A program made the translations under genes and the position numbers. Below, in pieces: positions 1 through 64,000 of a DNA stretch of 64,000 bases (positions within the stretch are counted from its first letter, which is position 1; every line of letters starts with the position of its first letter). Origin of the DNA: Topomyia yanbarensis. Its lineage: Eukaryota; Arthropoda; Insecta; Diptera; Culicidae. The notes beneath the pieces are model-generated. The model was not told where the DNA came from and did no database searches. It saw only the letters and a program-made list of their open reading frames with translations. The stretch spans positions 374,394,166 to 374,458,165 of the forward strand of contig NC_080672.1 of assembly GCF_030247195.1 (NCBI RefSeq), written 5' to 3'.

Positions 1-136
1 CCAAAGGGTGTCTACAGAAGCGTCTGTTCCTACGGTCTTCTGGCAGGATCAAGCTTCGCGCCATTATCCAAATATTGTCTTGAAGTGATACGAAGCCAAC
101 GGGGTCACTTTATTACCCAAGGACATGAACCTCCCC
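1..136 (+). pseudogene. ITmD37E-type Tc1/mariner transposase relic, part 1 (cut by the hAT-like insertion)
   Basis: The + strand reads as the region around the second catalytic aspartate of a D37E transposase: FWQDQASRHY, then a stop codon, then YEANGVTLLPKDMN. The reading stops at position 136 and resumes at 10374 with RPIEKYW, which holds the expected catalytic glutamate. With the insertion and one target copy left out, 37 residue positions lie between the D and the E, the spacing that names this family. The stop codon shows the copy was already dead or has since decayed. Its 5' part lies outside the window. Confidence 0.85.
129..136. repeat. 8-bp target duplication, left copy (ACCTCCCC)
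   Basis: ACCTCCCC occurs here and again at 10366-10373, immediately outside the two ends of the hAT-like element. Eight base pairs is the usual target length for hAT elements. Confidence 0.88.
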
Positions 137-312
137 CAGGCCCGACGAGAGGGGGGGTCAGGGGGGGCAACTGCCCCGGGGCCCGGGTCTAGTTTGGGGG
201 CCCGCTTTTTTAAATGAAAATAAAATATATAGGTAGAAAGAGAAGAAAAACTTAATATGCTAATACAAAAGACTATACTTAATTGTAATATCTTTATATT
301 CATGTCCCTTAT

Positions 313-2203
313 GACGAATTTCGCGCCAACTCGAACAAATGTTGATAGCATCCTCTCATATTTTAATGAAACTTTCTGTACATGAAAAATTTGTCACAAA
401 AAGCCACTTTGCATACTTTGTTTTTCCAAAAATGATCTGACTGTCTTTTGAAAAGGGCCAAACTTTTTTTTTGTCAATTTTTTTCAAATAGTTGTAGTCT
501 AAATCAAATCTGACAAATCCTACAAAAAATGTTGTAGGAGTGATTTTCACAAAATTAGTCAATTTTTTTAATAAAAATGTTGAAAAAAATCCTTCATCGA
601 CTCCTACACTGAAAAAAAAATCAATTTAAAAATTTAAAGTCGATTTCCAAAAAAAAAAATTTAAAAGAAAACGAAATTTAGTTCCAAGATAGATAATTAT
701 GTTCCCTACCTACCGTCAAAATTTCAAGTTGGGCACTTTCAAGGAAAAAAAGTTAATTGAAAAAAACTTTATCTTTATCCTTACTGATTTTTTTTCAGTG
801 TTTTTTTTTATCGAAAACTGAACCAATGAAAGTCATAATCATCTCAGAATTCATTTTACCAACTGCTAGTTGCCTGATACATGCAAAAAGTATCAGTAAC
901 GAATTTGGTATATATTCATAACAAAGTTGAATGAAGACTGAAAGACTGGAAGACTGGAAGATTGGAAGACTGGAAGACTTCAGTTCATTTGTTCATCTCA
1001 AAAATGATAAATTTTATGAAAATATTCACAAACTTTTCTAAAATTTATTTTAGAAGCATTTAAAAAAAAAATTTATGATAGAGCAGCAGCACAATGCAAA
1101 AATAAGAAAAACTTCGCAAGCTTGTGTAGATTCTAGTCAAAGTATGAATTAAGTGCAAAATGGCATTTTTTGCAAAATCCCATGGAAAAGGACCCTGTGA
1201 TCCTATTGGTGGCACTCCCAAGCGAATAGCAAAAGGAGCCAGTTTGAATTTACGTAAAGGCATAAACCAATGATTTTATTACATCACACTTATAATATTT
1301 TGGAAGCACATTTTTCAGTGAAATAAACAAGTATAAGTTAATAAAAATATATTGATATTTGGCGGAGTTATGACTTTTTCCCCGAAACCATTTTTTATTT
1401 AAGAGGTTTGCGGTGATCACGATTGAAGACCAACAGATTATCTAAAATCCCAAAACTCAAAAAATTTCATTAGTATATGATAATTCCTCATACCTTAACG
1501 ATTAGTTGAATAAAGAATAATTTTTTCCTGCATTCGACAACGTTTTCAGAAAAAAATCGCTGTTTTAAGCTCTAAAAATTGTACTAAAAAATTCCTATTC
1601 ACGAAACCAAAATTTAAGCATAAAAAGGGAATAGTTAAAGTACGAGAAAAATTAATTACGATCAATTGAAAAAAAAATAAGAAAATCGATTGAGTAGATT
1701 TTTGGTAATCGTGATCACGGAAAAACCATTTTTAGTAAAACAACATTTCGAGATAATCGACTTTAAAATTTCAAATTACCACTGCTCTTGGTAGACGAAG
1801 CGCGCTTGGAAGCGCTGTAACTTTCAATCTATTTCTCGGATCTCTATTAAAATAATTAAAATAATCATCTCGTCAGTAACTAGCACCATCTTGGTGTCTA
1901 GCTAGACGATGTATATAAAACTAGTACCCGAATTAGCACTAGTTAGACACAAAAAATTCCAAACAGAATTCGAAACACAAAAAAGCAAAACTTAATTTAA
2001 GTTAGGTCTTGTGCCCTTAACGCACAAAGCGGTTTAGTCCAATTTTTTCCCTTTTGGGAATTTATTGCATACATTCTAGATCATTTTTGGAAAACAAAGT
2101 ATGCAAAGTGGCTTTTTGTGACAAAGTCTTCATGTGCAGAAAGTTTCATTAAAATCTGAGAGGCTGCTGCCATGTCCGAATACCATTTGGCGCGAAATTC
2201 GTC
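313..2203. mobile_element. 1.9-kb inverted-repeat element, TTAT target duplication
   Basis: The ends are GACGAATTTCGCGCCAA and its reverse complement. Inverted arms run about 130 bp (about 313-445 and 2078-2203) and include a shared stretch around the phrase AAGTATGCAAAGTGGC. TTAT flanks both ends (309-312 and 2204-2207). The interior is AT-rich with short runs of A and T, and I see no coding sequence. The superfamily is not assigned; a 4-bp target occurs in several DNA transposon groups. Confidence 0.7.
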
Positions 2204-2207
2204 TTAT

Positions 2208-2569
2208 TAAAAAAATTAGTGGTATATCCGAATTGGAAAAAATCTTGTAGTTTTAACTAATTTTGTGAATACTGTAAACTTTTTGATATGTTTCTTTAGT
2301 TTAAATAAAGGTAATAGTTATCTCCCCTAAAAATGTTTTGGCGTGAGTACAATATTGGTGAATTGAATGCTCAAAAATATAGCAACAAAATATATTTTGT
2401 TATTATAAAGTACATGTAGAGAAATAGGACCCATTGGATTCAAATTAAACGGCATGATTTAATCAACAAATAAAATTATTTATGGAAAATAATTATTCAT
2501 GTTTGCTCCACAAAAAAAAATTACCAAGAAATTTATTTATTTTAGAAGTAGTTTAGAATGTATTGTTTA
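2208..2569. other. AT-rich spacer between two nested elements, nothing recognised
   Basis: Interior of the hAT-like element between the 1.9-kb element and the Transib element. No coding signal or repeat structure seen. Confidence 0.5.
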
Positions 2570-2574
2570 CACTG
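2570..2574. repeat. Transib target duplication, left copy (CACTG)
   Basis: CACTG directly precedes the CACAGTGG terminus; the same five bases follow CCACTGTG at 6017-6021. Five GC-leaning bases is the known Transib target size. Confidence 0.9.
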
Positions 2575-3030
2575 CACAGTGGTCCAGATCGCTAATTTAG
2601 GAGGAATTTTTACTTTCTGACAAACCTGTATAATTTAGCCGTATCATGTCTTAGGATGAATTTGTGTACTTTAGAAGATGCTTCTTTTTATTGGAATAGT
2701 TATTAGGGTGGTTCTAATTTATCTAAAATACGAAAATAAACTTTTTACTGATGAAAGATAGAGCTCCACAGTCTTTCACAAAGTTGTAAAGTAACTTATT
2801 TTGAATAAATTTGTTGAACATATTAAAGCTCTATCTCTTTTAGTTTTTGTTATACAAGAAATTTAAAAAAAAAGATTAGGGTGTTCCTGAAAAAAACGTT
2901 TTTTTAGTATAACTTTCGTATCTTTTACTTTTTGTTAACACAACCTTTGAACAGCTTATTGAAAACTTCAAGCCGAGTATTTTTCTCCAAGACACCGAAG
3001 GTCTAACTTTTTTCTTTAAAAAGTTATGGA
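2575..3030 (+). repeat. Transib left terminal inverted repeat (456 bp)
   Basis: Matches the reverse complement of 5561-6016 nearly base for base; I count about four to six differences by eye. The inner end of the right arm is the 5' exon of the transposase, so this left arm carries an inverted copy of part of that exon. Confidence 0.9.
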
Positions 3031-3173
3031 CACTTTTCGTTAAAAAAATAGCCTATTTCAAGGCTCAATATCGCTGATGCGGGCACCTAAAATTGAATTC
3101 TGTTTCCACCACATGAAAGACCATACTTATTAGTATATTTGAGCAAAAATTGGCGAATACGATATTTTTTTAA
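2934..3173 (+). repeat. Internal direct repeat, copy 1 of 2
   Basis: A stretch of about 240 bp beginning at the GTTAACACAACCTTTGAACA phrase recurs, diverged, at 3501-3735. Both copies share the phrase AGTATATTTGAGCAAAAATT near the end. The two copies bracket the short + strand frame at 3364-3528. Confidence 0.7.
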
Positions 3174-3363
3174 AATTTGCAATTTAGATTTAAAGTTTGT
3201 AGTTTTGCAGGTTCAACGCATTAAAGCATTTACACACATATCGTTGTATTATGAAAAAAGCCACTTTCAAATATCATTCTCTCATCGCAGCAAGCTTTGC
3301 ATAAGTGAAACGACTGTCAAAAAAGGTTTCTGATTTTATTCGTTTTAAATAAAACTAGTAAAT

Positions 3364-3528
3364 ATGGATATTAGTCGAAGAGAGTTGGCGAATTTGCTTA
3401 TTGCTGGTAAAAAGACAGATGAACTGCTTAAGTTCATTACAAGTAGTAAACCAAATGTAAAATTGAGACTTGTTAATGTTCGAAAGAAATTTTATATTTT
3501 GTTAAAACAACCTTTGAACAGCTTTTAG
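3364..3528 (+). pseudogene. 54-codon frame, possible stray Transib N-terminal exon
   Basis: The frame starts ATG (MDISRRELANLLIAG) and looks coding, with mixed charged residues (GKKTDELLKF, VKLRLVNVRKKF). It then runs into the internal repeat and stops. The same repeat on the other strand forms the open 5' part of the transposase exon (about 5561-5678), which lacks an ATG. I infer that this is the missing first coding part, left behind in an inverted duplicate of the element's 5' end. It could also be a chance frame. Confidence 0.4.
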
Positions 3529-3735
3529 AAAACTTCAATCCACGTTTTTTCATAACTCTGAAAGTCTAACTTTATACTTTCAAAAGTTATGGAAACTTTT
3601 CGCTCATAAATAGCCCTTTTTCAAATGTCATTATCTCTGATTGGGGCAAATAAAAGTAAGTTCGGATTGAACCATAGAAAAGAACATACTTTTAAGTATA
3701 TTTGAGCAAAAATTGGAAAATATTATTTTTTTTAA
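3501..3735 (+). repeat. Internal direct repeat, copy 2 of 2
   Basis: Diverged copy of 2934-3173 in the same orientation, starting at the GTTAAAACAACCTTTGAACA phrase. Confidence 0.7.
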
Positions 3736-3927
3736 GCATGTAATTTTAAATTTACTAACCAAAGTTTTAAATTTTATCGCATAGCGACATAAAAGAAATT
3801 GCCCAAAGCCTTTGTATTTCCTTTTCTGTTTTGCTTACATATCAACAATACAGAATGTGTTCATTAAAAATAATTTGGCTATGACAATAATTTATGATTT
3901 ATATAAGGAGAATTTATTCAATGCCAA

Positions 3928-5678
3928 TTAATTCAAAAGTAGATGCATTGCATTTTCAGGTATATCCAGCGGTGCTCGTTGAATTCGACGTTTACATTTA
4001 AGAGAAATTATAGGATCTGATGAAACAAGAAGTCTCTTGAAAACGTCATCAAGATTGACGAGTCGATCGAATTTGCGTGCGTGGAATTCTCGGAATCTGC
4101 GAATACTTTTATTCCTGGTTTCTTGAACTTCTTCACTGCACATACCTACTGGCAGCATGTTATGTTGAATAATGCTTCCTCCATGGACAAGGAGTTTATG
4201 CACGGTTGGTGAGAGAGCGTACCAACCATACAGGCGTACATAAAGCAATCGTGTATCTTCGGCGTAACTCCGGTAAGCATCCGCGTTAATTCCCAATTTG
4301 CTGTTGATGATTGTTAATAGCACATACATACGTTCTAGCAACATTTCGTCCAACCCGGTTTCTTCTGCAACGACATCTCGGTTTCTGAAAAATTTTCGAG
4401 CTGTGTTACCATCGTTAGAATTTCCGCCACCTGGCAAAGGTTCGCTAATACGAAGACCTAAACGGTCACGTAACGCTTGTCGAATTTTTATTTGTCGTTC
4501 CTTAAGCTCGCTGGTATTTTTGCCTACGCGCCAACGCGGTTTTGCTAGAGCTAAACGGTAAGCAATATTCAATAGTAACTCCATTGCTCGTATTAATGCA
4601 TGTAAAGGTGAAAAAACATATAAACTATCCGGTGGATCGCTGGCTTCCAGTAAAGGATCATTCAATCGCTTTTCGGAGCGTTTGCATATATAACACGCTT
4701 GAGACGGTGTGCCTGTTACGTCATTCACTACCTTCGTATCAACCATGGAAAATATGAAGCTTGAACTAATCGGAATCTTGCGCATATTAACATTTACTAT
4801 AGTCGGGACTAATTCATCGATTTGCTTGTTCATCGCGGCAACTTCATTCTTTGTTAGTTCAGGATTTTCCTTCTTGAAAATTAATTTTACTGGTCGGCAC
4901 AGGGATACTGAAGATGGAAAATCATTATTCCAAAGAATGCAATCTCTTGACTCATCTTTCCGGCGACTAACTACACGTAAAGGTACTATAGATAGAGCAA
5001 ATATATGCGAATCGTTATACTCGAATAGTTCTCCATTTTCATCTTCGTCAACGCACATTTGCTTGTATCTATGTTCAAGTGGAAAAGAGACTGTCAGTCA
5101 AAGTTTAGAAGAAAAATAATGTTGCCTACCGGGAATGGTTGCTGCTTCCATCGCAGCCCCACTTAAAGATAACAAACGTATTATCCTCAGGATGCAGTGG
5201 TAGAACTCCAATATTCAGAAACGAGATGAGTCGTTCCACGGTATGGTTAACAAGAGCTTGAAGGGGAACATACGCACAAGAAGGCTGAACAGAAATTCCT
5301 GAAAAAAATTGTTGATTCAGGGACGAATCCTTGAGAATAGTACATACCGATCGGATAGCATAGTTTCTTTTCTTCTACTATTTTATTATACGCGGGATAA
5401 ATGTCCAAACCCTTCTGCATAACTGAGCTGCGTATGTTTTGGTACTGCGCCTTAGAAAAATCATTTTCACAAATAAATCTAAGTGCCTCCTCCGCAGTAA
5501 ACGCTTCTGCACTATGTACGGGGAACGTGCCATTTGAGCCAATATATTCTGATTCCTGATTCCATAACTTTTTAAAGAAAAAAGTTAGACTTTCGGTGTC
5601 TTGGAGAAAAATACTCGGCTTGAAGTTTTCAATAAGCTGTTCAAAGGTTGTGTTAACAAAAAGTAAAAGATACGAAAG
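3928..5678 (-). CDS. Transib transposase (RAG1-like), exons 5678-5348, 5298-5130, 5068-3928
   Basis: This is the DDE recombinase of the Transib element, which cuts at the CACAGTG ends. Exon 1 (open from 5678 but without ATG) carries CYPIG at its end. Exon 2 holds the first catalytic aspartate in KWGCDGSSNHSR. Exon 3 (376 residues from its first Met) holds the second aspartate in FSMVDTKVVNDV (D107), the zinc pair CYIC (C122, C125) and HKLLVH (H287, H292), and the catalytic glutamate in GMCSEEVQETRNK (E309). This order matches RAG1 D600, D708, C727/C730, H937/H942 and E962. Introns of 49 bp (5299-5347, GTATGT..CAG) and 61 bp (5069-5129, GTAGGC..TAG) keep the frame. About 545 residues are visible with no internal stop; the true N-terminus is missing or lies in an unrecognised exon. 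Confidence 0.85.
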
Positions 5679-6016
5679 TTATACTAAAAAAACGTTTTTT
5701 TCAGGAACACCCTAATCTTTTTTTTTTAATTTCTTGTATAACAAAAACTAAAAGAGATAGAGCTTTAATATATTCAACAAATTTATTCAAAATAAGTTAC
5801 TTTACAACTTTGTGGAAGACTGTGGAGCTCTATCTTTCATCAGTAAAAAGTTTATTATCGTATTTTAGATAAATTAGAACCACCCTAATAACTATTCCAA
5901 TAAAAAGAAGCATCTTCTAAAGTACACAAATTCATCCTAAGACATGATACGGCTAAATTATACAGGTTTGTCAGAAAGTAAAAATTCCTCCTAAATTAGC
6001 GATCTGGACCACTGTG
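5561..6016 (-). repeat. Transib right terminal inverted repeat (456 bp)
   Basis: Partner of 2575-3030. It overlaps the 5' part of transposase exon 1 (about 5561-5678) and must also hold any promoter of the gene. Confidence 0.9.
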
Positions 6017-6021
6017 CACTG
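6017..6021. repeat. Transib target duplication, right copy (CACTG)
   Basis: Second copy of the five bases at 2570-2574, directly after the CCACTGTG terminus. Confidence 0.9.
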
Positions 6022-7787
6022 TATTTTAAGATTCGTATTGCGCTTGCAAATGATGTCGGAATTGTGTAAAATCGATCCTACTATGGGAAATTGAATCATC
6101 TTTGTGTTTAAATGTGTGGTATATGTTTAGGTTTTTTTCTCGATAATAGCGAATGCCTGTGTTTTTACTGCCAATTTCATGCCTGATTGGATCAATTAAA
6201 TATGATCTTTAGAAACTCGAATATAGTGGGGTGTATTAGGTTTGTATTAGGTTCTAGAACGAATCTTTAACGAAAAATTCATGAAAGCTGTGTAGTCGTA
6301 ATCTGGCTTCCAGGGGTTACGGAATCAGAAATTCAAATCCGAGACAAAAAAAAAACAAATGCTCCCATCATTATCTATGGGAGGATGTAACAGTGCCGTG
6401 AATGTTAGGGGCGTATGTTCAGTTGTGAAATTTTTAAGGGGGTTTGAATGGATACTCTGGCACTATGTGGCGCGACAGCAATTTTTGGAGCGAATTGGCC
6501 TTAGCCTCCCCTTTAGTGTGATTACGGGTGGTTGTTTATGCATTATTGTTGCACTTGGCTTGGGGATCGTTCTTTAAATAGTGGAATAAGTTAAATCTGT
6601 GCCAAGGAGAAATTATTAGGTAAATGCAGCTTATTGCGGATTTTTTTTCATAAAACGTTTATTTGACACGGCATTTGCAAAAGCTTTTTTACGCCGGGGT
6701 TTTTTTTACATAACATGTTATAAAAGTTCTTAAGAAGCTTATTGCGGATATCCTGGTGCCAGATAATTCTTTGTCTTAAACAACACTTTGATTGTTTCAG
6801 CCTTTTCTCTGTAATAATATGCATAGGGACTTTAACGTTAGATTATAATCATAGACCAAACTAGGAAATACTTTAGTTGATTTATGACATCTCGAGATAT
6901 CATAGCTCTTTGTCTGTGTGGCGTGTTGTCACTCGGTAGTTTGCAACCCAAAAATATATCGTAGAGAAGGAATAGCGAGGTTAGTCTAAATAATGTCGAA
7001 ATAAATGGTGATCCGGCCCATTGCGCGGATGGGATTGGCTTTTCTAGGCAATACTACCACGGTTGGCTGTGTGGAGTTGGAATTGCTTTTGTTTGGAAAA
7101 CATGGGGTACTCTCGGTGGCCGGCTGCCCAGAGTTTGGAAATAACCAAAAACTAAACAAGATCTTTTGCGAGCGATCGTGTTCTCGAAGACTAACTAGAC
7201 TGCTGCCTGGGAAAATATGCTTTACAGGTCGCTTGCTTGGAGCGAATTCTAGACCCTATTCTCTTCCAAACCGCCAATTCCGCGACACCTAATGAGGAGT
7301 CTGATGAACTTTCTGTATAAGATTCCTCATTTTATTCAAGCGATCGCCGGGTAAAATCAGTACCGACACGATAGAAACCACGAAAAAGTTTGTAGCGTGA
7401 TTGAATATTATTAAAAAATAGAAGCAGTGCTCCTTATAGCCGGCTATCCGGAGTTCAAGTTGCTTATTTTGCTAATCGTATTAATACAACAAATGATAAT
7501 TTTCTCAAATTCTCGGCAGCCGGCTGCCCAGAGCAATTATTACATGATAACGCTATTGGCACACTTACTAACAACTCTCCCCTTCCCGTGATACATGTGG
7601 AGATGCAGAGGATTCCTCGGTCTCTAGTAGCAACATGTATCGGACTAACATTCCTTCCTTTCCCAGAAGATCTGCATTCGGACGTGGCCGGCGTCGGTAT
7701 TGATCAGCATGCAGGGATCAGAATAGATTGTACAATGTGGCTCATCATGTTATTCCCAAGCATGTTGTTCCAATGAACATTTTGCAA
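6022..7787. other. Non-coding interior of the hAT-like element; recurring CCGGCTGCCCAGAG phrase
   Basis: No gene recognised. The phrase GCCGGCTGCCCAGAG occurs near 7122 and 7520, with a degenerate form near 7440, which suggests the relic of a repeated element. The small open frames here (for example 7005-7292) have no recognisable domain. Confidence 0.4.
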
Positions 7788-7857
7788 CCTAATTTGGTTC
7801 TGGTCAATAACGGAGTAGCAACTACGGGCGATCTCTTATGCTTATGCTTATGCTTAT
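7788..7857 (+). repeat. Dispersed repeat end with ATGCTT tail
   Basis: The text around AACGGAGTAGCAACTACGG followed by CGATCTCTTATGCTTATGC recurs in reverse complement near 54733-54793. A hexamer run (ATGCTT) at one end resembles the tail of a retroposed element. Family unknown. Confidence 0.5.
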
Positions 7858-7907
7858 TGTTTACACTGTATTTTAATCGCTGTCAGTTTTTTCGAATCTT
7901 CGAAAAA

Positions 7908-8588
7908 ATGGCGTCACCGGAAAGGAAACGTCGCGAATTGATTTTGTTCAAGCACCTGGAAAACCGGGCCATCGGAAAACAACTCGGAATCGTGCAGTCA
8001 ACGATGAGTTGTGTGATTAAACGGCACTACCAAACTCTGAGCATCGAACGTAAGGAAAAATGCGGTCAGAATGGATGTTCTATTAGTGATCATGATCACA
8101 CGCGTGTAGTGAAAGCGTTTAAGCGGAATCCCAATGCTTCGGTCTGGGGTATGGCCAAAAAATTGGATCTGTCCAAGTCTTTCATTCAGAGAGCCAAGGA
8201 CCGGAATGGACGGCATACGTACAAAGTGCAATAGCTCCAAATCGCGACGATCGGCAAAATACGGTGGGAATGTCACGGGCCCGGAAACTGTACACTCAGA
8301 TGCTGACGAAGCCTCATTGTCTCATCATGGATCATGAGACTTACGCCAAGGCGGACTTCCGACAGCTTTCGGAGCCACTGTCTTTCATTGCCCAGCATTA
8401 GCGTTCCGGAGGAAGTAATGAAGCAGAAACCGTCAAAGTTTGCCAATAAATACATGATTTGGCAAGCGATCTGCTTATGGGGCAAACGAAGTGCGCCATT
8501 CGTGACAATCGGGACTGTAAACGGGAAGATCTATCTCATGGAGTGTTTGCAGAAGCGTCTGCTTCCTCTGTTGAAGCAACACGAGGGC
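7908..8588 (+). pseudogene. ITmD37E-type transposase relic, second copy
   Basis: The ATG at 7908 begins MASPERKRRELILF, a helix-turn-helix start typical of this Tc1/mariner group. It reads through FKRNPNASVWGMAKKLDL to HTYKVQ, then a small deletion shifts the frame near 8230. The frame resumes APNRDDRQNTVGMSRARK and KPHCLIMDHETYAKADF, where the D is the first catalytic aspartate. A stop follows near 8400, and SVPEEVMKQKPSKFANKYM to LPLLKQHEG continues in another frame. The second aspartate and the glutamate are absent: sequence jumps from about 8590 to a 3'-end-like GTGGGTCACC phrase, so the copy has a large internal deletion. It lies inside an element that itself split another copy of the same family. 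Confidence 0.85.
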
Positions 8589-8640
8589 GTTTTTTCAGTG
8601 ATGCAATTTGATGTGGGTCACCCTTTAAAAACAAAGACAA
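8589..8640 (+). mobile_element. Probable 3' end of the internally deleted ITmD37E copy
   Basis: The phrase TTTGATGTGGGTCACCCTTT resembles TTTTATGTGGGTCACCGTTT near 10681-10700, past the stop of the split ITmD37E copy. I take both as the element's 3' end. Confidence 0.5.
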
Positions 8641-8726
8641 TGCAAAAAACTACTCGAATAAAAACAACAGATGTTGTCAAAAATCTGTCCTTTTATGCAC
8701 GATATACCTAAACGACAACGTAAAAA

Positions 8727-8772
8727 ATGAAAACTGAAAACACCACCAATTAGCACCCCCCCCCCCCTACCA
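8727..8772 (-). repeat. End fragment of the 15.4-kb TA-target element family
   Basis: The text GAAAACTGAAAACACCACC then CAATTAGC and a run of C resembles the right end of the element at 15382-16320 (GAAAACTGAAAACATCGCC, CAACTAGCCCC). Only this end is seen. Confidence 0.5.
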
Positions 8773-10200
8773 CAAAACAATTACGTTACAACCCTTTCTA
8801 TCCCAGAACACGTTCATCACAGAGACTTCTTCAAAAGAATTGTTCCGAATAATTTTCGAAATTACATGAACGTAGTAGGTAAGTGAAATAAAATCGATTA
8901 AATTCATCTAGCAATACGATTGATTCAATACTGGTATCATTTATCACAAGAGTTTTTTTTTGGATTTGCTCAATCAATTCGGTTGTGACACAAGACACGT
9001 AAAGAAGCCGTCATTCCTTCGAAACATGGTATCAAACGATTTTCAGTACCTGCAAAAGCCATTAAAGCTTACATGAGAAATATTAAGCTGTTAATTGTTT
9101 TAGGATTGTTCCTTCCCAGAATGATTCTAAACGAGCCATTATAAGGTTTATACAATGGGTCTATTGATACTATTGAACTCGAACAAATGATGACTATTGA
9201 TTGGATACAACACATGTGATGTATAATATCAGAATGGTTCGATCTTACTGTAAGGAAAAAATCCTAGCAAGTTACTGTTACAAGCTAATCTGGAATATTT
9301 TTTTTTTGATTGTCTGAAGAACAAAGGATCGTTTATTCTCGCCGTTGTGATCGATCAAGATGAATGACCGGCAGCAGCAACACGTGGACAAATATGGTGG
9401 TCGTTTACTGTAGGTCTCGACGTATTAAATCGAGCATTCATGATGTGGAGCAGTGATGAAGCAGCTTAGGTTGACAGTAGTTGTCTATATTCAAGTTCAT
9501 CATGTCAACAATGCAGTACTGAACATTTCCACAACTTGATCCAGGCAAAAAGCTTCAGTTTTCATCCCAACCTAAAACACGTGGTTGAGTGTGACACCTA
9601 TCGAATCGAAAGTCCCGTGTAAATAGACAATGGGAAAATCGCAGTACGGAAACATTCTGTGGCACCGCGTAGGTGCAATGAACCGATGAGAAATTATTGT
9701 CGTAATTCAGAGAAGCTACCAACGATACTTCGGCCAGAAGCTGCTTTCGATATGTCCTAAATGATTTTGTTGTTGTGAGAATGCGGCTGGATGATCCTTT
9801 CATTCCTAGGTTACCACTGAGCAGACAACTCTTTGTACTTTTAAAGGACAATTTATTACGTACCAGATATGCGATCAGACGACACATTACGGAACACCAT
9901 GTTCCGAAACCATTAAAGAAAATCCATTCACATCATAATGACAGATGCAATAGCTGCATCCAGTACTCCAAAATCAACAGCTTGCACCAACAGTAACAAG
10001 CAAGGAAACAAGGCAGTATTAACGATGGCAGTATTAACGTGAATCAAGGCAGTATAAACGATAATGATATTGACGTACATGACAACGCAACAAAAAGGTT
10101 TTCAATTGTAATGGCAAGTTGCGCACAAGTAGTTCTAATGGATAGCCACTAATATTTGTTTATATTTGTTTTTTTCTCCATCTATTAAATGGCTCTGTTA
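8773..10200. other. No gene recognised; decayed repeat sequence
   Basis: Interior of the hAT-like element. An open frame at 9775-9996 (+) begins MRMRLDDPFIPRLPLSRQL and ends with RCNSC; it vaguely suggests a decayed piggyBac-type transposase but cannot be assigned. A short phrase GGCAGTATTAACG repeats around 10010-10060. Confidence 0.3.
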
Positions 10201-10365
10201 AGCTAACGGATTGAGCCGTGCCAAATGAAAAATTAAATAAAAAATGGCTTGATTTAAAAGATTTAATCCGTCCCATTTTCCTAATCACTCAAATGAGAAG
10301 TCATATACAATAGGGCCCGTCAGTCATCTAAATCCCGGGGCCCGGTGCGGCTCTCGACGGCCCTG

Positions 10366-10373
10366 ACCTCCCC
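10366..10373. repeat. 8-bp target duplication, right copy (ACCTCCCC)
   Basis: Matches 129-136; it directly follows the CCCTG end of the hAT-like element. Confidence 0.88.
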
Positions 10374-10700
10374 CACGCATCGGAACAAAGGCCAATTGAA
10401 AAATACTGGGTAATTATGAAGCAGGTACTACGAAGGTATCCCAAGGAGGGCGAATTTGAGGAAAACTTGAAGAAAACTGGGTTTCCACACAAAGGCAGCC
10501 AAATGTACAGAACCCAATGAGTGGAATTAAGCGTAAGGGGCGAGCGTACGGTTATGGTATTGAAGTTGAATGAAATAAATATGCCAAGAGCTTACTGATG
10601 AGTTATATTTTATTGTCTGAAAGTTTAAAAAGGATCCGTCCACGAGGTAATTTTCTACAGTGCTTTATCCGTGATAGAATTTTATGTGGGTCACCGTTTA
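10374..10700 (+). pseudogene. ITmD37E-type transposase relic, part 2 (C-terminus and 3' end)
   Basis: Continuation of the relic at 1-136. The frame reads EQRPIEKYWVIMKQVLRRYP, where E of RPIE is the catalytic glutamate. It continues GEFEENLKKTG to a stop near 10520. Further text (about 10520-10600) still resembles the C-terminal coding end in shifted frames, followed by the GTGGGTCACC phrase near 10686 that may mark the 3' end. Confidence 0.8.
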
Positions 10701-12018
10701 CGAACGGAGATATTAAACATTTTATATTTTCATTCCTCACTTACCAGTTTTTAATACTTAAAAATTAGACCGTCACATGAAGAGCATTGCTTTACTGGTG
10801 TTTTAGGGGTAAAACTAAACTGATTTTGAATATCGGGGTATGAAACCTCATCTATGTGATTTGAGGAATTTGATTCTGAAAACATTTTGTGAATTCACTC
10901 AATAAAATTATGGATTTCAAAGTGAAAAATTTTCTAGATTTGATCTATTTAACTCATGGATTAAGCATCGCGTATACCTTCGAGGAAGATATTGAATGGT
11001 ATATTAATACACAGATCACAAGGTAATCCGTGAGATAATAGATTTTCCATATAATTCATATTCATACTACACTCGTCGAGCAACTTTATTTTTGAATTTC
11101 TAAATTCTAGCAAAAAAATTAGCTTCTTTTGCAAGATTTAGGATATTCTACTACTACTAATCTGAAACATTTGTTGAACTCCAAGCTAATTTGACGTGTG
11201 CGATGTAATTGTGTAGGTTTCAGAAGAAAAACTACTTTGTATCTGCTGTTCCTCTAAAAATAGTTTTTTTTTCATTTTTGTATACAACGGAGTCACTCAC
11301 GGAAACAAATTTAATATTACGTCCTATTTGGCCAAGACAATATTTGTAGTCCTGTAAAATTTGCAACGTTTTGTATTATGAGAAAAATGCAACTAAATAA
11401 TATTGAAACCCTGCTTTCCCCTGAAGATCAAGGGATATCCCTTCGAAACGTTGCACTATGGGAAGGCATGCGACCAAAAAATCGAAAACTACATCAGCTC
11501 CAATTTAATTCAATTCTATACTGCGCGTTTATATTCACAAGAATTAAGGAAATCCTTGTGAATCTCAGAAAAATATTTTGACTTATTTGGGCAATATGGA
11601 TGATTGAAGATAATTTTTTTTTGAAATGAGGCATCCCACGTGTTTCTTAAACTCCTCGTATTTCAATTGAATTTTGAATGAAACATGTATTCGAATATGT
11701 CATTTGAAAACTAAAAATACCTATGACAGGTTCGGCAAACGAAGCCTCTCTGAACTCTCGAAGCGAAATGCAAGTATGTTTCTTCTAACTTATAGCGAAA
11801 GTTTCAGTTGTCCATATTTCTTGTATACTGAGAACGCCTCAGTGAAGTCTCAATGGCTGTCAAAATAAGTAGTCTTTTTCGTGGTATTGATTTATATGGG
11901 AGTCATTAATTCATATCTTCGGAACGAGAATTCCGAACGAAATAATTCGCTAGCATTAAGGATAACTGGAACGAGTAAGGAATTCCACGAAGATCCGTCC
12001 GAAAATCTTTAAAATCGT
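10701..12018. other. AT-rich sequence without recognised gene
   Basis: Short open frames only (for example 11378-11581 and 11674-11868, +) with no recognisable domain. No inverted repeat or tandem structure noticed. Confidence 0.4.
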
Positions 12019-12925
12019 GACCGACCATCTTAGATTCCAATGAAACTTTACACATTTCACCGACATGGAAGACTAAACATTTTCCACAATCAGTAAGATT
12101 ATTTTGACTCAAGAGCAATTTTGTAAAAGAACGTAGACATTTCTAGGTGCATTAATTTTAAATTTTTTTGTTCGATTACTGTATTTTATACAGAAAAACT
12201 TTCTGAGAACGAGTTACATGGAATGAATATTTATGTACGAAAAAAAATATACACTGAAAAAAATGTTGTGTCATTTTTCATAAAATCAAAAAATTGTGTT
12301 AAAAATTTAAATTGCAAAAAAATACATTTTTTCTTTTTTTATACTTCGTTAACTGAAACCTAAAGAGAAAAAGAACATTTTGAACGTGATTGTGTGATGG
12401 AGACCTTATCGGTGAAAAGTTTTTCTAACAATACTTTATACATGTTTTTAAATTCCATTCTGATTGACATACAAAACTGTAATTTTATTACAGAATATAA
12501 TTCTAAGTATCGTTTTGAATCAAAAAACATTTAACAAAAATCTTCCAAAATGTGATAATTTTCGAGATATTAAAAAAAACCTTTTACCGATAAGTTCTCC
12601 ATCATACAATCGCATTCAAAATATTCCTTTTCTCTTTAGTACGAAATATAAGAAACTAGAAAAAATAAGTTTTTTTGCCATTCAAATTTTTAACACAATT
12701 TTTTGTTTTTTATGAAAAATGACAATTTTTTTCAGTGCACATTTTTTATAGCTTTGCTGTATAAAATACAGTAATTGAACAAACAATTTTTAAATTAATG
12801 CACCCTTTTAAAAAATTGCTCTCGTATCACAACATTGCAATTGTCAGAGAAAATTAAGATAATTCATAAACCGAACTCAACTTCAAAGTTTCATTCGAAT
12901 CGACGATGGTCATATTTTGTGGTCG
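12019..12925. mobile_element. Large foldback element, about 0.9 kb
   Basis: The left half (about 12019-12430) pairs with the right half (about 12560-12925). Shared landmarks in opposite orientation include TGCATTAATTT, TACTGTATTTTATACAG, TCATTTTTCATAAAA, GTGATGGAGACCTTATCGGT (paired with a diverged form near 12585-12605) and a GACCGACCA / TGGTCGG pair at the outer ends. Arms are diverged but collinear. Exact ends and target duplication were not resolved; no coding capacity. Confidence 0.65.
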
Positions 12926-13423
12926 GCCGGTTTCTCATGGGAGGGGTTCTGTAAATGAATACTTTGAAACTTTCACCTGTCTCATTCACGAATAGCATTC
13001 TCCCTCTGTCGCTCTCTTTTTAAGGGCTTGAAAGCACATCTGACCTAATTGTAGTTTACTATTTTCAATTTTGCACTAAAATATTGGAATTAAAAATTCT
13101 ATTCTGCACAAAATTCATTTTTGTTTTTGAATCTGTGACCAAAAAGATATTACTGAATTCCAAAACAATTTGAACGTTCAAATTCCCTGATAATTAATTA
13201 AGGTCCTTAAATAAAATAAAAATGCAAGATAATCGTGAACGACACCGTTAAGAACAGAAGAACGAAGATGAAAAGGTGAAAACAGAAATGAATGCTAGAA
13301 AGTGCATTGTATATTAATTAGCCATTCTTTAAGTCATGGGATTTTACTGAACATTTCAGAACATTCAGAAACAATAGTTCTCAAATTCATATAAATCATT
13401 TTACTGGTTTACTTCATTTAAAT
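12926..13423. other. Spacer, nothing recognised
   Basis: AT-rich sequence between two foldback elements. Confidence 0.4.
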
Positions 13424-13425
13424 TA

Positions 13426-13825
13426 GTTATGGAATTTGCGTTTCGACTTCGTCTCATCAGAATCCGACACTAGCTTAGTGACAGGACTAAGCTAGCGCCG
13501 GGTTGACTGCTCTAGAAAACGGAGACACAATTTGTGCTCTTGAGCAAACCCCTAGTCAAGCGGGATGTCCCGCAAAAAAATGACATCATTTTAAGCCGCC
13601 GATGAGAACTAATGAAATCGAAACATTTGGGGTTGCTTCGACGTTTCGATTTCATTAGTTTTTATCGGCTTAAAATTAGCTTCTTTTCTTGCGGCACATC
13701 GCGCTTGACTGGGGGTTTGCTCAGGAACACAAATTGGTTCTTCGTTTTTTCGGCGCTAGCTTAGTCCTGTCACTAAGCTAGTGTTGGATTCTGATGAGAC
13801 GAAGTCGAAACGCAAATTACATAAC
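13426..13825. mobile_element. 400-bp palindromic MITE (foldback), TA flanks
   Basis: Ends GTTATGGAATTTGCG and the reverse complement GTTATGTAATTTGCG are flanked by TA. The arms of about 190 bp are close to perfect, including GACTTCGTCTCATCAGAATC and CACTAGCTTAGTGACAGGAC on both sides, with a small loop near 13633-13642. A transcript through it would form a long hairpin. No coding sequence. Confidence 0.8.
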
Positions 13826-13959
13826 TATTTTAGTTATAGGTGTTGTGCTCTTCACGCGCAGAGGATCATAAAAAATTTCCTTAATGGAGAAAAAATAACT
13901 TTGACCAAAATTGTTCTCCACTAAGGAAAAATATAGCACAGCCATTTATTTTTTTTTAA

Positions 13960-14830
13960 ATTTCATGCTATATACATTTTTTTTCTGCTCATTAATTTTA
14001 TTTGTTTTGATTGATTTAATAATTTTGAATTTAAATATATGATCATTTTATTTTAATCATTTATTTTATTCAGTATTCTTTTTATTTATTTTGTTCGTTT
14101 GAGTTCATTTTATCTAATTTAGTTCCTATCATTTTTTGGATTCTTTCTGATTACTTTATTCATTTCGTGCATTTTATTCATATGGTCCATTTAACTTATT
14201 TTATTCACTGCTCTTATTTTATGCATTTTATTCAGTTTTTCCATTTTAATCATCTAATTTTTTTCAGTAATTCGTTTGATTCGTAACATTCAAATTATAA
14301 ATTTGACATAAGCTAATATTCTAATGTTAATATTTTATTAATTTTATAACTGTTTAAATAACGCTTAAAATAAAGATTTAAAGCAAAGAATTTATATCAT
14401 TGTTCATCTTTTTATTTTCATTTATTTTATCAATTATATTTATTTTGCATATTTTATTCGTTTTATTGATGTCGTTAATTTTATCCATATTATATTTATT
14501 TTATCTTTAAATTTTTTTCATCATTTCATTTGTTTTATTTTGTTATCATTTTATGTATTTTATTCATTTAATTTTACTTTTTATTTTATTAATTTTATTC
14601 AATCCTCTAATTTACTTAATTTCATCATTTTTTTTCATTTCATTCGTTTTATCCATTTTATTCATTCTATTCTTTTTATATATTTTAATTTTATTTTCTT
14701 TATTTTGTGCATTTTATTCATCCTATTTATTTATTTTATTCATTCCACTAACTCTATTCAATTTACTGTTCTTGTTTATTTTATTATTTTTTCCAGTTCA
14801 CTCATTTTATTCGATTTCTTAGTTACGTTT
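13960..14830. repeat. T-rich degenerate simple repeat (ATTTTATTC-like)
   Basis: About 0.9 kb made of variations on TTTTATTCATTTTATT. The open frames reading through it (F, I, L only) are compositional, not genes. A second, shorter tract of the same kind lies at 31860-32230. Confidence 0.8.
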
Positions 14831-15381
14831 CGACAAATTGCGAAATTAGCAACAGTTGTGAGTTGATCAGTTACACCACAAAAGTCAACACAACAGGAGC
14901 TAACGAGGAAAAACACAAACTTGGAGAAAATCGGGATAGCGTTGTCTGGCGAAATTTATCCGTCGATGATCTCTCCGTCGTAGTGGCTGCCAGCTCGATG
15001 GCTCACGAAAATGGGCATCCCCATCGGGAGAAATACCGGCTTCGAGGAACTCTCAGCAACATCTAGCCGATAATTAGGAACGAGTAGCGCCAAGAAGGAT
15101 AAGAAACGCTACAAAAGTAGTTGCAAAGAGATGTAAATCATTATGGTTCGCACCTCCGGATCGGTTCATGTCTCAACAGGAAACGCTATTTGCAGCAGAC
15201 CTGAGCAGGTCAGTTATACCGCGAAGTTTGGATACCAAGTAAGAAAAAGCAGTAATGGCGGAAACATGAACGATTAACACAAAATAACAAGAACAAGAGC
15301 ACAATCCCTACTGAAGTAGTACCTAACGTTTGCCCCGGATGTATGAGGATTGCGTTTAGGTTCAGTTGGTAGGTTTAATTA
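14831..15381. other. Unrecognised sequence of higher GC
   Basis: Higher GC than its surroundings, with a 67-codon frame at 14863-15066 (+). The phrase CAGTTA(C/T)ACC followed by C-rich text occurs twice (14869 and 15211). I recognise no domain. Confidence 0.3.
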
Positions 15382-16320
15382 GGGGAGCCCGGCGCTAGTT
15401 GGCGGTTGGGGTAAGTTGGTGGAATCCTTTTTTCTCTGTTTCTATTAGACATATAGCGCTGCCTCTTCTTGTGTACCTCAAGTTATATGAAACCAGTTAT
15501 CCAATGTGGTTTTGTTGCAAAACGATTTATTTGGTGGAAGTTGTGGGTGATATTGTGTTTTCGAGCATAACAAGTAAATTTTCTAAATTTTAAATACTTT
15601 GCGTTATTTGGGGTGATTTTCAATCTATTTCCAGAATGATTATATTTTTTGATAGCGCGTGGAGCTTTCAGTATCCATATAGATATTACATCTATCTACA
15701 AACAAAAGTTATTTTTTAAATAGTTTTTAACGAAATATGCGGTTGGGGTAAGTTGGTGGTGCTGCACGCGGGGAAAGTTGGCGGTACTATTTACAGTGCA
15801 AAAAAGCCATCAAAAAATTTTATTTCTGGAATTCACTCCAAAGTAAGAAAATCTTTTTCTTGTATATCTCGCCAATGTAGGAGACATTTATTCCGGCCAA
15901 TGGCATGAAGAATTTTGAAAATTTGCTTTCGAATAGGGAGTACACGTCAAAGTTAAAATTCTGGGGTATTGAAACTGATATAATAGCAAATGTCGCTTAA
16001 TATACAGTTTTCTCGAAAAGACATTCAGCACGTTCCAAAAGGACCCTTGAAGTAATTGAATCTCCATTTGATTGCTTAGTTTTTGGGGTATACTAACATA
16101 CCGCCAACTTACCCCGGGGCCGGGGTAAGTTGGCGGGTTTTCCGCGTCACATATTTTGACTCTAAAAATGGACAAAATGCATCAAACACTTTTAAAAGAA
16201 TCTGAGATGTTGCCAACAGTCTGCTCTTTCATGCCGCCTGTTCTATTTTGCAAGATCTACCCACATCAAAGCGACAAAAATTGAAAACTGAAAACATCGC
16301 CAACTAGCCCCGGTCTCCCC
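15382..16320. mobile_element. 939-bp inverted-repeat element with TA target
   Basis: Ends GGGGAGCCCGGCGCTAGTT and, from the right, GGGGAGACCGGGGCTAGTT are flanked by TA on both sides (15380-15381 and 16321-16322). GGGGTAAGTTGG(T/C)GG recurs inside (about 15407, 15746, 16122) and is partly palindromic near 16102-16137. A TA target fits a Tc1/mariner/pogo-type non-autonomous element. No transposase seen. Confidence 0.75.
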
Positions 16321-16322
16321 TA

Positions 16323-17099
16323 CTACAAACCAATCCGACACTACCACGAGCCAGCAGGCAGCAGTGTCTGTCGCAGATTCCATTTTGAAAACAAACATTT
16401 ATCCAATTTGTTGCGTTGCGTCGATTGGTACACGAGGCTCAACCTCCCAGGCCTCAGAAAAAATCTTCAAAGTTTGGCAGTTTTTATAAAAGAAATGAGA
16501 ATTTTCTACGCACGGACCTGTGCAAACTAATGATCCAACAGTGATATATGTAAGAAATATCTTTTCTCACTGATAAGTGGATTAAATCGGTTTTAAGTTC
16601 TGTATCTGCCAAGTCGAAATCAAATTATCGTCCAAGACTATCGCATTATCGAAAAAAATCATAACATAAGAAATCAGAAAATGTTTTAAAAAGTCGATAA
16701 AATTGCTACACAATTTTGGACACTGTCTCAAAACAGCCATTTACTTAAATGTGGCAGTTGTAATTGAAAAATCAATGATGAATATTATTTTATTGAGTAA
16801 AAATCAAGTTTTACTTGTTTTGAAGGGAAAGAATCCGTTCTTCATAATGAGAATAGTAACTCATTATTTCCAGAGGTGTTTTTTGCCATGCAATATATGC
16901 GTTATAATTGTATACATTGAATTGCAGGCGTCTTATAACTTTGTTCAATTCTACTTCTAATTTACTATTTTAATCTTTACATGATATACTGGGAATAGTA
17001 ATATTGGTACGAAATGCACTATAAAATTATTGATGTAAAATAGCGGCTAAATAAATAGAAAGTTTGAGAGGAATAATAATATTAATCGCTATTGTTATA
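16323..17099. other. AT-rich spacer with a fragment of a dispersed repeat
   Basis: Around 16530-16600 the wording AACAGTGATATATGTAAGAAAT then a GTGGATTAAATCG phrase resembles 24077-24115 and 32310-32370. Otherwise nothing recognised. Confidence 0.35.
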
Positions 17100-18250
17100 A
17101 TTTCACGGGATATTATTTATTCTCCGATGACGTAATTGGCACTAATTGCTTTCCGCTCAATCTAGTACAAGCTTGTTCCCCATAAAAAAACTGGCAATCT
17201 GGCAACCTTCCAACGTTTAACCTACCCCGCAGAGGGTTGCGTTGGTGCGCTCCGCTCAACACGTGGTGCATTAGGCAGTACTCTTCTACGTACTTCAGAT
17301 CTTCGCACCGAAACCCAAATGATATGTCTGATGCCTTCCCGCTGGGCTTTTGCGCATAGTAATTAGCCCTTCGTCGGCGGCAACGCAACAATCTCGTCCG
17401 TTTCATCTGTTTGTTGTTTTAGACAAATTGTCCAGTCATGGTACGATCGAGGTAAAAAAGGATTCTGGTTAAAATGTGAATAAAAATCCGGAGCTCAGCT
17501 GCACCGAGTGAAGCAGCTCCTTTTTCGACTTTTAAAACCACTCGATGGTGCGCAAGATGGTAGCATTGCGATAAAATTACCTTCTTCGGTTTGGAATTGC
17601 AGAAACGTCTTCGCACAATGATGAACGATGGATTGACGCGGACAGGTTGATTTCACCATATTCAGCACAAAAAACCTGATGACAACGGTACGGAAGATGC
17701 AGTCCAGCTTGAAACAGAAGGGATCATTGACTTGTTTGGGTGCTGCTGCTGCATGCCTGTCTAACCGTACAAATGACAACCGCACAAATTGGAATGCTGT
17801 TTTTTACGCGGCCGGCAACGGATAAACATACGTGGGATGTTGTCTATATTGCTTCGCGATTCAAGTTCACGCTACAGGTATCCTCTCGTATAATAAGTAT
17901 CCGGCTAGTTTGCTAGCGCCTACTCCCGGTAGAGTTTGTTGTGGTTTTTTCGCCCACGGGTACTATGCGTCGTGAAGAGCCAGCCCAGACAGCGAGGCGC
18001 GAGTTAGTAACGCAGCCAGCCCCTACAGCGACGGATGAAATCGTGATGGGGCGGAAAATCAAACCGACTGGCTTTTAGTATATCACCTACGGGCTGTAAT
18101 AGCCTCCAACGGTGGGGAAACATGGCCTGAAGATACGGCTGCACGCGACTAACGATTATTGCTTTGTGCTTGTTGGTTGGATCCCATGCTGCGGTTTGTT
18201 GTGGTAGGTCGGCTACTGGTGGAAGATTGATTGATGATTAGATTTTGTAC
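17100..18250. other. GC-richer block with open frames, function unknown
   Basis: Minus-strand open frames at 17113-17406 (begins MKRTRLLRCRRRRANYYAQK) and 17495-17785 have real codon variety but no domain that I recognise and no clear splice context. This could be a decayed gene, a 5' untranslated region or a repeat. I do not call a gene. Confidence 0.3.
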
Positions 18251-19234
18251 TCAGTTCGACGATTGCTGGGTTATTAGACTGATTTGAACCTGCATATGTC
18301 ACGTCAGTTTAGTTTATTATGATTGATGCATACTGGTCAGCTCAATCCATCAGCGATGTCTGATTTAACGCAAGTTGAAATAGGGTGACTATTTGAAAGA
18401 TTTTATTTTCTTTCTACTTATTCATAGTTCTGCCGAAACCATGGTAAGTAACGGTCGAAACTCTGTATCTTGTCCCATGCTTTTCTATAATTGCAACTGA
18501 TACGCAACTGAAGGGTATCGTCGTTGTTTATGGTTCCCGTCCTGTGGACGGATATGTTCAAAACAAAACAAAGAAATCATTATTTAGTTCAACGCGACTC
18601 TCTGCAATCGATTGCAAACAATGCATGCCTTGTGCCCGGTGACAGGACGAGACAAATCGTATGGCAGTCGCAAGCCCACTTCTCGACCAGCTCATAATTT
18701 AAATAGATTAGGTCTGCAGCATCAACAACTTGAGCACTGGCTGTGGCTTCGAAGATCCTGAAATTTCACAATGATAGCGAATTATAGAACTTGCGGGTCT
18801 CCATACAGTATTTGATGGTTTGCTATATATTTTCCAACGAATTGAATCAATTCGCAATCTAATTTATCGATATTTTAGAAAAAAAAATATAGATAAAATA
18901 AAGCGTTTTTGCTTCAATGAAAATTTGGAGAGAACATTTAATTACGCATCTGACGACCTGTTTATCATCGAGTTCGGTTGAAAAGTGCTTAAGTTATTCG
19001 ATTTTTCATGAATTAAAAACTTGCTTGCATGAACATTTATGGGTCATACACAATTTTCAAAAAATCGATGGTCTTTTCTTTGATTGCGTAGGGCAACCCG
19101 AGGCCATTAAGACCGTGGAGGTAATTCAGACCCCCCCCCATTTTCTCAGAAAATCGTAAGACTTCCTGACTGTCATACATATTCGTGTAAGCGCCATTCT
19201 GAGAAATTAATTTTGACAGAAGAATCTCATTCTA
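18251..19234. other. No gene recognised
   Basis: AT-rich; no inverted repeat, tandem repeat or domain noticed. Confidence 0.3.
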
Positions 19235-19530
19235 TAGGTTTTTACATTTCTTATAAAAGAAATGTATAGAATTCGCTCAAACTTTCAAGATTTTTTCCGA
19301 GGCCCGGAGGGCCGAGTCTTATATACCAATCGACTCAGCTCGACGATTTGGGACAATGTCTGTGTGTGTGTGTGTGACTGTGTGTGTGTGTGTATGTAAC
19401 GGACAAATTCTCATTCGTGTTTCTCAGCAATGGCTGAACCGATCTTATCCAAACTAATTTTAAATGAAAGAACTAAAAAACAGTATGAACGCTATTAATT
19501 TGTTTTTGATTTTGATGTTTGGTTTCCAAG
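19235..19530 (+). repeat. Dispersed mosquito-type repeat, copy 1, with TG microsatellite
   Basis: CATTTCTTATAAAAGAAATG is followed by GGCCCGGAGGGCCGAGTC, the phrase CCAATCGACTCAGCTCGACG, a TG run at 19359-19397 and TCTCAGCAATGGCTGAACCG. The same order of landmarks recurs in diverged form at 20795-21010. Probably a high-copy non-autonomous element. Confidence 0.6.
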
Positions 19531-20789
19531 ATATGAATGATTGAATGCGTAAAAATGGCGTTTTTTGCAGTTTTTCAAAATTATCTGCCGAAATTGACAA
19601 TATAGATTAACAATTTATATGTTTTTAGACAGCTTCAACGAATACCTTTCGAACAAGCTATAGATTGTTGAAATCGGACTATTATCAAAAGAGATATTTA
19701 ACATTAAATGCGGACGAAAGATTTTTATCATTTTCCATTGCCAGAAATATGACCAAAAACATGTAATCTGTTATTAACGCCAAAACGGCTTATTTTAGGT
19801 CAATAGTATCTTCGGAGAATTTAATGGAGGTAATATGCCCTTTCTTTTGGTATTGTGCTTTTGCTGATTAATCCCCCTATGAGCGAGATATTTTCACAAA
19901 TTTTCTTAGAAGTGATTATATCGAAATGATGCCTTCAACAAATTTGTAGCTCTTACTTTTGCGAATAACTTTACTGAAGACTTCAAATATCTATTTTGAA
20001 TACTTTAAAAGTTATGGCTTGTTGTTTGTTGATTACTCTTTGTCGCCTATTTATTGTTCAATATAGTAATAATCCATTGAAATAAGCCAAACATTATTTC
20101 GATAAAACGAATTTTGTATTTCATTTTTCTATCTACAACCGCTAGAAATAATCACCCAACACTTCCAAGTTGTCTGGAAGGAACTTGATAACTTATCAGT
20201 GCAAAAATGTTCATTTGTACGAACCTTCTGACTGCAATTTTTCTAACTTATAACCATCGGATCGATCTGAAACATATCGGAAAATGAAAAGCGAAATAAA
20301 TAACTCCAAGAAACGACGTAGCCAAGAGAAGGTTTTGGGGTTTAATACCATAAAACTCCCCCTCCCCCCACCACACAAAAAAATTGGATTGAAGTTGAAA
20401 ATTTATTGATGCTGACTGATTTAATTCAATATTACAATAACAATTATCTGATCCGTAGATTGATAACCTGTTGTTGTAAACATCATGAGGACTTTTGATA
20501 AATTGTCGGAATGGGGTCCTGATATGTAACTGATCTATTGGTCTTGTTTTCACAATTGTCTAATTGCATCAATATCAAATTCCTGCCTGAAAACATTCCA
20601 ATAGAAAATTCCAGAGTTCTGTAATCAATCATAATCCTCACATTTATTTTCAAATTGAGCTCATTTTTGTAGAAATGTACTGTAATAAGGGTCTTTATTT
20701 AATAGGAAGCGAAGTTAAAATTGATTTAATCTCTATGAAACATAGAACTGCTCACCAAAAAAATGCATAACTTTCAACATTTGCTAAAA
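19531..20789. other. Probably continuing repeat body, no gene
   Basis: AT-rich sequence after the repeat landmarks; no coding signal. Confidence 0.3.
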
Positions 20790-21260
20790 ATGTTTTTGCC
20801 TTTCTCATTCACTCTAAAATTCGTCAATCTAATCCCGACCCGTAGAGCCGTGTGTCATATGCCAATCGACTGAGTTCGTCGAGATCGGAAAATGTCTGTG
20901 TGTGTGTATGTATGTGTGTATGTGGAAAAAAATGTGACCTCCGTTTCTCAGAGATGGCTGAACCGATTTGCACAAAGTTAATCTCAAATGAAAGGTACAA
21001 CATTCCCATCGACTGCTATTGATTTTTTTATTGATTGGACTTCCGGTTCCGGAGTTACGAGTTGAAAAGTACAATCACACAGCAAATTCCCATATAAACT
21101 GAAATGAAAAAATTTCAAAATAAAATTTGTATTTTTGATGCCAAATGACTTTAAAATGCATGAAACATTGAGATGTTTGACAAAAATTGACTTCTTTGGA
21201 CTTTGGTACATTTTTGCCTTTCTCATATAGAAAGGTTATGCAATCACTCCAAAAATCGTC
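20790..21260 (+). repeat. Dispersed mosquito-type repeat, copy 2
   Basis: TTTTTGCCTTTCTCATT opens this copy and TTTTTGCCTTTCTCATATAG recurs near its end (about 21211). Inside are CCAATCGACTGAGTTCGTCG, a TG-rich run (20894-20922) and TCTCAGAGATGGCTGAACCG, matching copy 1 in order. Confidence 0.6.
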
Positions 21261-23232
21261 AATCATACTTTAAAATTAAAACTAGTTTAAAATTTCTTAA
21301 CAAGTTGAACATTTTCGGCAGAACCTGGACCTCCCGGATCTTTCTCCATGATCCGCTGCTGGTTTCAAGCGATATTTCAATATCACATAGTATCTCAAGA
21401 TCGTGGTTGTCGATTCATTGTATGTATGTGCAAATCGTACTGAACATGTAATATTCATTTCCACCATTGTGTTGAACATAACCAGCCATGGAATCGTAGT
21501 CTGGACAAATGAGACAAGCACAATTGCACCATTAGGTGGATTGAAACAGGTTTTTATTTTGAGAATGCGTCGAGTTGAGACGAAAACGTAATATGATTAA
21601 TAACGAGAATAACACTTTCCGAATGTAGAGATAAATTTATGAAAAATGACAATTTCCATTCGACTCTAGCAGGTCCTGATCGATTTTGATGAGTATTTGA
21701 TTTTTGTTGTATGACCAATTATATGTATAGGTCAAATGTTCAAAAACAGTAATTTAAGGCCAAGATAACATCGTTTTGAAACCGCCAATTTCGGAGGTTT
21801 AGTATCTTCGATGAGTTTTACAAACGTTAAACAGCGCATCATTTGATAAAATAATTTTGACGGTATATCGTCCAAGAAGTATTTATGGTGAATTTTCTCA
21901 GGTTAATATTCATGACTACAATAAAGTCTCAAAAAATTCGCTAAAGACACGAACTCTGTTACTATTTTCTGAAAAATTACTTCTGCATAATTTTAAAACT
22001 TCAAAAATTACGGTTTCGGAATTATGCCGTTTGGACAGTATGATCGATTTTCACCAAACCGAATTTCTGGCTACGCCGCTGACTTAAAGTAAGTAGAAAC
22101 AAAGTCGTTCTACACTCGTTCACAAGAAACTTCTTCGAATGCTGAATATCTATTATAACACATTGAAACCCCGATTTTATCAGCCAAATATGAACATATG
22201 TTTGATGGGCTTTGGCAGACGAACAAGACCGAATTCGAGTAAATTCTTTCTTGGGCATGTTTTCCTTATCATGAAGATATGCGAAATATGCGAAAATAAA
22301 AAGTTCATCATAATCAGAAATAGTTATCAGACTACATCAAGGGACGAGAAGAATATTTTAATAGCTTCAGTTTATTATGGAGAAAAAAAATTGCCTGATT
22401 TAGCCAATGTCCTCATTTTGTCACCCTAAAATACACCATGAGACTGATAAAAATGGGTCTTTATTGTATGTATTATTCGCTGTGTTTCACATTAATAGGT
22501 ACATTTCTTTTTTGGAGATTTTTTTATTGCATCGAACTACAACAATTTTTAGGTAGTTTTCAAGGGGTTATTTTATAGACTTCTTCCAAAATTTGGCGAA
22601 CCTATTCCAATTTGTATACCAATTAATTGGTATACTGAAGGGTTTATATGTTGCAGATAGAGAAAATACTGAAATTTTCAGCTTTTTTCCTACACAATAT
22701 TACGAAAGCTTATTAAACAATTTTTCCTAATAAGTTTGTGAAAATTATAAACTATTTGAAATTTTTTAATAGTTTTATTTTTTATTTCACCGTGATTTTT
22801 TAATAAATAGTGACCATTGCTTCACAACGTAGTCTATTTCTCATGGCTTGCGGTGAGCACGATCTCTCGAATTGCTGAACTGAAAATTATGGAATAGAAA
22901 TTAATTTTTAGTATCCTTTACAGACCCGCTGGTGCCCTAAAACGATTTCGCTAGATTTTCAGAGCACTGTGCACCCAGTGCATTAACGCAAGTGACGGAA
23001 GGTTATCGAAAAGTTTCGTGAAAATGAAAATTCCAGTAATGATGATGATTTTCCCAAACGGTTCGTTTTCGTGAGGTTTTTATTTGTTCTTTGGCATTAG
23101 GATTAGCGATAATAATTCAAATCAAGGATACTACTGGGAAGTCACCTTTAGAAAAAGTCGATGTCGAAGTAAAATTTGAAACTATGCACGCATGCACTTC
23201 AGATATAGCGTGATATCAGGAGCTGCGATTTC
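21261..23232. other. No gene recognised
   Basis: AT-rich; short frames only. Nothing with a domain or splice structure was seen on either strand. Confidence 0.3.
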
Positions 23233-23236
23233 ATTT

Positions 23237-23696
23237 CAACGCTTTTTTTTGTGAAAAGGGCGATACTTACAAATGTAAACATAGGGCTTTTTCATACATG
23301 TGAATTAGGGCTTTGAAACGCAACAAATTAGCCTAAAAATTTTGATTCTACGATATTGCTTTCTTAAACTACAGCAAAAAATACAACGGGCGAAACTGTA
23401 TTTTTGTTTGTTTATTTAAAGTTTCGCCCGCGATACTGCAATGCTGATAGGTGAGACCGAAAAAGTAAACAATCGCCAAAGAAGCGATACTATCATTTTG
23501 TCAATTTCAAATTTTAATTTAATAATTTCTAATACTTTAAAAAGTTTTGGGTTTCGATCACTGAATCATGCAATCTAGGATGTAAAAAACACAATAGTTA
23601 TTAAATAGGAAATAAAACCAAGTCTGGAAATATTCACTGTTGATTTTCTTTGAATGGTATCACTGCTAGTATCGCCCTTTTCAAGAAAAAGCGTTG
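23237..23696. mobile_element. 460-bp MITE, ends CAACGC..GCGTTG, 4-bp target ATTT
   Basis: The terminal inverted repeat reads CAACGCTTTTT then GAAAAGGGCGATACT on both sides. ATTT flanks both ends (23233-23236 and 23697-23700). The interior contains GTTTCGCCC and GCGATACT phrases. It is the uninterrupted version, in opposite orientation, of the element split at 45308-53662. No coding sequence. Confidence 0.8.
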
Positions 23697-23700
23697 ATTT

Positions 23701-24469
23701 CTTAGTTCTCAGTCGCGTTGGAAATTTGAGTAAAGTATAAACTTCAAATCGATTCAACAAAAAAAAATCGATTTATTTGGCTCAGTACAATATATAACCC
23801 CTTTAGGAAAATTCAGTTTTCCCACCACAATATAGGTATTTTATTAACAGAGCATTAACAATAATTCGTTGGTATGTCTATTTTATGGGCCATTTTTTAG
23901 CTTTCCCATTGATTTGGTTTGAGATTTCTAGCACTGATGTTGTCCTATGCTGATTTGAGCGATTCTCTGAGTCCTGCCACTATCCCATGTAGTATGTGTA
24001 ATCAAAAACATCGCGAAGCATCAAGTTTTAAATGTTCTCAAACGATATAATATCCGAAGAGTGATAAGAGTTATAAGAAATGTCTCATCACACTGTTAGG
24101 TGGATTAAACACGTTTTTAGAAAGAAGACACGTGTTTCATTTGGTTGCCGTCCTACAAAAAAGATTATAATGGCAAAATCGTGATTAAAGCAACAAATAA
24201 AAGTGGAAAAAATAACAGGTAAGTAATTTGGAAAGCTTGAGGCTCCTATTTTATGGACTGTGTTTTGTTTTGGTGAAAACACAGATATTTTCAAGACGCT
24301 CATCACTTTTCTGGGTAATGAGCGCACGGGGCTATTCGGACCCCCTATTACATCAACCATCGTTCAGCGGCTTGTGGGTGCGCACGCGATGGCATACGCC
24401 ACAGCAAAGAGTTTAACCGATGTAGATTTCATAGGTAAACATAATTCCATTGTAAAAAAAAATAAAATA
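23701..24469. other. Spacer with dispersed-repeat fragment
   Basis: Around 24077-24115 the wording AGAAATGTCTCATCACACTG then GTTAGGTGGATTAAAC matches other places in the window (16.5 and 32.3 kb). No gene. Confidence 0.35.
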
Positions 24470-24640
24470 AGGGACCATTCATATATTACATAACGCAAAA
24501 ATTGCCCAAAATTGATTCCCCCTCCCTCCACGTAATTTATGTAATTTAAATTTATTTATACCCCTTCCCCAATTAAGTAACAAATTCTTCAAAAAAAATT
24601 TTTTTTCTTCGGTTAAAACATGTTACGTAACGTTCTAGCT
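24470..24640. repeat. Fragment of a TACGTAAC-ended repeat
   Basis: GGGACCATTCATATATTACA then TAACGCAAAAATTG, a C-rich middle, and ACATGTTACGTAACG form diverged inverted ends. Likely a decayed MITE. Confidence 0.4.
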
Positions 24641-24846
24641 TTTGTTATATTTACAGTAGGATTCCGTTTTTGGCAACAATTTTATTTTTTTCAGTTGCAA
24701 AAACCGGAACCGTGCCAAAAATGGAACCTTATTTTTAAAGTTTGGATTTTCAATTTACTTCAAAAATGTTTCAAGGATTTTAAATCATATGTGAAATGTA
24801 ATGAGATGAAAGAAAAAATAAGCAAATTCAATTTTATTCATCATTT

Positions 24847-25093
24847 GGTCGGTGTTAAGTCAGACCGGACTAAGCGACAATAAATTGATTTCGAGAAAAA
24901 CGAGTTTGAAGTTTGAATCGCAGCATCCTTTACATTATAATTGGAAATTAATTTCTGCCATAATTCTTGTTTATTGTTACATATTTGAAATCTGGCAAAA
25001 GTCGAATGTAGATGAAGAAATTCTCTATCCATTGCTATCATTATCTGATTTTTGATGTTTTGCGACTTAGTCCGGTCTGACTTAACACCGACC
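24847..25093. mobile_element. 247-bp MITE, ends GGTCGGTG..CACCGACC, target ATTT
   Basis: The terminal repeat GGTCGGTGTTAAGTCAGACC, extended by GGACTAAG, is exact at both ends for about 28 bp. ATTT flanks both sides (24843-24846 and 25094-25097). No coding capacity. Confidence 0.82.
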
Positions 25094-25097
25094 ATTT

Positions 25098-26816
25098 TAT
25101 CAAATTCAGACGTCGTACAGTGGGGTAAGGTTTCGACGCTCAAAACCTCTCCTGGAGGATTAGTGTCTTTAGCAAAGTGTCTTAGATGGAAATGATCATT
25201 ATTTTGACAACTTTGGTTTTGATCTAAATAAGTAGAAACTGATCTAGATCAGTTCTATCTTTTGATAGAGGTGTTCTATCAAAAAACTTTCTTTGGCAAA
25301 GTTGTTTGTTTTGATGTTTGTAACACATGTACTAAAGACATTTATACTTTATAACCTATTTTTTATATTGTAACGACATATAATTAGCAAGGGACTGGAA
25401 GGTGAAGTATTTTTCAAATATTAAGAGCCATAGTACTCAAGGGAGAGCAAGGATTTGAAGTAAGAAAGTTTAGAAAAGCGTGGAGTAGGGTCAATGAACA
25501 AGCTTAGAGTTTCCCGGTTACTTAGCTTTTTGTCTTCTGCAGCGCAGGAGTCAGGATCTTTTGGCATTAAATGCGAATCACCTGAGTCTGCGGCATGTCC
25601 GGACAAGCGTAAAGTCAATTTAATGACCTATGCTGTCGGAGCCGACCTATGTAGATGGCGCTACATGACATTTTAAAAAATACTCTAGAAAATGAATTTT
25701 AACATTTGTTTATGAAAAATATATTTATAAATAAATGTTTGATTCCTAAATCTTTGAAAATATACAATAATAAAAATGCTTCAAAGAGTGATAAATGTTA
25801 TCATGACATTTTAAGGTTGTTCTCATCAAAAATATCAAAAAAAAAGTTCCGCAAAATTTGTAATAACCCACGAAGCGGCAGCTGGAATTTTGTTTGTGAC
25901 TAGTAGAAACATTTAACTTTATAACCACGAAGAGAAAAAAGTGGGGCAAGGTGGGCCTTTTGCAAACAAATGAAATGAGGAAAAAAATATAATTCAAGTG
26001 AAATAGTTCCTACTTCGTTAGAGAATTTTTTAGTAAACTAAAATATATGCAAATATTTTCTTGTTTTTGACTTCAAATATAATATTTCGAACTGAGAATA
26101 AATTTATCAAGTAATTTATAAGGTAATCTTATTCAAATGACTGCTGTGTCTAGTCCTTTCTGCAGTTTTCCAAAGTGTAGTTTAATCATAGGGATGTGCT
26201 TATTCTTTGCAAGAAATGTTTATCAGTCTGTTGTCAAAATAATGCTCATTTTCATCCAAGATACTTTTCCGAAGACACAAATCCTTCAGGATACATACCA
26301 AGGGGGCTAGAGGATTTGAGCGTCGAAAGTAGCATTCTGCCCGCTGTGCCGTCCTGTAGAATTCTCACAATCTTCGCGCACTTCTCGAGTGCAATTCCCC
26401 TCATTACGAATAGGTAAAATAGCATTTAATTCGAATCGCTTTTCTTCGGCCCACTGAACGTCAAAACTTGAACAATTCACTGAATGGTAGTGTTGATTTC
26501 GCTCCTGGGGTTGTTATGTCTTCTTTCCGAAAATTATTGAACAATTTTGTTTAAAAACACAGCTCTTTTAAAAAATAAATTTATTGCTTCTCCATAACTA
26601 ACCAATCGTTGATATTTCAAATGGAATTGATAGATTGAAAATCGAACTGCAATGCTTAAAGATATTTGAAGGTTGAAGAAAACCATTTTTGTTGTAAAAA
26701 TCACTTGCAACTTGTCCATATTATACATCAATAATGCACCTCTACACTTATTGTAATGATTAAATATAACACGTATAGTGTAAAATATAGGTAACCCTTA
26801 AATGCATAACACTGTT
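25098..26816. other. No gene recognised
   Basis: AT-rich apart from about 25420-25680, where a minus-strand frame of 65 codons (ends near 25421, contains HAADSGDSHLMPKDPDSC) looks less random than its neighbours. I cannot assign it. Confidence 0.3.
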
Positions 26817-26820
26817 TTAA

Positions 26821-27338
26821 CCCTTTCATGCCCAACTTTTTTCTAGTGCATGTAGGGTTTCAAAACTATTTTCCTTGAAAACGGTGGGGTCAAGAAAGAC
26901 GAAAAGCCAATTTTCATAAAGATAGGTGTTTCCAAGGCAGTGCTAGAAGCTGGTCAATTTTCACCTTCTAATCTTCAATACAATTCTCCTAGAATAATTA
27001 CAATAGTCCAATTACGTGGAAACCGTAGCCAACGATAGTCTAAATTGATAAGTTTTATCAGTTTTCAATAATATTGCACCATAACGAAAATATATGAAAA
27101 AATCATTTTCCGTCGTGAACGTAAACTGTCCCTGGCAGCACTGCTCCATCGGAATCCAATTAGACTAATTGCAATAACTTCAGTTCTAGAGCTGATCCTT
27201 GTAACTGTTAATACTCAAATTAAAGGCAATAATCACATTAATAAGCCTTACTTGTTTTTGTGAGCAAATCTTGCCAGAATCAAAAGTTATAGCTGTTTAA
27301 AAACGTTGTTGTCCAGAAACAACATGGGCATGAATGGG
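26821..27338. mobile_element. 518-bp TTAA-target MITE, copy 1
   Basis: TTAA flanks both ends (26817-26820 and 27339-27342). Ends CCCTTTCATGCCCA and CCCATTCATGCCCA (from the right) are inverted. Internal phrases such as GGCAGCACTGCTCCATCGGA recur in the copy at 62456-62946. An exact TTAA target fits a piggyBac-type origin. No coding sequence. Confidence 0.85.
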
Positions 27339-27342
27339 TTAA

Positions 27343-27573
27343 AACAACATTGCGAAAAACATCTCAAAATTATCACAGTAATGTATTGAAGCTATGAGAC
27401 AATTTTCACAATATTAAAAAAAAGATGGGTGGGTAATGTCTGCGACATAACCGGAGAGATGTAGAATACATAAGGAACACGTTCTTCAAATATGTTGATA
27501 CTCATTGGAATTTTCGGACAAAAGGTGATTTGGGCGAGGAATATTTCAAATTATTCTTTACAAAAATGATGGT
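27343..27573. other. Histone-array 3' flank repeat, copy 1
   Basis: GATGGGTGGGTAATGTCTG then CATAACCGGAG at 27424 recurs at 27921. In both places it lies 115-150 bp downstream, in minus-strand sense, of a histone-type stem-loop. Confidence 0.5.
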
Positions 27574-27589
27574 GGTCCTGAAAAGGACC
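27574..27589 (-). terminator. Histone mRNA 3' stem-loop, perfect pair
   Basis: Minus strand reads GGTCCTTTTCAGGACC, matching the conserved replication-dependent histone 3' end (six-base stem, four-base loop). No coding part is recognised upstream of it. Confidence 0.75.
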
Positions 27590-28055
27590 AGTTTTGTTGG
27601 CGTTGTTGGCCTTGGTGAGGGAGATGGCTAACGATGAAATTAATTGTTAGCATGAGGAAGTCGCGTAGTACTGGCCAATGGAAGAACAGATAATAATTGA
27701 TTCCTGAAAATCAATTTTTCTTTATTCATGTAAATTATACATACTTACAAATCTAACAGAAGATTCCTGATCATATTTCTGAATAATTAGTGCGAACATT
27801 GTGTAATTTGGTTAAGTACAATGAAAGTTACAAACTTTCCAAACTCGACCTTCTGTTCCTTCAGAAATATTGAAATGGGGTGTCTATATTAAACCGTTAG
27901 TCGTGGTCACAATAAAAAAAGATGGGTGGGTAATGTCTGTCACATAACCGGAGCGTCGTGATTTCAATTCGAGACGTTAATTTAAATCTAATAATATTCA
28001 ACAGAATCACGTTTGAATGGGAAATTTTCAAATAATTCTCTATGGTAATAATGGT

Positions 28056-28071
28056 GGTTCTGAAAAGAACC
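28056..28071 (-). terminator. Histone mRNA 3' stem-loop
   Basis: Minus strand reads GGTTCTTTTCAGAACC, a perfect histone-type stem-loop directly downstream of the H3 relic at 28085-28265. Confidence 0.8.
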
Positions 28072-28084
28072 TTTGGTATCGGCG

Positions 28085-28265
28085 TTGGTGTTGATGGTGA
28101 TGCGCTGGATCGTTGGATATTTTTGGTATGATAGTTACGTGCCTGGCGAACTGTTTTGTAGCCTCGAACAAAACGACAAGACTGGCTTCTTCGGGTCCCA
28201 TTACGGCTGAACTTTATAAGCTTAGCTCGACTTTGAAATCTTGCACAATCTCACGAATCAGACAC
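28085..28265 (-). pseudogene. Histone H3 relic 1 (C-terminal part)
   Basis: Minus strand reads LIREIVQDFKVELSL, stop, SSAVMGPEEASLVVLFE, then HVTIIPKISND. This follows the order of the H3 histone fold (RLVREIAQDFKTDLRF, QSSAVMALQEASEAYLV, RVTIMPKDIQLA). It has an in-frame stop, and the N-terminal half is missing. The stem-loop at 28056-28071 sits where the mRNA 3' end should be. Confidence 0.8.
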
Positions 28266-28601
28266 TAGTAGGGCCATTTTGTTTGCTACTAGCACGGAGC
28301 TGCACAAAAAACCATTTAATGCAGTTAGTTCACGGGGGCTGCCAAAAAGCTTGAATATAAGCATGCGACTTCAACGTTTCTCTTAAACACATGCAACAAC
28401 ACATTCGTTTTGGTAATACTGATAATAACAGTAGAAAGGAATGGAAAAGCAGTGCACGAAACGAGCGAGAGCATAATTTAAATTTTTGTTCCGTGTGCAA
28501 GCTACTTCTTTCCACACAACGTATTATGTTGCTTGTTGAAAATTTGCTACACACCTTAAAATGAAAGTTTCAGTTTAACTCTCACTAGAACACAATTGAT
28601 T

Positions 28602-28617
28602 GGTCCTGAAAAGAACC
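28602..28617 (-). terminator. Histone mRNA 3' stem-loop
   Basis: Minus strand reads GGTTCTTTTCAGGACC; the stem tolerates one G-U pair. Start of the first roughly 1-kb repeat unit. Confidence 0.7.
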
Positions 28618-28639
28618 GTTGCTTTTATTGTAATTTACG

Positions 28640-28930
28640 CCCACTCCCACAAACCGACCAAGTAGGCATCACTGGCTTCATTACGGCTGAGTTTTGTAAG
28701 CGTAGCTCGACTTTGAAGTAATACACAACCTTACGAACCAGACGCTGGAATGTTAGCCAGCGGATTAGTTGCTCCGTTGCCCTCTAGTTGGGGCGAAATA
28801 CTAGCACGGCGACAGTTCCTGATCGGTAGTTGGTTGCGATGGGCCACCAGTAGCTGGGGCACTTTTGCGGACCGTCATCATCGCCAACTTCTTTCCTCCG
28901 GTGGACTGGCTGCTTGCTAGTGCTTGAACA
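28640..28930 (-). pseudogene. Histone H3 relic 2
   Basis: Minus strand, across frameshifts: KCPSYWW (from KSAPATGG), YRSGTVAV (from YRPGTVAL), FKVELRLQNSAVM and ASDAYLVGL. The relic runs from about residue 15 to residue 105 of H3, with several frameshifts and loss of the C-terminus before the stem-loop at 28602. Confidence 0.8.
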
Positions 28931-29668
28931 AATACGAATGATGAGAAAAACCGACCGACCAATATTCATATATGAAAACACGAGAAAGCACTACTATCGC
29001 TCTCCCGCTCGTTTTCGTGCCATTCCTGTGCCTTTCCTTTCCGTTCGGCTACCAATACTAGCATAACCAAAACGAATATTCTGTCCTTCCATCGCCTTCA
29101 ATTTAGTGGCCAGTGCTAGCAAACTTGCATGTTCAGTTTTTCAATAACAACATTTTCAATATTTTCAAAGAATGTTGCAGATTTGAAAAGAAGGAAGGAG
29201 AAGATTTTCACAAATTTAAATTCTTTTGTCTTATTTGTTAGCGCTGATAAAGGCTATTTAGTTTGCTACTAGCAAGGAGCTGCACAAACAAATCGATTTA
29301 TGCAGTTAATCAACGGAGGCTGCCAAAAAGTTCGAATAAAAGCATGCGACTAGTGTACTTTGCATATTCTATATTTTATCAATACTAGAGAGGATCAATA
29401 AAATAATTCAAATTGTTATAGCAACATGCAATTGTGGCAACACTGGCCATGAGATGGTGGGAGAACGCGCACATTCGTTTTAGTTATGATTGTAGTAGCA
29501 GCAGAAAGGAATGGAAAAGCAGTGCACAAAAACGAGCGAGAGAGGATAATTTAAATTCTCTTTCTTTCTTTCCACACATCGTATTTCTTATATAGCTTTC
29601 TGAAAATTATTTGTTATACACCATAGAATGTAAATTTCAGTTTAACTCTTATTAGAACACAATTAATT

Positions 29669-29684
29669 GGTCCTGTAAAGAACC
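29669..29684 (-). terminator. Mutated histone 3' stem-loop
   Basis: Minus strand reads GGTTCTTTACAGGACC. One loop base differs from the conserved TTTC, so processing is probably lost. Confidence 0.65.
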
Positions 29685-29689
29685 GTTTA

Positions 29690-29945
29690 TTGTTTTATTG
29701 CGGGAGCATAATTCAGACGCACTCCCCGCGGACACGGTGAGCCCGTTTAACTCTTATTAGAACACAGATTAGTTTCTCTGTTGCCCTTTAGTTGGGGCGA
29801 AATTCTTGCAGGGCGACAGTTCCTGATCGGGTTGCGATGAGTCACCAGTAGCTGGGGCACTTTTTCCGACCGTCGTCATCGCCAACTTCTTTCCTTCGGT
29901 GGACTGGCTGCTTGCTAGTGCTTGAACGAATACGAATGATGAGAA
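29690..29945 (-). pseudogene. Histone H3 relic 3 (N-terminal tail kept)
   Basis: Minus strand reads SQSTEGKKLAMTTVGKSAPATGD, of which KSAPATG is exact H3 tail sequence, then SGTVA-like text in a shifted frame. The histone-fold part is mostly deleted: text near 29745-29770 jumps from the C-terminal remnant to the region after residue 50. Confidence 0.78.
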
Positions 29946-30661
29946 AAACCGACCGACCAATATTCATATATGAACACACGAGAAAGCGCTACTATCGCTC
30001 TCGCTCGTTTTCGTGCCATTCCTGTGCCTTTCCTTTCCGTTCGGCTACCAATACTAGCATAACCAAAACGAATATTCTGTCTTTCCATCGCCTTCAATCT
30101 AGTGGCCAGTGCTAGCAAACTTGCATGTTCAGTTTTTCAATAACAACATTCAAACAATATTTTCAAAGAATGCTGCAGATTTGAAAAGAAGGAAAAGATT
30201 TTCACAAATTTAAATTCTTTCGTGTTATTTGTTAGCGCTGATAAAGGCTATTTAGTTTGCTACTAGCAAGGAGCTGCACAAACAAATCGATTTATGCAGT
30301 TAATCAACGGAGGCTGCCAAAAAGTTCGAATAAAAGCATGCGACTAGTGTACTTTGCACGTTCTATATTTTATCAATACTAGAGAGGATCAATAAAATAA
30401 TTCAAATTGTAATAGCGACATGCAATTGTGGCAACACTGGCCAATTGCTGGCTGGGGGAACACCCACATTCGTTTGTTATGATGGTATTAGCAGCAGAAA
30501 GGAATGGAAATGCAGTGCACGAAAACGAGCGAGAGAGGATAATTTAAATTCTCTTTCTTTCTTTCCACACATCGTATTTCTTATATAGCTTTCTGAAAAT
30601 TATTTGTTATACACCATAAAATGTAAATTTCAGTTTAACTCTTATTACAACACAATTAATT

Positions 30662-30677
30662 GGTCCTGTAAAGAACC
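30662..30677 (-). terminator. Mutated histone 3' stem-loop
   Basis: Same GGTTCTTTACAGGACC form as at 29669; the shared loop mutation links units 2 and 3. Confidence 0.65.
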
Positions 30678-30679
30678 GT

Positions 30680-31050
30680 TTATTGTTTTATTGCGGGAGC
30701 ATAATTCAGACGCACTCCCCGCGGACACGGTGAGCCACAAAGCACTATTTTGCATCCTCGAACAAACCGACCAAGTAGGCATCGTTGGCTTCTCGGGGCA
30801 TCATTACGACTGAGCTTTGTAAGCGTGGCTCGATTTTGCAGTCCTGCACAATCTCACGACCCAGACGCTGGAACGATAGCCTACTCTGTTGCCCTTTAGT
30901 TGGGGCGAAATTCTAGCAGGTCGACAGTTCCTGATCGGGTTGCGATGAGTCACCAGTAGCTGGGGCACTTTTTCCGCCGTCGTCATTGCCAACTGCTTTC
31001 CTTCGGTGGACTGGCTGCTTGCTAGTGCTTGAACGAATACGAATGATGAG
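30680..31050 (-). pseudogene. Histone H3 relic 4 (longest)
   Basis: Minus strand covers SQSTEGKQLAMTTAEK and VPQLLV (tail, shifted), then [40 protein letters not shown] and AK followed by a stop, with RGE-like text after it. It follows H3 from about residue 7 to the C-terminus with a deletion around the CAIHAKRVTIMPKD region, frameshifts and stops. Clearly not functional. Confidence 0.85.
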
Positions 31051-31060
31051 AAAAACCGAC

Positions 31061-31859
31061 CGACAGATATTTATATAATCGCGCTAATATGCACTACTAT
31101 CGCTTCCTCGCTCGTTCTCGTGCCGTGCATGAGCCTTTCCGTTCCGTCCGGCTTCTAATGGCCTAACCAAAGGAATATGCCGTCTTTCCCCCACCAACTG
31201 CTCTCGTCAAGCAACCCAATGCGAATAACCATAGGAACAAACATGTAGTGGACCTATATATAAACTTTTCATTATTTTATTGTTCGGTTGGTCCACCATT
31301 TTGACGGCTCTGTGCGGGATGGGCTGAAAATTTTCACTTTTCCGAGTCGTTTTCGAAAGATTTTTCAAAACACAATTTTTTGTTATTAGTGCATGTTATA
31401 CATACTTCAAATTTTAATACAGCATAGAGGAACATATTTGCAACAAATTGGCCTAAAAATCAAATCATTCTGTTAGGTATGATATAAGTTATTAACGTTC
31501 AAAATCTGACGCGGCGCCGCAGCCGATATTTTGAAACGGGACCCCTATATTGAAAGCTTAAATGTATTCTACATTAAAATTGATTTGGAAATGAAGTCAA
31601 ATGTGATATCAATTCATGCAAAAAAAATATCTATTGCACATTTCTAAAAGACTTATTATGACCAACAAAAATGTTGCCAAAATCGGAGTGTGCCAAAAAA
31701 GGAGCATGCCAAAAATGGAACGTGCCAAAAACGGAATCTTACTGTACTCTGGAATTTTCCAAGTGATTTCAATCATAAACAGGTCTTAAGATGCGGAACG
31801 GGTTTGGAACTCTATATGCGTTAGAAAAAAGTTGGGAATAAAAGAGTTCATTTCATCCT
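31061..31859. other. Spacer with small tandem GTGCCAAAAA-GGA repeat
   Basis: At 31681-31745 the unit GTGCCAAAAA(A/C/T)GGA repeats about four times. At 31527-31560 the text TTGAAACGGGACCCCTATAT recurs in reverse at about 63631-63650. No gene. Confidence 0.45.
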
Positions 31860-32230
31860 TATTAATCATTTTGGTTGTTTTATTAATTTTTTTATGTTAG
31901 TTTTTTAGTTTTATTCCTATTATTCATTTCATCCATTTTATTCGTTTCATTTATTTTATTCTTATCATTTTCAAATTTTTCAGAACCCGAAATTTAATTT
32001 AGTATATTGATTTTATATCTTTTTATTCATTTTATCCAATTTGTTAACTTGATTTTTTTTTAATTTTTTCTATCAATTTTATAACATTTTTTTTAATATT
32101 GTTCAATTTACAATTGAGCTGAGTTAAATCTATTTTATGAATTTGATTTATATTATTCATTATACCTATTTCATGAAACTTTTTGAAAAAAATTAATTTT
32201 GTCTTATTGACTTTCTATAATTTATTCAGG
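31860..32230. repeat. T-rich degenerate simple repeat
   Basis: Variations of TTTTATTCATTT, like 13960-14830. Confidence 0.7.
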
Positions 32231-32924
32231 TTATTCGAGGTTTTATTCGTGCATGACTCACCTCTAATTGGGTGCCAGCTGTGCGTGAGTTCTGCAAAAC
32301 AATGAATGATTCAACAGTGATATGTGTGAGAAATGTCTTATTTGACTGTTAGGAGGATCAAATCGTTTTTTTAGATTTATTGATGTTAATTGAACATCAT
32401 TCTTGACTATTTTCAAATTCACATTGAATTTTATAAATCTGATTCCAAGTATTGTCCTAATTTGAATTCCTTTTACTCGTGACTTTCGGTTATACAGATG
32501 TCAAAACAGGCACGTTTCAAGATGACACAGCCTCCAACTTAAAATTTCGCAAGATTTTTTTTAAATTGCGAGTAACCGATCCACACCGCCGATAGTTACA
32601 AACGGCGTAACGCCGCCAACTCCAGTTAAAATTGACTCGTACGCCGCCGTACATTTTACGATCATTCCTGATTTTTGACGGCATGTTGAACTTCAAAATG
32701 ACGTTAAACATCGACCTTCGTCTCATACTCGTCAAGATCATTCCGAAAATACACATATTGATTGGCTTATAGCAAAATTCGCTAATGAAATGAAACACGA
32801 AAAATACGAAACCAAGCCTCGGTTCTGTTGCGGTTGTGTATTTGGGTTGATGTTTATCGGTTGTGCTAGTGGTGCCAGTATTTTTTTAATAAAAATTTAG
32901 ACAAATCTTAGATTTCAAAAGGGC
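32231..32924. other. No gene recognised
   Basis: Contains another copy of the CAACAGTGATATGTGTGAGA phrase near 32311. A minus-strand frame at 32517-32798 has no domain. Confidence 0.3.
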
Positions 32925-33015
32925 GTTCATCATTAATTTCTGGTGTCTACTGACTATCCCCTTTCAAATGACCCGTAGTGATGGTGATTTGCTATACTTT
33001 CTGGTATCCGGAAAT
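32925..33015 (+). repeat. Outlying unit of the 105-bp repeat
   Basis: TTTCTGGTGTCTACTGAC, CCCTTTCAAATGAC and CGCCATCTTG match the units at 33715-33975. Confidence 0.6.
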
Positions 33016-33714
33016 CGCCATCTTGAATTTCCAAACAGCGCTGAGGGGATCACCAACGTAGAATTAAAAAAAAACGATTTTTATTGACCTGAAACATGCT
33101 TTAGGGTCTTAAAAACTGATATGTCAAGATATGTAAGGCGTCAATAATATATAAATCTCCGAATTTTCGATTCAGTCGCAACGCTCTTATGTATAACTTG
33201 AGAGCACTACCCGTGTTTTTTCTCGAAGCCAATCTTTTTGAGGTGGCCGGAAATGTCGACTTACATGGTTTTTGATCTCTATGAAAATTCGTACATTCCA
33301 GGATTTTATTTTTTCATCGCGCAAATTTTTTTATAAATAATTCAGTCTCCATTTTTAATACTGTTTCAGTGTTTCTTTACTAAAATGCATGCCATGTCGC
33401 GAAAAAGCAAAAGATCCAAAACATCTTACGTACGTCGCTAGCTAGTTCTAAGAAAGTTTTGATTTTTGGGTCTGGGTCAAAAATTACGAGATAGATTTCC
33501 AGGCGTGAACCCCTTCCAAATGAAAACTCACCAGCGGGAAGCTGCTATCTTATGATGGATTTACTAGAAAACATTATTTTTTGGCCATCACAATTAGTGC
33601 AATAAATCCCATTTTAAATTATCTCGATTCATCTTTTCATTGCACCAAGAAAAATCTCCAATATATGCCTATTTTTTGTGCTCTACAGAAGTGTAAGCCT
33701 TTAATTATCAATTC
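33016..33714. other. Spacer between repeat units, nothing recognised
   Basis: No coding or inverted-repeat structure noticed. Confidence 0.3.
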
Positions 33715-33975
33715 CCGATGTCTACTGACAACCCCCTTTCAAATGACACCCATATTGATGATGGTTCTATTTTCTAGTAACCGAAAATTGCCATCTTGGA
33801 TTCCAAAACGTCGATCGTCGATTTCCGATGTCTACTGACCATTCCCTTTCAAATGAGATCCGTATTGGCAAAGGTTTTTCAAAGTTTTGTGGTAACCGAA
33901 AGTTGGATTTCAAAATGGCATTAATCATCAATTTCTGATGTCTACTAACCACCAGCTTTCAAATGACATCCATAT
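33715..33975 (+). repeat. Tandem repeat, about 105-bp unit, 2.5 copies
   Basis: Three unit starts (near 33716, 33824 and 33935) share GATGTCTACT(G/A)AC and CTTTCAAATGA(C/G)ATCC-like text. The first two also share a TTGCCATCTTGGATT or AAGTTGGATTTC block. Spacing is 105-110 bp. Resembles a minisatellite-like mosquito repeat. Confidence 0.65.
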
Positions 33976-36092
33976 TATTTCACAAATTTTTAGAGCAAAC
34001 TTCACGTTTCGAAGTGTTACGTAAACATATTCTTGAATTTATATCGTATTGCTATGAGTAGACCGAATCGATAAAAAAAGACCTACGACAGATGTACTCG
34101 GAACAGCAGTATACTGCCCATAATCACAAGTCAGTCCCATGTTCTACGGGATTCCTTATCTACATGCGGCTGACTTGCTTTATAGCCAGTGTCACACAAC
34201 TTTAAACTGGCTTACTTGAAAAGTGATACCACACCTCCACACAGTGGCACCTCTGCATAGAAAGTTGTGACAAAATTAAATGGGTTTATATGGCTAAAAG
34301 TTTGATAAATTTTGGGTTTTTCAGAAATAAATTTTGAAATTTCATTATTATTTTTTCGACTATTTTTATGTAAACCCATTTGAAGGCGTTAGTCGTTAAA
34401 GGGTTAATATACACGTTAATAATAGTAGACAAACATATCGGTTTGCAAAACTAGTAAAAATCACAAAAAAATTTTTGGTAATATAATTTTGTTTAGGCCA
34501 TCTATTTGTAAGAAGATTTATGAGCTACGAGGCGTTTCCATATATATAAAAACTTCAGCGCAAAATGATGCCTTTATCTCATAAAACCTTACTAAATTTT
34601 GAGTTAGATTCATGATAACTGACTCGTGGGAGACCATCTCAAAAATTGTAAGACGTTTAAAGATAAATTACTGATGTGATATTCAATTTCGCAATTTATT
34701 TAAGATATATTGTTCGTCGCTTTCATTCTTCTTTCCGAAGATCTTAAAACTACTCCATTCGGCCATGTAGTTCTTGTGATATCGCCATTTGAAGTTCGAA
34801 GGTACAAACAATTCTTATGAAATGAATTGATCAGAAATCCTCGACTTGCATCAATGACATCTTAAAAATACATTTTTTCTTCGATTATTTTGAGATAATT
34901 GTCTTCAAACTGAGAGCAAAATAAAATAAATATTTACAAAATATTAACAAGACAATGATTTTTGGGGTTTTACCACTGTGCTCCAGTACGAGTCTAAATT
35001 TCTCTAACCATGACAATTGCATTTCCAGCAGCTCGTGGTGGTACATTAAGTCGCCTCAACTATCTTGTGACCAGTTTTTCGAAAAATGAAAATAAGTAAA
35101 CAAATCATCGCTGAAAAGTCCACAATCCTATATAAGGATGATAAATAGTGGCAAGCAAGAAGAATTCACCTCCGAAGCATGTGTATGTCCTACCGCGGTT
35201 TGAACATTAATCCAATAACAGGTTCTCCAACCTCGCAACACAATTTGAACTGGTAAATAAATATGGACACCCATTTGGAAATGAACCACATATCTTCTAA
35301 TCATATTTACACGTGTCGACGTTTTTGGTGTTTGCCTAATCGGTTAGCAGCCTTCGGTCTTTCTGACGGGATCCGTTCCTATATACGGTGTGTGGGAATT
35401 GTATCAATTGGAGCGCACTAACCGTCCATCGCTTTCTAACTCTTCACGTTGGATCGAGGCAAATAAAAAACGGCGGTATTTGTACGATTTGTTAGCAACA
35501 CCGCGATTGGTATATGAACTCAAATGATACGGTAAAGTAGCAGTTCTCGGGTAGGAAAGAAAAATAAAAATATAAAACAGAACATACAATTGATAATAAA
35601 TCTGTCCGAACTCTGGCGAACGAGCAGGAGGATGGTGCAATGCAACAGCGAGCGAAGAGTTCATGTTTTCATAAGTCAGGTCTAACCGAAAGTAAAAAAA
35701 AAGTTCGTTACAAATTCGATGATACGCCGACTGATCCATATGGAACGGGCCTCTGGTGGTCTGGAAAGCATGCAACATTAGTGATAATGACCAGTCGATT
35801 GCTGCTTCTGCCGCTGTTGGAGGAATTGTGCGTAGCGTCCCGCAGAGCAGAGTGTCGTAGATGTGCTGTTTTGTTCCAGTTGTATTTAATTTAAATTTAG
35901 AAATAGTTCGGTAAGCGACAAAATTAATCAAATAAAGGTATATTATGTACTAGCAGACTCGTTTAATCTTTCCGGATTCAAGTGATGGCGAGAGAAATAA
36001 TGCCTCTGTAGCAAACAGAAGTTTCGAATTGAAATATGTACATCATACTGCTTTTGAAAATTTGTTAACGAAGTTATTCAAATTTTACAGAT
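33976..36092. other. No gene supported
   Basis: A 175-codon minus-strand open frame (35404-35931) has no ATG at its 5' end and no recognisable domain; its first Met is about residue 52. I do not call it a gene. Confidence 0.35.
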
Positions 36093-36097
36093 GTTCC
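36093..36097. repeat. LTR element target duplication, left (GTTCC)
   Basis: GTTCC occurs here and at 37137-37141, directly outside the two LTRs. Confidence 0.93.
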
Positions 36098-36371
36098 TGT
36101 TGCGCATAATGCGCGCACCTCTTGGTTCACTAATCTTGATCTTGCTCTAATCTATCAACAGGCCTACGCTGTCAAATTTCCGTTAGATCGTAAACAGCGT
36201 TGGCCGGGATGGATTCGCACTAAATGTAAGCCTGAATGTGATCAATAATATATAAGCTAATGTGTATTAATTTCCAGGAAATTTATAACATTCGTTTTAA
36301 ATAAAATGTTCTATTACGAAACGGTGTTATAGAATCAGAAATGACGTCCCGGTCAGTTGCGAGACGCAACA
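36098..36371 (+). repeat. 5' LTR (274 bp)
   Basis: TG..CA ends with the inverted heptamer TGTTGCG/CGCAACA. Contains TAATATATAAGC and AAATAAAATG, possible core promoter and polyadenylation signals. Confidence 0.93.
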
Positions 36372-36862
36372 TTATAAATTTCATTTGTGGCACACTAGAT
36401 CGACGGTAGCAAACAAAAGGCTGCGTTGGCATGGAGAAATCAGCGTCAGCAGCAAAACAATAGCTACCAGCGATGGCCGTAGATATTAGCGGAAGTGAAA
36501 CCTTTATCGGGACATAGAAGTCGTTCAACAAGGGTGGAAGAAACTCGATCGTTGTGAAAGTCGGCTGGAGGCAACTAGAGCTGCTTGGACTACCGAAAAC
36601 GAACTGGGTACGCTATATGCGTAGAATTCCAAAATGTGTGTGTCGTCTGGAGCAGCAACAAAGCAGCCAGTTTAAGCGAAACGCGGAACTTTCCAACAAA
36701 CGAAATCTTCACCACCTATGAACACTTGTTTTGTTTAAATATACTATGTGTAAGATTGATTAGTTCCAAATGAGCTTTAAGTGTTGTGCAACCATGGTCG
36801 TGAATCAATCGGTGTAGTGATAGTAAAATAAAGCCCACCAACTTCATTGTACTGGGGGGGAA

Positions 36863-37136
36863 TGTTGCGCATAATGCGCGCACCTCTTGGTTCACTAATC
36901 TTGATCTTGCTCTAATCTATCAACAGGCCTACGCTGTCAAATTTCCGTTAGATCGTAAACAGCGTTGGCCGGGATGGATTCGCACTAAATGTAAGCCTGA
37001 ATGTGATCAATAATATATAAGCTAATGTGTATTAATTTCCAGGAAATTTATAACATTCGTTTTAAATAAAATGTTCTATTACGAAACGGTGTTATAGAAT
37101 CAGAAATGACGTCCCGGTCAGTTGCGAGACGCAACA
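36863..37136 (+). repeat. 3' LTR (274 bp)
   Basis: No difference from 36098-36371 found by eye. Confidence 0.93.
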
Positions 37137-37141
37137 GTTCC

Positions 37142-37922
37142 ATAACTGCTTATCTTAAATGCAACATCGATTTTTTACCATGGAACAAGACAGTATACGA
37201 GCGACATACTATGATGAAGTGGATTATGTTGAAAGTTAGCATCGGGTTCGGTTATTTGATCCACAACATAGCAAGTGGATGTGATAAGATAATTTCTGGG
37301 CGTGTATGAGAAACAGCGGATTCGAAGTTTGGCTTTGAGAAGAAGTGAAGTTTGGGCGTTGAAATGATTGGATTTCCTTAAACATTTTTGCTGTGATGAA
37401 ATTAGCTTCGTGATTAGTGTTCCACTCTACAAATGTATTGTGGATAAGTTAATACATCATCACTAAAAGATGTCTACAACTGTGACCCCGACACATTTCC
37501 ATCGATACTGGGATTGACCCAATTTAGAATTCAGTTCAAAGATACTCATCCTTTTCATTATTAATTAAAAATGCAAATAATTTCACCGCTAGGAAATTTC
37601 AGCTGTACAAAAATTCACCAACAGCTCGCTATACCCACTAAAATAAATTACAAATTATAAATTCTACGGAAGGTTAAACGGTATCTCAAGAATCTGAGGG
37701 GTAATTGTGTAGCACAAATTATCGCCATGAAACACATGACACTTTAAGTTTAATTACAACGACCTCGCAAAACATAACGACCCAACCGACAACGAACTTA
37801 TGTAAAGCCACGTTGAGGTATAGTTAAAATACCACGAAAAGGTCAGCCAATAAAAATTAATATGAATATTAAAACTGGTAAGCGAAAAATACTTGTAATC
37901 GAAAGCCCTGTGATGCATGGTC
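37142..37922. other. No gene recognised
   Basis: AT-rich; no structure noticed. Confidence 0.3.
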
Positions 37923-37946
37923 CTACCATGCTCCTCGGAGAGAGCG

Positions 37947-38180
37947 ATAAAACCCCCAACACTCACCTTGATCAAACTGCAAATTCTTCAGCAGCAGAGA
38001 CCGGTGCACGGTGTCCAGTGCCAGCAGGATTGACGGATTTCTTCTTACGGTGGCGTTATTTGCATTACTTGGATCACTATTTTGGTCGTCGCCTTCGCTG
38101 CCGTTACTGCCGACGTTGCTCTTGGGAAGGAAAGACGCCAAAAAGGAACGCGAGAACCGGCGAGAAAAAAAAACAAGCAC
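37947..38180 (-). CDS. Possible 5' coding exon with splice donor, unknown gene
   Basis: Minus-strand frame read as SNVGSNGSEGDDQNSDPSN, then RRNPSILLALDTVHRSLLLK and NLQFDQ, followed at once by GTGAGT, a textbook donor. Codon use looks coding: hydrophilic S/N/D/G-rich start, then an amphipathic stretch. No ATG lies in frame within the exon; the first residues (FFSRRFSRSFLASFL) may be untranslated or a signal-like start from another codon. I recognise no family. It could be the remains of a gene whose other exons lie left of this point, or chance. Confidence 0.3.
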
Positions 38181-40247
38181 AAAACAAGGAATAAGAGTTG
38201 AGAAACCGGAATTGATTCGTAATGCGAATATTTTTTGTATGCGAAGCAGCAGCTATTGCGTGAAAACGAGTCCTGGGAATACGTTATCATCCGAGGCATA
38301 AAATTTTGCCTTTCTCTTCCAGTTCAGCATCCTCATTAACTTTTTTTTCGCTTAAAACATTCCAACGATTTTCTCGCCTGGGTTCCTTAAATATTTACAC
38401 AGTTGCGTACCACCGTAACTGGGGAAACTTGTTCCTCAACTTAACCTCAAAGTTCCGTAGTTTAAATCGTTTTTTGATATTTAATAAAATCCGTTACGCG
38501 AATGATCGACAAAAATACTTACAATTAAGTGCTCTTTTCTATAATTCGTATCCATTAATTAAGCACTTGCTTTACACTAAAACTCACTCTATAAACTTTC
38601 GAAATCTACCAGTTTTTAGTGAATAAAAGTATACCCCGTTCACAAGAATATCCTTGAAAGGAGTTGAGTAAAACAAGCACACAAATACGAAGATCGAACA
38701 ATGTCTTCCGTGTTATTTCGCTTACAGTGATCAACACCTGCTAGAATCAACGCGCGTGTTTACTCGTCCGACGATCGGGTTTGAATGAAACGAACTCCCG
38801 AACGATCAACGAACGCAAACGTCAGAAACCGTTTTGCGCGACGTTCGGCTTTTTGCCGGTTTGTTAACAGTGCGGTACTAGACGTATGTGCCCGGAACGG
38901 TCTGAACCCGAAAGCAGTTTTATACCAGATTCAAATCGATCAGATTTTTCGAGCTGCTTTCATGCGATGAACATTTACATGTTTACATGGGAGTTACGTG
39001 AGTTTGAATATAACAGATGGCCACCTATTGCACTCCAACTCACGCAACTGACAAAGTAAACAAATCACTGAGAATCGTCAAACATGAACGTCATTCCTCA
39101 TGAGTTCATTCGTGTGGTCATCTTGTAGAACTCAATTCGGGACAAATTAACAATAGACAAATAGATCCCTTCAGAAGATTGTAGAGAAAACTCTCTAAAT
39201 ATTAAAATTTGTACATAATGAGCAACTCTTCGTCAATATTTCTTGGGAAACTGGGCTTAGACAACTGGGAAACTGGACTTGACAACTGAATGATAATGAT
39301 TGTTACTTCTCAAATGATTTTGATTATTATAAAATACGCGTCAGACACTAATTATATGCACAACTTATTTCATTTCAAATAATCGGATATCTTCTGTAAA
39401 AATCATAACCATGTAAACAGATTTAATGCTCACAGTAATTTATTCAATAACATAAAAACAATTTGAAATTGTTGCAATTTGACTGAAAATCTCACTTCTT
39501 TTGTTTCAAACAGCGGTAATCAAAAAGTGCTGAAACTATTAACTCCTGGTCGGCCGTCCAGGCCAGTACTGAATTCATAAGAAACAATTATGAACTTTTC
39601 ACAAAAGTGACGGTTATGAAAAATAAAACACAATTTTATAGAATTAATAACAGATCTCATATGCGTTTCATGAGAAAAACTTATGAAATTCTTAAAGGCA
39701 TATATTGGAGCGAAGTCATAAGACTGTTTTATGAAATACATTATTTGTACGTCTATGGAGTGCATGAATAAAGATCAATGAATTCATAAGCCTGCCTATG
39801 ACATTCTAAAGCTTTCAATGACATCGTCAGAAGGTTGGTTCATATGCCGAGACTTATGAAATTCTCAGATGCTTTTTGCTCAGAGGAGTCATTTAAAGTG
39901 CAGCGTGTGGAAGCGATTGCCAAAATGCTAGTGTTGAAATCATTATAAAGGGAGTGTTGCCGCTTTGACTGTTTTCCACTCTTCGTCCCTCTTTCTATTC
40001 TCTCTGAATGCCAACACTTTTCGATAATCTAGCACTGGAACGAAAATTAACTTTCGAGCTCGTATAACGCGAAACAAGATTAATTCGATAGAACTTTGGT
40101 CGAATCGAGATGCGGAGTGCTACCCCAGGTTTACATCACAGCATTGCCAACAGCCTGAGATTTCTCATCACACAAAATTGACTGGAAACCAGTTTCAGTA
40201 GAATCTGTTATTTTTAGTGTAGCCTGCTCGAATTATTCTGATGCATG
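38181..40247. other. Upstream-like region and unrecognised sequence
   Basis: Around 38700-38960 base composition rises and several CG-containing phrases occur (ACGATCGGG, GCGACGTTCGG), as in an insect promoter region; this would fit a gene start for the frame at 37947-38180. No further coding exon recognised. At 39540-39880 the phrase CTTATGAAATTC recurs within a probable repeat. Confidence 0.3.
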
Positions 40248-40878
40248 AATTCTCGACAAACATATGATTACGGCCTAAAAGCCAACTGTCAAAATCCACT
40301 TTGATTGGGAATTCCAGACAAACCGTTACACGCCCATCACAAATGACATAGATTCCTCTTTTCAGCATTTCGTCGGCGAATTCGGACGCTAGCCGAGCAT
40401 CTCCCAGCATCACCGGACTGATGGGATGATCCATTCCGGAGATGGTGAATCCTGCTTTGGTCATAGCTTCCCTGAACCTTCGGGTATTGCTTTGAACTCG
40501 TGCCGTCAGACTGTTGGACTCCATAAGCATTTCGATGACTCGCTTAGCGCTGGCTACAACCGGTGGTGGCAGGGAATTCGAGAACAGATACGGACGAGAT
40601 TTTTGTCTCAGCAAATCGATTAACTCCTGCGGACCAGTCGTATAACCTCCCGCTGCTCCCCCGAGTGCTTTTCCCAGGGTAGAGTTAATGATGTCACAGC
40701 GGCCGAGCATTTTGTAGAATTCCTCCGTACCTCGGCCTGTTGGGCCGAAGAATCCTGTTGCGTGGCAGTCGTCAACGAAGGTAAGAGCATCGTATTTGTT
40801 CGCTAGGTCGAAAATCTCCGGTAACGGAGCTACGCCCGGATAGAATTTTACAATAGCATTTACCCTACAAACAATCAT
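40195..40878 (-). pseudogene. Partial glycine C-acetyltransferase copy, chimeric open frame
   Basis: The minus-strand frame holds [37 protein letters not shown], the PLP-lysine motif [14 protein letters not shown] and on to [14 protein letters not shown], close to identical to Gcat at 43587-44090. It then switches to CDGRVTVCLEFPIKVDFDSW and the inverted-repeat sequence before a stop at 40195. Upstream, the frame starts at an ATG (40878) within the inserted MITE. Both the N-terminal half and the C-terminal 40 residues of the enzyme are missing, so it cannot be active as such. The frame is still open, which points to a recent event. Confidence 0.85.
40248..40329 (+). repeat. 82-bp inverted repeat, left arm of the captured-exon element
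   Basis: AATTCTCGACAAACATATG to AAACCGTTAC pairs with 41415-41496 in reverse complement, with a few mismatches. Confidence 0.85.
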
Positions 40879-41254
40879 AAAACAAGAAATATTATAGTTA
40901 TTACTGTTTCAACATTGTTCGATGCCAAGTTCTCATAGTAGATTTACAATAAAATTTCATGTAACAATAAATTTCGCTGTTCAGCAAAAAACTGATACAG
41001 TGCATTCACATTAAATTTTACTGTTTTCGAAAAAAAATGTATGGAGAAAAATTTATTTTTTTAATGTTAAGATACATAACCACCCCCCTTTTTCACTGTA
41101 AAAGTCTATTTTACATTGAAATTTACTGTAAAAACGTTAAAGTTTATTGTTTTTGTATTGTAGCATAACACTAAAACTTACTGTAAATTATTGTAAAATT
41201 ACTGTACTGTCACAGTGAAAATCATGGTTTTGTTACTGTACATTTATATTCGGG
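40835..41254. mobile_element. 420-bp MITE inside the captured exon
   Basis: Ends CCCGGATAGAATTTTACAAT and, from the right, CCCGAATATAAATGTACAGT are inverted. The Gcat text is interrupted after ACG and resumes at CGTTGCC, so two bases (CG) are duplicated. The interior is rich in TTACTGTAAA phrases. Removing it restores the Gcat sequence. Confidence 0.78.
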
Positions 41255-41359
41255 CGTTGCCGTCCATGGAGAAGGCACCGTCTGTGACGATCATTTTGAT
41301 TCGGGCGTCAGTAGACTTGAGTTTTTCCTCCAAATCTGAAAAAGGTATTAGATTCTAGT
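41255..41359 (-). pseudogene. Rest of the captured Gcat exon and intron edge
   Basis: Minus strand matches the start of the last Gcat exon ([19 protein letters not shown]) and continues through the acceptor into about 23 bases of intron. Similarity ends near 41359. Confidence 0.85.
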
Positions 41360-41414
41360 AAACGAAAGAGAAAAGTTTTCTCTTTCATAAACTCTTGTGA
41401 ACTGTGTTCGGCTA

Positions 41415-41496
41415 GTAACGGTTTGTCCGGAATTTCCATTCAAAATGGATTTTGACAGTTGGCTTTTAGGCCGTAATCATATGTTTGTCGAGAATT
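41415..41496 (-). repeat. 82-bp inverted repeat, right arm
   Basis: Partner of 40248-40329; contains GGATTTTGACAGTTGGCTTT. Confidence 0.85.
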
Positions 41497-41747
41497 GTTT
41501 TCAATCACCCTGTATTTTAAAATTTCAACTGGTATAATACCAGTCTGGTATAATAATGTACGAAACGTCAACTCTTGATGCATGACTGCTTTTTGCTGAT
41601 GACAAAAACGGGACTGAAAGTTAACAGATTCGAGGTGGCCCTCCTATTCCGTGGTAGGATATTCTGGAGAATTTGCGGTCAGTTGAAAAATTATAACCTG
41701 CGGTTTACTTTCTTTCTAGATTGAATTGTCGAAAGTATTGGGTAAAA

Positions 41748-42949
41748 ATGGAAACAGATTTCGAACCCCTGGATCCCAGCTTGGAGAACATCATCGACCA
41801 GGAAACACTCAAGTGGATCTTTGTCGGTGGAAAGGGTGGTGTTGGCAAAACAACTTGCAGGTTAGTTACCATAGCCTCGAAACGGTTGCTTCCTGTGCAA
41901 CAATTGAGATGGATTCTGGTTTACTTTCAGTTGTAGTCTGGCAGTTCAGCTGGCTAAGGTCCGCGAGTCGGTTTTGATTATCTCCACCGATCCGGCTCAC
42001 AACATTTCCGATGCATTCGATCAAAAGTTTACTAAAGTACCGAGTAAAGTTAACGGTTTCGATAATCTGTTTGCAATGGAGATTGACCCGAACGTGGGTC
42101 TGAACGAGCTGCCGGATGAGTATTTCGAGGGAGAAAACTCGGCGATGAAGCTGAGCAAAGGAGTTTTTCAGGAGGTTATCGGAGCGCTTCCCGGGATTGA
42201 TGAGGCAATGAGTTACGCGGAAGTTATGAAGTATGTTGTTTACCCGGCGAAAGATGCGTTGAAGTTTGAATCTATTTGTACTTTTAGATTAGTCAAAGCT
42301 ATGAACTTTTCTGTGGTGGTGTTTGATACGGCACCAACAGGACACACGCTGAGACTGCTCTCGTTCCCTCAAGTCGTTGAGAAGGGATTGGGCAAGTTGC
42401 TAAGATTGAAAATGAAGCTTGCACCGTTCATCTCGCAGGTGGGATCACTCTTCGGGATGCAGGATTTCAATGCGGATACTCTAACTAGCAAACTGGAAGA
42501 GATGCTCACAATCATTCGACAGGTTAACGAACAGTTTCGAAATCCAGTGAGTTCTGTTTGGTTTAACAAATTATTTGGTAGTAGATTCATTATTCCTTTA
42601 TTCGTAGGATCAAACTACATTCGTGTGCGTGTGCATCGCCGAGTTCCTTTCGTTGTACGAAACGGAAAGGTTAGTGCAAGAGCTGACCAAGTGCGGAATC
42701 GACACTCACAATATCATCGTCAATCAGTTGCTGTTTCGTCGTGAAGGCCAGGAACCATGCACTATGTGTTCCGCCAGGTACAAGGTTCAGGAAAAATATC
42801 TAGATCAAATAGCAGATCTGTATGAAGATTTCCACGTTGTAAAGTTGCCACTGCTGGATAGTGAGGTGCGTGGGGTGGAAAATGTAAAGGTATTTTCCGA
42901 GAACCTGATCAAACCATACTGTCCGAATGGGCCGAAACAAGGGGAATAG
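41748..42949 (+). CDS. Asna1: Get3/ASNA1 ATPase, four exons (guided entry of tail-anchored proteins)
   Basis: Cytosolic ATPase that carries tail-anchored membrane proteins to the ER. Exons 41748-41860, 41931-42230, 42288-42546 and 42608-42949; introns of 70, 57, 61 bp with GT..AG borders and matching phases. They give 337 residues, normal for the family. The start is ATG 41748 ([10 protein letters not shown]), because upstream in-frame codons lack ATG. Visible: deviant Walker [11 protein letters not shown] (residues 27-36), switch [13 protein letters not shown], switch [10 protein letters not shown], and CTMC in exon 4, the dimer zinc-binding pair. AATAAA lies near 43025. Convergent with Gcat, about 500 bp between stop codons. 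All key residues are intact, so I expect a working gene. Confidence 0.97.
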
Positions 42950-43449
42950 TGCTGAAAATTAGTTGAATGTTAGGAATGAATGGGAACGGACGAAGGGTCA
43001 CCTATATGTTTCGATTATTCGCATAATAAAATTAGTTGGTTGTTTTCTCTTTCCAAAAGATTCGTACTTGTAAAACCCGTGAAACGGATTCCATATATGT
43101 TATATTCTAGCAATTAGGACAGTATTTTCAGTTTGCGACGTTATGTCAATTTTGGTTCTGCGAGACACAAAGGTATGTATGTATATTTAACATATTTAAA
43201 GGGTATTTCTAAGCTGCTAGGGACATATAGACAGCACTAACTAGGCTGTAGGTTATTTGGCAGTGTTATTGAAATAAATCATGGTACTTTATTAGAAAGA
43301 CTTGTGCAATGGAGTAAAAGAAAAAGAAATTTCGTTAAATTAATATAGATTGACCTGCAATTGTTAGACGATAGCAGATTTTATTCTTTTGCGTAAAGAT
43401 ACAATTTCTTAAAGAATATTCCTTCTCATGAATCGTCACCTGAATTTAA
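42950..43449. other. Intergenic region between convergent genes
   Basis: Contains both 3' untranslated regions. AATAAA for Asna1 is at 43025-43030 (+), and the reverse-strand signal TTTATT at 43380-43385 fits Gcat. No other feature seen. Confidence 0.6.
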
Positions 43450-44812
43450 TCAAGAAATCACTTTCAGTTGCTTCCCCACTTCGACGAAAGCAGCTACTGC
43501 TCGATCGATTTCTTCATCGGTATGGGCAGCGGATAGCTGCACCCGAATGCGAGCCTTCCCCTTAGGAACCACCGGATAGCTGAAACCGATGACATAGATT
43601 CCTCTTTTTAGCATTTCGTCGGCGAATTCGGACGCTAGCCGAGCATCTCCTAGCATCACCGGACTGATGGGATGATCCATTCCAGAGATGGTGAATCCTG
43701 CTTTTGTCATAGCTTCCCTAAACCTTCGGGTATTGCTTTGAACTCGCGCCGTCAGACTGTTGGATTCCATAAGCATTTCGATGACTCGCTTAGCGCTGGC
43801 TACAACCGGTGGTGGCAGGGAATTCGAGAACAGATACGGACGAGATTTTTGTCTCAGCAAATCGATTAACTCCTGCGGACCAGTCGTATAACCTCCCGCT
43901 GCTCCCCCGAGTGCTTTTCCCAGGGTAGAGTTAATGATGTCACAGCGGCCAAGCATTTTGTAGAATTCCTCCGTACCTCGGCCTGTTGGGCCGAAGAATC
44001 CTGTTGCATGGCAATCGTCGACGAAGGTAAGAGCATCGTATTTATCTGCCAGATCGAAAATCTCCGGTAACGGAGCCACGTTGCCGTCCATGGAGAAGAC
44101 ACCGTCTGTGACGATCATTTTGATTCGGGCGTCGGTAGATTTGAGTTTTTCTTCCAAATCTGAAAAAGGTATTAGGTTCTAGCTCGAAATAATTTCAAAA
44201 TTTACCTCAAAATACAAACCCTTCATATCCCGATGTAGGTATCTTGCTTTCTTTGCTTTGCACAACCGAATTCCATCAATGATGGAGGCATGATTCAGCT
44301 CGTCGGAGAATATGGCATCCTCTGGGGTTAGAACAGCTTCAAAAATGCCGGCGTTAGCATCGAAACAAGACGCATACAGAATCGTGTCTTCTCGCTGATG
44401 AAATTCCGATAGCTTCTTTTCCAGTTGCTTATGGATGTCCTGGGTACCGCAAATGAATCGCACTGAACTTAATCCCGCTCCGTACTCATCCAGTGCTTTT
44501 TTACCAGCATTGATCACCTCTTGATTAGACTGTGAAGAAACTTGTATGAGAAATAGTTTTAAAAAAATCGCAGACCTGAACTCACCGCCAATCCAAGATA
44601 GTTGTTAGCGCAGAAATTTAGTATCTTTCCCGAGGATCCTTCTACGCTGATGGAAGTCGCTTGGGGTGATACAATGATGCGTTCTTTTTTGTACGTTCCG
44701 GCATTTCGGATTTCGTCGAGCTGTGATTGGAGCACGGAACGGAGAGACTTTTGAGCACCTCTTTCCGTCGATAGGGTCTTGGCGAAATAAGCGACTGGGG
44801 TCCATAGTTTGG
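43450..44812 (-). CDS. Gcat: Glycine C-acetyltransferase (2-amino-3-ketobutyrate CoA ligase), 3' three exons
   Basis: PLP enzyme of mitochondrial threonine breakdown; it converts 2-amino-3-oxobutanoate and CoA to glycine and acetyl-CoA. Exons on the minus strand: 44812-44586, 44529-44220, 44159-43450; introns of 56 and 60 bp in phase. Exon A reads [18 protein letters not shown] and [11 protein letters not shown]; exon [21 protein letters not shown] and [16 protein letters not shown]; exon [13 protein letters not shown] and the PLP lysine in [10 protein letters not shown], ending GKQLKVIS. About 413 residues are visible. The first exon, with start codon and mitochondrial signal, is not found between 44813 and 45300; it may lie beyond the retrotransposon nest. 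The downstream copy at 40.2-41.4 kb came from exon C. Confidence 0.95.
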
Positions 44813-45303
44813 CTGTTGAAAATAGGAAAGGTTCAAATTAGTGCTTCAAATGCCGAGATCACAGCGAGATGCAAATACCTATGCAACTACCATAAATGGA
44901 CAAAATTTTGGCCATATTTTAGAATACTTCCATGCGCCAAATAATTCTAGCAACTTTGTGCTAGATCGCCCATCCGGCTATGCATACTTTGTTAAATTTA
45001 TTATCATTTGATGCAAATGGAGCAAAACAAAAATAAAGTGAAGAATTTCATAAAGTATGCCTCGATTCAGCTCCGGGACGTCGCGCCCTTCCATGATTCC
45101 ACGAACGAAGCACCATTTTCGATGGCGGAGACAGATTCAAATTCAACTTGCTGAAAAATCTGCCTGACTTAGTGAAAAGACGTAGACAAATTCAACAAAT
45201 TCTTTGGGGGGTAACAGCGCTATTCCACAATCAGGACAACCAGCCTCCGATCACAACTCATATAGGCCGATACTATTTTCATTCACCCGGAAGTTTTTTC
45301 AAC
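44813..45303. other. Probable Gcat intron 1 sequence, no exon recognised
   Basis: The acceptor TTTTCAACAG ends at 44813. Upstream (higher coordinates) I see no ATG-bearing exon before the MITE at 45308. Frames here lack domains. Confidence 0.45.
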
Positions 45304-45307
45304 AAAT
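45304..45307. repeat. 4-bp target duplication (AAAT), left
   Basis: AAAT precedes CAACGC here and follows GCGTTG at 53663-53666. Confidence 0.7.
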
Positions 45308-45577
45308 CAACGCTTTTTCTTGAAAAGGGTGATACTAGCAGTGACACCATTCAAAGAAAATCAACAGTGTATATTTCCAGACTTGGGTTTATTTCCTATT
45401 TAAGAACTATTGTGTTTTTTACATCCTAGATTGCATGATTCAGTGATCGAAACCCAAAACTTCATAATATATTTGAAATTATTAAATTAAAATTTGTTTT
45501 TGCTATTTAAATCGACAAAATGATAGTATCGCCCCTTTGGTGATTGTTTAGTTTTTCAGTCGCACCTATCAGCATTG

Positions 45578-45589
45578 AAGTATCGCCCT
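45578..45589. repeat. 12-bp target duplication of the outer LINE, left
   Basis: AAGTATCGCCCT recurs at 53438-53449, right after the (TAAA)n tail of the outer LINE. Confidence 0.88.
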
Positions 45590-45689
45590 TACGTTTTTTT
45601 AGAATAACTACCGTTTTACACCACCGATTTCGTCCGGGTTTTTTCAATAGTGATCATTGTTACTATTTACAGCTGGTATCAGCTTGATA

Positions 45690-46286
45690 ATCATAAAAAA
45701 ATACGAAAAAACAGTTTCGCCTCTAAACTGCTAGCAAAACAGGAACAACTTAGTATCTACTACCAGAACGTGAGAGGAGTACGCACAAAAATTGACGAGT
45801 TGTTCGTCGCTGTTTCAGAGGCCGAATATGATGTCATTGTTCTAACCGAAACGTGGCTGAATGATCAAATCCATTCGATCCAGTTATTCGGCCCAAGGTA
45901 CACGGTTTACCGTAAAGATCGCGATCCAGACAGTACAGGTAAAAAACGTGGTGGTGGTGTGCTTATTGCGGTGTCCAACCGGCTCTCGTCCAAACATAAA
46001 ACGGATAGTAACGAGCTCGAACATCTATGGGTAGATATTCGCGGGCGCGATACTAATATTTGTGTAGGCGTAGTATACATTCCCCCTGATTCCGCAAGTG
46101 ATATAGATATTATTCAGAAGCACATAGACTCAGCACTTGACATCGCAACTTCCATTCAACCCAACATGGCTCATCTACTGTTTGGTGACTATAATCAGCC
46201 AGGATTTCTTTGGAAGAGTACACCCTCCGGTTATGCCTTTCCCTGGATCTCCTGTTCGTAAATGAAGAAGCTTCTATTAACTGCGC
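45690..46286 (+). pseudogene. Outer LINE ORF2, endonuclease part
   Basis: Apurinic-like endonuclease motifs in order: SIYYQNVRGVRTK, VIVLTETWLND, KKRGGGVLIAV, LEHLWVDIRG, VVYIPPDS and LLFGDYNQPGF. After PSGYAFP (about 46240) an internal deletion joins LDLLFVNEEASINC in another frame. The reading is cut at about 46287 by the inner LINE and resumes near 51010. Confidence 0.88.
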
Positions 46287-46437
46287 CGTTTTTTATTTAT
46301 TTATTTATTTATTTCGTCAATCGATGTAGACTGGTATAGTTACAGTAATGTTTACATTTTTCTTATTTACTAAAATATATATATATACGTAATTTTATTA
46401 TAAATAAAACAATTTCAGCTTTTACAGAATCATTTTC

Positions 46438-49400
46438 TTATGCGTTAAAATTTCTTTTATGTATAAAATATTGTGTGAGTTTTAGTTTGGACATTGTAAA
46501 ATCAATTGATTCGCAATAGCGGTTATAAACAGCCATCATTCGATTTATAGGGCCATATTTTGCATAATTTGTGCGATATGGAGTTATTGAGAATATGCTT
46601 CGGTTTCGTAGCTGTCGAGAAGGTGCATAAAAGTTCAATTTGAATAAAATTTCGGCAGAATCAATACGATGCGAGACGATATTATTAATGAACGAAAGCA
46701 TTGCAAATTCACGACGTTCCTTCAATGTTTGTATATTGATAAGCATGCAGCGTGCTTCATAAGATGGCAGAGGAAATGCTATCCAACCTAGTTTACGAAG
46801 GGCAAATAATATGAATTGTTTTTGTACAGATTCTATTCGTTCTTCATGTGTGCTTGAAAAAGGGCACCAAACGATGCTGCAATATTCCAATATCGACCTA
46901 ACATAAGCAATATATAATGTTTTGATTGTATACGGATCTACAAAATGATAACTAAAGCGTTTTATAAAACTGAGCATGTTGTTAGCTTTGTGAATAATTG
47001 TGTTATAATGATCAATAAAATTTAACTTGGAATCTAATATAACGCCTAAATCCCTAATTCTTTCACATTTTGCTACAGTCTGTCTTCCTAGGGTAATCAC
47101 AACATTCGGTGTTTGTCGTTTTCGACTAAAAGTGATTGAATTGCATTTTTTCACGTTTAGCTGTAGGAGGCTTTTTTGACACCACGTGTGGAAAACCAGA
47201 ATTTCGTTTTGGAATGTATCAATATCCTCGGCATTTCTTATCTCCAAGTAAAGTTTCATGTCATCGGCATAGATTAGTACTTTCAGTTTTTTGAGAAGGA
47301 AGGAAATATCGTTCACATATAAAATAAACAATAGAGGTCCTAAATGAGAGCCTTGTGGAACTCCTGAGGTGACTTCAATTGGATTAGATTGCTTTCCTTT
47401 GAATTTGATTATTTGCTGGCGGTTGGATAGATATGATTCTAACCACGTACGCAGCTCAGGCTCAATTCCCATCTTTTTTAATTTATAAAGTAACATTGGG
47501 ATGTCGATTCGATCAAATGCTTTACTAAAGTCTGTGTAAAGTGCTTCCACGTAGTTTCCATTGTCCATTGCAATCAGTGAATAGTTAATAAATTCTAGTA
47601 AATTTGTTGAGGTCGAACGACCTTTGAAGAAGCCATGTTGGAGGTTAGTAATTCTGTTTTTTATTTGAAGAAATATTTTTTCGTTAATGATTGATTCAAA
47701 AAGTTTCGGAATGCTGGAGATTATGGCTATTCCACGATAATTGCGAACGTCAGATTTTTTCCCAGATTTATATATAGGTACTAAGAAAGAACTCTTCCAT
47801 GTTTTGGGAAACTCTCCAGATTGTAAAGACATATTAAAGAGCCAGAACAATGGAGTTGTAAGCTCGGTTGCTAGGTTTTTCATAAATAATGGTGGAATTC
47901 CATCAGGGCCAGCACCTTTTGATGAATCCAAATGGTTTAGAGCATTGAAAATGTCCTCCACTATGACATGACTGACACCAATATCCATAGGAAAATCTAA
48001 AAGAAAAGCAAAATAATCGCGATCGCGGTCTTGTTCAGAAAAAGTTGTATATATTTCTTGGAAGAATGTTGCAAATAGGTTGCAGATTTCTTTCGGGCTA
48101 TTATGTACGTTGTCATCCAAGTGCATTGTTGATGGGAAATTGTCTGATTTTAATTTAGTTTTGACGTAGTTAAAAAAATTCTTTGGACTGGATTTAATCT
48201 GCTGTTCAGTTTTGGAGTTGTAATCCGCAAGTGCAGAATCTATGGCAATATTTAGTTTATCGCAAATGTCGAGATATTGTTCCAAGTGCTCGTTATTTTG
48301 ATTTTTCTTGTATAGCTTGTGGGCTTTTTGTTTCCTATTTTTCAGATTTTTAATTTGCCTATTGTACCAAATAGGATTCTTCGAGCTACCGTGTCGTCTT
48401 TTCTTCTTAATGGGCACCTCTTCATGAATAATTTCGAAAATTATTTTGTAAAATACGTCCAGGGCGGTTTCAATATTCGCTTCATTCCTAAGAGTATTTT
48501 GCCAGTCGACATTACCTACCTTCCGTCTGATATTGTCATAATTAGCTTTATGGTATTCAAAGACTTCCTCAAAGTCATAGACGTTGGGTTCTTGATTTTT
48601 ATGGATGAACAAAGAAAATTCAATAGCAGTATGAAAAGCTTCATTTTTCCACAAAGGAGCCAAAGATTCAGATACACAGAAATCATCCTGAGTGTTTGTA
48701 AATAAAAGGTCAAGATAGCAATTCTGTTGATTTTTTACATGATTTATTTGATTTAATCCTATGCTAGCAGTTTTGTCAGAGATGAAATTCAATGTTTCGT
48801 TTTCTCCTACGACTGGGATTAGAATATTTTCATTTTCAGAATCCGGAATAAAATCGGCATTGCGCTGGTTAAAGTCTCCGTAAATGTGAACTTTGACCTC
48901 GACCGGAAGTTCAAATAAAATTTGTTCAGCAATTTTGAAAAAGGCTTCATACGATGATATATTAGCATGCTCTGGTGGGAAATATACAGAGGCAAAAACA
49001 TGTATTTCACCTGAAATGTTCGCTTTAACCCAAACATGTTCAAATTCTTTAAACTTCACTGTGGGAAGAATTTCAGAATTAAATTGAGCCGAAACGCCTA
49101 TAAGAACTCCTCCACCAGACTTCTTTTGAGATTCTAAAAGATTTCGGTCGTCTCTGAATACGTTAAAGCCACTACCAAAAATTTCCTCACTTTTTATGCT
49201 ATCGTTCCAACTTGTTTCAGTGCCTAAAATAACAGAATAAGAGGAGCTCAATACATTACTATAGATTTTGCTCGTTTTAGATGCGCTCTGCATACGATTA
49301 AAATTTTGACAATATATCAAAATTTCTGAAAGCGTTTCTGATAAAGTTAATGGCAATTTGTCATACTTAGAAATATCATGCAAAACTATTGATCCGTTTT

Positions 49401-49461
49401 CATCCGTAACCGGTTCGTCATGGTCTGCCTCTGAAGAGTGCGTTAGGTTGGACGAAAACAC
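46438..49461 (-). CDS. Inner LINE ORF2: endonuclease and reverse transcriptase
   Basis: About 1,000 residues with no internal stop. N-terminal endonuclease: IYCQNFNRMQS, ILGTETSWND, KKSGGGVLIGV, ASVYFPPEH, HIYGDFNQRN. Reverse transcriptase from about residue 520: SSKGAGPDGIPPLFMKN, NYRGIAIISSIPKLFE, LQHGFFKGRSTSTNL, ALYTDFSKAFDRID, GVPQGSHLGPLLF and the catalytic YADD in LIYADDMKLYL. The style fits the Jockey/CR1 group. No ATG precedes the endonuclease: the frame begins after a TGA at 49468-49470 with GCA TTC GTG. It overlaps the ORF1 stop, so ORF2 may be translated by reinitiation or a frameshift. It may still be active; I see no broken catalytic motif. Confidence 0.93.
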   Translation of the reverse strand: MFSSNLTHSSEADHDEPVTDENGSIVLHDISKYDKLPLTLSETLSEILIYCQNFNRMQSASKTSKIYSNVLSSSYSVILGTETSWNDSIKSEEIFGSGFNVFRDDRNLLESQKKSGGGVLIGVSAQFNSEILPTVKFKEFEHVWVKANISGEIHVFASVYFPPEHANISSYEAFFKIAEQILFELPVEVKVHIYGDFNQRNADFIPDSENENILIPVVGENETLNFISDKTASIGLNQINHVKNQQNCYLDLLFTNTQDDFCVSESLAPLWKNEAFHTAIEFSLFIHKNQEPNVYDFEEVFEYHKANYDNIRRKVGNVDWQNTLRNEANIETALDVFYKIIFEIIHEEVPIKKKRRHGSSKNPIWYNRQIKNLKNRKQKAHKLYKKNQNNEHLEQYLDICDKLNIAIDSALADYNSKTEQQIKSSPKNFFNYVKTKLKSDNFPSTMHLDDNVHNSPKEICNLFATFFQEIYTTFSEQDRDRDYFAFLLDFPMDIGVSHVIVEDIFNALNHLDSSKGAGPDGIPPLFMKNLATELTTPLFWLFNMSLQSGEFPKTWKSSFLVPIYKSGKKSDVRNYRGIAIISSIPKLFESIINEKIFLQIKNRITNLQHGFFKGRSTSTNLLEFINYSLIAMDNGNYVEALYTDFSKAFDRIDIPMLLYKLKKMGIEPELRTWLESYLSNRQQIIKFKGKQSNPIEVTSGVPQGSHLGPLLFILYVNDISFLLKKLKVLIYADDMKLYLEIRNAEDIDTFQNEILVFHTWCQKSLLQLNVKKCNSITFSRKRQTPNVVITLGRQTVAKCERIRDLGVILDSKLNFIDHYNTIIHKANNMLSFIKRFSYHFVDPYTIKTLYIAYVRSILEYCSIVWCPFSSTHEERIESVQKQFILFALRKLGWIAFPLPSYEARCMLINIQTLKERREFAMLSFINNIVSHRIDSAEILFKLNFYAPSRQLRNRSIFSITPYRTNYAKYGPINRMMAVYNRYCESIDFTMSKLKLTQYFIHKRNFNA

Positions 49462-50906
49462 GAATGCTCACAGGAACAAGCTGAACAGCGCTGAGAAAAG
49501 GAATTCGTCAGGACGGGGGTTACAAACCTATCTGGTGCGAAAGTTGAGTTAAATTGATGTACAACCGGGTATGGATTCAGTGTTTCACCACGTTGAAACC
49601 TGATACCACGCTGATTTTCAAACGGAGGCCTAGAGAATTGCACCCTTGCCGCCGCAAGTAGATCCTTATCCCGGGGAAGAGAGTTGCCAGCTGTTGGACG
49701 ACCGCATTGCGTATTGTTGTTGTTGTTGCGATTATTGCTGCTATTGTTGTTGCGATTGTTGTTACGATTATTGTTGCTATTGTTGTTGCTATTGTTGTTG
49801 TCAATGAGGTTATAGTTATAATAACTGCTTCTGGATATCTGATGTTTATTTGTCTCATTAGTATTACGGCTACGTTGGTGTCCGTTTTTATTGCGATCAT
49901 TTATTACCCGATGCAACTGCTTTTTATTAGCTTTTCTTCGTGCCATCGCCCTATCTTTCATCTTTTGCTGTTGAATTCTACGCTGATTACGTGTGTCGTA
50001 CTCCGTCCAGTCAGAGCGCCACACTTTCTTCGAACCCAAAAAGCGCCACCCTTCAGTGGCTTCGGCAGTGGAACGGTGACCTGAGTCACCCGATTTTGTT
50101 GATTGGGCATTTAATTCGTCCATCAAGCTGGGGCCCGCTGGTGGCAAACAAGCATCGCGTATACTGCTATCCAAAGCGTTAATTGAGCCGGCAAAAGATT
50201 GTACTTCTTTGAGAATGTCACTGCCAACTGAATTTGTTATAATTTTCACTTCGTCTAAAACTTCACGTGTAGGACGCGATTCACTCAGGTAGTGTTCATT
50301 ACAATGAGCTGCCATATCTATGGTAAGGGTGCTCAAGTTCTGAACTTCGCTGCAGATTTTTTTCAATTCTCTGGTCAAATCGGCAGTGAGATCATTTACA
50401 TACTCTTCAATGTGTTTTTTTGTGGATCCCATAGATATGTTGAATAGTGATGTGATATGGTTTTTCAGCGTGACCAGCTCATCGGCCTTATTAAAAGAAT
50501 TACTGTCAATGGCCTGCGATAGTGCCGATACAGCATTTGCCACTTGCGACGATGTGTTTATGTTCACATTCGCCACTGATTCTTTAAGCTGCAGCTCAAC
50601 ATTTTCGAATAAGTCAACAATTGAATTGAACTTTTTTATGTCGGCTGCTATTTGTAAGTTGCAGTCCGTTTGCGTAGTTATAGATTCAAATAATTTTTCC
50701 TGTTGGTACAGCACTTTTCGTGTGTCTATGCCTACCTTTAGATTATGCTGGCAATCTGCACACAGGGGAATCATGAAGTGCGAGATAAATTCTTCTTGAT
50801 TTCGCTGGACTCCTACACAAGCTGCATGATAACATTTTCTGCAGAATTCACACTGCCACAAGAAACGATCATCGCTGATATTACAAGATGTCACACTGCA
50901 GCTCAT
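49443..50906 (-). CDS. Inner LINE ORF1: PHD-finger protein with Asn-rich tract
   Basis: 487 residues from a true ATG at 50906. The N-terminus has a zinc finger of PHD type: CSVTSC, WQCEFCRKCYHAACVG and PLCADCQ. A probable coiled-coil middle follows (many L, I, K, E repeats around residues 60-215). A low-complexity Asn/Arg run lies around residues 355-395 (NNNSNNNSNNNRNNN). Such ORF1 proteins occur in CR1/Jockey-type LINEs and bind the element RNA; the function here is inferred from position. Its stop (49443) lies 19 bases inside the ORF2 frame. Confidence 0.9.
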   Translation of the reverse strand: MSCSVTSCNISDDRFLWQCEFCRKCYHAACVGVQRNQEEFISHFMIPLCADCQHNLKVGIDTRKVLYQQEKLFESITTQTDCNLQIAADIKKFNSIVDLFENVELQLKESVANVNINTSSQVANAVSALSQAIDSNSFNKADELVTLKNHITSLFNISMGSTKKHIEEYVNDLTADLTRELKKICSEVQNLSTLTIDMAAHCNEHYLSESRPTREVLDEVKIITNSVGSDILKEVQSFAGSINALDSSIRDACLPPAGPSLMDELNAQSTKSGDSGHRSTAEATEGWRFLGSKKVWRSDWTEYDTRNQRRIQQQKMKDRAMARRKANKKQLHRVINDRNKNGHQRSRNTNETNKHQISRSSYYNYNLIDNNNSNNNSNNNRNNNRNNNSSNNRNNNNNTQCGRPTAGNSLPRDKDLLAAARVQFSRPPFENQRGIRFQRGETLNPYPVVHQFNSTFAPDRFVTPVLTNSFSQRCSACSCEHSCFRPT

Positions 50907-51009
50907 TATGATAACCGTTGTTTAATAGGATTGAACACACGCGCGACGGTAGAAAGATAAATAAATAACAATTAACTGCGGACCGTAAAAACACGTCTAT
51001 ACTCAAAGG

Positions 51010-53180
51010 CGTTCGATTAGTTTCAGAAGCCCTTGAGCCATTAGTTGCCTGTGACGCATATCATCCTCTTCTAGTAACGCAGATTTGTCCCCAGTTGGTT
51101 ATTTTTGACGAAATTCTGGATGTCAGGGAGTTCAACTTTTCGAAGACTGATTTCTCTAGGCTTCAAAGTTCACTACAGGCAATTGATTGGGAGACTTTGT
51201 TAAATTCCGCGACCGATGTAGATGTTGCCGTAGAAAAACTTTCACTGGTCCTGAAACAGCTATTCAGAATAACAGTTCCCGCACCACGTCCCCGACCAAA
51301 ACCGGCATGGTCCAATCGTCAGCTACGTAAACTGAAAAGATTGCAACAGTTATTCAAGCTAACAACAGTTACAAGACATATAATCGGTTTCTCTATTCAA
51401 GACACGTAGCACAAACCCAATCACACCTGAAACAAAATCCAAAGCAGTTTTGGTCTTTCGTTAACGGAAAACGCGAAGAAAATGGGCTTCCTTCCAGTAT
51501 GTTCCTTGCAAGTGAAACATCAAGCACTCCAAGCGGCATCTGTGACCTATTCGCTCAACATTTCTCGAGTGTGTTTAAAAAGGACTCGGCTAACTCCACT
51601 CAGGTGGAATATGGCCTTCAGAATGTCCCTCATGATGTAATCAATGTAGGTAATATCCAATTTACTGACGAAGATATTTTAACTGCCATGCGAAAGCTAA
51701 AGTCTTCAACATCAGCAGGACCAGATGGTATTCCTTCCATTATACTGAAAAGATGCGCAAGCGCATTGTGTACGCCTTTAAGGCTAATTTTCAACCAATC
51801 ACTGTTGCAATCGGCGTTTCCCGTGTGTTGGAAAAAATCAGTTATGTTTCCCGTTTTTAAAAAAGGTGATAAGCAAAATGTTGCGAACTATCGTGGCATA
51901 ACCTCACTCTGCACTGGATCAAAGTTATTTGAGATATTAGTAGGAAACGTGCTGTTTCGTGAGACCAAAGCATACATATCGAAGGATCAACATGGCTTTT
52001 TTCAGGCAGATCGACAACTACTAATCTAGCCCAATTCACTTCGCTCTGTATTAAAAATATTGAAGTTGGATCTCAGGTCGATACTGTATACACGGATCTC
52101 AAGGCTGCATTCGATCGTGTAGATCACTCTCTTCTACTAGCAATGATAAAGCGGCTGGGCGCTTCGTCAAATTTCACAGGGTGGCTTAAATCATATCTCG
52201 TAAATCGTTCTCTATCTGTAAAATTAGGAAATAGCGAGTCATACAGCTTCATTAACTTGTCGGGAGCGCCTCAAGGGAGCAATCTAGGACCGTTGCTTTT
52301 TTCGTTGTTCTTCAACGACGTTTGCTATGTTATACCTCCAGGGTGTAAACTTATATACGCTGATGATCTCAAACTATTTCTCATTGTGCGGTCAATAGAA
52401 GATTGCGTGGCGCTGCAGCGACACTTAGATGCTTTTTGTAATTGGTGTAGTCGCAACTTGCTGGCTCTCAGCGTGGCCAAATGTTCCATAATATCTTTTA
52501 CTCGCAGAAAAAATCCAATACTCTGGAGCTACACCATCTCAGGGGAATCGCTAGAGAGAATGACAGTTATCAGAGACCTCGGAGTACTCCTGGACTCACA
52601 ACTGACATTCAGAAATCATTACTCTCATGTTATTGCACAGGCAAATAGAAACCTCGGCTTCATTATAAGAATCGCCAAAGAATTCACTGATCCATATTGT
52701 TTACGGGCACTCTATTTCTCACTAGTTCGATCTGTCCTGGAAGCTTCAGCACCCATTTGGTGTCCTTATACGAACATTTGGATCAACCGAATAGAAGCAG
52801 TGCAGGCAAGATTCCTCCGTTTTGCTCTTAGAACTCTCCCATGGCGTAACCCAGCAGAGCTACCACCGTACATCGATCGCTGTCGTCTGCTCGATATGGA
52901 AACCCTAGCGCAAAGGCGGAACACATTTAGAGCAGTATTTGTTGGGAAGATATTAACTGGTCAAATAGATGCTCCAGATATTCTCTCGCAAATAAATATC
53001 TATGTGCCCCCTAGAAATCTCAGATCGCATAACTTCTTAAGACTGGAATTTCAGCGCACAGAGTACGGTCAGAACGAACCCATTAGGGCGATGTGTAATG
53101 TTTTTAATAGTGTTTATGACCATTTTGACTTTTCTGTATCTTGTGATGTTTTCAAAAATAGACTAAGAAGGTTGACTTAG
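51010..53180 (+). pseudogene. Outer LINE ORF2, linker and reverse transcriptase
   Basis: Resumes with VSEALEPLVACDAYHPLLVT (end of endonuclease). A frameshift near 51360 is followed by SYKTYNRFLYSRHVAQTQS and the RT start (SAGPDGIPSIILKRC, NYRGITSLCTGSKLFE, DQHGFF). A second frameshift lies near 52005, after which GRSTTTNLAQF, VYTDLKAAFDRVDH, GAPQGSNLGPLLF and IYADDLKLF follow to a stop at 53180. The catalytic motifs are present, but the two frameshifts and the inner LINE make it non-functional. Confidence 0.9.
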
Positions 53181-53437
53181 ATTTTAAGATTCCATTTTTG
53201 TAATATTTGTAATTTTTGTTCTTGCAATACTGTGTACTATGTGATTATGTTTAATTGTAGTGTAAAATCATTGTAATCAACTGTGAAAAATTTGAAAAGA
53301 TGATGGGTTTTTACGCCCATTTGAGGATTGCTTTTGAAGTATATCCTGAAATGGGCTTTTCCCATTCTAGAAACATTCCATGTAGACCAACACAGGTCAG
53401 ATGAAAAATAAGAATAAATAAATAAATAAAATAAAAT

Positions 53438-53449
53438 AAGTATCGCCCT
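53438..53449. repeat. 12-bp target duplication of the outer LINE, right
   Basis: Second copy of AAGTATCGCCCT, following the A-rich tail. Confidence 0.88.
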
Positions 53450-53666
53450 GTTTGTTTGCATGAAGCGTGGAGGGCGAAACTTTAAATAAACAAACAAAAA
53501 TACAGTTTCGCCGATGAATTTTTTGCTGTAGTTTTAGAAAGCAATATCGTAGAATCCAAATTTTTAGGTTAATTTGTTGCGTTTTAAAGCCCTCATTCGC
53601 ATGTATGAAAAAAGCCTTATGTTTACATTTGTAAGTATCGCCCTTTTCACAAAAAAGCGTTGAAAT

Positions 53667-54789
53667 GATCTTTTATAACCTCGGCATTTTAGTCCAAACA
53701 AATGACTTGCTGTCAAACACACAACTGGAAGGAAACCGTGCCTGTATTCTCTTTTCCTCGGTTTTCTTCTTTTGGTAGCAAACCGGAGTAAACGGGAGCA
53801 AGTATTTTTGCTCATATTTGCTCCGGAGCAGGGAAAAGAGCAATGTTCAACGAAAAAGGGACAGTATTTCATTGCATTGTAGCTGAGAATGCAATATTCA
53901 GCGGTCGTTTTTAGGCTAAATTGAGAAACGAGTAAATGAAAACTACGCGGGTTTGTTGGCTTAATAATTAAAGTAAAGTAAAGTGCACAATGATGGCAAT
54001 AACAGCAAATACTGAAATATTTGGCTGTTCCGTTTTCCGCCTTAATAAACAAGAAAGTGGGCAAGGAAAATGTTAAGAGGAAATAAGGGTTTCAGCGTAA
54101 AAAACGCTTTTCCTCGAATTTTTTTTAGAAATTTGGGTGAAGCTAGGGTTACCAGATGGGCTAAGAGCAAAATAAGGACATCCTGAATCTTGACCGAGGC
54201 TAACCAATTTTGCTCATCTGCATGGATTTTTTTTTTGGATATATGGAAAGACGACACATACTGGATGAAGGGTCTGTTATACCCTTAATTTGTTCTGTTA
54301 GCGAATGTCGATGTCGATTCGAGATTGCATTAAATCGGAAATGAAAACTGGTTCCGAAACATCTCAGCGTACAGACAGGAGATCGAGGTCAAGTAAGTTT
54401 TTACAGCATTTTTTAGGTCTAGTAAGTTTTTACAGCGATCTATGTTGCTTGATACACGGATACGAAAACTACCAAAAGTTGAGCTCTTTTGACTCAATCT
54501 CGGGGTATCGTGCAATAAGGTAAAATTAGGTAAACCGTGTTGAAGCTAGTTTTTCTTTAACCATGGCAAATTTCACAGGTCATTGAGAGGTTTTTTTTAT
54601 ACTCAACGTTGAGTTAAATATATTTAAATTTAAGTTAAAACTACCTAACTAACCTAACTAGTATACTTCGAACAACTCAAAAGTACCTTATTCCAGGCTG
54701 GATGTTATTGGCTCGAATCAAAACTTTTCGAAAGCATAAGCATAAGAGATCGTCCGTAGTTGCTACTCCGTTATTGAAGAAACCAAATT
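53667..54789. other. No gene recognised; dispersed-repeat fragment near the right end
   Basis: At 54733-54793 the text AAGCATAAGCATAAGAGATCG and GTAGTTGCTACTCCGTTATT is the reverse complement of 7788-7857. The rest shows short frames only. Confidence 0.4.
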
Positions 54790-54799
54790 AGGGATCTAG

Positions 54800-55185
54800 G
54801 CAGACTCACAAATCTTGAACAGACGAGTCCCGTTTGAGAACGATTTGTGAAATATTGTAGTCGAAATTAACTTTCGAACCGAATACTTGGGAGCATTTAA
54901 CATCATCCTATTGGCATAGAACCAATTGGTGAAAACATCCAACTGGGACTGCAAGAATTCTGCGTCTTTAGTTCAAGCTGAAATAGTTTGAAGTCGTTAG
55001 CAAACGAAAGTTTAATGTACTTCAGCAAATAGTTTAAGTCGTTTAAATAGAGCAAAAATATAAATGGTCCGAGATGACTACCATGAGGAATAGAACCCTG
55101 TGCTAGAAAATGAGAGCTGTTCAAAATTTTATGCTTTGAATTAGAGGACAAAATCATTTTTTCAGCCAACACTCAACAAAATAAG
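54800..55185 (-). pseudogene. Non-LTR reverse transcriptase relic
   Basis: Minus strand reads SIPHGSHLGPFIFLLYLNDL (normally VPQGSHLGPLLF), then LSFANDFKLFQ, where FADD has become FAND, and in a shifted frame QLDVFTNWFYANRMMLNAP. These are RT motifs B to D of a Jockey/CR1-type LINE. The catalytic aspartate change, frameshifts and missing ends show it is dead. Confidence 0.8.
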
Positions 55186-55452
55186 AAACAAGCTTTAGTT
55201 TGAAACATTACTTCAATCAATAAACTTTATCAATACTTTTGAATCATTAATCTGAACAATAGAAATCAAATGTACTGTAGGGAAGTGATCAACTAAAATG
55301 GCGAATAAAATGTTTCCTGAACTTTATCTGATTGATTTCAAATATACCATTGACTAAAACTAAGGACAGTTGAAGTAAAATTAAGAACACTCCCAAATCA
55401 TCGAAATTAAGGACATGGCCTTTAAAATGAGGAAGGTTGGTAAATCTAGTGA

Positions 55453-55870
55453 AATTTTGTACATTATACTGCATCATTTCAATAACATTCTGTTATTTTT
55501 TCCATGCAAAAATATCGACAAACGACTCGATGACGAAGCCTTTTGTAGAACGTCTCTGGAAAAACAGCTTTTCAAAAAAAAATCACTATTTTATGAGTAG
55601 AAAGCCCCCTTAATTGAAAAATTATCCCGGAAACTCTTCGGGGTTAGGTATTTTTTACATAGAATGTGTATGCAAAGTTTGCAGTAAATCGGTTTAGTAG
55701 TTTTTGAAATTTTGTAGCCTTTTGTAGAGTATCCTGAAAAAACACGATTTCATCGTGTTTTTTCCAGAGATATTCCATAAAAGGCTTCGTCACCGAGCCG
55801 CTTGTCGATATTTTTGCTTGATAAATTACAGAATATTTTTGAAATGATACATTATAATGCATACAAGTTT
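55453..55870. mobile_element. Foldback element, about 0.42 kb
   Basis: TGTACATTATACTGCATCAT to GATGACGAAGCCTTTT on the left pairs with AAAAGGCTTCGTCACCGAG to GATACATTATAATGCATAC on the right, with arms of about 100 bp. A second small palindrome (AACACGAT..ATCGTGTT) lies near 55740. Borders approximate. Confidence 0.6.
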
Positions 55871-58800
55871 TTCATTCGCTTCACTCAAATTTGTAAAAAA
55901 AATCGCAGAAAAAGTATTTTTTTACGTTGAAACCCAATTCCTTTGTAGCCCTTTAAAACAAACAACAAATATAGAAATATTTGGTTGTTTTGAAGTAGAA
56001 TACACCTAAATTTTCGGCCGGAATTTTACCAGCTTATTTGAAGGCGAATAATTGCCTTTGTATTGAAAGGAAGCAGTTGGGTCGCCAGCGCCAGAGACCT
56101 AACCGAAGTGAAATAGAATAAACATAGGGGGTTACACCACTGTAAAGCACGAAAAAAGACATATTGCGGAATTTTTTTCCTGACACAATAAGGAGATGAA
56201 TCGAGATCGTTTGAAATGGGATTTATATCAATATAGGGGTCTTTAACATTTTAACATTACATTAGATTTTAACATTACAGTATAACTTTCGATTCTTTCC
56301 CGGGAGGAAGAAATCGACGCGTATTTAGAGTATAACTTTTATTTACAATTTTGACATGATGATAATACGTTGAAATAAAAAAATGTTATGTACTGATTGG
56401 ACATGCTTGTAGTTTGTTGGTCGTTACTATGTGTTTGAGTTCTTCAAATATAATTTATTCTTCATCTTTGAACCCAACTAGTTGCAGAGATTCATCCGAG
56501 TATCTCTCACCGAGTAGTCGGTTTTGTCATCCGCTGACGTGCTGATGCACAAGACCGATAAAAAAGAGAATTAAAATTGGAAAATTATGAAGAGTTTATT
56601 TTGTAATTTGTAATTTGTAATTTTATTGAGCACGATAACCTGTTAGTACAGACTTTGAATCAGGTCAAGGAAGTTATTGTTATTGAGTGTTAATTTGGAA
56701 GTGTTTGTTATTGAGTGTTAATTTGATTCTCATTTATGGTAAGGAAGAGCAGTAGATATATGGAGTTAGAACACAAATCCTTTTTCCGACAAGCGTCATT
56801 TAACACATTTTGAGAAAAATATTTTTAAAGTTTTACATTGAATATCTTGAAACTTATAAATGGTATAAACAATTCAAAAATGGCAATTGATGCTTCTATC
56901 TATTCTGTATTAATTTCTCAAATATTACGAAGATCGGTTGACTATGTTGCGAGGTTTTACTATAAATGTAAACAAAAGTCGCACTCACACGTGTCATAGG
57001 TGTGTATCGATGACAAAATTTGTATGGCGTCTCATAATCGTGCATGGAAAATTTTCCATAGAAAAAAATAATTAATTATTAACTTTTATTCATATCTTTG
57101 GCTTCATTTGGTCTATAAACAATCGGTGAGGTTCATTTTGAAGGATATGAGTCAGGGAATATAGAAAAATAGTTATTTTTGGTTTCAGTGTTGCCAAATA
57201 TGCTATATTTCCAGTTTAAAACTAAATTGCATTTTCTTCACAATTCGTGCGTTTCGTTTTGAAAACGATTATGCCATTGTATTTCTCAGATAGTTTTACA
57301 TATAAAAACTTATACATCAAGATAATTGAGCCAATCCCCAGTCATTTGAAACAAAAAATTACAAATTTCTCAGCAAGTTTCTCGCTATAACCAAGCAGAA
57401 TGTCAAAATTCTGTGAACGCTACTTTGTAGATTTTTTAGACAAGTAATGTGGCATATCGAAATCAGTTTACCCCAAAATGGCGTTTGTCATAAGATAGCA
57501 CAACAGCGACGACAATGCATAATAAAAGTAAGAAGGTTTTATTGGCGATTTGCGGCAAAGCCAAAATTAGTCATGCGACACCTATGATTCAGCTCATGAA
57601 CTGGCAAAGTGATACAGTTTGCTTTTTTTCACCCGTAAGTGAGTCGTAGCTTACAACAAAATCTTCATTATCTTCTCGGAAAAAGCTTACCACTGCCAAA
57701 ATATGAATGAAACGAGTAAGAAATTTAGTTTTATTTGCAATTATTCTGAAATTACAGCCATTTGCAACTATTTGACTCATACATTTCTTCGAAATGTAAT
57801 CGGGGTATTATTGTAGTTATAAAAAATCGTTCCATAAATAAAGTTCCAACTCGAAACCGAGACCCAATCAGCACCAATGTCAAACTCCTTTATATTTTGA
57901 ACTACGTAGGAGATTCAGTGAAGACTATCGGAGAGAAGGATCGGCTGTGCATGATACAAAGCTGACACTTTCCTATTAGCCGGATATATTCTTTCCTCGC
58001 GTGATCTGGAGAGTTTCATGAATTTACACCAACTCATGAAAGTTTAGCTTAACTTAGGACCAACGGGAAATGCTGTTGCGGCGGCTACGGTGCTCAACAA
58101 ATTACATTTCGAAACAGAGCGCATATAGCTCTGCGAATAATATTAGAAACCACTATGTTTTACACTCTTTTCGCAAGATGTTTACTCATCATCTGATAAA
58201 ATGATGATTTTCCTCCATTTTCATAAACAATTATCAACAAATTGATCGGTAATTTGGTGTTTAAGTCATTTTTTACCAATGTTTACAGAAAATATATGCA
58301 CTATGACAGAACAGAATAAAATCAGCAACACTTTCCTTCCAGCGCTATCTGCGAGCGGTTTCAACGTAGAATCGCCAATCCGTGGCACTCTAGAACCCTA
58401 TGAATAGGCTCACTTTTCATGTTTTTTTACTTTTTCCATTTAAAAATCAATAAAAAAATTTCTGCCTATCCTCTATGAATCTCTATGTATCTGAAACTTG
58501 TGGTACTGGTTAACAGCCAGCGCCTGCTTGTGGAAGAAACTGGTGTGCTATACGGTCCAGTACATTCGAATAGTTAGGCTTAGCAGGTCCTCATCTAGAG
58601 GGGGCGGATGAACATCTGCCTGGGTGATGACCGATAAATGACAAAGACAGTTTTATTTTGAAAACCAATTTTTTTATGTTCGAAATCTCACAGAGCAAAA
58701 AAAATCCATCAATAGGAAGCTTGCAGTCGTACAAATTTTGCCAAGCAATACAACGAAACACGCAACCTCCTTCACGCTTTCGCGATTATTATAACTTTAA

Positions 58801-60438
58801 AATTAACAAAAAAACTGCATATCATTCAGGTGTTTGGATCTCACGCCAAGAGACAAGAGTTCGTTTTCCTACACCCGGAACTTCTGTGCTTGGCCAACCG
58901 AGACATCACTCAGTATCAGCTAGTTGCTTTAGGCGTTCACAAATGATGTGTTAACTGTTTGGTTTAGTGTCTATTTAATGTTAGTGTGGATATATCGTCT
59001 AACAGACAACAATCTAGTGTCAGTTACTGACGAGTGGAACACGAGACATTCAAATCCAACGTTTCTAAGTTAAATGTTGTGTTGTCATACGTGAATTGGT
59101 TCATTCATTTTTTTCTGCGTGCCGATATGGAAACTGAATGATTAACCTTAGCTAATCTGAAACCCAGCTTCAGGTAGACAACGTAAGTCGTTTAACACGA
59201 TGCGATTTCACCCCTGCAAAAAATAAACAAAAATCTAGTGCACTCTACTCCATAGATATATGTATACATACGATCCCCAAAGAGATAAGCGACCGAAAAG
59301 ATGCACGCTGGTGAATTTTCCACATTGGAGACAGTGAAACTCATAAAGTGACTGACCTATCGACGCAATCTGTGTGACCTTGAAGCCGTCAATCATTGTT
59401 GAGTTTCGCTACTAGCACTTCTCACAGGCACACCCGACCCGGTCATGGAAATTGCCAATGTATTTTCTCGGGTATTTTTAAAGAAACTAAAAAAAAAACT
59501 CTTACTGGTTAACATGACATAAAATGAAGCATTTTGCTTCACCACTGTTTTAACATTTGGTAACTTTTCTTGAGCAAAGTGGAAATTCAAATAATTTCTT
59601 TTTACAGGGGAGAATAGAAATATAACAATTGAAAACACTATGATGGACATTTGTTTCAATGTCCATTTGCAAAGTTAGGACTATGATATACGATTAAAGG
59701 TAATAAGATTGATTCCCTTTCTCCGACTAACTTATTTCAGATGAATATCTATTCTAATAGGAAACCTTTTCGACAAAAACAATGGAATGTTATTTCCAGC
59801 ATGTTTTACGGTACTATATTTTTCAAATAGAACCGCCAACGTACATACCGTAGTGACTATCGATTCTCAATGACAAGTTCTCATGAATTGGACCACCATG
59901 CGTCTCCACTAGAAATATGCATAATCGCACAAGCCATGCTATGCGTTTTGTTTTTTCTTTTTTCGAGTTTTTATCATTTTTGCACTCTAATCTCATTTTT
60001 CGAACCGGTTTCTTAAGATAATATTTTAAACACTAGCTTACCTTTGGTAGATCCATTTCTGCAAATCAACTGTTTGGATAGATACATTCCGAGTGATGAT
60101 TTTAAATCTCTCGAACAACAGAAGAAGGCAAGAGACAAGCAAGTCGCCGACAAATTGATTAACTCAGTCAAATTTGTTCAATTTATATGATGTGCGTCTC
60201 GAAAGCGTAGTTAGTGTTATGATATCGAGCGCATGGAACAAACAAGTCTGATGGAAGTAACTAGCAACCGGCTAACTGACTACCAAATCGTTGATCTTAT
60301 GAACAGACTGCGGCGCGGGAGAGAGCGAGTGTTTGGAGAGAGTAAATGGTTTCGATTTATCTAGATAAATAACAGTGTGGAGCGTGGAGAACTGTCGCGC
60401 AACAAGATTTTTTATAATCAGACATGTAAATATTATTC
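55871..60438. other. 4.5 kb without recognised gene
   Basis: AT-rich. The small tandem phrase GTTATTGAGTGTTAATTTG occurs twice at 56680-56725. Open frames are short; 58658-58954 (+) is the longest and has no domain. No exon matching the missing Gcat start was recognised on the minus strand. Confidence 0.3.
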
Positions 60439-60444
60439 AATTCT

Positions 60445-60693
60445 AAAGAAAATTTTCAATAGGACGTAAGTAACAATGAGAGATTCTCTTTGGGGTCTTT
60501 CTCTTCTGTTCATTACTCGACCATTTCAACATTTACTACTCTACTATTTGCATAATATTCTAGCAAAAACCGTCGGCTTTCGATATGTACTGGAAAATTA
60601 GTGCAAAGTGTTGTAATGACGTCGTAATAAACGAAAGAGAAAGAAACAAAGACAGGCTCTCAATGTCACTTACGTCCTATTGAAAATTTTCTC
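60445..60693. mobile_element. About 250-bp MITE, TA flanks
   Basis: AAGAAAATTTTCAATAGGAC with CGTAAGT on the left and the reverse complement of GAGAAAATTTTCAATAGGAC on the right are flanked by TA within matching TTCTA contexts. Inverted arms extend about 50 bp. Confidence 0.7.
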
Positions 60694-60700
60694 TAGAATT

Positions 60701-62451
60701 GATATTTGTACTCAATACTAGTTTCTATTTTATACAAAAACATTTTTACTTCCGACCTAATATGGAGTGCTGTGCTATATTTATTACAAATGAAGCGAAA
60801 CCATTTTGTACACAACAGCTGGCTCTAGCAAGTAAAACAATTTTCTTTCCGATTTTGTCTCATCAGTATCGAGGAAGAACGACTTGGTTTCCAGATAGAC
60901 GTTAAATCCAAAACGAACTTGAAACGCATATGGCTTGACTTACTAAAGTTAGGTATTCTATTTTCATGCACAAATTGGTTTAATTTAATTTCGTTTTTAT
61001 CGAATATAGTAAAGATCTAAGAGTGATTAAATGAATCGTTTTTCGAATTTTGAAAATAAAAATTAAAACTATATATTTGGGATTTTTGTAAATTAAAATT
61101 CCAACCGCATTTTTTTCGGCTGTTTGTATCTCGTTTGGTTGAAACAAATAAATGAGAAAATGTTGAAGAAGGTATTTGGAATTACAAAAAAACTGCTTGC
61201 GATACTCATTGTGCTTTGTGCTTTTACCCGAGCCAATGCGAAGCGAATGACAAAGACGGGTACTTTTATATTGTGTGCCTTGTCAGAAGAACAAATGAAA
61301 CTGTTATTTTAATTTTCGCCGCGATGCACAGAGGAGTAACTGGGGTCAAACCCTGGCCAAAATTATTTGTTGTTGCTATTGCTTTTATTATGCCTTAATA
61401 TGAACAAAAAATAGACAATAACAAGTTTTTGGAATAATTTGGCATCTATCCACCTACCAGTGCAGAGGTCAATTTTCTAAATCCTCTCGAATACTAGTAA
61501 TTTCGAGGTGATCTTTGTGAATACATTCGTTTTTCCAGTTGCACAAACAGTTGATCAGTAGAAAAAGGGGAAGAAAAGGGACGCTTGAGCATATTTTCAT
61601 AGAGATACATTTTGAAAAACATAGTATTTGGCCCTACAGCATTTCGGTTTACCTCAAATTACTAAAAATTTCAATATTTTCAAATCGCTTGCAATTTGTG
61701 GATTGGACAAGATCAGAATAGTTCTTATGTTTTTCGGATAGCTGGAATCTGGTTTTGTAATACTGCTTCAGCAACTTTGCCGGATCTCGCCGTATAATGT
61801 AACTTTTTGATCATACAAGTTTGGAATAAAATGTTTAAAAAACGTATTTTTCAAAGTTAGTGCAATGCACAGCAACACTATTACTTTCAGTTAGTTTTAG
61901 GCTGAAGTTATACAAATGGTTGTGTTCAACTACGCAGGCTTTTTATTTGCTCACACAATGTGCCACAAAGAGCGAAATACACCGATGGAAAATAGAGCAG
62001 CACAAAAACACTGCGATGTGCAGAACGACCGCACAAAGAAAAACTTGAAAACGATAAAGAGAAAGATCTGTGCACCAAGAGCTGCACAATTTCGTTCAGA
62101 GTCACCTTGAAGAGCCACTTTTTTGTGCCTCCCCTCAGAATCAAACTACAATTCAGATAAAGTTTGAGCGGAAGAACGTTTTTAAAATGTTTTTGGTTGC
62201 CTTCTCTGGTTCCGTACGCCTGGGACCAAGATTCACACTAAAGAGCCTCTTTATTTCTACTTTTTGAGGTGTGCAGCCATCGAGTAGAATGCACGTATGG
62301 GAGCAACACACATCGAAGTAAAGAGGTATATTGTGGAAGAGAAGAGCGGTGGTTCGCATGAAAAGTGCAAAGAGCGTTTTCTATTCTTCTCTTCATTTGC
62401 TCTGAGGTGCATTACATCCCTGCAATTACGTTTGCAATAATATTGTCTTAC
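60701..62451. other. No gene recognised
   Basis: AT-rich with short frames only; nothing with a known domain. Confidence 0.3.
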
Positions 62452-62455
62452 TTAA

Positions 62456-62946
62456 CCCATTCATGCCCATGTTGTTTGTGGGCAACAACGTTTTTAAACA
62501 GCTATAACTTTTGATTGAGGTAAGATTTCCTCACAAAAACAAGTAAAGCTAAAAAATGTGACTATTGGCTTTCATTTGAGTACTAGCAGTTACAAGGATC
62601 AGCTCTAGAACTGAAGTTATTGCAATTAGTCTGATTGAATTCCGATGGAGCAGTGCTGCCAGGGACAGTTTTCATATAACTTCGTTATGATGCAATATTA
62701 GTGAAAACTAATAAAACATCAATTTAGACTACTTTTGGCAACGTTTTCCAAGCAATTGGACTATTGTGAATATTCTAGGAGGATTGTAGCGAGCACTGGA
62801 AGGTAAAAATCGAGCAGCTTCTAGCACTGCAAGAGAAGCACCTACCTTTATAAAAAAGTTTTTTTCCGTTTCTTGATCCCACCGTTTTCACGAAAAAATA
62901 GTTTTGAAACCCTACGTGCACTAGAAAAAAGTTGGGCATGAAAGGG
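62456..62946. mobile_element. 491-bp TTAA-target MITE, copy 2
   Basis: TTAA at 62452-62455 and 62947-62950; ends CCCATTCATGCCCA and CCCTTTCATGCCCA (from the right). Opposite orientation to copy 1 at 26821-27338, with shared interior (CTGCCAGGGACAGTTTTC). Confidence 0.85.
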
Positions 62947-62950
62947 TTAA

Positions 62951-63903
62951 TACAGTCATCATTACTAGAAAGCGATATTGCTGGATATATAATTAGAATG
63001 ATTAAAAAACCCCTAAAATATCACCATTTTACATCCATGCAAAAAATCTTTAACAATTTTTGACATGCTCCTAATAAATATAACGAAATAGGAAATCAAA
63101 AAAAAAATTTGGTTATTGGCCAGGAATTTGTTCTAGCTACTCCTCTGTGCGATGATCTGTAGAGATGAGTGAGTCACAGAAGCCAGAAGTAGTCTTCCGG
63201 CCAAATACGGTGAATATTACCCCAGCTCTTTTCGCATACGACCGAGCTCTCTTTTCCTCCTGCCTGACCTTACAGTACAAAACTCAAAGCGATACTATTA
63301 CACATTTGCACATCCATTACATGGACCACAGTTAATAGCTAAATTTATATGACAGCTGTGTTATTGACAATGACAAACGCAGCGTTTAGTGCCTCAAAAT
63401 CAACAGCCAGCACCATCATTGAAAAGCAAAAAAAAAATCGAACGTTCGCGCTCGTGAAGCACGACAGTACACGAGATAAAAATGTACGACCCACACGACG
63501 CAGTTGTCGAGAAAAAATATTTCCCCGCTTTATAAACAGGTCTATACGCGCAATGGCTAGTCGCTCGCGAGGTATCTGACGGAAACAATGGATGCTCTTT
63601 TTTGAAGTAGAATACTTCTAACGTTTCAATATAGGGGTCCCGTTTCAAAATTTTCCACGATTTTTTTAACTTGAATTTCTGCCGTTGTACTGAATGAGAA
63701 AATAAGATAATTGCGCTATCTAGTTGGAAATATGTACAACAATTTTGTATCCAATTTCGTAAAATGTACAATTACTAAAAATAACGGAAATAAAGAAGTT
63801 TATGAAACCAGTAATTATCTGATCCATGAATGGTCAATACAATTCGACCAAGCAGCGAGCGTTGCTAGGGCTGCTTCTTTGTCATCCAGTGAACCTCGAC
63901 ACG
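62951..63903. other. No gene recognised; short dispersed fragment
   Basis: At 63608-63655 AATACTTCTAACGTTTCAAT and ATAGGGGTCCCGTTTCAAAA match, in reverse, text at 31527-31580. The longest frame (63400-63771, -) has no domain. Confidence 0.3.
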
Positions 63904-63945
63904 TATAAAAAGGGGGTTCTGTAAGCGTAGCAGCTGCTACGTTTC
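63904..63945 (+). promoter_or_regulatory. Possible core promoter (TATAAAA)
   Basis: TATAAAA at 63904-63910 is followed about 40 bp on by TTTCACGTCAGCTCGCATTC, which could hold a start site. This is weak on its own; any transcript would run out of the window. Confidence 0.25.
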
Positions 63946-64000
63946 ACGTCAGCTCGCATTCTTCGGTGGTACACGCAGAAAAATTAAGCGTATTTAAATC

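What the first reader, a model, noticed from the sequence alone, without database searches (positions are those of the whole stretch)
2570..6021. Transib element whose termini are exactly the V(D)J heptamer CACAGTG
Seen: CACTG-CACAGTGG ... CCACTGTG-CACTG, with a spliced DDE transposase inside that keeps all RAG1 landmarks (three acidic residues, CYIC and HKLLVH zinc ligands). Known: Transib is the transposon group related to RAG1, and it uses CAC-type heptamers and 5-bp GC-leaning targets. Inference: a fairly young element whose end is the preferred RAG heptamer, useful for comparing end recognition between Transib and RAG.
Basis: partly seen in the sequence, partly recalled or inferred. Interest (0 to 1): 0.8.

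Follow-up and report, generated by a model that had tools for sequence, protein, structure and literature searches.

The report
Deleted copy of young Transib family
This is a shortened, probably non-self-sufficient copy of a very young, several-hundred-copy jumping-gene family in a fly-like insect, related to the enzyme that shuffles our antibody genes, whose ends carry exactly that enzyme's favourite recognition word.

Summary
Window 2575-6016 is a Transib transposon flanked by CACTG, ending in CACAGTG on both sides, with a RAG1-like DDE/zinc core on the minus strand. But this copy does not keep all landmarks. In the host genome (1.17 Gb) an intact copy is 4.2 kb, has 915-bp inverted repeats, and encodes a 648-aa, three-exon transposase starting inside the right repeat. 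The window copy lost 806 bp (49 bp of filler instead), with the start and the NBD-like domain; probably it moves only in trans. The family is young: 767 exact 27-bp ends; 36 full-length copies average 0.17% from their majority, 32 of 36 with an intact gene; five insertions have matching empty repeats. CACAGTG is the family's end (66 of 66 ends in copies found without requiring it). Targets are CANTG (31 of 40 copies picked blind to target, 9 one base off), as in CCANTGG of Drosophila hopper and transib2. No RSS nonamer at 12 or 23. It is a new family of a known kind, rich in intact copies. RSS-identical Transib ends were already reported. Transposition itself was not shown.

The parts
2570..2574 (.). 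target site duplication CACTG, left
   Evidence: sequence; CANTG is the family target
2575..2581 (+). terminal heptamer CACAGTG, left end
2575..3489 (+). left terminal inverted repeat, 915 bp, full length as in intact copy L011; its inner end mirrors the first codons of the transposase
   Evidence: 99.45% against the right repeat of L011
3366..3489 (+). mirror image of the start of exon 1 (MDISRREL...), not a working exon here; in intact copies the same stretch at the other end starts the gene
3928..5068 (-). transposase exon 3 (second acid, C-C and H-H zinc ligands, last acid, stop)
5069..5129 (-). intron 2 (GTAGGC...ACATAG, 61 bp)
5130..5298 (-). transposase exon 2 (first acid, KWGCDG)
5299..5347 (-). 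intron 1 (GTATGT...TTTCAG, 49 bp)
5348..5511 (-). remaining 3' part of exon 1; the first about 157 codons, with the NBD-like domain, are deleted
   Evidence: the NBD-region model finds nothing in the element
5512..5560 (.). 49-bp filler at the deletion junction, in place of 806 bp of the intact element (positions 2938-3743 of L011); no source found in L011 or elsewhere in the window
5561..6016 (-). right terminal inverted repeat, outer 456 bp only; the inner 459 bp are deleted
6010..6016 (-). terminal heptamer CACAGTG (read inward), right end
6017..6021 (.). target site duplication CACTG, right

Best explanation
The feature is an internally deleted copy of a new, very young Transib family. Intact members (about 4.2 kb) carry about 915-bp inverted repeats and one gene for a 648-aa RAG1-like transposase, read from the right repeat inward. 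The enzyme is inferred to recognise the CACAGTG ends, cut the element out by nick and hairpin as HzTransib and RAG do, and insert it into CANTG, leaving a 5-bp duplication. The window copy arose when 806 bp were lost and 49 bp of filler added, probably during interrupted repair after an excision. It keeps both ends, so it can probably still be moved by enzyme made from intact copies, but it cannot make the full enzyme itself. Shown: anatomy, ends, target, number of ends, intact genes elsewhere, empty-site matches for five other copies. Inferred: cleavage chemistry, present activity, how the deletion arose, mobility of this copy.
For: HzTransib (6pqn) matches at 6.3e-83, and at 1.9e-187 with a 21-row family profile that also reaches RAG1 and RAG1L. 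D, D, E, C-C and H-H are invariant across 20 relatives and the window. Genome: 767 exact 27-bp ends, 0 with the pattern read backwards. 36 full-length copies among 53 fetched with both ends; 32 of the 36 with an intact 648-aa gene; mean 0.168% from the majority. CACAGTG at 66 of 66 ends of the 33 copies, the window's included, that were fetched by whole-element similarity and had both ends. Perfect duplication in 40 of 40 copies picked without regard to target; CANTG in 31, one base off in 9. Matching empty repeats for L029, L045, L055, L059, L032. Deletion mapped against intact L011. Derivatives that moved: L046, L051 and L059 share one deletion junction in three different sites, L054 and L056 another in two.
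Against: No expression, excision or transposition data; the family may have stopped moving recently. Changes in the gene are close to neutral in kind (22 silent, 66 replacing codon changes; ratio 0.87), although per site the gene has fewer changes than the rest (0.00126 against 0.00205). 5 of the 33 best-match copies with both ends have unequal flanks instead of a perfect duplication. No empty site was found for the window copy itself. Its own junction could not be counted genome-wide, so it is unknown whether this deleted form ever moved; its duplication fits insertion before or after the deletion equally.
Confidence: 0.94

Rival explanations
1. The window copy is itself a complete, autonomous Transib (implied by the first reader).
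For: About 490 codons are open and conserved. HzTransib's solved chain begins at the same domain (chain residue 6 or 7), its deduced protein is 489 aa (PMC1852546, passages), and it is called functional (PMC8355894, section read), so a core-sized enzyme can work.
Against: The intact gene has 648 codons starting in the right repeat; the window lacks the first about 157 and has no in-frame ATG ahead of the core. The NBD-region model scores 62.8 bits or more in 20 of 20 relatives (leave-one-out) and 55.8 in L011, but its best window hit is E 0.55, outside the element.
Confidence: 0.04
2. The element was rearranged by an internal inversion, putting the gene's start in the opposite direction (my own model).
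For: The N-terminal peptide lies on the plus strand at 3370-3504, the core on the minus strand.
Against: Intact L011 has the same plus-strand peptide, because it lies in a 915-bp inverted repeat; the gene start is its mirror image at the right end.
Confidence: 0.01
3. A RAG-like (RAG1L-RAG2L) transposon rather than Transib.
For: Shared core and heptamer.
Against: Far closer to HzTransib than to RAG1L (1.9e-187 against 2.6e-15 for 6b40). No second long gene: apart from the transposase pieces the longest frame of the window element is 138 aa, antisense to the gene, and the 806 bp missing here are too short for a RAG2L. No kelch model was run.
Confidence: 0.01
4. The deletion or the many near-identical copies are assembly artefacts.
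For: Near-identical repeats are hard to assemble; no reads were available.
Against: 52 of 53 flank pairs are distinct and 48 of the 53 have a perfect duplication. The filler at the window junction has no source in L011 or elsewhere in the window (hits to the other fetched copies were not printed).
Confidence: 0.03

Closest known systems
Drosophila melanogaster hopper and transib1-4 (Transib superfamily)
   Same: 5-bp duplications; target motif CCANTGG for hopper and transib2 (PMC3276498, passages) against CANTG with weak C/G outside here (full CCANTGG 5 of 40).
   Different: Inverted repeats of 33 bp (hopper) and 40-45 bp (transib1-4), elements of 1.4-2.9 kb, 3-27 reference copies (PMC10299278, passages), against 915 bp, 4.2 kb and 767 exact ends here.
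Hztransib of Helicoverpa zea (6pqn, 6pqr, 6pr5)
   Same: Core with the same acids (D126, D225, E436 by PMC6941560, passages; by hand I counted chain residues 109, 208 and 419, a constant offset of 17) and zinc ligands; 5-bp duplication; reported to have long inverted repeats (PMC1852546, passages).
   Different: Its solved chain starts at the core, without the N-terminal 160 residues of the intact family here; its duplication is GCTCG. Its heptamer was not in the passages I saw.
Transib-like genes of mosquitoes (Aedes aegypti AAEL003578, Culex quinquefasciatus A0A1S4KHE3)
   Same: Among the nearest named relatives: 58% over 74% and 59% over 53% of the query; same 5-row group in the tree, support 91, below the 95 mark.
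   Different: Only proteins seen; ends and targets not seen.
Vertebrate RAG1 and V(D)J recombination signal
   Same: DDE and zinc residues align; end heptamer identical to the RSS consensus CACAGTG (consensus as stated in PMC8289069, passages).
   Different: No nonamer: 2 of 9 at both the 12 and 23 positions. No RAG2.

Membership tests
Transib superfamily | RAG1-like transposase: three acids with C-C and H-H zinc ligands | tested here: met
   (PF12940 26.8 bits, cutoff 25)
Transib superfamily | 5-bp target site duplication | tested here: met
   window CACTG; 40 of 40 blind-picked copies perfect; 28 of 36 best-match copies perfect, 5 not, 3 without a right end in the fetched stretch
Transib superfamily | termini beginning CAC, RSS-heptamer-like | tested here: met
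   106 of 106 ends of 53 copies CACAGTG (40 of these ends were picked by a pattern that required it, 66 were not)
Transib superfamily | target motif CANTG or CCANTGG as in hopper and transib2 | tested here: met
   CANTG 31 of 40, remaining 9 one base off; full CCANTGG only 5 of 40
Transib superfamily | NBD-like N-terminal domain (GRP), reported for Transib subgroups I and II (PMC9435367, passage) | tested here: met
   met for intact family copy L011 (55.8 bits; motif GRK rather than GRP); NOT met for the window copy
Transib superfamily | single gene, no RAG2-like partner | tested here: met
   no second long frame on either strand of the window copy; of intact L011 only the gene's strand was read; no kelch model was run
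autonomous element (this copy) | complete transposase gene | tested here: not met
   first about 157 of 648 codons deleted
RAG-like (RAGL) transposon | RAG2L gene beside RAG1L | tested here: not met
   the missing 806 bp leave no room
V(D)J recombination signal | heptamer plus nonamer at 12 or 23 bp | tested here: not met
   heptamer exact; nonamer 2 of 9 at both spacings, best 6 of 9 at spacer 36 (a score of 6 or more occurs at 1.9% of window positions)
active transposon | excision and reinsertion observed | not testable with these tools
   only indirect: youth, intact genes, empty repeats, derivatives in several sites

The most novel reading that the evidence does not exclude
A currently mobile, high-copy Transib whose ends are exactly the RAG-preferred heptamer, so that one natural system can test end recognition and target choice of the RAG lineage together. 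Boldest part: CANTG is chosen because its two pyrimidine-purine steps (CA and TG) lie 3 bp apart, where a preprint on RAG says target DNA must be kinked twice 3 bp apart (PMC11844651, passages). 36 of 40 targets keep both steps, but 31 of these are CANTG itself; of the 9 targets one base off, 5 keep both steps and 4 lose one, where 3 of 9 would be expected if all single changes were equal. In the symmetrised set all five changes at the second position are A to G, which keeps the step, while all four at the first position break it.
Probability: 0.45. Interest if true: 0.65.

Novelty: new member of a known kind. Interest (0 to 1): 0.5.

Why it matters
A 2015 paper says autonomous Transibs are typically present as one or at most a few copies per genome (PMC4411706, passages). 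Here 32 intact genes were found among the 36 full-length copies examined, nearly identical, with an exact RSS heptamer, mapped targets and matching empty sites, all in one genome. That makes end choice, target choice and decay of Transib testable in a natural population, and offers a second enzyme, with its N-terminal domain, to compare with HzTransib and RAG1.

Tried and rejected

Peptide before 5511: I first read repeat and filler sequence as coding and left it, whole or in part, in the queries; only from about AEAF on is it shared with the intact gene.

RSS nonamer: none here. Viral and bacterial contig collections: the pattern scans confirmed no relative. Kapitonov and Jurka 2005 is not held, so its table of Transib ends was not seen. 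A search for heptamer words in papers listed 20 of 1,671 papers, none with the word Transib. Novelty of the target motif was considered and dropped after PMC3276498.

Bias: the first 36 copies were ranked with a query that held CACTG, so their target counts (22 of 28 CANTG) are not independent; the 40 copies from the listing are. That listing was cut after the first part of contig C1. The 40 are the listed pairs of facing ends within 8 kb, picked by eye, less two already fetched; two pairs 12 and 30 kb apart and ends without a partner were left out, and the pattern required an exact 27-bp end on both sides. L048 and L049 are one duplicated insertion, so 39 independent, 30 of 39 CANTG. Of 48 joined flanks compared with the window only, five gave empty sites; L027 and L050 (73-78%) gave no clean one, and the window copy gave none.

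Not obtained: genome counts of CANTG plus end, of ends without requiring the heptamer, and of the window's own deletion junction (the last was never sent).

Full report
The observation. At 2570-6021 the window has CACTG, CACAGTGG ... CCACTGTG, CACTG as described. The arms are inverted repeats of 456 bp with 5 mismatches. The minus strand encodes a transposase core in three pieces joined by two short introns with GT...AG borders. It is not chance: the outer 24 bp occur only at these two places in the window, mean 0.00 in 100 shuffles.

What the protein is. The spliced core matches the solved Helicoverpa zea Transib transposase (E 6.3e-83) and Pfam RAG1 above its cutoff (26.8 bits against 25). 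With a 21-row profile the match to that enzyme is 1.9e-187 and reaches RAG1L and vertebrate RAG1. Across 20 relatives and the window the three acids, the C-C pair and the H-H pair are invariant. They lie against RAG1's acids and zinc ligands in the alignments; that the RAG1 residues are D600, D708, E962, C727, C730, H937 and H942 is recalled.

What is missing. Full-length relatives of about 650-740 residues begin with an N-terminal stretch that in most holds a GRP motif (90% or more of rows) and aligns with the RAG1 nonamer-binding region; PMC9435367 reports this domain for both Transib subgroups (passage). A model of that stretch finds 20 of 20 relatives in leave-one-out tests (62.8-137.5 bits) but nothing in the window element (best window hit E 0.55, elsewhere). 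The start of the gene appears on the wrong strand, at 3370-3504. I first took this for an inversion.

The genome settles it. The host genome has 1,168,131,283 bases. Of 1570 candidates 36 were scored; they match the window from 2570 (or a few bases further in) to 5511 at an identity rounded to 100%, and most are followed by about 347 bp absent from the window and then an inverted copy of the first 920 bases of the query. In intact copy L011 (4199 bp) the inverted repeats are 915 bp, 99.67% alike, and their inner ends hold the first codons, so the plus-strand peptide at the left is only the mirror image of the true start at the right. L011 encodes one 648-aa protein in three exons, with the N-terminal stretch present (GKGKGRKRKPFSEICRRAKIKRL; 55.8 bits). 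Against L011 the window copy lacks 806 bp (2938-3743) and has 49 bp of filler, at window 5512-5560. It is a deletion derivative. The core remains open, but no ATG precedes it in frame, so it is probably not self-sufficient; a core-sized protein made from another start cannot be excluded, the more so as Hztransib's deduced protein has only 489 aa.

Youth and number. The exact 27-bp end occurs 382 times forward and 385 times reverse, 0 with the pattern read backwards; two ends a copy would make some 380 copies, but not every end has a partner. Of 53 copies fetched with both ends, 36 are full length (4150-4250 bp), and 32 of these 36 have an intact gene; mean distance from the majority is 0.168%, largest 0.692%. 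Twenty-nine of the 36 were chosen by similarity to the window, which favours young copies; among the 20 copies read in full from the C1 listing 7 are full length, and none of the 4 broken genes is among them. With a fly mutation rate of about 3e-9 per site and generation (recalled) this is roughly half a million generations; that is inference. 52 of 53 flank pairs differ.

Ends. In the 33 best-match copies with both ends (the window's among them), which were not found by requiring the heptamer, all 66 ends read CACAGTG. Because the copies are so young, and the best-matching were taken, this shows the end of one recent source, not long-term constraint.

Targets and empty sites. In 40 copies chosen without regard to the target, 40 of 40 have a perfect 5-bp duplication; 31 are CANTG and 9 differ by one base (chance per site 0.0034). 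In the best-match set 28 of 36 are perfect, 5 have unequal flanks and 3 lack a right end in the stretch fetched. Joined flanks of five insertions align through a single copy of the target to uninterrupted repeats in the window: L029 (94.0%), L045 (85.8%), L055 (87.0%), L059 (96.6% and 94.1%), L032 (85.7% and 85.2%, target CGATG against CGGTG); two weaker matches gave no clean site. Drosophila hopper and transib2 use CCANTGG (PMC3276498, passages), so the target is a shared Transib trait, not new; full CCANTGG is met by only 5 of 40 here.

Decay. Among the 20 copies read in full from C1 are plain deletions, insertions and near-palindromes. Near-palindromes in which the inverted left side reaches beyond the 915-bp repeat are L048/L049 (one insertion, duplicated) and L061, and in part L055. 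L046, L051 and L059 share one deletion junction in three different sites, and L054 and L056 another in two, so these derivatives moved after they formed. Filler at the window junction and the palindromes fit interrupted repair after excision, as known for P elements (recalled); this step is inference.

Host. A conserved host gene in the window is nearest, among named proteins of the 120 listed, to gall midges (Sitodiplosis, 79%), then Hermetia and Culicoides. Among the transposase's nearest named relatives are mosquito proteins. The genome has three very large contigs (218, 470, 428 Mb). A dipteran is well supported; the species is not known to me.

Comparison and novelty. What was tested places the family in Transib. 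New, as far as I could see, are the family, its 915-bp repeats that hold the start of the gene, and the number of intact copies; PMC4411706 describes autonomous Transibs as typically one or at most a few per genome (passages). Known are RSS-identical heptamers in some Transibs (PMC6941560, PMC8355894), long inverted repeats in Hztransib and the target. The paper searches were made; I saw no report of this family, but no species name was available to search for.

Most novel reading. CANTG has two easily kinked pyrimidine-purine steps 3 bp apart, the spacing at which RAG target DNA is said to be kinked. 36 of 40 targets keep both, but 31 of these are CANTG itself; of the 9 others 5 keep both and 4 do not. 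This is suggestive, not shown.

Noticed in passing
34240-34980: A second candidate Transib-like insertion: CACAGTGG at both ends, 741 bp, flanked by CTCCA on both sides. Only 8 bp of inverted repeat seen. Only two such exact pairs lie within 8 kb of each other in the window and both have matching 5-bp flanks. The left end has ACAAAATTA after 23 bp (6 of 9 to the RSS nonamer), which is weak given four positions tested.
   Followed up: partly
2923-3192 and 3490-3754: A 77% direct repeat of about 270 bp inside the element, one copy within the left inverted repeat and one just inside it; origin unknown.
   Followed up: partly
L048, L049, L061, L055: Near-palindromic copies in which the right side is an inverted copy of the left beyond the 915-bp repeat, L055 in part; L048 and L049 have identical flanks, so one insertion was duplicated.
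   Followed up: partly
L019, L016, L020, L030, L035: Copies with both ends but unequal 5-bp flanks, for example CATTG against CAATG in L019; possible recombination between copies or small end changes.
   Followed up: no
40343-40642 and 43589-43888: Two 98% alike pieces of a 2-amino-3-ketobutyrate CoA ligase gene 3.2 kb apart, with an ArsA-type ATPase reading frame between them on the other strand (41908-42744).
   Followed up: partly
46438-50921: LINE-like pair: 1009-aa reverse transcriptase frame and a 492-aa frame before it, both open; further endonuclease and reverse transcriptase frames at 45608-46261 and 51963-53180.
   Followed up: no
28832-31109 and 36098-37136: Direct repeats with spacings of about 995 bp (a third, weaker copy 1107 bp on) and 765 bp; L059 inserted into another copy of the 995-bp repeat.
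   Followed up: no
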